From NCBI GenBank assembly GCA_021735645.1, contig JAIPGP010000027.1:1-40161 (forward strand): a stretch of 40,161 bases of DNA. Direction: 5' to 3'. Below are positions 1-40,161 of this stretch, piece by piece. Source of the DNA: Candidatus Cloacimonadota bacterium. Its GTDB lineage: Bacteria; Cloacimonadota; Cloacimonadia; Cloacimonadales; TCS61. The translations under genes and the position numbers were made by a program. The stretch's first letter is position 1; each line of letters starts with the position of its first letter. The notes under the pieces are model-generated. The model did not search any database, had not been told where the DNA came from, and saw only the letters and a program-made list of their open reading frames with translations.

Positions 1-115
1 TAACAGAGTTTTTAAAAGTATAGAAGAAGTTGAGCAAAGGCTTGTAATCGCGTTAGTCGAATTGAATAAAGAAAAATCAAAAATGAGGAAAATGACTCAT
101 TTTAATTGGATATAA
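1..115 (+). CDS. IS630-family transposase, C-terminal end (partial)
   Basis: The frame beginning at base 2 is open to the TAA at 113-115 and encodes about 37 residues that continue from outside the window. The tail reads ...IEEVEQRLVIALVELNK... and ends KMRKMTHFNWI. IS630/Tc1-mariner transposases typically end in a helix of this kind followed by a short basic stretch and an aromatic-Ile pair, so the family call rests on pattern memory. It is supported by the inverted repeat that follows 5 bp later and by the matching repeat and transposase start at the right end of the window. The catalytic DDE residues lie outside the window. The piece is too short for certainty. Confidence 0.65.
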   Translation, partial: NRVFKSIEEVEQRLVIALVELNKEKSKMRKMTHFNWI

Positions 116-120
116 ATATA

Positions 121-141
121 ATTGATAGCGGTTTGGTATAA
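121..141 (+). repeat. IS630-type terminal inverted repeat (outer right end)
   Basis: The 21 bases starting ATTGATAGCGG and ending TTTGGTATAA are the exact reverse complement of 40023-40043. The repeat lies 5 bp after the transposase stop. It contains TATA at its outer edge, compatible with the TA target duplication of IS630 elements, so the exact boundary is ambiguous by 2-3 bp. Confidence 0.8.
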
Positions 142-344
142 GTACTTTTTTTTACTGATTTCAGATATAATCCTATTATTAATTACATTAATACCTGCAA
201 TATTGGATATTATCATCAGTAGATTTATCAACCGTTTCTTAAGGTAGCAATAGAGTGGCATCCCTGTGGCTTTGAATACAATTTTTGCTGGTTATGCTCC
301 CTTATAGGTACATTAGTTTCATGTAATTTTACTTTTATGACTGC

Positions 345-1547
345 TTACCAGTATTGCTTTATTCTATCAAATACTGCCGACCAGGAATATTTTTTTATCT
401 CCTCTTCCAGAGAAACTGGTTTTTTACGGGCTTTCAAGCATTTTTTAATAGATAAAGCTAACCTCTCTATATAATCTGGAATATCGTACATCATAGGAAT
501 GTAAGTAGTATCCAAATCGGGAAGAGTGACAAAATCTATCATTCCTGATTCGCAGATATCTTTGCCCAGCCACTCTTTAACTCCCGGCAGATCATTAACT
601 ATTACCTGCAAGCCACAGGCTAAGGCTTCTATAAGCACCAGCGGCAAACCTTCATAATATGATGGCAGTATAAAAATATTGGAAGAGCGGAAAATATCTG
701 CCAGTTCCTGTTGAGTGATGTTTCCGGTAAATTCAAGTGGATAAGAACATTTTTCTGCTATTTCTTTCAATTTATATAATTCGCTGCCAGCACCAGAACC
801 GCAGATTGTCAGTTCAAATCTGTCATCTGCTAAATAGCAGTATTGCAGAGTAGCAAGTAACTCTTTTGTACCTTTTGCATAGGAAATTTTACTAGCATAC
901 ACCAGTTTTTTAACTTTATTTGACTGGCGTTTTTCGGGATAGAAAACAGTTTCATTATAGCCATTGCCAGTAATAATAATTTTCTCAGGATCAAGCTGAA
1001 ATTCATCGATCAGTTTAGCTTTTTGGGTTTTATTCAAGGCAAACACCAGCTCTGCTTTCTGCAGATGCGGCAGAATCTGAGCCGCAAGTCGGGGACAGAA
1101 TTTTGCCTGCCTGAGAGCAGTGCCATGATTGATCAGATATAAGGGTGTATCGGGTGCGATCTGCCGGGCAAGAGCTGAGAGCAGCCAGAGATGATGGCTG
1201 AGAATAATATCCGGCTGAAACTCCTCTACTGCTTTGGTTATCTGCTGGTTAAAAGCAGTTTCCCACTTTATAAGCTGCCTGGGAGTCAATTTATCATAGC
1301 GCGTACTTTTATAGGGCATCACATTGCTCATCCCCACTACCGGAAAGGGTAAATCCCCACTTTCAAACCAGACAGGATAAAGCTGAGGCTGATATCCAGC
1401 ATCAAAAACAACCTTCTCTCCAGCAGGAATTCCGCATAACACAGCCTGCTGATGACCTTCTGCATCTGCCAGCCGAACTATTGACTGCAGATAAACACCA
1501 CTACCCGTGAATCCTGGTTTTTGTGCCAGTAAATGCAGAATTTTCAC
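345..1547 (-). CDS. GT4-family glycosyltransferase
   Basis: A 400-residue GT-B fold glycosyltransferase, probably cytoplasmic or membrane-peripheral, transferring a sugar from an activated donor to a glycan or lipid acceptor; the substrate cannot be read from sequence. The N-terminal Rossmann half has a Gly-rich acceptor loop (GFTGSGVYLQS, residues 12-22). The C-terminal half starts with a KKLVYASKISYAKGTKEL strand-loop (~213-230). It carries the EX7E signature of the family, E299 and E307, inside PSYYEGLPLVLIEALACG. The start is GTG at 1547, preceded by AGGGAG at 1553-1558; no in-frame ATG fits better. No other glycan gene is adjacent, so the pathway is unknown. It is transcribed away from the secreted-protein gene at 1736, from a shared 188-bp intergenic region. 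Confidence 0.85.
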   Translation of the reverse strand: MKILHLLAQKPGFTGSGVYLQSIVRLADAEGHQQAVLCGIPAGEKVVFDAGYQPQLYPVWFESGDLPFPVVGMSNVMPYKSTRYDKLTPRQLIKWETAFNQQITKAVEEFQPDIILSHHLWLLSALARQIAPDTPLYLINHGTALRQAKFCPRLAAQILPHLQKAELVFALNKTQKAKLIDEFQLDPEKIIITGNGYNETVFYPEKRQSNKVKKLVYASKISYAKGTKELLATLQYCYLADDRFELTICGSGAGSELYKLKEIAEKCSYPLEFTGNITQQELADIFRSSNIFILPSYYEGLPLVLIEALACGLQVIVNDLPGVKEWLGKDICESGMIDFVTLPDLDTTYIPMMYDIPDYIERLALSIKKCLKARKKPVSLEEEIKKYSWSAVFDRIKQYW

Positions 1548-1659
1548 ATTTTCTCCCTACTTCATTTTCTTTATTCAAAAACGAAAAATTGCCTGTTATT
1601 GACAAGAAGAAATTACCCGTTGACTAAGTTAACTTTGTTCACTGCGTTCACAAAAAAGC

Positions 1660-1730
1660 TTGACACCTGCTAAATATATTTAACAAATTAACATGTGTGC
1701 TTATGTGCATTTACACTAATAAACTGGAGG
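1660..1730 (+). promoter_or_regulatory. -35-like box and RBS of the secreted-protein/beta-lactamase operon
   Basis: TTGACA stands at 1660-1665. A -10 is less clear: TAACAA at 1681-1686 gives a short 15-bp spacing. CTGGAGG at 1724-1730 is a good ribosome binding site for the ATG at 1736 and argues against the longer frame that begins at 1697. Confidence 0.4.
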
Positions 1731-1735
1731 AATAT

Positions 1736-3337
1736 ATGAAGAAATTACTAATTATTATGGTTTTATGTTATGCAGCATTTCTGGGAGCAGAAGGTACCTT
1801 ATTTGTGGGACTGGAAGGCTCTTCACCGGTCACTTATCAGAGTAATATGGAAGGATTTCCAGAGATAGAATGGAATACTCTATTTTCCATGGATGTAAGC
1901 GGAGCAGCAGCAACACCTGATGGCAGGATATATCTCTGCGAAGGAGCCTTCACCACGCACCTTTATGAGGCAAGCCTGACTATTAATCCCCAGCAGATAT
2001 GCACTATAGCTAATGATATGAGTGCTCTTGCCTATGGCAGAGATACGTTGTGGGGCTATTCAAATTATGCCACACCGCTGGGAATATACAGCATCGATAC
2101 TGAAACCGGAGCTACTGAACTGGCGCTGGGTGTGGCACCTTACCGTTTCTTTGCACTTGATTATAATCCTGATGATGATCTGTTTTATGGCTATACCGAG
2201 TATGGAGCTTCCGGACTATATTCCATCAATATTGATACGGGAGAAATGATCCAGCTTGCCGGCAGCATTCCAGCCACAAATGGACAGGGTCGCGGTATGG
2301 CAGTGGGCGATAATACCGTGTTTCTTACAGCCACACGCGGAGATGACGGCATACCTTATTTTGCGTATGATATATCCCAGGGTGCTGGCGGTGAATGGGT
2401 GGAATTCCCTAATCCCTATCCTGCCTATCACTCTACCGGCGGCGCTGCCTGGATTGCTGCCCCGGATGAAAATGTGATCATTCAGGGTCATGTAGTGAGC
2501 AGTGATTTTCCTGAAACCGGGGAACCGGATTGTCTTGTAACTTTAGAAGGACAGACGGATTACGAAACAGAAACTGATGAGAATGGTGATTTTATCTTTG
2601 CCGAAGTGGCTTATAATGCCAATTATGACCTGGAAATAAATAAAGACGGCTTTGACCTCTATACAGATGATATCACGGTCGGGATAGAAGATATTGATCT
2701 GGGTACGATCATCCTGCAGGAAACACCATATCCGGCTGAAAACGTAACTGCTATTGAAACTGTGCAATATGAAGAAGTAACCGTAAGCTGGGATGATCCA
2801 GATTTGAGAATGCTGGAAGGTTATATTGTCTATCGCTTTCTGGAATGCTTTAGCGGCAATCCCGAATTATGGGATGTATTGATCGAAGATACTTTTGACA
2901 ATGAATACATAGATACCGGCTGGGCAGAATTGCCGGCTAATCTCTGGCAATATGCAGTGATCGCCCATTATACCAGCGGAATATATTCTGAACCGGCATT
3001 TTCTGACCCGATCGAGAAAATAGTAACCGGCAGCACAGAAAATAATATCCCGGTTCAGATTTGCGAGATACAGTCGATATATCCTAATCCTTTTAATCCG
3101 GCAGTTACCATAGCCTATCATATAGCCGAAGCAGCGTATGTAGAGGTTAATATCTATAATTTAAAGGGACAACTTGTGAAACAGCTTGATAGTGAAGAAT
3201 TCCAGAGCGGGGAACATCAAATTAACTGGCTGGGAGTCGATCAATATGGCAATATCCAACCCTCAGGAGTCTATCTGGTCAATATTTCTATTAATGGCAT
3301 AGTAAATCAAACTGCCAAAGTATTATTATTGAAGTAA
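1736..3337 (+). CDS. Secreted protein with CarboxypepD-like, FN3 and type IX sorting domains
   Basis: A 533-residue exported protein. The start is ATG 1736, with CTGGAGG just upstream and a signal peptide MKKLLIIMVLCYAAFLGAEG immediately after. Residues ~20-255 have repeated short strands (GxxxLYSI-type blades) that suggest a beta-propeller; this is inference. Next come a carboxypeptidase-regulatory-like beta-sandwich (IIQGHVVSSD...TDENGDFIFAEV, ~257-335), an FN3-like domain (ENVTAIETVQYEEVTVSWDD, ~338-430) and the C-terminal sorting domain (IYPNPFNPAVTIAY...IYNLKGQLVK...SGVYLVNI...KVLLLK). The last is the Por/T9SS type A signal of the FCB group, so the protein should reach the cell surface or the medium. 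The beta-lactamase-like lipoprotein starts 9 bp downstream, so the two are probably co-transcribed. No enzymatic motif is visible. Confidence 0.8.
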   Translation: MKKLLIIMVLCYAAFLGAEGTLFVGLEGSSPVTYQSNMEGFPEIEWNTLFSMDVSGAAATPDGRIYLCEGAFTTHLYEASLTINPQQICTIANDMSALAYGRDTLWGYSNYATPLGIYSIDTETGATELALGVAPYRFFALDYNPDDDLFYGYTEYGASGLYSINIDTGEMIQLAGSIPATNGQGRGMAVGDNTVFLTATRGDDGIPYFAYDISQGAGGEWVEFPNPYPAYHSTGGAAWIAAPDENVIIQGHVVSSDFPETGEPDCLVTLEGQTDYETETDENGDFIFAEVAYNANYDLEINKDGFDLYTDDITVGIEDIDLGTIILQETPYPAENVTAIETVQYEEVTVSWDDPDLRMLEGYIVYRFLECFSGNPELWDVLIEDTFDNEYIDTGWAELPANLWQYAVIAHYTSGIYSEPAFSDPIEKIVTGSTENNIPVQICEIQSIYPNPFNPAVTIAYHIAEAAYVEVNIYNLKGQLVKQLDSEEFQSGEHQINWLGVDQYGNIQPSGVYLVNISINGIVNQTAKVLLLK

Positions 3338-3346
3338 GAAGGACTA

Positions 3347-4456
3347 ATGAGAGAATTGTTGCTTATTATCCCCATTCTTCTTCTGCTGTTTGCCTGCAGC
3401 TCAGATGATGAACCTAAGTTTTTTACAGCAGAACTCACTTCGGAAATCGACTCGCTGCTCACAGGAATAATGACAACAGAAAATCTGCCCAGTATTGCTG
3501 TTTCCATTGAAGTCGATGGCGAGATTTACAATTATTGTGCAGGAATTGAGGATTTGGAGACCGATAATGAACGGCAGCTTGATTCTCAATTCAGAATAGC
3601 ATCAATCACCAAAACTTTTACTGCTACTTTGATCATGATGCTGGCTGATGAAGGACTTTTGCATACTGAAGATTACCTGATGCATTATCTCCCGGATTTT
3701 CCTAATGCAGAATATATTACACTGAAAGACCTTTTAATGATGCGCAGCGGAATAAAAGATTATGCTGATGCAGATTTTTTGGAACTCATCTATGCTCAGC
3801 CTTTTATTGAATTTGAACAGGACTCATTGATTGCCATATCTGCCGCTCTGGAAGATGAGTTTACTGCGCCTGATGAAAACACGGTTTACTGTAATGCGAA
3901 TTATACTATTTTAGGCAAAGTAATCGAAATAGTGACCGGAAATAACCTTCAAACCGAATATCATAACCGGATTATCGAACCCTTTGGACTAACGCATACC
4001 TATTACCCTTTGCAAGGTGACTACGAATTGCCAGGCAGTTTGCACGGCTATTGCTGGGAAGAAGACCATTTTATTGATTACACAGAACTGAACCCCTTGT
4101 GGGCTGGTGCCGCTGGAGCGTTGATTTCAGATATTGCCGACCTGCGCACTTATGTCCGTTGGATGTTTTATGGCTTCAATATGAATCCGGCAATCCAGCA
4201 GGAAAGATTGCAGACAATTACTATGCAGGGAGCTCCGGACTGGTTTCAGTATGGCGAAGGAATTGCCAAGCTGGGTGGATTCTATGGTCATAATGGTACT
4301 ATCTTTGGCTTTTGTACTGATATGTGGTATCAACCCGAAAGTGATGCGACTGTTATCGTAAGCGTCAATCGCCTTGACCTCGATGATCATTCCCAGGCTA
4401 CTGATATTTTCCTGCAGCTGAGCCGTATAGTTTTCCCTGAATACGTAAGCTGGTAA
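3347..4456 (+). CDS. Beta-lactamase/DD-peptidase-fold serine hydrolase lipoprotein
   Basis: A 369-residue member of the beta-lactamase (class C, Pfam PF00144) family, which includes esterases, D-aminopeptidases and PBP4-like proteins as well as beta-lactamases. The catalytic SxxK is S86-I-T-K89. The second motif Y181-C-N183 sits in VYCNANYTILG, and the third motif is HNG (GHNGTIFGF, ~residue 325) in place of KTG, as in many esterase-type members. The N-terminus MRELLLIIPILLLLFACSSDD is a lipoprotein signal with the lipid Cys at 17 followed by acidic residues, so the protein is anchored in the periplasm or outer membrane. AGAAGGAC precedes the start. It lies 9 bp after the secreted protein gene and is followed by a strong hairpin. 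Peptidoglycan or ester hydrolysis is plausible; drug resistance cannot be inferred. Confidence 0.88.
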   Translation: MRELLLIIPILLLLFACSSDDEPKFFTAELTSEIDSLLTGIMTTENLPSIAVSIEVDGEIYNYCAGIEDLETDNERQLDSQFRIASITKTFTATLIMMLADEGLLHTEDYLMHYLPDFPNAEYITLKDLLMMRSGIKDYADADFLELIYAQPFIEFEQDSLIAISAALEDEFTAPDENTVYCNANYTILGKVIEIVTGNNLQTEYHNRIIEPFGLTHTYYPLQGDYELPGSLHGYCWEEDHFIDYTELNPLWAGAAGALISDIADLRTYVRWMFYGFNMNPAIQQERLQTITMQGAPDWFQYGEGIAKLGGFYGHNGTIFGFCTDMWYQPESDATVIVSVNRLDLDDHSQATDIFLQLSRIVFPEYVSW

Positions 4457-4478
4457 TACATAATATATCACAAAATCA

Positions 4479-4514
4479 GACCTTGCGGATGGTCGCCAGA
4501 CCTCCGCAATGGTC
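4479..4514 (+). terminator. Long hairpin after the beta-lactamase-like gene (possible terminator or REP-like palindrome)
   Basis: The arms GACC-TTGCGGA-(T)-GGTC and GACC-TCCGCAA-(T)-GGTC pair along their whole length around a GCCA loop, with two bulged Ts. It starts 22 bp after the stop at 4456. No T-run follows, so it may be an mRNA-stabilising or REP-type structure rather than an intrinsic terminator. A second weaker pairing, CCCCT...AGGGG, occurs at about 4524-4576. Confidence 0.5.
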
Positions 4515-4654
4515 GTCCCTTCACCCCTCTGACCCAGAATACTCCTCAGCACATTATTAACACTCTCAGGGGGATGCGTGATTAACAATGCAATTGACAA
4601 GATAGAGAGATTTAAATTTAATCGCAGCTAAATAATAAAACGGAGTAGAAAGTA

Positions 4655-5920
4655 ATGATAAATTTAATCAAAAACTGGCTACTGGAATTGGGCTTGCAAT
4701 CACCTCAAGCTTCTGTTTCAGCCTCAATCATTTCATTTATAATTATGCTGTCAGCAGCCTGGATAGCTTATTTACTCACTAATAAAGTAATACTGCGTAA
4801 TATGAAAAAATTAATTGATAAAACACAAGCTCGCTGGGATAATATATTTTATGATCAGAAAGTATTCAGCCGGCTTTCTCATTTAGTTCCAGCGCTCATT
4901 ATCTATTATGTTGTGACTCTGGTATTACCTGATTTCCCGCGAGCAGTGGAAGCAATTCAGACAGCAGCCTATTTATATATCGTAATTACAGCCTTATTAG
5001 TAATTAATGCTTTTTTGAATGCTTTACATGAAATCTATAATACAATGCCTGTTGCCAAAAATCGTCCTATCAAGGGTGTTGTTCAGGTAATCAAAATATT
5101 CACCTACATTCTTGGGTTTGGGGTATTTGTATCCATAATCTTTGATAAGAATCTTACTTCATTTTTCACCGGATTAGGCGCGATGGCAGCAGTCATCATG
5201 CTGATATTCAAAGATACTATACTTGGTTTTGTGGCTGGTATTCAGCTATCTGCGAACGATATGGTTAGTCTGGGTGACTGGGTGGAAATGCCCAGCAGAA
5301 ATGCGGATGGAATTGTAACTGACATTTCACTGAATACAGTTAAAATACAGAACTGGGATAGAACAATAAGCACAATTCCGCCTTATGCTCTTATTACTGA
5401 GTCATTCACAAACTGGCGAGGTATGGAAGAATCAGGTGGTAGAAGAATTAAGCGTTCCCTTTATATTGATATAAAGAGCATTCGCTTTTTAAACTCAACA
5501 GATCTGGAACAACTTAAGAAAATTCAGATAATCAGAGAATACATTATAAACAGAGAAAAAGAAGTTGCCGATTTTAACAGGCAAAATCAGGTTGATGACA
5601 GTGTTCTCGTTAATGGAAGAAGACTTACTAACATTGGTACATTCCGCCGCTATGTAGAGGAATACTTGAAACAGCATCCCCAGATACACAATGATATGAC
5701 TTTCCTGGTACGCCAGCTTCAGCCCACGGAAAAAGGACTGCCACTGGAGATATACGTTTTTTGTAAAGACCAGAGATGGGCTTTTTACGAAAGCATTCAG
5801 GCAGATATTTTTGACCATCTTCTGGCTGTTATACCACAGTTTTCACTAAGTATATATCAATATCCGGGGAGTGATGATCTAAGATTGTTTGCTCAAAATC
5901 ATTCACCGTCAGCACATTAG
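4655..5920 (+). CDS. ybdG: MscS-family mechanosensitive channel, YbdG/MscM type
   Basis: A 421-residue inner-membrane channel that opens under membrane tension to release solutes on osmotic downshift. Several hydrophobic segments occupy residues ~20-175 (SIISFIIMLSAAWIAYLL, LVPALIIYYVVTLVL, AAYLYIVITALLVINAFL, IKIFTYILGFGVFVSIIF). The pore-lining helix and MscS beta domain follow (TGLGAMAAVIMLIFKDTILGF, then LGDWVEM...GIVTDISLNTVKIQNWDRTISTIP). The C-terminal part has the YbdG-specific features: GGRRIKRSLYID, RLTNIGTFRRYVEEYL, FLVRQLQPTEKGLPLEIYVF and IQADIFDHLLA. Total length is close to E. coli YbdG (415). CGGAG at 4641-4645 supports the ATG. It appears monocistronic and ends convergently against the truncated gene at 6066. 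Confidence 0.92.
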   Translation: MINLIKNWLLELGLQSPQASVSASIISFIIMLSAAWIAYLLTNKVILRNMKKLIDKTQARWDNIFYDQKVFSRLSHLVPALIIYYVVTLVLPDFPRAVEAIQTAAYLYIVITALLVINAFLNALHEIYNTMPVAKNRPIKGVVQVIKIFTYILGFGVFVSIIFDKNLTSFFTGLGAMAAVIMLIFKDTILGFVAGIQLSANDMVSLGDWVEMPSRNADGIVTDISLNTVKIQNWDRTISTIPPYALITESFTNWRGMEESGGRRIKRSLYIDIKSIRFLNSTDLEQLKKIQIIREYIINREKEVADFNRQNQVDDSVLVNGRRLTNIGTFRRYVEEYLKQHPQIHNDMTFLVRQLQPTEKGLPLEIYVFCKDQRWAFYESIQADIFDHLLAVIPQFSLSIYQYPGSDDLRLFAQNHSPSAH

Positions 5921-5956
5921 ATAATATTCTAATTCGTTTTGGCAGGAAAATATTAG

Positions 5957-6022
5957 CGGACTTTGTCCGAATTAAAGATGATAGGGCTAGGAAGCAGAAC
6001 CGTGGGTCTGCCCTCTAACCCT
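5957..6022. terminator. Two hairpins between convergent genes
   Basis: A short perfect stem CGGAC-TTT-GTCCG lies at 5957-5969. A longer imperfect stem runs from 5983 to 6022 (AGGG.TAG..GCAGA.CC pairing with GG.TCTGC..CTA.CCCT around a tiny loop). They sit in the 145-bp gap between the stops at 5920 (+) and 6066 (-), so bidirectional termination is the likely role. Neither has a long T-run. Confidence 0.45.
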
Positions 6023-6065
6023 GTCATACATCGAGATGCGAGGCTTGATCAATAAAAAGTTTGAG

Positions 6066-6890
6066 CTATTTGAGTAAGATCATTTTACCGGTTGCTGAGT
6101 CTTTATCAGTATTAATTCTATAGAAATATACTCCTGAGAGAACATCTTCTGCATTCCAGATAAGGTCATGCTGCCCAGCATCGAAATGTTCATCGGCAAT
6201 AGTATCTACTTTCTGACCTTTGATATTATAAACCTCGATCCGGACATTTGACGCCTGATCAAGATGGAAAGCTATCTCTGTCCCAGGATTGAAGGGATTG
6301 GGATAATTGCATAGTTCGTAATGATTTTTTACTATTTCCGGCTCATCATTGCTAACCTGGATTTCTTCCGCTAAAGTGTAAATATCAATCATTGTATCAT
6401 TCTCACAGAAAAAGAGCAGTTCTCCAGCACTATTTTGTAAAATATCAAAAGGCATAATTTCAGGTATTTCAGCTAATTCTATCTGACCGGTCAGCCGGTT
6501 ACGTATCTCGCAAAACGGCAAACCTTCTGAACCATAAGTATAGAAGTACAAAATAAAATAATCACCGAGATTTGTGGTAGTGCAGGTAGAGCTTCTTAAG
6601 TTCATGGATTCAATTCCTACGCTGCAATCAAGCCATCTTAATGCCGAGAAATCTGATAAACAGCTGCGGAACTCATCCTGAGGAGAAGTCCAGAATACAG
6701 GTCCATAGTCATGATAATGTTCATCATTTTTACTCACATAACAGAGCATGAAATTAAAACTGCGAGTCAAAGAGAATATACCCGTAGTTTGAGACGGGGA
6801 ATCCAGAGAAATAAGCTTAACTCCCTGTTCATAACTATGGTGAAAGTTTGTCTGATCAAATCTTCCTCCAGCTAAGCAGATTAGTTTTTC
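6066..6890 (-). pseudogene. 5'-truncated secreted protein with type IX sorting domain
   Basis: The frame is open from 6890 down to the stop at 6066, and an in-frame TAG sits at 6891-6893. It has no ATG start: the only usable initiator near the front is TTG at 6770, with no recognisable ribosome binding site. There is no signal peptide from either point, which a sorting-domain cargo requires. The last ~80 residues are a complete sorting domain (NYPNPFNPGTEIAFHLDQ...IYNIKGQKV...SGVYFY...KMILLK). The part before it (about 190 residues from the start of the open frame) has no family I recognise. I read it as the 3' remnant of a longer secreted-protein gene. An intact small ORF from TTG 6770 (234 residues) remains possible but could not be exported in the usual way. 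Its sorting domain is unusually close to that of the gene at 14553. Confidence 0.6.
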
Positions 6891-7195
6891 CTAAATATGT
6901 GTAACATTTTAACGCAGTAATTTTGAATTAAATACGACGTGAAGAGCTTAAATATCCGTTGATATTGAAGCGATGAACAACGCAGATAGAATTTAAAAGA
7001 ACAAGTTAAAAGTCACAGATATTTATGAGGTAATGCTTATTATTGATATTATGAGGCGTAAGTTGTTAAAGGAGGCAGCGTGATGTTTAACAGACTCCCT
7101 GATAGACATAAAATATAATCTTAATCTGGAAAGATTAAGCTACGTGGTGTATGGTTGGAATCTCAAGTTAATCTGATGAGTCCTTCATCTTATGT
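6891..7195. other. Gene-free spacer upstream of the truncated gene
   Basis: About 305 bp between the remnant at 6066-6890 and the end of the regulator gene at 7196. I see no ORF with a start and RBS, no clear terminator and no repeat. It may hold the eroded 5' half of the truncated gene, but I could not follow a continuous coding frame through it. Confidence 0.4.
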
Positions 7196-8068
7196 TTATT
7201 GCTTCTTTTCTGAGTATTTTTTCTGCAGGAGTTTTATGCCTGGGGCACAGTCAAAAAACAGGCTGGCATAATCATTGATGCCTGCCCAGATTTCTTCCCG
7301 GCTCAGTCCCTTGCGAAATAAACCAATTATATTATTGAAAGCCATTTCATAGAGCATGTCACTGTATATCCAGCCACTGATATAAACATTGCTGCTGCAT
7401 AGTGCATTGACTAATTCCTCACTGTCGGGCTCAAAATTAGCGATCAGAAATACATCACCATCAGCAGCGAGGCAAAACCAGTCGATTTTCCAGGGTTCAT
7501 AGCTTCTGCCAGGAGGTGTATAATACTGAAAATTGATTACATGTGAACCCTTCACGTGGTATGATCCGTCACTGAGAATAACCACTTTCACTCCTCTGGC
7601 AGTGGCTGATTCCAATTCTACCCCAATCTTGGCAAGCTGCAGCTTAGTAGCATCCACAAAGATGATCTCTTTTGTATTCCTGATTAATTTAAGAGCTTCT
7701 TCATAAACCTGGCTAACTGTTTGTAAACTGTATATCTGACTGTCATCTTCTTCAGGTTTAAGGTGTTTAAATGCCTGACTGATATTTTCCTTTTTTACCA
7801 GAAAAGCTCTTTCCTGCTGCTCCAGCACCTGTTCAATGGGCACAGCCCTGTAATACTTATTACTGCTGTCACCCTGCAATTGAACTATGGCACCCTTTTG
7901 CTCCAGTTTTTTGAGAGCCTGATAGACATTTGAGCGTGATTTGCCGGTGATGCCAGCGATTTTGTAGCCTGTTTGAGCTGAGTTTCTCAGTAAGGCAAGA
8001 TATACTTCAGCTTCTACCTGATTGAAGTCTACTTCCATCAGCAAAGTAATCAATTTTTCATCATTCAT
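7196..8068 (-). CDS. TrmB-family transcriptional regulator
   Basis: A 290-residue DNA-binding regulator. Residues 1-75 form a winged helix-turn-helix of the TrmB type (LMEVDFNQVEAEVYLALL...TGYKIAGITGKSRSNVYQALKKLEQKGAIVQ...KYYRAVP). A coiled linker follows (IEQVLEQQERAFLVKKENISQAF, ~78-100), then an effector domain resembling the PLD-like TrmB C-terminal domain (LIRNTKEIIFVDATKLQLAKIGVELESATARGVKVVILSDG). TrmB proteins are best known from archaea as sugar-responsive regulators; bacterial members exist and the ligand here is unknown. The start ATG at 8068 has GGGAT upstream. It is monocistronic, with no neighbour that betrays a target, so self-regulation or action on the secreted-protein genes is only a guess. 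Confidence 0.85.
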   Translation of the reverse strand: MNDEKLITLLMEVDFNQVEAEVYLALLRNSAQTGYKIAGITGKSRSNVYQALKKLEQKGAIVQLQGDSSNKYYRAVPIEQVLEQQERAFLVKKENISQAFKHLKPEEDDSQIYSLQTVSQVYEEALKLIRNTKEIIFVDATKLQLAKIGVELESATARGVKVVILSDGSYHVKGSHVINFQYYTPPGRSYEPWKIDWFCLAADGDVFLIANFEPDSEELVNALCSSNVYISGWIYSDMLYEMAFNNIIGLFRKGLSREEIWAGINDYASLFFDCAPGIKLLQKKYSEKKQ

Positions 8069-8150
8069 ATCCCGATTCTTCCCTTTTAGTGTTTCTATGA
8101 GACAATACTTACATTGTAGTAACCAGCGGTCAAGCAGATAATTTGAGACA

Positions 8151-8498
8151 AATAAAAGAGAACCTGATATCCCTCTGTTTTTTCATAGCAGGTGCTTTAA
8201 TGATAATTTACCAGTTAAGTAGGACTTGCAGCGCTGGCGGTACTCCGGAAGTGGGGCGAGAACTACGACCAATCACCTAATCTATTCCACATTTCAAACT
8301 GAGAAGTATATCATGCTGGAATCTGCTGATAAAGGTCGTCATCTGCGCCCCACCTGGAAATACCCGGCGGTGCATGTATGACTTAGCTGCAGAAATTTAT
8401 CTAAAAAGGGGCAACCATTTCGGAGGTTTTCCAACCATACGGGAGGTTTCAATTGGTGAGATAAAAGAAAACCTGGCATCCCCCTGTTTTATTTCCTG
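8151..8498. repeat. MITE-like block: imperfect palindrome flanked by direct repeats
   Basis: Two ~39-bp direct repeats (8151-8189 and 8460-8498; both read AAAAGA.AACCTG..ATCCC.CTGTTTT) flank a large imperfect palindrome. Its arms are 8224-8270 and 8334-8378; shared core elements are GTGGGGCG and ACGACC on one strand and their complements on the other. The loop contains a smaller pairing (TTCCA...TGGAA). No ORF is present. The layout resembles a small non-autonomous mobile element, but I cannot name it. Confidence 0.45.
8412..8451 (+). repeat. Two tandem 20-bp units
   Basis: CAACCATTTCGGAGGTTTTC (8412-8431) is followed directly by CAACCATACGGGAGGTTTCA (8432-8451), 15 of 20 bases identical. 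They lie inside the MITE-like block. Confidence 0.5.
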
Positions 8499-8561
8499 AA
8501 ACTTGACATAACTAATTGATATTATGTGTATTATAAATGATATTGTTATCAAATTAAATTG

Positions 8562-8720
8562 AACCCCGAATGGGGTTACACTTGCGTGGTGCAGCCCCTT
8601 CAGGGCTGAGTTTGGTTATAATATGAACCATGGGTTTCACCCATGGCTATTAGGCTTCGCCGTAGTACTGCCCCTTCAGGGCAATTTGAAACCCGTTTTC
8701 ATTTTAATTTCGGGGGGAAG
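8562..8720. repeat. REP-like cluster of short GC-rich hairpins
   Basis: A run of small stems: AACCCC-GAAT-GGGGTT (8562-8577), AGCCC-CTTCA-GGGCT (8593-8607), CCATGGGT-TTC-ACCCATGG (8628-8646) and GCCC-CTTCA-GGGC (8670-8682), ending with AAACCCG...TTTCGGGG. Intergenic elements with the CCATGGGTTTCACCCATGG and CCCCTTCAGGG hairpins recur, from memory, in many bacterial genomes; REP-type elements of this sort can be mobilised by REP-associated tyrosine transposases. No such transposase lies in this window. The block ends about 100 bp before the start of the next gene. Confidence 0.6.
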
Positions 8721-8823
8721 CCAGAATAAAAGAAAACCACTTGACAAAAAATAAGGAGAAAGGCAATTAGTGTTCCGGTTATGTAACACTAAATAAGAGT
8801 GGGATACTCTGAAGGAGATGGCT

Positions 8824-11193
8824 ATGAATATAAGGCCTTGTTTACAGGCAATATTATTGCTTAGTTTTATTTTTCCTGTAATGTTGATGGGAAATGCCAT
8901 GTTTGAGGAGGCGACGATAATTGAGGATACCAATGGAGCCTGTGCATTAGCATCGGCAGACTTTAATCTTGATGGCTGGGCGGATATCGTATATACCTGC
9001 AATCCGGGTCATCATATTAAGTGGCTGGAAAATAATGGTGGTCTGGATTTTACTCCTCATATGATCATAGAGGGATTCACCAATGCCAAGGCAATTGATG
9101 TCTGTGATATAAATCAGGATGGCTATCCTGATTTTGTGGCAACAGCAAAGGGGGCAGATAAAATATCCTGGTTTGAGAATGATCACAGTGGCAGTTTCAT
9201 AGAGCATGAAATTACATCAAGCTGGGACGAACCGGGGTTTGTGCAGGTAAAAGACCATTTGAGCGGTCAATTTGTGGATATTAATTCTGATGGAGAAGTA
9301 GATATACTGGCAACCGCCTGCACCTCAGGACGTCTGGGCTGGTTTGAGAATGATGGCGAGGAGAATTTCACTGAGCATATCATCAAAGATGGATGGACGA
9401 TTGTGAGTGGAGCAGCAGCAATCGACCTTGATGGAGATGGATATTGTGATATTCTGGCAGCAGCTCAGGGGGGAGGAATCTGCTGGCTGGAGAATATAGG
9501 AGATGACGAAGAATTTGTGGAACACCAGCTGTTTAATGAGTGGGATAAACCTAACTGGATACAGGCTGGTTATATAAATGATGATGAATACTTAGACTTT
9601 GCAGCTACATCCTGCGGCAGCAGTGATGCGGTAGGCTGGTTTGAAAATGACGGCAATCAGAATTTCAGTCTGCATCTGCTGCGTGATAATTATAATGGAG
9701 CACGCTGTCCGGTTCTAAGTGACATTGATGAGGATGGCGATATGGACATCTTTTCCATCGCCTGGCAGACAGGAATAGCTACTTTCTTTGAGAATGAGGG
9801 TGAGGAAAATTACCGGGAATGGACTATCAGTAATGATGCAGTTGATCTTCTGAAACTTTTTGTAGTCAATCTGGATAATGATGCTGATCTTGATATCATT
9901 GGCTGCACAGCAGTGTATGGAGTCCATCACATTAGATGGTGGGAAAGTCTGGATAATTTTCTGCTCTGCGACTTTGAGTCTGACATTCAAACGGGTCATG
10001 CTCCACTTGGCGTCAGCTTCATTCCTGAAATCTACAGTAAGCCGGAAGTATTTTCTTACTGCTGGGATTTTAATAATGACGGTATTATGGATAGCACAAT
10101 TCCTGCTCCTGAATATGAATATCTGCTTCCTGCCAGTTATGATGTACACCTGAGTGTAACTAACGGTTATACAGTAGAAGATGCACTCAGAGAAGATTAT
10201 ATCAGAGTATTTGATGGAGAAAGCGCTCTTTTATTCACCGCAGGGAGTAATCACGTATCCATTCCGGCTGTTGAGGCTATTAATCTGACAGAAGCTTTTA
10301 CATTTGAAGGTTGGATAAAAGCAGATGCTTATGGTTATAATCCGGTAACAGGTATGGGCAGGATCATGGATAAAACCAATGTCACCCTGTTTCTCTCACA
10401 AAGTTATCCGCTTTACAACTCAAATTGCCTGGTAGTAAAAATGATCCATGCAGATGGCACAGTCAGCTTTGTCTCCACACCGGATAATTCCATAGTCCTG
10501 CATGAGGGAACTCACATAGCGGTGAGTTATGCTGGTGAATTAAAGGTCTATCTGAATGGAATAGAGCAGATACTTACCTATCATACCGCACCCTCAGGAG
10601 CTGTGGCAGATAATTCCACTCAAGCTCTAATCATTGGGAACATAACAACCACCAATGCTGCTTTTACAGGAATCATTGATGAGGTGCGTGTGTGGGACAT
10701 GGTTCGCAGCCAGCAGGAGATAATGGCAAATATGACGCAATATCTGAATGGCACAGAGTCGGGACTGGCTGGATACTGGCAATTCAATGAAGGCAATGGC
10801 GATCAGACCTTTGATCTCACCCAGACCTGCCCGGACGGTGCTATCTGCAATTGCTCCTGGGTGCAGGGCACTCCTTTTGATCTGACAGCAGCTAATCAGG
10901 AAGATATTCTTTCCCCTCAAATATCTCAACTTACTATTTTCCCCAATCCTTTCAATCCGCAAACCTGTGTTAACTTCCATCTGGCAGAAGCCGGAAAGGT
11001 GGAACTGACTGTATATAACCTGAAAGGTCAGCAGATCAGGAAGCTTATCTCCGCAAATCTGAGCGAAGGTGAGCACAGTATCATCTGGAATGGCGTAGAT
11101 GAAGCAGGAAAGGGCGTAAGTTCAGGTATCTATTTATTCTGTATGGAAACTGTCGAGCAGAGAATCTTCCAAAAAGCTCTGCTATTGAAATAA
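8824..11193 (+). CDS. Secreted FG-GAP/PKD/LamG protein with type IX sorting domain
   Basis: A 789-residue exported protein. ATG 8824 is preferred over ATG 8818 because GGAG at 8814-8817 would abut 8818 but is 6 bp from 8824. After a signal peptide (ALLLSFIFPVMLMGNA-like, to ~residue 26) come about seven FG-GAP/VCBS-type repeats, each with a calcium-style DxNxDGxxD loop and a WFEN motif (for example DFNLDGWADI, DINQDGYPDF, DLDGDGYCDI; ~30-380). Next are a PKD-like domain (GVSFIPEIYS...YCWDFNNDGIMDS, ~395-460), a LamG/concanavalin-like domain (FTFEGWIKAD...GIIDEVRVWD..., ~480-640) and the sorting domain (IFPNPFNPQTCVNFHL...VYNLKGQQIRK...SGIYLF...KALLLK). It likely folds as a surface beta-propeller with carbohydrate- or matrix-binding modules. 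No catalytic residues were recognised. TTGACA at 8741-8746 may be its -35 box. Confidence 0.85.
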   Translation: MNIRPCLQAILLLSFIFPVMLMGNAMFEEATIIEDTNGACALASADFNLDGWADIVYTCNPGHHIKWLENNGGLDFTPHMIIEGFTNAKAIDVCDINQDGYPDFVATAKGADKISWFENDHSGSFIEHEITSSWDEPGFVQVKDHLSGQFVDINSDGEVDILATACTSGRLGWFENDGEENFTEHIIKDGWTIVSGAAAIDLDGDGYCDILAAAQGGGICWLENIGDDEEFVEHQLFNEWDKPNWIQAGYINDDEYLDFAATSCGSSDAVGWFENDGNQNFSLHLLRDNYNGARCPVLSDIDEDGDMDIFSIAWQTGIATFFENEGEENYREWTISNDAVDLLKLFVVNLDNDADLDIIGCTAVYGVHHIRWWESLDNFLLCDFESDIQTGHAPLGVSFIPEIYSKPEVFSYCWDFNNDGIMDSTIPAPEYEYLLPASYDVHLSVTNGYTVEDALREDYIRVFDGESALLFTAGSNHVSIPAVEAINLTEAFTFEGWIKADAYGYNPVTGMGRIMDKTNVTLFLSQSYPLYNSNCLVVKMIHADGTVSFVSTPDNSIVLHEGTHIAVSYAGELKVYLNGIEQILTYHTAPSGAVADNSTQALIIGNITTTNAAFTGIIDEVRVWDMVRSQQEIMANMTQYLNGTESGLAGYWQFNEGNGDQTFDLTQTCPDGAICNCSWVQGTPFDLTAANQEDILSPQISQLTIFPNPFNPQTCVNFHLAEAGKVELTVYNLKGQQIRKLISANLSEGEHSIIWNGVDEAGKGVSSGIYLFCMETVEQRIFQKALLLK

Positions 11194-11215
11194 ATATTTC
11201 CCCCGAACCGAGTGG

Positions 11216-11244
11216 ATGATGTCAGGAATCTTTCCTGACATCAT
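11216..11244 (+). terminator. Hairpin after the FG-GAP protein gene
   Basis: Perfect 13-bp stem: ATGATGTCAGGAA pairs with TTCCTGACATCAT around a TCT loop, 22 bp after the stop at 11193. No strong T-run follows, so termination is inferred from position and stem strength. Confidence 0.6.
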
Positions 11245-11347
11245 TCCTCTCACGGAGTTCTTTGTTGCTTAGGGTTATTATTTATTTGATTTAAGAGATT
11301 CTCCCTTTTCTCTTTATATAATTGATAAAGTTATGGGGAGTAATATA

Positions 11348-11720
11348 ATGATCGATATAGATAGAAACAATCTGGGAGTTTCCTCTTCGCCTTATTTGAG
11401 GCAGCATGCTGATAATCCTGTGCACTGGCAGGAATGGAGTATAGAAGTTCTGGAATATGCGAAAGAGCATAATAAACCGCTGCTGGTTTCTGTGGGATAT
11501 GCCACTTGTCACTGGTGTCATGTAATGGCTCAGGAAGCTCAGTTTCCTGCTCATAGCAGTCTGCTGTTTCTGCTGAGTTATCAAGGAACCTATCCTGATC
11601 CTGAGCTTAAAAAACTTCTGCCGACCTGGCTGGATAATTCCGCACTTTGAAAAGTTGCTCTATGACCAGGCAATGCATATTTGGTATGGGGAAAGGCTTT
11701 GTGAACAGGGTGAACTATAA
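11348..11720 (+). pseudogene. Remnant of a DUF255/YyaL (thioredoxin-domain, spermatogenesis-associated 20 type) gene
   Basis: ATG 11348 with GGGGAG at 11334-11339 opens a normal DUF255 start: [22 protein letters not shown], then [18 protein letters not shown] with the family CxxC (CHWC). The expected ESFED sequence is missing; the frame runs through unrelated residues to a TGA at 11648-11650. In another frame, from about 11624, the later family block [11 protein letters not shown] appears (usual form PHFEKMLYDQA), followed by HIWYGERLCEQGEL and a stop at 11718-11720. Full members are around 600-700 residues, so an internal deletion, a frameshift and loss of the whole C-terminal glycosidase-like part explain the locus. 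It follows the terminator of the FG-GAP gene and borders a repeat island that may have caused the loss. The start and RBS are intact, so a short truncated peptide might still be made. Confidence 0.85.
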
Positions 11721-11909
11721 TGAATTTAATGTAATCGTTTTATTTATTTATCAGAGATGATTAATCTACATGGTTAGAAGATTATAATTTGAGGTTGAAA
11801 ATATCTATCGCTCAGTTTAGGTAAAAGTTAAATATAGGGGTATGTATATCTCAAAATGGGCAAAAATGTAAGTTTTTGTTGTAATTGATATTATTGCAGT
11901 GAGTTATGA

Positions 11910-11950
11910 CCTTACATTTTCCTTACATTTCCTTACATTCCTTACATTTT
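11910..11950 (+). repeat. Four CCTTACATT direct repeats at about one helical turn
   Basis: CCTTACATT(T) occurs at 11910, 11921, 11931 and 11940, with spacings of 11, 10 and 9 bp. On the other strand the unit reads AATGTAAGG, related to the AATGTAA phrases scattered over the next 1.5 kb. Confidence 0.7.
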
Positions 11951-12002
11951 TTCATCAATAAATTATTAAAGGGGGAAAGAGGTGAATAGTGAATGGAAGA
12001 GG

Positions 12003-12039
12003 AGGGATTGAGGGATTGAGGGATTGAGGGATTGAGGGA
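12003..12039 (+). repeat. 8-bp tandem repeat, 4.6 copies
   Basis: Perfect AGGGATTG units at 12003, 12011, 12019 and 12027, and a partial unit to 12039; a simple-sequence tract prone to slippage. Confidence 0.85.
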
Positions 12040-12639
12040 AGGAAGATGTGAAGATGAGAGGATGCGAAAGTGTGAAGAGGAGAAGGGAGGGCTTATTCTC
12101 TGGTAAACTATTAGCTTCAGCCCTGTGATTAGCTTTAAAGTCCAGTAATGACTGTTCTTTTTGGAGAAATGAGTATGGGTCTTGCATCGTTTTCATAATA
12201 AACCTCTTTTTTTTTACAAAAATAAATTATTCACTAATATAATGATATAATGACCTTAACTAACACAGTTCAATATTGCGTAATAACATGTATTTTGTGA
12301 AGAAATAAAAAAGCGTATTATGAGTGAATTAGACATAAGGAAAAAAGGGTGATGCGAAGATGAAAATAGAACACGGTGTATGCGGAGGTTGCGGATAAAA
12401 GAAGCAAAGATGAGAAAACGCTATGTCTAAGAAAAAAGATTAAATCATCCTGCCGGGCTGGCAGTGCATTGTAGCAATTGCATCCTTGCTCTGGTGCGGG
12501 GGACATGGACTGACTGAGTAAGAAATAAAATGTAGAACGCGGATTGGATGGATGGTCACGGATAATGTAATGTGTTTTTTGGCTGTGAACTGTGAATAGT
12601 GAACAGTGAATTGAAATGTAATGTAATGTAAGATTTATT

Positions 12640-13117
12640 AACCGCGAAAGCCGCGAAATTACGCGAAAGAATGTAATGTAAGAGATTTTTACCACAGAGG
12701 CACAGAGAACGTAGAGAACGCAGGGGACAAATGTAATGTGAAATAAAGAGATAGATTATTTTACATGGCTGGAGGTGGACAATGTATGCGTGCATCCTTG
12801 CTCTGGAATTACATTGCATTTAATTCAACATTCAAAATCCAAACTTCAAAATTATTCATTAACCGCGAAAGCCGCGAAATTACGCGAAAGAATGTAATGT
12901 AAGAGATTTTTACCACAGAGGCACAGAGGACGTAGAGTACGCAGGGGACAAATGTAATGTGAAATAAAGAGATAGATTATTTTACATGGCTGGAGGTGGA
13001 CATTGTATGCGTGCATCCTTGCTCAGGAATTACATTGCATTTAATTCAACATTCAAAATCCAAACTTCAAAATTATTCATTAACCGCGAAAGCCGCGAAA
13101 TTACGCGAAAGAATGTA
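12640..13117 (+). repeat. 221-bp tandem duplication with partial third copy
   Basis: The unit starting AACCGCGAAAGCCGCGAAAT occupies 12640-12860 and 12861-13081, differing at only a handful of positions, and its first ~36 bp recur at 13082-13117. Each unit contains the GCGAA block, an AATGT run, a CCACAGAGGCACAGAG block, a CATGGCTGGAGGTGGAC block and an ATTCAACATTCAAAATCC block. The GCGAA block alone appears once more at 13412-13442, and degenerate forms occur at ~13204 and ~13323. Confidence 0.9.
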
Positions 13118-13509
13118 TTCTATAAGCGTGATTGGGAAAAGAAGTGAATAGTGAATGGGGAAGTCGAGACTCGGGGAATAAAATGTAATGTAAGATTTAT
13201 TCAGCCGCGAACAAACGCGAACAAAATATGAAATGCCTGATAAATCAGGTCTAACTTTCAAACTCTCCAACTCTTAAGCTCTCAATTCTAATCACGGATT
13301 GTAATGTAATGCAGGAATTTATAGCCGCGAATAGGCTTCATAAATTATGCCCCATCAAGACAAACCGAACAAACGCAAACTAATGAAACGGAATGTAAGT
13401 AAGATTTTTTTAACCGCGAAAGCCGCGAAATTACGCGAAATAATGTAATGTGAAGTAATGTAATGTAATTTCGACGATGGATGGCTTGGATAATGAGATT
13501 TCCTGATAG

Positions 13510-14433
13510 TTACCAGGATTTCAGCCAGGCGTCGCAGATATCATAATCTGTGAAGCCAACTGATTGATAGAATTGATGAGCAGGCTCTTCCTCAGAAACT
13601 ACTATTGCCAGAGTAGCTCCTATCTCAGCAGAGCGGCGCAATCCTTCCAGCATCAATGCTCTACCCAGGCCCTGCCTGTGAAAATCCTTATCGATTCCTA
13701 CCGGTTCAAAAAGAGCAGTTCGCAGATAATCATCAAACCAGACAGTAGCAAATCCTACAACTTTGCCCTCCGGCGATTCCATTACTACATCCAGATCTCG
13801 TCTGTATAATGGTGCGTTTTGCAAATTTTTGAACCATTCCCAGCCTTCGTATTTCTCATCAGGCTCATCGGGATGAAAAGCTGTCCAGGACGCCCAGCTC
13901 CGGGAAACAACGTCATCCCCGCTTCCCTGCGAGCGCAAAATAAAACCCTTTGGTATCTTTATCTGAGGTATATTACTTAAGACATAATATCGCTCTCTGG
14001 TATTAATATCCTGACGTTCAAAGCCCTTGCTTTGCAATATCTCATTTCGCAATTTGTCATCTCTATGCGACCAGATATAGAGAATATTTTCACCTTTATC
14101 ATTTTTCTTACTCAGATACTGCAAAGCAGTTTCGATGATCTCTGCCTCAAATTTTACGGTTTTATAATTCGGATGAATATCAATTACCGCATCCCGGCGA
14201 CCGGCAGGATGCATAACTGCCATAATTTCACCCGCATCAGATTCCCAAAACCAGATCAGATCATCAATTTCCCGCTCAAAACAGTTACGGTTAACATGCC
14301 AGCGCCAGTAATCCAGTTCTGCCGGCAGCCATGATTTCTTTCTTTTGTTACTGGATAAAAAACATTCCCGAAGAAATGTCCTGATTCTCCAGAAATCATC
14401 CTCACAACCAAATTTTTTTAATTTGTATAACAT
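13510..14433 (-). CDS. GNAT-family N-acetyltransferase
   Basis: A 307-residue cytoplasmic acetyltransferase. The C-terminal GNAT fold (~160-307) shows the strand VVGFATVWFDD, the strand TALFEPVGIDKDFHRQGLGRALM with the acetyl-CoA pyrophosphate loop R253-Q-G-L-G-R-A (Q/RxxGxG/A), and the closing AHQFYQSVGF motif. The N-terminal half (~1-155) has weaker GNAT-like features (EIMAVMHPAG, ILQSKGFERQ), so the protein may be a tandem pseudo-dimeric GNAT. The acceptor is unknown. ATG 14433 is preceded by GGAAGG. It is a single gene on the same strand as the paralogue at 14553 but separated from it by a hairpin. Confidence 0.85.
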   Translation of the reverse strand: MLYKLKKFGCEDDFWRIRTFLRECFLSSNKRKKSWLPAELDYWRWHVNRNCFEREIDDLIWFWESDAGEIMAVMHPAGRRDAVIDIHPNYKTVKFEAEIIETALQYLSKKNDKGENILYIWSHRDDKLRNEILQSKGFERQDINTRERYYVLSNIPQIKIPKGFILRSQGSGDDVVSRSWASWTAFHPDEPDEKYEGWEWFKNLQNAPLYRRDLDVVMESPEGKVVGFATVWFDDYLRTALFEPVGIDKDFHRQGLGRALMLEGLRRSAEIGATLAIVVSEEEPAHQFYQSVGFTDYDICDAWLKSW

Positions 14434-14506
14434 TTTATTCCTTCCAGTTACAATTATTATCAGTCCTTAATATACCAATGAGAACAATGGGAGGCAGTGT
14501 TAATGT

Positions 14507-14536
14507 AGATAAAGCCCCGTTTCAGAGGCTTTATCT
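14507..14536. terminator. Terminator-like hairpin after the first paralogue
   Basis: AGATAAAGCC (14507-14516) pairs with GGCTTTATCT (14527-14536) around a 10-base loop, 17 bp downstream of the stop of the minus-strand gene at 14553. The T-run on the minus side is poor, so efficiency is uncertain. Confidence 0.5.
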
Positions 14537-14552
14537 TTGTAAAATATGATGA

Positions 14553-16673
14553 CTATTTGAGTAAGATCATTTTGCCAGTTGCGGACTCCTGATCAGTTAC
14601 AATGCGATAGAAATATACTCCGGAAGGAGCAGTTTCTGCATTCCAGATAAGATCATGCTGTCCAGCATCGAAGTGTTCATCGGCAATAGTTTCCACTTTT
14701 TGTCCCTTGATATTATAAACATCTATCCTGACATTTGAAGATTGATCAAGATTGAAAGCTATTCTGGTTTCAGGATTGAAAGGATTAGGATAATTTCTTG
14801 CTGAAAGATTATTTTCAACTATTGCATTATTATCAGTATCAGAATAAGTGATGCGTACAGCAGCATACTGGAAAGTGGAACCATTATTCAAGCCGTGCTG
14901 CCGACTGTGGAATGAGCCATAATCATTATCATCCAGGAAGAAGAGGTGAAGAATTGATTCTCCGGTATATTCATCAGCTTCTATCCTGTCTCCCGGATAG
15001 ACAAAACATGGAATCATGCCATCGAGTTCTTCCACATAATTTTCACTGGCAGGATTGGCATTCATAAAAATGGGATCACTCCAGTTCATGCCCCAGTCAT
15101 TGGAAATGCAGATAGCGATTTCCGGTTTTGCTACCCAGCTCTCGAAACCAGCAGTACCTTCATTAGCTTCCTTGGCATTGAGACCATCTACCCAGACATA
15201 AGCCATCACGCCAGTCTCCGGGTTACTGGTCACATAGTACTGGTTATAATAAAAGGCAGAATCCTCGTCGTAATGAAAGATGGGCCAGTCATTAGCCCAC
15301 ATGGGCATATTGTCATCATAAGTATCATCATATTCGCCGTCTTCATCCAGATCCCAGGGTTTCATGGGAACACCATCATTAGGATTTGCTCCGGCAGGGT
15401 ATACATCAGTGAAACTGAATTCGTGAGTAGTGAGATCAAATCTGAATATCTTGGGATAAATCTGGTACCAGAGCGGACGATACATACTGAGCTCAGTAGG
15501 GCTGACATCGAATAGTATCCCTAAAGAGCCACCCCAGACTACACAGTTACCATCTTCAGCAGGATACATATTGAATCTTCCGGAATCGATAGGAGTCTGA
15601 TATACTGAATCATAAGGAACAGTAGGAGAATTTTCTAAATCTGAATAAAGATAGTAAGTATCTCCACTATCAGCATCTATCCAGGTGGGATTATCTTCAG
15701 GAATCTGGATGTCGGCATAATATTCCACAAATTCACCTTCACCGTAATTCTCATTCACAAAGCAGAAATACTCATCGGGATCATAGTCAACATCAGAAAC
15801 GCGGTAGCCGGCAAAAATGACTTTATTATCGATAACAGTCCATGATCTGAATCCGCGGTACCACATAGGGTCTTCGGCATTCCAGCTATCAAAAGTAGCT
15901 ATCGTGCGATATGACCAGACCAGGTCACTTTGCTCCGAAAGATCATCAACATCAAAATCTGCATAGCAGAGTATGGGGTTTTCAGACGGATAGCCCACAT
16001 CTCCGTCAGCTTCATTGGCATTTGAGGCTACTACATAAACGCGCTGCTTATCAGGAACAGGTGAAGGACCTATAATGATCTCAGGCCACATGAATTCGTC
16101 ATCTTCAGTGGGATCAGGGATGGGTGGGTCGTCAGAGTCTATCAGTTGAATAACCGGATCTTTCCAAAGTCCTGGACCCTGAATAATGTGATAAAGGTCA
16201 TAAGTAACGAGGCAATCGACAGTTTCCGGTGTTGAAGGTATTGCTGCGTGCCAGGTGGCAAATACATTTCCAGTCTGCTGATCAACTTCTGCATCACAAT
16301 AATAACCTACTTCTCCAAGACCCCCAGATGCCTGCACAATGCCATTGGCATCAATGTAACTGTAATTAACTTCGCTGATATTAACCTGGTCTTTCACACG
16401 GTAAACAATATAGATGCCGCCACCGTGATCTTCCGGCTGCAGAGCAATAGGCAAAGCACTATAGGCTTGAAAGTAATCAGCGTAATTCGTCAGTAAGGGT
16501 TGTGGGGGAATTTCCCATTCCCAATCTGGAGCTTCTCGGGTTACGGGTCTGGTATTTGCTAAGGCATTAACTGAAAAGTCCGGTGTGGCATCGATAGTTC
16601 TGACCGACATTCTTTCAGCAACTGCACTAATAGCAAGTACCAGCAACATACAGAGAATGAAGAACTTCTTCAT
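14553..16673 (-). CDS. Secreted Asp-box protein with type IX sorting domain (paralogue 1)
   Basis: A 706-residue exported protein of a three-copy family in this window. The signal peptide is MKKFFILCMLLVLAISAVAE, and AGGAGG precedes ATG 16673. The body begins with WEWEIPPQPLLTNYADYFQAY and contains alternating strand blocks and at least one Asp-box (SNDWGMNW, SxDxGxTW type, ~residue 550), as found in sialidase-like and sortilin-like beta-propellers; a propeller fold is an inference. A short acidic loop (DLDEDGEYDDTYDD, ~455) may bind calcium. The sorting domain closes the protein (NYPNPFNPETRIAFNLDQ...IYNIKGQKV...SGVYFY...KMILLK). No active-site set was recognised. It has its own promoter and leader, copied from or to paralogue 2. 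Its sorting domain resembles that of the remnant at 6066 more than that of paralogue 2. Confidence 0.82.
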   Translation of the reverse strand: MKKFFILCMLLVLAISAVAERMSVRTIDATPDFSVNALANTRPVTREAPDWEWEIPPQPLLTNYADYFQAYSALPIALQPEDHGGGIYIVYRVKDQVNISEVNYSYIDANGIVQASGGLGEVGYYCDAEVDQQTGNVFATWHAAIPSTPETVDCLVTYDLYHIIQGPGLWKDPVIQLIDSDDPPIPDPTEDDEFMWPEIIIGPSPVPDKQRVYVVASNANEADGDVGYPSENPILCYADFDVDDLSEQSDLVWSYRTIATFDSWNAEDPMWYRGFRSWTVIDNKVIFAGYRVSDVDYDPDEYFCFVNENYGEGEFVEYYADIQIPEDNPTWIDADSGDTYYLYSDLENSPTVPYDSVYQTPIDSGRFNMYPAEDGNCVVWGGSLGILFDVSPTELSMYRPLWYQIYPKIFRFDLTTHEFSFTDVYPAGANPNDGVPMKPWDLDEDGEYDDTYDDNMPMWANDWPIFHYDEDSAFYYNQYYVTSNPETGVMAYVWVDGLNAKEANEGTAGFESWVAKPEIAICISNDWGMNWSDPIFMNANPASENYVEELDGMIPCFVYPGDRIEADEYTGESILHLFFLDDNDYGSFHSRQHGLNNGSTFQYAAVRITYSDTDNNAIVENNLSARNYPNPFNPETRIAFNLDQSSNVRIDVYNIKGQKVETIADEHFDAGQHDLIWNAETAPSGVYFYRIVTDQESATGKMILLK

Positions 16674-16689
16674 TTTTCCTCCTAAGGTT

Positions 16690-16851
16690 TTTTATGATCA
16701 TGCGAGTACCGGAAAAGCTATTCCCCCGAATATTTGTCACTCTCCCGGTACCTGCATTATACCTTATTTTGCTGCGTTACACAGTTTATAAAGATCTTTC
16801 TACGTCTTTTCACTAACATCATAATTTACATTTACTTTTTCTGGTTGTCAA
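16690..16851 (-). promoter_or_regulatory. Promoter and conserved leader of paralogue 1
   Basis: On the minus strand TTGACA (16846-16851), a 17-bp spacer and TAAATT (16823-16828) form a sigma70-like promoter about 150 bp before the ATG. The leader contains a pairing GTACCGG/CCGGTAC (16706-16712 with 16745-16751), a second TATAAT (16756-16761), and CCTTAGGAGG before the start. All of these features recur, with changes, upstream of paralogue 2. A structured leader is possible; I could not match it to a known riboswitch. Confidence 0.6.
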
Positions 16852-16888
16852 GGATTATATTTACTAAGCTGATTATTAGTCGGTGATC

Positions 16889-16926
16889 ATAGGTCTTATA
16901 GGACAGATATGACCTATAAGACCTAT
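16889..16926. repeat. Perfect palindrome of the ATAGG(T/A)C..AT repeat family
   Basis: ATAGGTCTTATAGG (16889-16902) and CCTATAAGACCTAT (16913-16926) are perfect inverted repeats around a 10-base loop. It lies 55 bp past the stop of paralogue 2, where it could act as a terminator-like hairpin. Related sequence occurs at ~19319 and 21092. Confidence 0.75.
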
Positions 16927-16980
16927 ACAATATCTCAGGCAGAAAAAAGCTGTAAATTTAACTGTTTCATATACTCCTGA

Positions 16981-19101
16981 CTATTTAAGTAAGATCATTT
17001 TTCCGGTAGCAGAATCTGTAGCAGTAGTCAGGCGATAGAAATATACACCTGATGGAGCAGTTTGGGCATTCCAGGTAAGTTTATGCGGTCCTGCCTGATA
17101 ATGTTCTCTGCCAAAAGTTTTCACTTTTTGACCTTTGATATTATAGATATCAATCTTTACATGGGAGGGCTGATCAAGTTCAAAAGCAATAGCAGTCTGG
17201 GGATTAAAGGGATTTGGGTAATTACTTACAGACAGATTGCGGTTGACTATTTCGTTGTGATCATTATCAGAAAAAGTGAAGCGCACAGCAGCATACTGGA
17301 AAGTTGAGCCATTATTCAGACCTTGCTGTTTACTATGGAACGAGCCATAATCGTTATCATCCAGGAAGAAAAGGTGCAGGATTGATTCACCAGAGTAGGG
17401 ATCCCTTTCTATCCTGTCTCCCGGATAAACAAAGCAGGGTATCATTCCTTCCAGCTCTTCCACATAATTATCGCTTTCGGGATTAGCATTCATAAAAATG
17501 GGCTCATTCCAGGTCATTCCCCAGTCATATGAAATGGTAATAGCAAGTTCGGTTTTTGCTACCCAGCTCTCAAAGCCTGCTATTCCTTCATTAGCTTGTT
17601 TTGCATTGAGTCCATCTACCCAGACATACGCCATGACACCAGTTTCGGGATTACTGGTGAGATAATATTGATTATAATCAAAGGTAGATTCTTCATCAAA
17701 ATAAAAGATGGGCCAGTCATTAGCCCACATGGGCATATTATCATCATAGGTTTCATCATATATCCCATCTTCATCAAGGTCCCAGGGTTTCATGGGAATA
17801 CTGTCATTAGGAACTGCACCTGCGGGATAGACATCAGTAAAACTGAATTCTAAGGTATTCAAGTCAAACCTGAATACTTTTGGATAAATCTGGTACCAGA
17901 GTGGGCGATATAAACCCAGTTGGTCTGGGTCAATATCAAACAGGATTCCTAAAGAGCCGCCCCACACAACACAGTCACCATCTTCAGCAGGATATAAATT
18001 AAACCTGCCGGAATTGATCATAGTCTGATACACAGCTTCATAAGGCACAGTTGGAGAATTATCTAAATCAGAATAGAGATAATAAGTATCTCCACTTTCA
18101 GGGTCTATCCAAGTGGGATTATCTTCCTCTATCTGCATATCCTGGTAATATTCCACAAATTCGCCTTCGCCATAATTATCATTAACAAAACACATCAACT
18201 TATAGGGTTCTGTTTCTACATTAGATACACGGAAACCAGCAAAAATCAACTGGCTATCGATAACTGTCCAGGCTTTGAAGGCTCTAAGCCACTCTGGATC
18301 TTCGGCATTCCAGCTATCAAAAGTTGCAATTGTGCGATATGTCCATTCCAGGTCACTTTGCTCACTAAGGTCATTCTCATCAAAATCAGCATAGCATAGT
18401 ATAGGATTCTCAGAAGGATATCCGGCTGAGCCATCAGAGGGATTGGCATTTGATGCTATCACATATACACGTTGCTTGTCAGGGACAGGAGATGGACCGA
18501 TCTTAATTTCGGGCCACATAAATTCATCCTTTTCAGTGGGATCAGGAATAGGTGGATCATCAGAATCTATCAACTGGATAACAGGGTCTTTCCACAATCC
18601 ATGTCCCCCAATAATGTGATAAAGGTCATAAGTAACCAGACAATCAACAGTCTCTGGAGTTGATCCTACAGCAGCATGCCAGGTGGCAAATACGTTACCA
18701 GTCTCAGGATCTACTTCTGCATCACAATAATAGCCTACTTCTCCCAGTCCTGCTGATGATTGCACAATACCATTGGCATGGATGTAACTGTAATTTACTT
18801 CGCTGTTACCAGCCTGGTCTTTGACACGGTAAACGATATAAATACCGCCACCATGCTCTTCAGGCTGCAAGGCAACCGGCAAAGCACTATAGGCTTGAAA
18901 ATAATCAGCATAATTTGTCAGAAGTGGTTGTGGGGGAATTTCCCATTCCCAACCTCGAGTTTCTCGGGCTACTGGTCTGGTATTTGCTACTGCATTAACT
19001 GAATAGTCTGGTGTGGGATCGTTTGTGCGAATCGGCATTCTTTCGGCTATTGCGCTTAGGGCAAACACCAGCAACATACAGAGAAAGAAGAACTTTTTCA
19101 T
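16981..19101 (-). CDS. Secreted Asp-box protein with type IX sorting domain (paralogue 2)
   Basis: A 706-residue tandem paralogue of the gene at 14553, same length and collinear throughout, most residues identical in the body. The signal peptide is MKKFFFLCMLLVFALSAIAE. It has the same WEWEIPPQPLLTNYADYFQ start, an Asp-box SYDWGMTW (~550), the acidic loop DLDEDGIYDETYDD and the sorting domain NYPNPFNPQTAIAFELDQ...IYNIKGQKVKTF...SGVYFYRL...KMILLK. The sorting domain diverges from paralogue 1 more than the body does. ATG 19101 has AGGAGG upstream and its own promoter. The product should be surface-attached or released; partner and substrate are unknown. The two genes are separated by about 300 bp that includes a palindrome, so they are probably separate transcripts that arose by duplication. 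Confidence 0.82.
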   Translation of the reverse strand: MKKFFFLCMLLVFALSAIAERMPIRTNDPTPDYSVNAVANTRPVARETRGWEWEIPPQPLLTNYADYFQAYSALPVALQPEEHGGGIYIVYRVKDQAGNSEVNYSYIHANGIVQSSAGLGEVGYYCDAEVDPETGNVFATWHAAVGSTPETVDCLVTYDLYHIIGGHGLWKDPVIQLIDSDDPPIPDPTEKDEFMWPEIKIGPSPVPDKQRVYVIASNANPSDGSAGYPSENPILCYADFDENDLSEQSDLEWTYRTIATFDSWNAEDPEWLRAFKAWTVIDSQLIFAGFRVSNVETEPYKLMCFVNDNYGEGEFVEYYQDMQIEEDNPTWIDPESGDTYYLYSDLDNSPTVPYEAVYQTMINSGRFNLYPAEDGDCVVWGGSLGILFDIDPDQLGLYRPLWYQIYPKVFRFDLNTLEFSFTDVYPAGAVPNDSIPMKPWDLDEDGIYDETYDDNMPMWANDWPIFYFDEESTFDYNQYYLTSNPETGVMAYVWVDGLNAKQANEGIAGFESWVAKTELAITISYDWGMTWNEPIFMNANPESDNYVEELEGMIPCFVYPGDRIERDPYSGESILHLFFLDDNDYGSFHSKQQGLNNGSTFQYAAVRFTFSDNDHNEIVNRNLSVSNYPNPFNPQTAIAFELDQPSHVKIDIYNIKGQKVKTFGREHYQAGPHKLTWNAQTAPSGVYFYRLTTATDSATGKMILLK

Positions 19102-19251
19102 TACTCCTCCTAAGGTTTTTTATGTTCACACGAGTTCCAGAAAAGCTATCCCCAGAATACAAATCACTCTCCCGGTACCTGCATTATACCTTATTTTAGC
19201 TGCGACTCACATTTTATTAAGTTCTATCTACTTCTTTTTCTTTACATTAAT

Positions 19252-19280
19252 AATATACATTTCATTTTCTCGTTTGTCAA
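19252..19280 (-). promoter_or_regulatory. Promoter of paralogue 2
   Basis: On the minus strand TTGACA (19275-19280), a 17-bp spacer and TATATT (19252-19257). The arrangement is the same as upstream of paralogue 1, including the downstream TATAAT, the GGGAGAGTGA-containing leader and the RBS CCTTAGGAGG. Confidence 0.65.
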
Positions 19281-19318
19281 GTATTATATTTTTCCTGACA
19301 AATTTTTACTCTGAGATT

Positions 19319-19339
19319 ATAGGACTTATATGGTTTATA
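19319..19339. repeat. Degenerate copy of the ATAGGACTTATATG repeat
   Basis: ATAGGACTTATATGG followed by TTTATA, the same phrase as inside 21092-21122. It lies just after the stop of the permease gene at 19370. Confidence 0.45.
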
Positions 19340-19369
19340 CTTTTTCGCAGGCTTGACTAAGCCGGTGTA

Positions 19370-20077
19370 TTAATCGGGGATAATTTTGAGACAGTGACGA
19401 AGCAGATTATCCACTATTATACCTGCACAGCCCATGATGAGGATATAGATGAGCATATTTTCATACTGGAGCAGATATCTGAAATCGAGCAGGCGAAATC
19501 CTAAGCCATTTTTCACACCCAGCATTTCCACTGCGATCACAGTCGTCCAGCCTAAACCCCAGAGGATACGGAGCAAGTTTATAAACTGAGCTTTGAGCAC
19601 TGGGATTTCCACCAACGTAAAAATCTGCCAGGCATCAGCTCCACAGATGTGAGCTTCTTCGCGATATTCCTTGAGTACACTTTCATAGTTTTCAGCAGTC
19701 ATTATCACAGCGGGAAAGAAAAGTGCAGTCAGCAAAATAGCCGCAGCAGGTGCTTCACCGAGACCAAACCAGATAATAGCAATAGGCAGCCAGGCATAAG
19801 GCGAAATGTGACGGATCAGGTTAAGAGCAGGCATAGTAATTGCTTTTAGCCAGGGGCAGGAATAAAGCAGTTTGCCGATAAAGATAGCAGTTATCCAGGC
19901 GGTTAAGGCAGTAAGCGTAACGCGGATAAATGAATAGAAGAAATCTGTGAGCATGATGCGCCAGTCTATTTCCGGCTGCAAAACATTGCGCGCTGGTATG
20001 TTCAGACTTAGTAATAATCCGAAGATCATCAGTGCCAGGAATAATAGACTAAGGAATGATCTGGTGATATACTTCAT
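19370..20077 (-). CDS. ABC transporter permease, NitT/TauT type
   Basis: A 235-residue inner-membrane permease (BPD_transp_1 family). Hydrophobic segments include SLLFLALMIFGLLLSL, ALTAWITAIFIGKLL, AAAILLTALFFPAVIM, LLRILWGLGWTTVIAVEML and MLIYILIMGCAGIIV. The EAA loop that contacts the ATPase is EEAHICGADAWQIFTLVEIP (~140-160), with the conserved G and the I-P end. It overlaps the 3' end of the substrate-binding gene by 29 bp, so translation is coupled. The usual third component, the ATPase, is absent here; the next gene downstream is paralogue 2 behind its own promoter. The substrate is unknown: this family moves nitrate, sulfonates, taurine, and thiamine precursors. Confidence 0.85.
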   Translation of the reverse strand: MKYITRSFLSLLFLALMIFGLLLSLNIPARNVLQPEIDWRIMLTDFFYSFIRVTLTALTAWITAIFIGKLLYSCPWLKAITMPALNLIRHISPYAWLPIAIIWFGLGEAPAAAILLTALFFPAVIMTAENYESVLKEYREEAHICGADAWQIFTLVEIPVLKAQFINLLRILWGLGWTTVIAVEMLGVKNGLGFRLLDFRYLLQYENMLIYILIMGCAGIIVDNLLRHCLKIIPD

Positions 20078-20951
20078 CTTTTGTTACCTTTCTTGCCAGA
20101 TAGCCTTTTGCCAGCATGATCTCTGCTGCCTGCATTTCAAAATCTTTGCCGGTATCTTCCAAACCTGTAATGTATTTTGTGTGTTGAAGCGACAGAGAGG
20201 CAGTTGATTCATTTAAGCCATAGTTTTTTTGAGCAATTTCCAGATTTTTGGTGTAGTTTCTCCGCATCATTACCACAGCTTTATCAATATCTTTAAGAAA
20301 ATTTTGCACCAGCGTTGCTTTTGATTTTAGAGCAGTCTGCGAAACAACCAGATCACAACAGGGATGACTGGGGAAAGTATTACTGTACCAGTCAATAATC
20401 TCAAACTGTGATGGCAGATTGAAAATAGAGGGTACATAATAGCTGATGGCATCCACTTCACCCGCCTGCAGAGCAGCAGCCATATCCATGGGCGTACGAA
20501 ATGGTATCATTACCGGTAAGGTCAATTTCTGCTTAATGAATACCATTTCTGGAATGATCTCAAGCGTGGAATTTTTTAATACGCCCAAACGAACGGATTG
20601 CAAATCCTCTCGAGAATTAATAGGTTTTCTGGCAATTATGCCATCACTTTCTCGTTCCAGAAATGAGATTATCTTTACTTCTTTATTTTGAGAAACATCC
20701 ATCCAGGCATACGTGAAAGGCATAATAGCCAGATCAATGCGTCCGGCAACTAAAGCTTCATTAGTTTCCCAGCCGGAATGAAAGTATTGAAAATTCCATT
20801 CGGAATGATCTCCGGGAATTTGCTGAAGAGCATACTGCACCGGCAGATGGTTCATAGAGGGCTTTATCAAGCCAATAACCAGGGTTTCTGACTTCTGGCT
20901 GGTACAACTGCCAATCAGCAGACAACAGAGCAGTATCATGACGTATTTCAT
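20049..20951 (-). CDS. ABC transporter substrate-binding lipoprotein (NMT1/TauA-like)
   Basis: A 300-residue periplasmic-binding-protein type 2 lipoprotein. I chose ATG 20951 because AGGAGG lies at 20956-20961 and the sequence after it, MKYVMILLCCLLIGSC, is a lipoprotein signal with Cys16; the longer frame upstream runs through a terminator. The order of features fits the NitT/TauT binding proteins: an opening strand TLVIGLIKP, GRIDLAIMPFTYAW, a hinge with LQSVRLGVLKNSTLEI, and ALQAGEVDAISYYVPSIF. It captures a small solute and hands it to the permease encoded immediately downstream. Its mRNA leader contains a full terminator hairpin, which suggests attenuation. The ligand cannot be told from the sequence. 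Confidence 0.85.
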   Translation of the reverse strand: MKYVMILLCCLLIGSCTSQKSETLVIGLIKPSMNHLPVQYALQQIPGDHSEWNFQYFHSGWETNEALVAGRIDLAIMPFTYAWMDVSQNKEVKIISFLERESDGIIARKPINSREDLQSVRLGVLKNSTLEIIPEMVFIKQKLTLPVMIPFRTPMDMAAALQAGEVDAISYYVPSIFNLPSQFEIIDWYSNTFPSHPCCDLVVSQTALKSKATLVQNFLKDIDKAVVMMRRNYTKNLEIAQKNYGLNESTASLSLQHTKYITGLEDTGKDFEMQAAEIMLAKGYLARKVTKDEVYHQIIP

Positions 20952-20965
20952 CTTACCTCCTAAAT

Positions 20966-21004
20966 AAAAAAAAAGCCACACTGACCATAGCAGTCAGGGT
21001 GGCT
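20966..21004 (-). terminator. Terminator hairpin inside the substrate-binding gene leader (possible attenuator)
   Basis: On the minus strand AGCCACCCTGAC pairs with GTCAGTGTGGCT (11 of 12 pairs) around a 7-base loop and is followed by nine Ts (20974 to 20966). Four bases later comes the AGGAGG of the gene at 20951. No promoter can fit between the T-run and the start codon, so transcripts that express the gene must read through this structure. TTGACA at 21064-21069 (minus) could be the -35 of the leader promoter; the -10 is unclear. Confidence 0.7.
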
Positions 21005-21091
21005 GAGCCTATTTCTTAACTGATTTCTAATATTGGATACAGAAGTCAGGGAAGTAGAAATTATGTCAAGGAATTGAGGGGGGGGATTTTT

Positions 21092-21122
21092 TATAGGACC
21101 TATAGGACTTATATGACCTATA
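21092..21122. repeat. ATAGGACCTATAGGACTT repeat with inverted ends
   Basis: TATAGG at 21092 and CCTATA at 21117 form inverted ends, and the interior reads ACCTATAGGACTTATATGA. It is related to 16889-16926 and abuts the terminator of paralogue 3. Confidence 0.6.
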
Positions 21123-21157
21123 AAAAAAATGCCCTCTATCTTGCGATAGAGGGCATT
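21122..21157 (-). terminator. Intrinsic terminator of the TonB/PorV operon
   Basis: Perfect 13-bp stem: AATGCCCTCTATC (21128-21140) with GATAGAGGGCATT (21145-21157), loop TTGC. On the minus strand it is followed by a run of Ts (complement of the A-run 21122-21129). It starts 22 bp after the stop of the gene at 21179. Confidence 0.9.
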
Positions 21158-21178
21158 ATCAATCAATAAATGATCAGC

Positions 21179-23347
21179 TTATTTCATCAGGATCATTTTC
21201 TTTGAAGTAGTATATTTTCCGAACTTTGTTTTGTAGAAATAAACACCTGAAGGAACTTCAGAGCCATTGGCATTAGTACCATTCCAGGTAACCGGATGGA
21301 TACCGGCTTCGTAAGTATCGTCAACCAGAGTTCTGATCTTCTGACCTTTAACGTTGTAGATATCAATGGTTACGTGACCAGCAGTCTGAGTTTCAAACTG
21401 GATAGTCGTAGTAGGATTGAAAGGATTAGGATAGTTCTTTATCTGTAAAGGAACAGAAACAAGTTCAGTATCATCAGCGTCATGACCACCGCCTTCACCA
21501 AAATAAATACGCATGGCAGCATATTCAAAGGTAGAGCCATTATTAAGACCATGAGTTTGGCTGTGGTTTGAGCCATAGTCATTATCGTCGAGGAAGAATA
21601 AATGCACAATACCATAACCATCGCCATCATCTTCAATTCTGTCGCCAGGATAAGCGAAGCAAGGGATCATACCTGCAAATTCTTCTACATAAGTATCACT
21701 ATTTTCATTAGCATTCATAAAGATAGGATCACTCCAGGTTGCACCCCAGTCATTAGAAACGCAAACAGCCAGTTCTGGTTTAGCTACCCAGTCTTCATAA
21801 CCTTCAAACCCTTCATTAGCAGCATTAGCATATAAACCATCCACCCATAGATAAGCCATCCAGCCATTTTCATTATTGGTAGTCAGGTAATTTTCATTAT
21901 AATGGAAAGCACTTTCGGCATCATAATGAAAAATAGGCCAGTCTTCTTCCCAATTGGGGAAACCGTTAGCTTGAACACTGTCTAAAACGTCATCTTCATT
22001 AAGGTCCCATGGTTCCATTAAAATACCATCATTAGGATAATCTCCTGATGGATATACATCAGTGATATTAAATTCGTGAGTATTCAGATCAAAAGTGAAA
22101 GTTTTGGGGTAAATCTGATAGCCGGTAACCCAATAATAACCCGGTCCATCTCCACTGTCGAATGTGACACCCATATTCCCAGCCCAAGTAACTGCGCTGT
22201 TATCGTGAGTAGGCACAATGTTGAAATGACCGGTATAAATTATTTGCTGTTCAACTGGCCATGGGTCTGTCGGGTCAGCTGTGGGGTCTTCAATATTGGT
22301 TCTGTCTGAGTATAAATACCATTCTCTACCAGTAGGAATATAGGTAAATAGAGGATTTTCTTCGGGAAAAGTGCTTACTGAGTAGTATTCCTGCCAGTTA
22401 TCACCTTCACCATAATTATCATTAATCATGCAGAAAAGCTCATCTGGTTCAGTTGAAACATCAGAATCAGCGATTTTGTATCCCATGAAAATCAATTGAT
22501 TATCAATCACGCAGAAAGATTTAAAAGGGCGGTACCAGGTAGGGTCTGCAGCATTCCAGCTATCTAAGGTTGGAATTGTATTATAACTCCATTCCAGGTT
22601 ACTTTGAGCATTAAGATCATCGGCGTTGAAATCAGCATACATGATCATAACATTTTCTGATGGATAAGTTGTAGAGCCGTCATTTTCCATATGGTTGCTG
22701 GCAACACAGTAAATTCTCTGCTTTCCGGCTTCAGGAGAAGGACCAATGGCTAACTGGGGCCAGATAAATTCGTCATCTGCAGTAGGATCAAGGCCATTTT
22801 GAGCATCAGAGTCAAGGACAGTGATCACGGGGTCTTTCCAGAGACCATGTCCCTGAATAATATGATAAAGATCATAAATTAACAAACAGTCATAGGTGCC
22901 TGTGCCATCATCAAGAGCCACGTGCCAGGTACCAAATACATCTCCAGTTTCCTGGTGAACAATAGCATCCGGATAATAACCAACGCTTCCAATACCTTGA
23001 GAAGCCTGAACAACACCCATATTATCTACGTAAGTATAACTAATTTCGCTGTTTCCAGCCGCATCTTTAACGCGATAGATCATATAAACGCCACCGCCAT
23101 TCTCTTCTGACTGCAAAGCAATCGGAGTCTGGTTGTAGCATTGGAAATAATCAGCATAGTTAGTTAACAGGTCCTGGGGTGGTACTGACCATTCCCATTC
23201 GGGAACCTCTCTGGATGCAGTTCTTTGCTGTGGAACAGCTTTCATTGAATAGTCCGGGGTGAGAAAATCTGTCTTAACCGGGAAAATCTCAGCGCATAAG
23301 CTTACTATGAAAACCATAAGTAAACTGATAAATAATACCTTCTTCAT
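21179..23347 (-). CDS. Secreted Asp-box protein with type IX sorting domain (paralogue 3, operon cargo)
   Basis: A 722-residue, more distant member of the family at 14553 and 16981. The signal peptide is MKKVLFISLLMVFIVSLCAE, and AGGAGGA precedes ATG 23347. The family start is kept (WEWSVPPQDLLTNYADYFQCY), as is the Asp-box SNDWGATW (~555). The acidic loop is altered to DLNEDDVLDS. A GEGGGHDADD linker leads to the sorting domain (NYPNPFNPTTTIQFETQTAGHVTIDIYNVKGQKIRTLVDD...SGVYFY...KMILMK). Unlike the other two it has no promoter of its own: it begins 18 bp after the PorV/PorQ-like gene and ends the TonB operon with a strong terminator. It is therefore the likely surface-exported partner of that operon. 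Catalytic residues were not recognised; a beta-propeller fold is inferred. Confidence 0.82.
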   Translation of the reverse strand: MKKVLFISLLMVFIVSLCAEIFPVKTDFLTPDYSMKAVPQQRTASREVPEWEWSVPPQDLLTNYADYFQCYNQTPIALQSEENGGGVYMIYRVKDAAGNSEISYTYVDNMGVVQASQGIGSVGYYPDAIVHQETGDVFGTWHVALDDGTGTYDCLLIYDLYHIIQGHGLWKDPVITVLDSDAQNGLDPTADDEFIWPQLAIGPSPEAGKQRIYCVASNHMENDGSTTYPSENVMIMYADFNADDLNAQSNLEWSYNTIPTLDSWNAADPTWYRPFKSFCVIDNQLIFMGYKIADSDVSTEPDELFCMINDNYGEGDNWQEYYSVSTFPEENPLFTYIPTGREWYLYSDRTNIEDPTADPTDPWPVEQQIIYTGHFNIVPTHDNSAVTWAGNMGVTFDSGDGPGYYWVTGYQIYPKTFTFDLNTHEFNITDVYPSGDYPNDGILMEPWDLNEDDVLDSVQANGFPNWEEDWPIFHYDAESAFHYNENYLTTNNENGWMAYLWVDGLYANAANEGFEGYEDWVAKPELAVCVSNDWGATWSDPIFMNANENSDTYVEEFAGMIPCFAYPGDRIEDDGDGYGIVHLFFLDDNDYGSNHSQTHGLNNGSTFEYAAMRIYFGEGGGHDADDTELVSVPLQIKNYPNPFNPTTTIQFETQTAGHVTIDIYNVKGQKIRTLVDDTYEAGIHPVTWNGTNANGSEVPSGVYFYKTKFGKYTTSKKMILMK

Positions 23348-23365
23348 TTGTCCTCCTAAGATAAA

Positions 23366-24397
23366 TTAATATAACAACTTTATAGTAAAACGCTGTGGCG
23401 TCAACATAAACGACTCAGTAAGATCTCCATAATCAGAATATGAATAATCTAACATAACAATAAAAGAACTGGTGGGAATGATAAATCCCAGACCAGCGCT
23501 AAAACCGGCAGCATCATATTCAAACTGGTAACCGCTTCGCAGGCATAATTTACCAATTTTGTATTCAGCTCCCAGGTTATATGTTTCCTGACGGTCAACA
23601 TAGCTATCTAATTGCAGAGAAGCTATCAAATAGGAGCTATCATCATCAGAACGATATAAGTCACCTGCTAATCCAAGTGAGAAATTCATGGGAAGTTTAA
23701 AAGGCATTTCTTCTCTATCTTCATCTATCAAGCCATCGCCGTCATTATCAAGCAGATCAAAAACATCTTCATCGTAAAGCCCATCACCATCTTCATCGAT
23801 GTTAAACTCCATATCAGGGCCAAAATTTCTCATTGCCATACCAATAGTGATATTATTCCAGCCAGCGTTATAGAGAGTTCCTAAATCAACCGAAAGACCA
23901 TTTGCCGGGTATTCATCGAGTTCTTCGCGGATAAATTTACCAGTAATACCAAAAGAGAATTTATCGGTAAACTGATAGGAATAGGTAAGTCCAGCCGCCA
24001 GATCATAGCAATTGAACATCTCTCCAGTAGGCACCCAACTTTCTTCAGTGATCACTTCCATTTCCGGCATGTGCAGATAAGACATGCTAAAAGCCAGAAC
24101 ACCGAAATCAAAGTAGTGAGAAACGGCAAAATATTCATGCTGGATTTCAGCCAACCATTCGGTATGAGAATAGAAAACCTGGTTTTGAGTATTTAGCGAA
24201 AGACCAGCAGGATTCCAGTAAACAGAAGAAATGTCATCCGTGACAGCCGTATATGCTTCACCCATACCAATAGCTCTGGCATCAATTCCCAGCTTAAGAA
24301 ATTGAACACCTGCTGTTCCTACTTTGGGGAAAATTTCCGCCGAAAGCAACAGGGGCAGCAGAATAACTAATGCGATAATACAAATATATTTTTTCAT
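23366..24397 (-). CDS. PorV/PorQ-family outer-membrane protein with calcium-loop insertion
   Basis: A 343-residue outer-membrane beta-barrel of the PorV/PorQ (FadL-like) family; PorV itself shuttles type IX substrates to the attachment complex. The signal peptide is MKKYICIIALVILLPLLLSAE. The family opening is clear: VGTAGVQFLKLGIDARAIGMGEAYTAVTDDISSVYWNPAGLS (~26-68). Alternating amphipathic strands follow, ending in FTIKLLY with a terminal aromatic. An insertion at ~199-230 carries two loops, DEDGDGLYDED (201-211) and DNDGDGLIDED (217-227), of a calcium-binding type not expected in plain PorV. GGGGGTG precedes ATG 24397. It sits 10 bp after the 1027-residue protein gene and 18 bp before a sorting-domain cargo, which fits a role in exporting or holding these proteins. 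Confidence 0.85.
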   Translation of the reverse strand: MKKYICIIALVILLPLLLSAEIFPKVGTAGVQFLKLGIDARAIGMGEAYTAVTDDISSVYWNPAGLSLNTQNQVFYSHTEWLAEIQHEYFAVSHYFDFGVLAFSMSYLHMPEMEVITEESWVPTGEMFNCYDLAAGLTYSYQFTDKFSFGITGKFIREELDEYPANGLSVDLGTLYNAGWNNITIGMAMRNFGPDMEFNIDEDGDGLYDEDVFDLLDNDGDGLIDEDREEMPFKLPMNFSLGLAGDLYRSDDDSSYLIASLQLDSYVDRQETYNLGAEYKIGKLCLRSGYQFEYDAAGFSAGLGFIIPTSSFIVMLDYSYSDYGDLTESFMLTPQRFTIKLLY

Positions 24398-24407
24398 AAT
24401 TCACCCC

Positions 24408-27400
24408 CTACTTTATTACAACAAACTTTCCGACTTTCTTATCACCGGAATCTTTGTCTATGACTGTGAACAGATAAATACCAGGGGCTATGATCTGATT
24501 GTGTTTTGATAGCAGGTCCCAGGCATGAATTCCTCCGGCAGCTTGAGCTTCGAAGGCTGCTTTGGAAACAGAAATGATGTCTTCGTAGTATTCATCACCG
24601 TTATGTTCGATTTGATCAACCAGGTCTCCCGCCATAGTCCAGATTTTAATCGTACATTTCTCGGGGAGATTTACGAACCATAAACGGCGGCTTTTGTCTC
24701 CTTTATTATCAGTATCACGCTTCCCATCAAATTTGCTGAAACCAATATAGGGGTTTGGAACTACATAGATATTGTCCATTTTGCTGTTGCCAGCAGGTCC
24801 GGGGAAGAATATCTTCATGTTTGCATCTGCATCACGAGCTGATTCCAGGACGGGAATATCCAAAGATGGCATTCCTCTGTCCCAGGCTGAAACTGCTACA
24901 TAGTATTCAATACCCTTGGGCGGGTGATTGATAGTTTGTTCATAGTATCTGCGAGCCAGTCTATCTTTACGTAATTTCAAGAGTTTATCTTCATCACCAA
25001 TATTACTTTGACCAAGATGTTCTGGCAAAGGTATCAGTCTATCATCATATAGTTCCAGATATACTTCATCGCTCACATCCGGATGCTTAAACAGCAGAGC
25101 TTCGTCATTTAAGCTCAAACCCGCAGACATACTAATAGCGGTTTCCATATCCATCTCATAATCATATAACGGTTTGCCATAAACAAGGATATTTGGATTT
25201 TCAAGATCCTCAGTTGTATATTTAACCAACTGATATAAATCATTAAAATGGTAATAATTCAGGTCTTCTTCTGTAACTCGGTGTGCATCAGGCAATCCTT
25301 TATCAATTCCCAATTCTCCTCCGAAATCAAGATATTGCGCTGATCCCCAGTTGACGATGTAATCGGCATAATCCTGTTCGGACTCCAGTTTATCCCAGCG
25401 ACCCTTCTGCATCCAGAACTCCTGGGAACCACTACCAGTGCGACCCCACAGAGAGTACCCCTGGAAATCATGACGCAACCTGTAGGCTGTCCAGGGATTT
25501 AAGTAGGCATTCGGATTTCTGTTAGCTTCAGTACTTGTATAAGCTTGAGTATCTTCATCCCAGACATAAGGAGCAAATTCATGCGGGCAGTTTGCCTGTA
25601 GTACCGGGTCATCATTCCAGACGTGCATGTGACTGTCAAGAGTAGATAATGAGTCTGTTTCCTGCCAGCCTAACTGCTGAATTTTCACAGTTTTTGTATC
25701 AACATTATCAATTTCTGATCTATTATCCCAATAAACAGTGATCTGGTTACCGGAGTCGGAGAGTTCGCCAAACATCATGGGTATTTCAGGTGGTTCTGGT
25801 GGAACATAATGTATAAATGTATCAGGCTGAGTAACAGTAATCAAATTCTGAGCATCTCCATATGTATCCTTGGCATGAATAGATGTCTGCATTAGATCAA
25901 GTCTGGAGTCGCCTGGGAATACAGCTACCACAATCTTCATAGTCTTGCCAGGTGCCAGGTTCCAGCGCTTATAATAATTTCCATAATCATCAGTTTCATT
26001 ATATTCGGGAGTATCTGGCAGAGCACCATAGAAACCAAACAAATAACGCGTGTCTAATCCACCGGAATCTTCCTGAGCATCAGGAAAATCACGTAATGAA
26101 ATGTAGGTGTCATCATTAGGTTTGGGATTTCTATTGGTCATCAACCAGTATTTTTCGTTGGCGGTAGTGGTGGGATCCAGGTTATAAGGATCAGAATCAT
26201 CGGGGCCATCACCTACATCCCAAGTCCAGCAAGCAAATTCCAGAATGTCTGGATCAGGAGTACATACTCTAGAGCCTATCAATCCTGTTGTCAAGCCATT
26301 ATCGCCATCAAAATCTTTTGTGTAGGCAAATTCATAGCCGGCACCAGCCACATAAGAGCTGTAATCATCAGAGTGCACATTATCCCAGGCTTGAGGGCCT
26401 ACATCAGAATCCATGTAAATACCCATGGCACAATCATATAATGTATCACTATAGGTATTTGTAAAATTCATATTTGTAATATCAAATTCCACATAAACCA
26501 GGTTTTTAATATGTTCATAACTCCACTGGTAACTAAGCTGTCTAACTCTTACTTTGAGAGGATAATGATCAGAAGAGCCTTTGCTATCGCCCCAGTCACG
26601 TTCAGTAGGTGTGCCAAAAGGACTATAGTCATAGTAATAGGCAATGAAATCCTGTTCAGAGACAGGATAGCCATCTTCATCCAGTAAAGCATCTCCATCA
26701 TCATCATGTGGTTGAGTGAAACAATAAACTCCATCACTCGGGTCTTGAGAGAGATCAACAAAACCTAAGGGAAACCAGATTTCATCATTTTCTATAACAG
26801 GACCGAACTCATTAGTATTTAGATCATGCAGATACTGGCTGCCGTATCCAGAAAACGCTGTTGGCAATTCATTTTCCATTCTAAAGGGGAAAGCAAATCC
26901 TACCGGGTCTTCATCAATACTGCCATCACCATCATCATCTTCACCTCGCCGCTGCTGCCTGATTGATGTGGTAGCCACAATATCTTCACTATTATAATCA
27001 TTATACATCTGCCCTAAAGGAGAAGTTTCCAGCGGGTTGTAAGCCGGCAGAAACTCTTTCAAGTCAAGATCACCGTCAAAACCTGTAGTTACTAATGTAT
27101 CGACTACCAGTTTCAGGTCTTCTGTCCATCCTTCTCCAAATTCGGGGATTACATCGTTTTCATCCTCCGGGTCAGGTGCCCAGAAAAGCCTTTGCCCAAG
27201 GTTGTTCCTTCTGATCTTCTTTGCACCAAACCATAATGCTCCACGATAGAGGTAATCTATTCCACTGCCGCCGGGGTACTCAAGTGAGGGCCACTCCGGG
27301 GTAATATCTCCACCAGAACCAAAAAAACCATAGTTACTGATGCGTAACCAGATATTTCCAACATTGTGGTAGCGGATAAGATCAAGCTTCTTTCCAGAAG

Positions 27401-27491
27401 CAGGTTCTACCTGGGCTTTGGCAAATAATATACCAAAGGCTGAAAGCAATATGAGGCTTATAATAAATATCCTGGTTCTCAGTAATTTCAT
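24408..27491 (-). CDS. Large exported surface protein with PNPY-type C-terminal domain
   Basis: A 1027-residue protein with signal peptide MKLLRTRIFIISLILLSAFG...A (to ~26) and no family I can name. Two calcium-style loops, DDDGDGSIDED (185-195) and DDDGDALLDED (263-273), lie in the N-terminal third. The middle holds an FN3-like segment (MFGELSDSGNQITVYWDNRSEIDNVD, ~598-625). The C-terminus is a variant of the FCB export domain: VVPNPYIGF..., LPEKCTIKIWTMAGDLVDQIEH, WDLLSKHNQIIAPGIYLFTV and GKFVVIK, with PNPY in place of YPNPFNP. Proteins with this tail often accompany PorV and TonB receptors in the FCB group (from memory). It begins 20 bp after tonB; AATGGAGG lies before ATG 27491. A structural or binding role on the outer surface is inferred. 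Confidence 0.75.
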   Translation of the reverse strand: MKLLRTRIFIISLILLSAFGILFAKAQVEPASGKKLDLIRYHNVGNIWLRISNYGFFGSGGDITPEWPSLEYPGGSGIDYLYRGALWFGAKKIRRNNLGQRLFWAPDPEDENDVIPEFGEGWTEDLKLVVDTLVTTGFDGDLDLKEFLPAYNPLETSPLGQMYNDYNSEDIVATTSIRQQRRGEDDDGDGSIDEDPVGFAFPFRMENELPTAFSGYGSQYLHDLNTNEFGPVIENDEIWFPLGFVDLSQDPSDGVYCFTQPHDDDGDALLDEDGYPVSEQDFIAYYYDYSPFGTPTERDWGDSKGSSDHYPLKVRVRQLSYQWSYEHIKNLVYVEFDITNMNFTNTYSDTLYDCAMGIYMDSDVGPQAWDNVHSDDYSSYVAGAGYEFAYTKDFDGDNGLTTGLIGSRVCTPDPDILEFACWTWDVGDGPDDSDPYNLDPTTTANEKYWLMTNRNPKPNDDTYISLRDFPDAQEDSGGLDTRYLFGFYGALPDTPEYNETDDYGNYYKRWNLAPGKTMKIVVAVFPGDSRLDLMQTSIHAKDTYGDAQNLITVTQPDTFIHYVPPEPPEIPMMFGELSDSGNQITVYWDNRSEIDNVDTKTVKIQQLGWQETDSLSTLDSHMHVWNDDPVLQANCPHEFAPYVWDEDTQAYTSTEANRNPNAYLNPWTAYRLRHDFQGYSLWGRTGSGSQEFWMQKGRWDKLESEQDYADYIVNWGSAQYLDFGGELGIDKGLPDAHRVTEEDLNYYHFNDLYQLVKYTTEDLENPNILVYGKPLYDYEMDMETAISMSAGLSLNDEALLFKHPDVSDEVYLELYDDRLIPLPEHLGQSNIGDEDKLLKLRKDRLARRYYEQTINHPPKGIEYYVAVSAWDRGMPSLDIPVLESARDADANMKIFFPGPAGNSKMDNIYVVPNPYIGFSKFDGKRDTDNKGDKSRRLWFVNLPEKCTIKIWTMAGDLVDQIEHNGDEYYEDIISVSKAAFEAQAAGGIHAWDLLSKHNQIIAPGIYLFTVIDKDSGDKKVGKFVVIK

Positions 27492-27511
27492 ATATCTATT
27501 CCTCCATTGTC

Positions 27512-28162
27512 TTAATTTTCTAAATAGAAGTTCACGGGAAAAGTTACCCAGACGGCAATAGGTTTTCCACTTGTTTTTGCTGGCTCAAATTCCAGTTGAC
27601 GGGCATATTCAATCGCTGCTTCATCTAATCCTCCCGGTCCAGGCAGGACAGATTTTTTCACCTCAATTGCCCCGATCTTACCGCTTTTAAGGACTTCCAG
27701 CTCTAATACCACAGTTCCCTGGATATTTGCTTCTTTGGCAAACGAGGGGTATCTTAAGGGTGCTTCGTTCAGCTTTTTGGGGGGTTCATCGTAATAGATG
27801 AAATCCTTAGTAGTAGTACCCCAACCCTCTGGCTTAGCAATTTCTTCATAGGGATCCAGAGTTGTTTTATCAATCGTATCCAGAACCATCAATTCATCAT
27901 CATCATCATCATCATCAGATAATTGATCATCTATCACGATTTGAATGGGGGGCACGATATGTGTATCGGGAGGTTTGATCTTATCTTTGATCTCCGGTGG
28001 TATCTCTATTGCTTCGGTAGTTTTCACTTCTGCTTTATAAGCTTTGATTTCTACATTAGGAGAAACCAGAAAGGCAAATAAGATTAATAGTATTGCTAAA
28101 CTGAAAGCTTTGTCATAATAGCTGTTCGCTACATCTTTCCAATCCTGATATTTTCTATCCAT
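27512..28162 (-). CDS. tonB: TonB energy transducer
   Basis: A 216-residue TonB. One N-terminal membrane helix (AFSLAILLILFAFLVSP, ~19-36) is followed by a periplasmic linker with IPPEIKDKIKPPDT and an Asp run (seven D at ~84-90). The TonB C-terminal domain is at ~130-216: LRYPSFAKEANIQGTVVLELEVLKSGKIGAIEV...LDEAAIEYARQLEFEPAK...VWVTFPVNFYLEN. It carries proton-motive energy from ExbB/ExbD to the TonB box of an outer-membrane receptor, most simply the one encoded at 29844. It lies 3 bp after the second exbD. Confidence 0.92.
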   Translation of the reverse strand: MDRKYQDWKDVANSYYDKAFSLAILLILFAFLVSPNVEIKAYKAEVKTTEAIEIPPEIKDKIKPPDTHIVPPIQIVIDDQLSDDDDDDDELMVLDTIDKTTLDPYEEIAKPEGWGTTTKDFIYYDEPPKKLNEAPLRYPSFAKEANIQGTVVLELEVLKSGKIGAIEVKKSVLPGPGGLDEAAIEYARQLEFEPAKTSGKPIAVWVTFPVNFYLEN

Positions 28163-28165
28163 ATC

Positions 28166-28573
28166 TTACCTCTTCAGTTTAGCTTCAAATTGAACCCTCA
28201 GAGCATTCGCTTCCTTGAGTTGATTTAATACATCAGACATGATGCCATAGTTGGTATCTTTATCTGTCCGGAAACAGGTTATTGTATTGATGTCTTCTGC
28301 CAGCTTCTGCTGCATAACTACGCTTACCTGAGGAATTTCCACAGCATAATCATCTATGGTGATGGTTCCAGCACGGTTTACGTAGATAGTAGTAGCATGC
28401 TTGCGAGGAATTTTTTCTATTTCTTTTGCTTTGGGCAGGATCACATCTAAACCTTTTTCTTTTACAAATACCGTACTGACCATAAAGAACAACAGCAAGA
28501 GAAATGATATATCTCCCATTGAGGTGGTAGGTATCTGTGTCTCTGGTTTTGCACCGCGTTTTACTTTTGCCAT
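28166..28573 (-). CDS. exbD: ExbD/TolR-family protein (second copy)
   Basis: 135 residues: basic cytoplasmic N-terminus, one helix with the proton-path Asp (D21 in SMGDISFLLLLFFMVSTVF), then a periplasmic domain (VILPKAKEIEKIPRKHATTIYVNRAGTITIDDYAV...). It resembles the preceding exbD only partly, so this is an old duplication. Two ExbD-type proteins in one TonB cluster are common in Bacteroidota and relatives, where they are thought to form a mixed pair in the ExbB pore. It is 9 bp after exbD-1 and 3 bp before tonB. Confidence 0.92.
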   Translation of the reverse strand: MAKVKRGAKPETQIPTTSMGDISFLLLLFFMVSTVFVKEKGLDVILPKAKEIEKIPRKHATTIYVNRAGTITIDDYAVEIPQVSVVMQQKLAEDINTITCFRTDKDTNYGIMSDVLNQLKEANALRVQFEAKLKR

Positions 28574-28582
28574 AACACCATC

Positions 28583-28990
28583 CTAATTAGTTGATAACGA
28601 GATTTTTTCTGCTCCCGCTGCCTGTAAAAGATCAAGTACCCTTACCATATATTCATAATTACTTTTTCTATCAGTCTTGAGTGAAACAACCATATCCGGA
28701 TTACCCTTGACCTTATTACGGATCAGTTTTTCCAGGTCTTCCAGAGCTACTTCTTCCTCATTAACTGCCACTAATCCTTCTTTATTGATCCAGACTTTAG
28801 TTAGATTCTCATCTTTGATCCTGGCTTTCTGCTGTCCCGGTTCACTTGCCGGCGGTAGCACCAGACCTAAACCTTTCTTGATATCAAATGTTGTGGTTGA
28901 TAAGAAGAAAACCAGAAGCAGGAATGATATATCGGACGTAGAGGTTGTCGGAATACCACCCAGATTCTTTCTTTTCCTGCCTAATTTCAT
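28583..28990 (-). CDS. exbD: ExbD/TolR-family protein (first copy)
   Basis: 135 residues with one N-terminal membrane helix; the conserved Asp is D20 in STSDISFLLLVFFLSTTTF. The periplasmic domain contains KVWINKEGLVAVNEEEV and VVSLKTDRKSNYEYMVRVLDLLQ. It is part of the proton-driven motor with ExbB, encoded 15 bp upstream. The sequence differs clearly from the second exbD. Confidence 0.92.
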   Translation of the reverse strand: MKLGRKRKNLGGIPTTSTSDISFLLLVFFLSTTTFDIKKGLGLVLPPASEPGQQKARIKDENLTKVWINKEGLVAVNEEEVALEDLEKLIRNKVKGNPDMVVSLKTDRKSNYEYMVRVLDLLQAAGAEKISLSTN

Positions 28991-29005
28991 CTTTTTACCC
29001 CCCAG

Positions 29006-29812
29006 TTAATTCTCAATCAGGGTTTCCACAACCTTCTCTGAACCTCGCTGCATATCAAGAACCAAACCATCTACATTACCAAGCAGCAGATTGTTAAAGA
29101 ACTGAACCGGAATAGCTACTGCCAATCCAGCAGCGGAGGTGATCAAAGCCACATTAATACCGCTTGCTACAATAGTAGGATCCACTTCTCCAGCTTTGGC
29201 TATTGCATCAAATGCCTGGATCATTCCCACCAGAGTTCCAAAGAAACCAAGCATCGGAGCCAGGTTAATAACAGTGGACATTGGCACAAAGCCCTTTTCC
29301 AGGAATGCCATTTCAATGGTTCCAGCACTTTCCATTGCCTTTTCCACAGCATCCACACCCTGATCTGCTTTTAATAATCCAGCATGAATAATGGCTGCTA
29401 CCGGACCTTTGGTCTTGGCACAAATCGCGGCTGCATCCTGATATCTCTTTTCTTTCAGCAAGGGAATTATCTTATCAAATAAGGCATTTATATTTATCCT
29501 GGCATAGGATAAAGCAATGATCTTGTATATTATCACGGCAATTCCCCATATCATTAGAACCAGGATCGGCCACATGGCAAAACCACCGTCCAGAAATAAA
29601 TCTACAAACCCGCTTCCTACCAGACTACGGGCAAATGCTTCAACACCACCCACCTGAGGTGATTCATCGAACATAATCTCCTCGTCAGCTGTTGTTGTCA
29701 TCTCTGTTAACCCTTCAGTATTCGCCTCTGCCTCCTGGGCAAAAAGACTTACTCCGAAAAGCAATGTGATGATTGTCATTATCATGAAGAGATTCAAAAA
29801 CCTTTTCTTCAT
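29006..29812 (-). CDS. exbB: ExbB/TolQ/MotA-family proton channel
   Basis: A 268-residue ExbB with an N-terminal extension. Residues 1-25 read as a cleavable signal peptide (MKKRFLNLFMIMTIITLLFG...FAQ), followed by an acidic stretch (TTADEEIMFDESP). The ExbB core has a first helix (GGFAMWPILVLMIWGIAVIIYKIIAL, ~75-100), a cytoplasmic loop (KEKRYQDAAAICAKTKGPVAAI), and the paired helices PMLGFFGTLVGMIQAF and ITSAAGLAVAIPVQFFNNLL. It begins 31 bp after the receptor gene. Such signal-peptide-bearing ExbB forms are known in FCB bacteria. The gene set and spacing show it powers the TonB of this operon. Confidence 0.93.
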   Translation of the reverse strand: MKKRFLNLFMIMTIITLLFGVSLFAQEAEANTEGLTEMTTTADEEIMFDESPQVGGVEAFARSLVGSGFVDLFLDGGFAMWPILVLMIWGIAVIIYKIIALSYARININALFDKIIPLLKEKRYQDAAAICAKTKGPVAAIIHAGLLKADQGVDAVEKAMESAGTIEMAFLEKGFVPMSTVINLAPMLGFFGTLVGMIQAFDAIAKAGEVDPTIVASGINVALITSAAGLAVAIPVQFFNNLLLGNVDGLVLDMQRGSEKVVETLIEN

Positions 29813-29843
29813 TATATCCTCCTAAATATTTTTTCTTCTTAAT

Positions 29844-32819
29844 TTACCAGTTAAAGGTGAACCCAAAATTATAGGTTCTGCCTTCACTTTCGCGGGACGG
29901 GTCATTAATTCCCATCTGATGGATAAGATAGGTTTCTTCAGACACATACTCGCCATCATCATCTATATAGCCATCACCATCCGGGTTTGGTTCATATAAT
30001 CCATCATCATAAGCCTTACCAGTACGTGGATACACCGCATAATAATTAGTCTTATCAAATAAATTACTGATCGTGAAATATACCTTGAATGATGACTTCT
30101 CACCAAAAGAGAAGCGCTTGTAAATCGTTAAATTTGCATTAGAAGTATAGGGCATGTTCGAGCTGTTGATATCATCTGAAGTATCATCTTCATTCACGCC
30201 TGTATAGGGAGTTCCAGAAGCCACGCTGTATAGAAAGTTCATAGAGAAATCGTCAAAAGGCACTTTCCAGTCAACAAATGGCAGATAATATTCCTCATCG
30301 TTCTGAATTCTGAAACCAAGATTAAGATTGAAATTATGTCGTGTATCCCAGTCTAAAGGAAATTCCCGCAGATTGGTTGTTTCATCCTGTACTATAGTAT
30401 CCGAATTATTTCCATTTGCCCAGGATAAAGAATATGAGGCGGAACCTGAAATGAAGTTTGATAACGGTTTGGATAAATTAAGGTCAATACCTCGAGCCGA
30501 GCCATAATCTTCCGAGTAATATTCATACCAGTAAACAGTTTCATCTCCAGCTTTTTCTACTTTACGAGTACTAACATAATTATAAATATTTTTATAATAT
30601 GCCGTTAAATCCATGATTAAACCTTCCATAAGCTGCTGCTGCAATCCCACTTCATAAGTCACTGTTATCTGAGGTTCGAGTGATGGATTTCCCACTACTA
30701 CATTATTTGTGCTTGTATAAGCATCAGTGGAATCCACTGTTGTGAATATATACTGCATCTGGGGCAACTGATTCTGGTAGTTATAGGCAAAATGCAGAAC
30801 TGAAAGCTCGGAAATCGGATGAGATACTCCCAAACGGGGAGATACCATCATCTGGAACTTTTCATCATTATTAAAGTCTCTGGCACGATAACTTCCATCT
30901 TCGTTCAAGATGTCATAACTTTCACCGAGATACCAGAAATCAAGACGAACTCCGGCATTTACGATCATTCCTTCCCATTCCATCCGGTCTTGCAGATAAT
31001 ATCCTACCTGCCAGGGGTCTGCCCGGTATCCATCTGTACTTCCTGAAGCAGCCACGATGGCATCAAAATTGTCCTGCTGTGAATAAAAGTCTGTATCTTC
31101 TGATAATTCCAGATCATACTCGCCATCACCATTAGTATCCAGGCTGTCTCCTGCGTCATAATGCTCTATAGGATCGCAGCTTGCCAGAAACTCATCATAA
31201 CGGTAAGGGTCTATCACCCAGGGATTATATAGCTGATCTTTTTCTATATGATGCTTGATCAATTCAACGCCAGTCTTGAAACCATGAATTGTATTCACCT
31301 GATATTCAAAATCTGTTCTTAAACTCATCTGCTCACTGGAATCATCCTGATAAGTTCCATATATTGCCCCGGGGGTAACAAAAGAACCTATGCCATATTC
31401 ATTACCATCAGAGAAATATTGCCATTTATTTATGCCGTCGGCTATGCCGATTACACCATTACTATTCGAATCCAGAAAATGTATCCCGCTGGTATTACGT
31501 CCATCAGAATCCATGTAATAAATATCCCATTCAGAGCTGTCCATCATAGTATAATAGTCATCTCTTTCAATTTCTTTTGGCTGCAAAGTATAGCTTTTCT
31601 GGTAATATGAACCTTTCACTTTTAAATTCATCTGAGAATTAAATAAATGGTCATAAGTGACAATATACTGATTCTGCAACTGTTTATATTTGAGATAATA
31701 TTCTGGAGCATAACGCCAGGCATGACTGTAAGGCTTGCTGTTACTGGTATCTCCACGCATGGCAAAGGTCAGGTTCTGACGCGGATTGAATTGATATTTC
31801 ATCTTCATATTAGCATTGTAATAATTATAATTACGCTCATTCAAATCAAAAATCCAGAATTCATCGCGGTCTGTATAGGCTTCGTTTGCAGTCCATTCTC
31901 CACTGATTTTAGGTATCTCTGCATTAGCATCACTATTATAATAATCACGATACCTGCCATCAGTCCATTTGGCTGCTGCATTAACGAAAAAGGTGAAATC
32001 ATTCTTCAAATCCGGAACTAATCCCCCTAAAACAGGTCCGCCAATTGCCAGCTTTATCCCGTCTTCATTAGAGGTATCATCTTTATTTGAGAATATGTGG
32101 TCTGTATTGAATTCTAACTTTCCACTGTAATCTTCACCACCACTCTTCGTTACGATGTTTACTATTCCGGATTGAGCATTACCATATTCTGCTGTGAATC
32201 CACCTGTCATCACACTCATATCGGCAATAGCATCTTGATCGATCGTTAAAGCAGAACCACCATCTACCGGGTCAGAGACGCTCATACCATCAACAGTATA
32301 AACTACCTCATTTGCTCTACCACCGCGAACGTGAAGGTCTCCGCCACTACTCACAGCACCGGCCTGAATAGCGACGATATCTTCAATACTTTCAGCAGCT
32401 ATCTCTTCGATTGTGTCTGAAGTAACTGTGTTTGTTGAACCAGACCTGACTTTCTTGACACCCTGATTCTTGGCTTCAATAACCGTTACACCCTCCAGGG
32501 CTAAAGCATCTTTACTCAATGTGAAATTCAAGGTCGTTGTCTCATCAGTTCCAATCTGAATACCCTGAACTATCTGAGTTCCATAACCCATGGAAAGGCA
32601 TTTTACATTATAGGTGCCGGGAGGTATGTTTATGATTATATATTGACCATTATCCATTGCTCCTGTGCCTATCTGCGTCCCTTCCAGAATAATATTCGCT
32701 GGTACTGCCTCTCCTTGTTCGTTTCGTACTTTACCTGCTAATTGTCCTGTCGTTCCCGCATTTAACACCAGACCGATGAAAACGGCGAATATAAATATAA
32801 ACAATATCTTCTTCTTCAT
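29844..32819 (-). CDS. TonB-dependent outer-membrane receptor with CarboxypepD-like N-domain
   Basis: 991 residues from ATG 32819 (the frame could start one codon earlier at a TTG; AAGGGGGA precedes). After the signal peptide (MKKKILFIFIFAVFIGLVLNA) comes a carboxypeptidase-regulatory-like domain (GQLAGKVRNEQGEAVPANIIL...PPGTYNVKCLSMGY, ~26-110). The plug domain follows (DTIEEIAAESIEDIVAIQAGAV...LHVRGGRANEVVYTVDGMSVSDP...AEYGNAQSGIVNIVTKSGG, ~135-230), then the beta-barrel ending GRTYNFGFTFNW with the terminal aromatic needed by the BAM machinery. Loops DTNGDGEYDLE and PDGDGYIDDDGE may bind calcium. It lacks obvious SusD or siderophore partners, so the ligand is unknown. It is the first gene of the exbB-exbD-exbD-tonB-surface protein-PorV-cargo operon and probably spans the outer membrane as its receptor. 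Confidence 0.9.
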   Translation of the reverse strand: MKKKILFIFIFAVFIGLVLNAGTTGQLAGKVRNEQGEAVPANIILEGTQIGTGAMDNGQYIIINIPPGTYNVKCLSMGYGTQIVQGIQIGTDETTTLNFTLSKDALALEGVTVIEAKNQGVKKVRSGSTNTVTSDTIEEIAAESIEDIVAIQAGAVSSGGDLHVRGGRANEVVYTVDGMSVSDPVDGGSALTIDQDAIADMSVMTGGFTAEYGNAQSGIVNIVTKSGGEDYSGKLEFNTDHIFSNKDDTSNEDGIKLAIGGPVLGGLVPDLKNDFTFFVNAAAKWTDGRYRDYYNSDANAEIPKISGEWTANEAYTDRDEFWIFDLNERNYNYYNANMKMKYQFNPRQNLTFAMRGDTSNSKPYSHAWRYAPEYYLKYKQLQNQYIVTYDHLFNSQMNLKVKGSYYQKSYTLQPKEIERDDYYTMMDSSEWDIYYMDSDGRNTSGIHFLDSNSNGVIGIADGINKWQYFSDGNEYGIGSFVTPGAIYGTYQDDSSEQMSLRTDFEYQVNTIHGFKTGVELIKHHIEKDQLYNPWVIDPYRYDEFLASCDPIEHYDAGDSLDTNGDGEYDLELSEDTDFYSQQDNFDAIVAASGSTDGYRADPWQVGYYLQDRMEWEGMIVNAGVRLDFWYLGESYDILNEDGSYRARDFNNDEKFQMMVSPRLGVSHPISELSVLHFAYNYQNQLPQMQYIFTTVDSTDAYTSTNNVVVGNPSLEPQITVTYEVGLQQQLMEGLIMDLTAYYKNIYNYVSTRKVEKAGDETVYWYEYYSEDYGSARGIDLNLSKPLSNFISGSASYSLSWANGNNSDTIVQDETTNLREFPLDWDTRHNFNLNLGFRIQNDEEYYLPFVDWKVPFDDFSMNFLYSVASGTPYTGVNEDDTSDDINSSNMPYTSNANLTIYKRFSFGEKSSFKVYFTISNLFDKTNYYAVYPRTGKAYDDGLYEPNPDGDGYIDDDGEYVSEETYLIHQMGINDPSRESEGRTYNFGFTFNW

Positions 32820-32879
32820 CAAAATCCCCCTTAGTTATTGGATTTTATTCATTACACAAAAAAACTTTGCAAAGTATAA

Positions 32880-32885
32880 TGTCAA
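32880..32885 (-). promoter_or_regulatory. -35-like TTGACA upstream of the TonB receptor operon
   Basis: TTGACA on the minus strand, about 60 bp before the receptor start, in a very AT-rich stretch; a convincing -10 at 16-18 bp was not found. It is the only TTGACA in the 106-bp gap. Confidence 0.35.
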
Positions 32886-32925
32886 TTTAATTTTTTTATG
32901 TATCTTAATCATCTTTATTCAATCT

Positions 32926-33135
32926 TTATTCTTTTCCGCGCTCTTGACTTACAGTTTCCGCTGCATTATGCCAATAATCTCCAAATCTTTTACCATCCGG
33001 ACTGATTATAAAACGAATTAATAATATTAGAAGTATAAAAATCGCCAGCTTGAGTAATAAACCGCCCCAGGTAGATGAACGGCGATTGCGACGTTCCGTT
33101 TTTCTGCGCTCTATTTCTTCTCGAAATACTTTCAT
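32926..33135 (-). CDS. Small single-span membrane protein
   Basis: 69 residues with a strongly basic N-terminus (REEIERRKTERRNRRSS, residues 5-21), one helix (LLLKLAIFILLILLIRFII, ~26-44) and a short polar tail. The positive-inside rule predicts an N-in, C-out inner-membrane protein. Its ATG shares one base with the aminotransferase stop (ATGA overlap), so it is translationally coupled and the fourth gene of the glyS-pta-aminotransferase operon. I recognise no family. The coupling and the membrane helix make it a real gene despite its size. Confidence 0.7.
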   Translation of the reverse strand: MKVFREEIERRKTERRNRRSSTWGGLLLKLAIFILLILLIRFIISPDGKRFGDYWHNAAETVSQERGKE

Positions 33136-34340
33136 CAGGACTTTTTCAACAGTGACTGCAGACCCTGGTCAAACCACTCGATACCTTTACGAATATTATC
33201 AAGACTATTAGCATAAGAGAATCTCACAAAGCCTTCTGCCCGAAAAGCACTGCCCGCTACTAATGCCAGATGATAATTAGTCAATAAATACTGACATAAC
33301 TCTTCACTGCTGGTGATACCCCGCTGGTTGTTTTCCAGATACCAGCTTACATCCGGCATTATGTAAAACGCCCCTTGAGGTTTCACACAGTTCACATGAG
33401 CAATCCCGTTTAATCCGCTGCACATAAAATCTCGCCGCCGCGAAAACTCCTGCCGCATCTTCTCTACACTGCCGTCATCTTCGTCCAATGCTGTCACACA
33501 AGCTCTCTGAGTTATTGAATTCACACAGGAAGTTGTATGGCTTTGTATTTCGCTTGCTTTTTTCACTATTGCTTCTGGTCCTGCCATATAGCCCAGCCGC
33601 CAGCCCGTCATGGCGTAAGCCTTGGATACTCCGTTCACTACTACTGTATTGTCCTGAAGTTCCCGAGATAATGACGCTATAGATATATGCTGATTCCCAT
33701 CATAGATCAGCTTCTCATATATCTCATCTGATAAGATTATCATGTCATTTTCCAGGCATACCTCACCTATCGACTGCAGTTCCTCTCTGCTATATACCAT
33801 TCCTGTCGGGTTGTTTGGGCTGTTCAAGATCAATACTTTCGGATTGCTCAGCGTTTTCACTTTTGCTGAAAGCTGTGCCGCTGTGATCTTAAAATTATTA
33901 GACATCGTGGCTTCCAGCAGTTCAGGATGGGCATCGCATAACCACACCTGACTTTCATAGCTTACCCAGCTTGGAGTGGGGATCACCACCTCATCGCGAG
34001 GATCGCATACCGTCATTAGTACATTGATCAAAGATGCCTTTGCTCCAGGACTCACCAGGATATTTTCTGCTTCATAGTTCAAACCATTATCCCGCTGAAA
34101 TTTACGGATTATTGCCTGCTTCAATTCTGGAATTCCAGCACTCGGGGTATAGCGAGTATAATTGTTGTCTATTGCCTGTTTAGCTGATTGCTTGATATAT
34201 TCCGGCGTGTTAAAATCTGGTTCACCTACACCAAAATTGATCACTTCAATTCCCTCTTTCATCATCTTCTTTGCCAAAGCAGATACCTTTAAGGTCGGCG
34301 ATGGTTGCATACACCTCGCTCTATGGGACAATCTTTTCAT
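33135..34340 (-). CDS. Class I PLP aminotransferase (aspartate aminotransferase type Ib)
   Basis: A 401-residue cytoplasmic enzyme that moves amino groups between an amino acid and 2-oxoglutarate, most likely aspartate. The signature VNGVSKAYAMTGWRLGY holds the PLP lysine K240; other family residues are NSPNNPTG (173-180), D205 in SDEIYEKL and the substrate-carboxylate Arg region FRAEGFVRFSYA. The start VSALAKKMMKEGIEVINFGVGEPDF and the total length are usual for subgroup Ib (AspC/AspB of Thermus and Bacillus); related enzymes act on aromatic substrates or prephenate. Its start overlaps the end of pta by 20 bp and its stop overlaps the small membrane protein by one base, so all are in one operon. 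Confidence 0.92.
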   Translation of the reverse strand: MKRLSHRARCMQPSPTLKVSALAKKMMKEGIEVINFGVGEPDFNTPEYIKQSAKQAIDNNYTRYTPSAGIPELKQAIIRKFQRDNGLNYEAENILVSPGAKASLINVLMTVCDPRDEVVIPTPSWVSYESQVWLCDAHPELLEATMSNNFKITAAQLSAKVKTLSNPKVLILNSPNNPTGMVYSREELQSIGEVCLENDMIILSDEIYEKLIYDGNQHISIASLSRELQDNTVVVNGVSKAYAMTGWRLGYMAGPEAIVKKASEIQSHTTSCVNSITQRACVTALDEDDGSVEKMRQEFSRRRDFMCSGLNGIAHVNCVKPQGAFYIMPDVSWYLENNQRGITSSEELCQYLLTNYHLALVAGSAFRAEGFVRFSYANSLDNIRKGIEWFDQGLQSLLKKS

Positions 34341-35358
34341 TGTTATTCTCCTCTTGATTTTGAGTTGATTTTGGAACTAATAATAATACTAATGCGACCG
34401 TATTCACCACATCCTCCCACTCGCATCCTCTGGATAGATCGCAGATAGGAGCTGCCAGTCCCTGAATGATAGGACCTATCATCTGGGCTTTGGCAAAATG
34501 CTCTACCAGCTTACAGCCTATATTGCCACTCTGGATTTCGGGGAATATCAAAATATTTGATCTGCCGGCTACAGGACTGTTTGGTGCTTTACGCTCTGCT
34601 ACTGTAGGCACTATCGCAGCATCAAGCTGCAATTCACCATCAAAATCAAAATCTACATTCCGCTCTTCCAAAAGCTTTTTTGCCCGTCGAACTTTCTCTA
34701 CCCGCTCATGCTCAGCACTGCCATGGGTACTAAAACTCAACAAGGTTACACGCGGTTCCATGCCCAGCAATTGCCGCGCTGTCTGGGCAGTCTCTATGGC
34801 AATATCAGCCAGCTGTTCTGCAGTAGGCACTGGCACTACAGCGCAATCAGAAAACAGGAAAGTAGTATCTTTTCCCTGAAAATCCGGCACAACCATGATC
34901 AGAGCACTGGATACTGTATTCAATCCAGGAGCCACTCCAACAACTCTCAGGGCTGCCTGAATCACTCTGCCTGTTGTATTCGCTGCTCCTGCCACCATGC
35001 CGTCAACTTTGCCAAATTTCACCATTAATGCCCCAAAATATAAAGGTTTGGTAACAGTCATCATCGCTTCATCATAGCTAATACCTTTCTTCTTGCGCTT
35101 GGCATAATAGTAATCTGCAAAAGCCTCTATTTCATGATAAGTGCCAGGATTCACGATTTCTACTCCAGTAAGGTCAATATCTTCCAGCTTGGCTCGCGTA
35201 CGCAGTTCTTCCGGCTTGCCTACCAATACCACTTCTGCCAATCCCAGTTTTACGATCTCCTGAGCTGCCTGCAAAATTCTTGTGTCATAAGATTCTGGCA
35301 GTATCACTCTTCCACCAATTTTCTTTGCCCGTTCCCTGAATTCTTTTAAAATCTCCAT
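34321..35358 (-). CDS. pta: Phosphate acetyltransferase
   Basis: A 345-residue cytoplasmic enzyme: acetyl-CoA + phosphate to acetyl phosphate + CoA. It is the short form consisting of the PTA_PTB domain only (no regulatory N-domain). Motifs: GGRVILPESYDTRIL, DGMVAGAANTTGRVIQAALRVVG, FLFSDCAVVPVPTAEQLADIAIETAQTA, RVTLLSFSTHGSA, APNSPVAGRSNILIFPEIQSGNIGCKLVEHFA and GPIIQGLAAPICDLSRGC. It fits a fermentative metabolism with acetate formation and ATP from acetate kinase; ackA is not in the window. It lies 31 bp after glyS, upstream of the aminotransferase. Confidence 0.96.
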   Translation of the reverse strand: MEILKEFRERAKKIGGRVILPESYDTRILQAAQEIVKLGLAEVVLVGKPEELRTRAKLEDIDLTGVEIVNPGTYHEIEAFADYYYAKRKKKGISYDEAMMTVTKPLYFGALMVKFGKVDGMVAGAANTTGRVIQAALRVVGVAPGLNTVSSALIMVVPDFQGKDTTFLFSDCAVVPVPTAEQLADIAIETAQTARQLLGMEPRVTLLSFSTHGSAEHERVEKVRRAKKLLEERNVDFDFDGELQLDAAIVPTVAERKAPNSPVAGRSNILIFPEIQSGNIGCKLVEHFAKAQMIGPIIQGLAAPICDLSRGCEWEDVVNTVALVLLLVPKSTQNQEENNNEKIVP

Positions 35359-35389
35359 ATTATCCTCTAGATATATATATCTTTATCTG

Positions 35390-37477
35390 TTATTTTTCTT
35401 CTACTACAATCAATGCCAGATCAGCTACTCCTAAAAATTCCTCTCTGATCTTTTTTAACAAATTATATCGGTTAGACCGAATTTCTATCTCATCCACATT
35501 CACCAGTACATCGTCAAAAAATCTATTAATATAGCTGCTGAAATTCACCAGCTTCTCCATCATTATGCTATAATTACCCGCTAATTCTGCCAACTCAACC
35601 GCCAGCACCTGATAATGCTCAAATAATTGTCTTTCTGCCTCGTCGGTCAGCAATTCCGGTCTCACATCACCAAAAATCCCTTGCTCATTGATTATATTCG
35701 AAACCCGCTTGAAGCCCAGAACTAACTCCCGAAAATCATCTCGCTGCCGAAAATTTTCCACTTCCCGTGCCCGGATAAGCAGATCGCTCACATTGCCTTT
35801 ATCTAAGTGCATCACACTCTCTATTACGTCATAACCGATTCCGGACTGCTTCAATAACCAGTTGATCCGCTGCTCAAAAAATTCTTGAACTATCTCCTGA
35901 TTATTCCCTTCTGAACCCAGTTTAGCACTCAGCAATCTGAAAGCTTCTTCTATCAGCCGCTCCAGGTTTAGTGCCAGCCCTTTGCTCGCTAAAATGCTCA
36001 CTATCCCATTAGCCGCCCGGCGTAAAGCAAAGGGATCATTGGAACCAGTAGGCAATAAACCTGCGCCCATTATCCCGCAAACTGTATCCAGTTTATCTGC
36101 TATTGCCACGATTGTCCCTGTCTCGGTTTCCGGCAGTTCATCATTCTGACCTCGTGGCTGATAATGCTCGTAAATACCTTGCGCCACCTGCTCATTTTCA
36201 CCACTCTTTAGAGCGTATTTCATGCCTATATAACCCTGCAGCTTGGTAAATTCCTTTTCACCCAGCATCTGAGTTACCAGATCTGCCTTGCATAGCAAAG
36301 CCGTCCGTAAAATATCTGATTTCCGTTCTCCTGTTATGCCGCCTTCCTCACAGATGTATTCACATATCCCCACTATCCGCTCCGTCTTTTCCCGCAGATT
36401 ACCCAGATCCTTCTGAAACAATACTTCTGCCAGCTTTTCTACGTAATCCTCCAGACCGGTCTGAGTATCTTCCAGATAATAAAATTCCGCATCTGCCAGT
36501 CTCGCACTGATAACCTTTTCATTGCCGTGCCGAATAATGGATTCGCTGTCTCTGTCAGCATTATTTGTAAAAATAAATTTATTAGTCAATTTACCTTCTG
36601 CCTCGCGCAAAGCAAAGCATTTCTGATTCTGACTCAAGGTAGATATAATTATTTTCTCCGGTAATTCCAGATACTTCTCAGCAAAACTGCCTATCGTGGC
36701 TGTGGGATATTCCACTAGGTTTGTAACTGTTTCCAGCAGCTTCTCATCAGCAATCACTTCCAGTTTATATTCTTTTTCTATCTCAGATATTTGCTTTTGG
36801 ATCAAAGCCTGTCGTTCTTCTCGTCTGGCGATCACATTCACGCTCTTCAGCGTTCCCAGATACTCAGCACTTGCCGATATTTCCACCGGGTTCACCAGCC
36901 TGCTGTAGCGATTGCCAAAGCTCAATCTGCCGCTATTTATCCCATTCAACGCCATTTCAATTACGTCTTCTCCATAAAGACTTACCAGCCAGCGTACCGG
37001 TCGGGCAAACCACATCCGGCTGCTGCCCCAGCGCATGGTTTTGGGAAATGTAATGCTTTCGATAGCTCTTTTTATTATGTCTGGCAGTAATTCCATAGTC
37101 GTTTTACCCTTCTTTTCCAGACGTACAGCTATCTTTTCACCTTTGGCACTTTCTACCTTATATATATCCTGCTCATTAGCTCCTGCACCCCTCACAAATC
37201 CCTGAGCTGCCTTGGTTAATTTGCCTTCTTTGTCATAAGCAATGCTTACAGCAGGTCCCACCCGCTCTATCACTTCGTCCCGCTGCTCACTTTCCAGCTG
37301 CAGAATTCCCAGACCAAAGCGACGAGGCGTGCTATACTGCTCCAGGCTTTCATAGCCCAAACCTGCCTGGCTTAAACTTTCTTTTATACAGGAGCAAAAC
37401 TTATCCATTGCCGGCTGAATATAACCTGCCGGTATCTCCTCCACTCCCAGTTCTATCAGCATATCTCTTCTATGCAT
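35390..37477 (-). CDS. glyS: Glycyl-tRNA synthetase beta subunit
   Basis: 695 residues. With the alpha subunit GlyQ it charges tRNA-Gly in the heterotetrameric bacterial enzyme. The start is ATG 37477, preceded by GAAGG and giving MHRRDMLIELGVEEIPAGY, the usual N-terminus of GlyS; a 12-residue extension from TTG 37513 is unlikely. Family blocks: STPRRFGLGI, IERVGPAVSIAYDKEGKLTKAAQGF, FPKTMRWG, RPVRWLVSLYG, VEYPTATIGSF, LADAEFYYLEDTQ, the HD-like centre (KADLVTQMLGEKEFTKLQGYIGMKYAL...IYEHYQPRG) and DPFALRRAANGIVSIL, then the C-terminal anticodon-binding region. No glyQ is adjacent on either side. It is the first gene of a four-gene operon with pta. Confidence 0.97.
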   Translation of the reverse strand: MHRRDMLIELGVEEIPAGYIQPAMDKFCSCIKESLSQAGLGYESLEQYSTPRRFGLGILQLESEQRDEVIERVGPAVSIAYDKEGKLTKAAQGFVRGAGANEQDIYKVESAKGEKIAVRLEKKGKTTMELLPDIIKRAIESITFPKTMRWGSSRMWFARPVRWLVSLYGEDVIEMALNGINSGRLSFGNRYSRLVNPVEISASAEYLGTLKSVNVIARREERQALIQKQISEIEKEYKLEVIADEKLLETVTNLVEYPTATIGSFAEKYLELPEKIIISTLSQNQKCFALREAEGKLTNKFIFTNNADRDSESIIRHGNEKVISARLADAEFYYLEDTQTGLEDYVEKLAEVLFQKDLGNLREKTERIVGICEYICEEGGITGERKSDILRTALLCKADLVTQMLGEKEFTKLQGYIGMKYALKSGENEQVAQGIYEHYQPRGQNDELPETETGTIVAIADKLDTVCGIMGAGLLPTGSNDPFALRRAANGIVSILASKGLALNLERLIEEAFRLLSAKLGSEGNNQEIVQEFFEQRINWLLKQSGIGYDVIESVMHLDKGNVSDLLIRAREVENFRQRDDFRELVLGFKRVSNIINEQGIFGDVRPELLTDEAERQLFEHYQVLAVELAELAGNYSIMMEKLVNFSSYINRFFDDVLVNVDEIEIRSNRYNLLKKIREEFLGVADLALIVVEEK

Positions 37478-37625
37478 ACTGCCTTCTATCACGTATTTTT
37501 TATGAAAAATCAAAACTTTATATCTCTCAGATATTGTCCATTAATTCTTTGTCTGATTACAGAATTGTCTCTACAAGGCATTAATAAAATCAGCTTTCTC
37601 TCATTATCCCACTTATGCAAATTCA

Positions 37626-37631
37626 TTGACA
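37626..37631 (+). promoter_or_regulatory. -35-like box of the first lipoprotein gene
   Basis: TTGACA within GCAAATTCATTGACA. The same 15 bases precede the second lipoprotein gene (TTGACA at 38725-38730). The spacing to a -10 is uncertain in both. TGGAGG lies just before each ATG. Confidence 0.4.
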
Positions 37632-37685
37632 TCATTCTATATGTATCTGGATATTGCCACAGTTAAATTATATTGTGGAGGATTA

Positions 37686-38648
37686 ATGAAAAATCTACTC
37701 AAAATTATGCTTATTGCCCTTGTCACACTGTTTATCTTCGCCTGCGAAAGCGATGACCTGACAAAAGATACTGCTGATATCCAGATTTCTAACCTGTCAA
37801 ACAATCCGGCTAATGTCTATATCCATAATTCCGGCAGCAACTCATACCTGCAGGATACTATCCCGGCAAATGGCTCAAAAGTTGTTACTATTGAAGACGG
37901 CGAAGCAGGTCTCAATGTTAATGGCGGTCGCGCTATTATAGATTACCGCCACGTGATCAATACCGAAGAAGTGGACCAGGTATCTTTTGTTTACGCTGAC
38001 CTTAACCCCGCCACCGCTGCCTTTGTTCAGATTGATAACCAATACGGCTGCCTTGACATAGAAAGTTACAGCCAAAGTGCTGATATGTGGGTTAATATTG
38101 ATTACGGTCCATCTGAAATCATCCCTGCCTGGGGAGACCTTACAAAATTCTATGATCCCACTGGCCTCACTCAAAACGTTTATGTTCAATATAATGGTTA
38201 TACGTTTTTTGAAGGAGCTACCCTTGAAACTGTAATTGAAGACGGATATACCCGCCTTGATCTCAGCCCGAACGCCGGCTGTATCTGGGTTAATAACAAT
38301 TCCCTTTCTTATTATATCACTCAGGTATATATGACTCCGTCTTCCCAATCAACCTGGGGAGATGATGTGCTGCCTTCCACAATCGGACCTGATGAATTCT
38401 TCGCCTGGTCTGTTACTCCCAATATACTTTGGGACCTTAAAGTAGTCGATAATTATGGTGATGAATTTCCCTTCACAGGACTAAATGTCCAAACTGATGA
38501 TGTATATATCTATAATTATACCGGCTTCCGCGAGGCAAAATCCCTCACAGCTGATCAGGATAAAATTGACAACGCTAAAAACTACGAAAGCACTGTCTCA
38601 AACCCCAGATGCGAAGCTAATAATTTCCCCATAATCCCAGTAAACTGA
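37686..38648 (+). CDS. Lipoprotein of unknown function (tandem paralogue A)
   Basis: 320 residues from ATG 37686, chosen because TGGAGG precedes it and MKNLLKIMLIALVTLFIFACESDD is a lipoprotein signal (Cys20) followed by acidic residues that favour the outer membrane. Three beta-rich modules can be seen. The first starts IQISNLSNNPANVYIHNSGS (~33-95). The second is around GCLDIESYSQSADMWVNIDYG (~120-195). The third (~200-285: CIWVNNNSLSYYITQVYMTPSSQSTWGDDVLP...SVTPNILWDLKVVD) resembles a widespread, poorly characterised secreted beta-sandwich with a WG...L...PG pattern. No enzyme motif is seen. It is followed by a hairpin and a second paralogue. Confidence 0.75.
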   Translation: MKNLLKIMLIALVTLFIFACESDDLTKDTADIQISNLSNNPANVYIHNSGSNSYLQDTIPANGSKVVTIEDGEAGLNVNGGRAIIDYRHVINTEEVDQVSFVYADLNPATAAFVQIDNQYGCLDIESYSQSADMWVNIDYGPSEIIPAWGDLTKFYDPTGLTQNVYVQYNGYTFFEGATLETVIEDGYTRLDLSPNAGCIWVNNNSLSYYITQVYMTPSSQSTWGDDVLPSTIGPDEFFAWSVTPNILWDLKVVDNYGDEFPFTGLNVQTDDVYIYNYTGFREAKSLTADQDKIDNAKNYESTVSNPRCEANNFPIIPVN

Positions 38649-38668
38649 CCCAATTAAAAAAATAAAAA

Positions 38669-38690
38669 GAAGCCGGCTCCTGCCGGCTTC
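38669..38690. terminator. Terminator-like hairpin between the two lipoprotein genes
   Basis: GAAGCCGGC-TCCT-GCCGGCTTC, a perfect 9-bp stem 20 bp after the stop at 38648. The A-rich stretch before it makes it a better terminator on the minus strand, but the position suggests plus-strand use. Confidence 0.7.
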
Positions 38691-38784
38691 GTACTTTGTA
38701 TGCTAAGTCCACTCTGCAAATTCATTGACAACACTCACCACCTATCCACTTATTGTTCTAAATAATATTAGTAGTGGAGGATTA

Positions 38785-40050
38785 ATGAATAATCTACTAA
38801 AAATAGCACTGGTTTGCCTCATAGCAATATTGCTCTTTGCTTGCGAAGATAATAATAGTACCCTTGTTCTTGAGCCCTATTTTAACCTGCCGGAAGTCTT
38901 TACGTTTCAAGAAGATGAAATATTGGTAATAGATTTTGAAAACTTTACGAATCTTAAAGATTCGGGTAATCCGGTTATCACTGCCACAGGCAATGATAAT
39001 ATCTTCCTGGAAATTGATGATTTCAATGTCTCATTCACGACTTATAATGATTGGTTTGGCTCAGAAATTCTGATTTTTACTTTAACTGGTAACTTTGACA
39101 GGACCACCTTAAGAGATACTGTAACGGTGATCGTAGAACCTGATGAATGTGCAAATATCCTCATTTCCAACCTCTCTGATAATCCCGCCAATCTCTATAT
39201 CCACGCTGCCGGCAGCAGCTCACACCTGCAGGATTTTGTCCCCGCTAATGACTCAAAAATCATCTCCATAGAAGACGGGGATGCTGGTCTCAATATTTTT
39301 GGCGGTCATGCCATCATAGATTACCGGCATGTGCTCTATAATGAAGAAGTAAACCTAACCTCTTCCACTTCTGCTGATCTTAGTATCAATACTGCTGCTT
39401 CCGTAGAAATTGACAACCCATACGGCTGCCTTGACATTGAAAGCTACAGCCAAAGTGCCGATATGTGGGTTAATATTGATTACGGTTCACCAGAAATTAT
39501 CCCTGCCTGGGAAGACCTTACTAAATTCTATGATCCGGAAGGAATTACTACTACTAAATTTATCGAGTACAATGGCTATACTCTTTTTGCTGATGAAATT
39601 ACTGCCACTGTTACTGAAGACAGTTATACCCGTCTAGATATCTACCCGGACGCCGGCTGTATCTGGGTCTATAATAATTCCAATTCTTTCATTATCACTC
39701 AGGTATATATTTCACCTTCCTCCCAATCGACCTGGGGAAATAATATGCTATCTTCCACAATAGAACCCTCTGAATTCTACGCCTGGTCTGTTACTCCTGA
39801 AATGCTATGGGACCTCAAAGTTGTTGATAATTATGACGATGAATTCCCGGTCTTTAATCTAAATATCCAAACGGATGATGTATATATCTATGATTATACC
39901 GGCTTCCGCGCTGCAAAATCCCTCACAGCTGATCAAGATAAAATTGAAAACGCCAAAAACAACCAAATCACTATCACAAACCCCAGATGCGAAGCTAATA
40001 ATATCCCCATAAACTCAACAAATTATACCAAACCGCTATCAATATTATGA
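38785..40050 (+). CDS. Lipoprotein of unknown function (tandem paralogue B, extra cadherin-like domain, IS-modified end)
   Basis: 421 residues from ATG 38785 (TGGAGG before it; MNNLLKIALVCLIAILLFACEDNN, lipid Cys20). Residues ~30-125 form a domain absent from paralogue A: LPEVFTFQEDEILVIDFENF...FLEIDDFNVSFTTYNDWFGSEILIFTLTG...TVTVIVEPDE, the pattern of Ig/cadherin-like tandem domains. From ~130 the protein is collinear with paralogue A (NLSDNPANLYIHAAGSSSHLQD; GCLDIESYSQSADMWVNIDYG; CIWVYNNSNSFIITQVYISPSSQSTWG). The last eight residues (YTKPLSIL) and the TGA come from the inverted repeat of the IS630-type element starting at ~40024; paralogue A ends four residues after the matching position. 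The protein probably keeps its fold. Confidence 0.78.
   Translation: MNNLLKIALVCLIAILLFACEDNNSTLVLEPYFNLPEVFTFQEDEILVIDFENFTNLKDSGNPVITATGNDNIFLEIDDFNVSFTTYNDWFGSEILIFTLTGNFDRTTLRDTVTVIVEPDECANILISNLSDNPANLYIHAAGSSSHLQDFVPANDSKIISIEDGDAGLNIFGGHAIIDYRHVLYNEEVNLTSSTSADLSINTAASVEIDNPYGCLDIESYSQSADMWVNIDYGSPEIIPAWEDLTKFYDPEGITTTKFIEYNGYTLFADEITATVTEDSYTRLDIYPDAGCIWVYNNSNSFIITQVYISPSSQSTWGNNMLSSTIEPSEFYAWSVTPEMLWDLKVVDNYDDEFPVFNLNIQTDDVYIYDYTGFRAAKSLTADQDKIENAKNNQITITNPRCEANNIPINSTNYTKPLSIL
40023..40043 (+). repeat. IS630-type terminal inverted repeat (left end of the right IS)
   Basis: TTATACCAAACCGC... to ...TATCAAT, exactly complementary to 121-141. The outer edge contains TATA, so a TA target site fits. 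It lies inside the last codons of the lipoprotein gene. Confidence 0.8.
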
Positions 40051-40056
40051 AAATAG

Positions 40057-40084
40057 TTGACATATTCTATCCGAAATATATAGT
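40057..40084 (+). promoter_or_regulatory. Promoter of the right IS transposase
   Basis: TTGACA (40057-40062), a 16-bp spacer and TATAGT (40079-40084), inside the IS. GAGGTG at 40092-40097 serves the ATG at 40101. Confidence 0.6.
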
Positions 40085-40100
40085 TGTCCTTGAGGTGAAT

Positions 40101-40161
40101 ATGAAAAGATTAAAAGTAAATAGTTATCTGACAAATGAAGATCTACAAAAAAGGATCAAGA
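40101..40161 (+). CDS. IS630-family transposase, N-terminal start (partial)
   Basis: ATG 40101 with GAGGTG 4 bp upstream encodes MKRLKVNSYLTNEDLQKRIK and runs out of the window. The start resembles the helix-turn-helix front of IS630 transposases (K.L.V..YLT.EEL..R.). The terminal inverted repeat just before it matches the one after the transposase tail at the left window edge, and the two pieces are in the same orientation. Confidence 0.65.
   Translation, partial: MKRLKVNSYLTNEDLQKRIK

Follow-up and report, generated by a model that had tools for sequence, protein, structure and literature searches.

An operon conserved across Candidatus Cloacimonadota joins a TonB-dependent receptor and its motor genes to a PorV-family barrel and putative surface proteins

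The window analysed here, a 40,161-nucleotide stretch corresponding to contig C6 of a Candidatus Cloacimonadota genome (G000), carries 8 adjacent open reading frames on the minus strand, running from position 32819 to 21179. In order, they encode a TonB-dependent receptor (TBDT), ExbB, 2 copies of ExbD, TonB, a protein of 1,027 residues (P1027), an outer-membrane barrel of the PorV/PorQ family and a cargo protein of the type IX secretion system (T9SS) with a type A sorting domain (Table 1). The genes are separated, from 5' to 3', by gaps of 31, 15, 9, 3, 20, 10, and 18 bp. The TBDT gene starts with the ATG at 32819, preceded by a GGGGGA-type ribosome site, and no pair of sigma-70 promoter hexamers with correct spacing was found directly 5' of it. 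At the opposite end, the intrinsic terminator is the top-scoring site in the scan of the region. Thus, the open reading frames, the family profiles and the terminator scan bear out the first-pass annotation, which had described 8 same-strand genes with gaps of 3–31 bp closed by one strong terminator. The neighbours on the 5' side are genes for an aminotransferase (33135–34340) and glyS (35390–37513). Downstream of the operon, 2 paralogues of its cargo (706 aa, 56% identical; 14553–16673 and 16981–19101) stand behind an SsuA/TauC-like ABC transporter (19370–20981).

Table 1. Operon features in the window and, in the last row, members of a lipoprotein family encoded at loci outside the phylum (positions within the named loci).
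Feature	Position	Strand	Characteristics
TonB-dependent receptor (TBDT), 991 aa	29844..32819	-	CarboxypepD_reg 27-102, TonB-box-like GVTVIEA, Plug 126-218; Oar/SusC-type architecture
ExbB/TolQ/MotA-family proton channel, 268 aa, N-terminal extension	29006..29812	-	PF01618, 96.4 bits
ExbD, first copy, 135 aa	28583..28990	-	PF02472, 87.1 bits
ExbD, second copy, 135 aa	28166..28573	-	PF02472, 74 bits
TonB, 216 aa	27512..28162	-	PF03544, 60.8 bits
P1027, 1027 aa, probably exported surface protein	24408..27491	-	DDDGDGxxDED calcium-type loops; sorting-like C-terminal domain ~902-1027; phylum-wide family
PorV/PorQ-family barrel of the outer membrane, 343 aa; paralogue rather than PorV equivalog	23366..24397	-	NF033709, 208.7 bits
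T9SS cargo, 722 aa	21179..23347	-	Asp-box/sialidase-like beta-propeller (fold-class hint) and type A sorting domain 639-719; TIGR04183, PF18962
Intrinsic terminator, 3' end of operon	21128..21157	-	13-bp stem, 6 GC pairs, T-run
Lipoprotein family members outside the phylum	L157 12147-13793; L158 11965-13689; L164 12454-14610		

Pfam and NCBIfam gave family calls for the TBDT, ExbB, both ExbD copies, TonB, the PorV/PorQ barrel and, in the last protein, the type A sorting domain, with PF01618, PF02472 (twice), PF03544, and PF07715 each scoring above cut-off in the operon proteins. In the TBDT, CarboxypepD_reg and Plug both exceed their Pfam cut-offs and the profile of the protein matches TBDTs of known structure; the PF00593 barrel was not matched in the window TBDT at E values up to 5 and is matched by relatives from outside the phylum at 87–103 bits. 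No operon protein matched the SusD family in Pfam. The PorV-like protein passes the PorV/PorQ family model NF033709 (cut-off 90) and matches Flavobacterium johnsoniae PorV among solved structures (6h3i_F, E = 7e-11), but fails the equivalog models for PorV (NF033710, 81.3 versus 250) and PorQ (106 versus 220). Its gene was rejected as that of the PorV of the T9SS, since it fails the equivalog model and a closer PorV (160 bits) is encoded on contig C80 of the same genome. At this C80 site (L128, 3321–7593), the best canonical PorV candidate lies beside a T9SS-dependent M6-like inactivated metalloprotease. The sorting domain of the operon cargo scores above cut-off with both TIGR04183 (39.4 versus 23) and PF18962 (39.9 versus 27). 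The structure model of the cargo (pLDDT 69.5) contains propeller folds that match sialidases and polysaccharide lyases at low TM, and we take the predicted beta-propeller as a hint at the fold class only.

P1027 as a single sequence matched no Pfam family, a profile of 24 members gave no credible Pfam match, and comparison with the PDB returned no credible relative and one chance match. Approximately 200 columns are invariant among the 24 sequences. The C-terminus (residues 902–1027) matches the PorZ model (E = 3.5e-7), and its alignment with the sorting domain of the cargo by hhalign has an E value of 0.0017 and a probability of 15.5; TIGR04183 has no match in P1027, the sorting-like domain of which passes no curated model. 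Structure prediction from 8 sequences reached a mean pLDDT of 32.4, and no fold was read from the model.

The operon is a core, vertically inherited feature of the Cloacimonadota, with a gene order conserved far beyond chance. P1027 was found in 114 of the 125 genomes of the phylum, including 67 of the 71 good ones, mostly with 53–85% identity; every relative of the window in the named collection belongs to Candidatus Cloacimonadota, one as a "Tenebribacter" record. The genes for TBDT, ExbB, ExbD, ExbD, and TonB lie directly upstream of P1027 in 55 of 69 loci (68 loci and the window; L046 and L106 are one genome place, so the locus counts are slightly redundant). In all but 3 of these 55 loci, PorV follows P1027, the 3 being contig ends, and a cargo gene stands after PorV in 41. 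Among the 69 loci, nearly all that depart from the full order either lie at a contig end or hold an additional copy of P1027, and one locus (L092) has an extra TonB gene. The cargo is fast-evolving, often duplicated and the least conserved member of the operon; it is missing 3' of PorV in a few lineages despite available sequence (L066, L073, L079, and L092), so the core consists of 7 genes. The possibility that the gene order arose by chance in one genome was rejected because the order is kept across the phylum. The first-pass annotation had proposed that the motor and receptor form one unit with the carrier-like barrel and the cargo, and had named lack of conservation in relatives as one refutation of this idea; the neighbourhood survey clearly found the opposite, and the unit is supported by the phylum-wide order.

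Extra copies of P1027 outside the operon occur at loci L040, L047, L049, L052, L097, L100, and L102. Second full-length copies without adjoining TBDT or Ton genes are present in the genome of the window (G000:C32:5839–8922, L047), in G083 (contig C32, L040) and at L100 and L102, with L040 carrying a P1027-PorV-cargo half-module on its own. At L097 (8124–8759; G000:C76:46138–46758), a P1027 gene fragment of 211 aa, 62% identical to residues 165–371, is probably a decaying copy.

Outside the Cloacimonadota, the P1027 profile matched 67 genomes, partly via the C-terminal domain alone, with relatives that are smaller and divergent. We examined 20 of these loci, chosen because most matched beyond the C-terminal domain. 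Most of them contain a cluster of TBDT, P1027-like, and PorV genes, which are adjacent or nearly so in 10 (L156, L157, L158, L160, L162, L164, L165, L169, L170, and L173) and separated by intervening genes in 4 (L166, L167, L168, and L172). Exb-TonB genes are found in 3. L170 has the window order with a single ExbD (TBDT-ExbB-ExbD-TonB-P1027-PorV), L161 shows the order of L170 as far as the contig end, and L156 is rearranged, with ExbB-ExbD-ExbD-TonB after PorV and one further gene. The trio thus recurs outside the phylum, mostly without Ton genes, and is the wider unit, which the motor cassette joins in some lineages. The first-pass annotation had also held that TonB systems usually accompany nutrient-uptake genes and PorV accompanies secretion genes. 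The presence of a PorV-family carrier and P1027 with a TBDT does stand out, the more so as the trio also occurs outside the phylum; a TBDT beside exbB, 2 exbD genes, and tonB was, however, already known from Myxococcus Oar (PMC6434023).

Pairwise correlations of protein distances were computed over 43 complete operons. The TBDT, P1027, and PorV diverge jointly (TBDT-P1027, 0.92; TBDT-PorV, 0.93; P1027-PorV, 0.88), as does the cargo with P1027 (0.93), whereas ExbB, both ExbD copies, and TonB form a second block, with correlations of 0.79–0.92 internally and 0.54–0.81 against the trio. After control for Exb distances, the trio retains 0.79–0.87 internally and TonB falls to approximately 0 against it. 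Judged from these sequence distances, the blocks fit a putative complex in the outer membrane that unites TBDT, P1027, and PorV and that the motor would serve, with protein length and a single replaced Exb cassette as possible confounders.

The T9SS of Bacteroidota depends on the GldLM proton motor. In the Cloacimonadota, the SprA translocon protein (TIGR04189) is present in all 71 good genomes, scoring 449 bits over its frame on contig C9 of the genome of the window (cut-off 200). PorU (NF033707) is above cut-off in 72 of the 125 genomes, and the candidate of the window genome, on contig C48, has a long match at 384 bits, under the cut-off of 420. GldM, the one Gld component searched for, was found in 0 of the 125 genomes; the same 387-genome search recovered it in 2 unrelated genomes, the positive controls G186 and G327, at E < 1e-107. 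In one family (f13; L136, L137, L138, and L139), sprA lies approximately 7–8.5 kb upstream of the operon, with glyS, the aminotransferase gene, and a few more genes in between; glyS and the aminotransferase gene are also upstream in the window. The genome of the window has 3 TonB genes, 4 MotA/ExbB genes, and 8 plug domains, and proteins of the MotA/ExbB family number 1–7 per genome where any were found. In 3 genomes that are 96–98% complete (G114, G115, and G121), the operon ExbB is the only ExbB/MotA-family protein found, and each of them encodes 2–3 TBDTs. A separate row at L124 (G000:C58:12000–23790) comprises genes for a giant cadherin/Ig-repeat surface protein, a PorV-like barrel with TPR repeats and a FliG-C-like protein, the N-terminus of which is signal-like, as well as for MotA and MotB, possibly a non-flagellar motor in this phylum with SprA and no GldM found.

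Surface assembly and capture, the 2 roles that the first-pass annotation suggested for a dedicated system, are still the proper alternatives. A TBDT with a Ton system usually serves import, and we tentatively prefer a Ton-energised surface complex of the outer membrane for SusCD-like capture and import, the surface half of which would be delivered by the T9SS. P1027 and the propeller cargo would cross the outer membrane via the SprA translocon; the PorV-family barrel of the operon, as the cognate carrier, would take P1027 from the translocon and keep it anchored. P1027 would then be the extracellular partner of the TBDT, located on it or next to it, where the lipoprotein SusD is found in SusCD pairs. 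The propeller cargos may bind or trim the substrate, and the dedicated ExbB-ExbD-ExbD-TonB motor would pull on the plug of the TBDT and thereby bring in the captured ligand. This reading is supported by the conserved order, the trio outside the phylum, the joint divergence, the presence of SprA and PorU, the predicted sialidase/lyase-like propeller of the cargo, and the substrate specificity of carriers, some of which anchor their substrates (PMC10994853). Against it stand the lack of a ligand, enzyme set or regulator pointing to a nutrient, and the invariance of P1027, which is unusual for a ligand-specific lid. Moreover, no SusD is encoded, the P1027 sorting-like domain fails the curated models, and the distance blocks could reflect the confounders named above. 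Unlike in SusCD, P1027 also multiplies without an adjoining TBDT, either alone (G000:C32, L100, and L102) or with PorV and cargo (L040).

The multiplication of P1027 and cargo copies, but not of receptor and motor, also favours the main rival, Ton-powered export, in which ExbB-ExbD-ExbD-TonB and the TBDT would take over the energising role that GldLM plays in Bacteroidota, either by pulling PorV-P1027 or PorV-cargo complexes off SprA or by aiding the surface assembly of P1027. We regard this as possible though somewhat unlikely, a weight that it owes to the missing GldM, despite the presence of SprA and PorU, and to the 3 genomes in which the operon ExbB is the sole member of its family found. 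The proximity of the operon to sprA in family f13 points in the same direction. In F. johnsoniae, the energy-requiring step of the T9SS is the extraction of the carrier-substrate complex (PMC10994853). Furthermore, Oar with its associated exbB, exbD, exbD, and tonB genes is required for PopC secretion in Myxococcus (PMC6434023). In the light of this published work, both capture and export are reasonable. However, a divergent motor could escape a search confined to GldM among the Gld components, the single-motor genomes have 2–3 TBDTs for that motor to serve, many genomes carry other motors, including a MotAB set, and the TBDT-P1027-PorV clusters outside the phylum are mostly without Ton genes. 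The CarboxypepD extension was rejected as proof of export, being part of the second commonest TBDT architecture (28%) and dominant in Bacteroidetes. The broader proposal, that the Ton motor and TBDT power the T9SS in Cloacimonadota and perhaps in other GldLM-less lineages, with TonB pulling carrier-cargo complexes off SprA, appears doubtful and rather unlikely. The capture reading is preferred over export because nearly all Ton systems import and because the trio persists without adjoining Ton genes.

Two further explanations were weighed. The operon might encode a general TonB system that works for every TBDT in the cell and is merely co-transcribed with abundant surface proteins and the carrier of these, sharing no complex with them; we consider this improbable. 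In its favour, several TBDTs but few TonB/ExbB systems are present in most genomes, and the Ton block diverges apart from the trio. Against it, many families outside the phylum keep the trio together, whether or not Ton genes are present, which is not expected from mere co-expression. Alternatively, P1027 could be an S-layer-like structural coat, delivered by PorV, with the nearby TBDT passing nutrients through it. Such a role would suit the high conservation of P1027, its extra paralogues and its calcium-type DDDGDG loops; we consider it very improbable, as P1027 shows no repeat structure and has smaller, divergent relatives outside the phylum.

Cargos of the T9SS near TBDTs are familiar from polysaccharide loci, and exbB-exbD-exbD-tonB operons with the same two-ExbD motor cassette occur in Bacteroidota, where no link of theirs to a PorV-family carrier and cargo is known. 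As in the SusCD and other TBDT surface-partner complexes of Bacteroidota, a SusC-like TBDT is here encoded next to a protein that is probably on the surface and that shares its divergence; by contrast, this partner is not a lipoprotein, has a sorting-like C-terminus and a PorV-family barrel of its own, the motor is in the operon, and SusD is lacking. The carrier-substrate pairs of PorV/PorQ in F. johnsoniae and Porphyromonas gingivalis likewise have a barrel of the PorV family adjacent to a protein with a type A sorting domain, and SprA and PorU elsewhere in the genome, but the operon barrel is not a PorV equivalog, is linked with a Ton system, and occurs where no GldM was found. Oar-type features, namely the CarboxypepD extension, the plug and the clustered exbB, exbD, exbD, and tonB, are all present in the operon. 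Oar of Myxococcus xanthus is likewise a TBDT with CarboxypepD_reg and Plug, clustered with exbB1, exbD1, exbD2, and tonB1 and associated with an exported protein (PMC6434023), export being putative for the operon; it differs from the window TBDT, which gave no PF00593 barrel match, and its cluster is described there without PorV, P1027, and T9SS cargo, all 3 of which the operon has.

Every part of the operon except P1027 comes from a known family, and their combination, its depth in the phylum and the recurrence of the trio are without description in the open-access literature, where we found no account of TBDT-PorV operons or of TonB systems in Cloacimonadota (subscription papers were outside the scope). 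Since no GldM was found in a phylum that has SprA and PorU as well as carriers of the PorV family and proteins with sorting domains, the question arises of what energises export; the operon offers a candidate motor that is widespread and is encoded together with a carrier and the likely substrates of that carrier. The capture model, if true, would add TBDT partners of a new kind, brought to the surface by the T9SS and not as lipoproteins, and a family of approximately 1,000-residue proteins without a curated model. Under either reading, the TBDT-P1027-PorV trio is a testable unit across uncultured lineages. In several of the clusters outside the phylum, PorV is followed by a gene of a homologous lipoprotein family (550–720 aa, weak DUF4159 match; Table 1), and at L160 a lipoprotein-like multihaem cytochrome related to MtrC/MtrF (13801–15384) is encoded just upstream of the trio.
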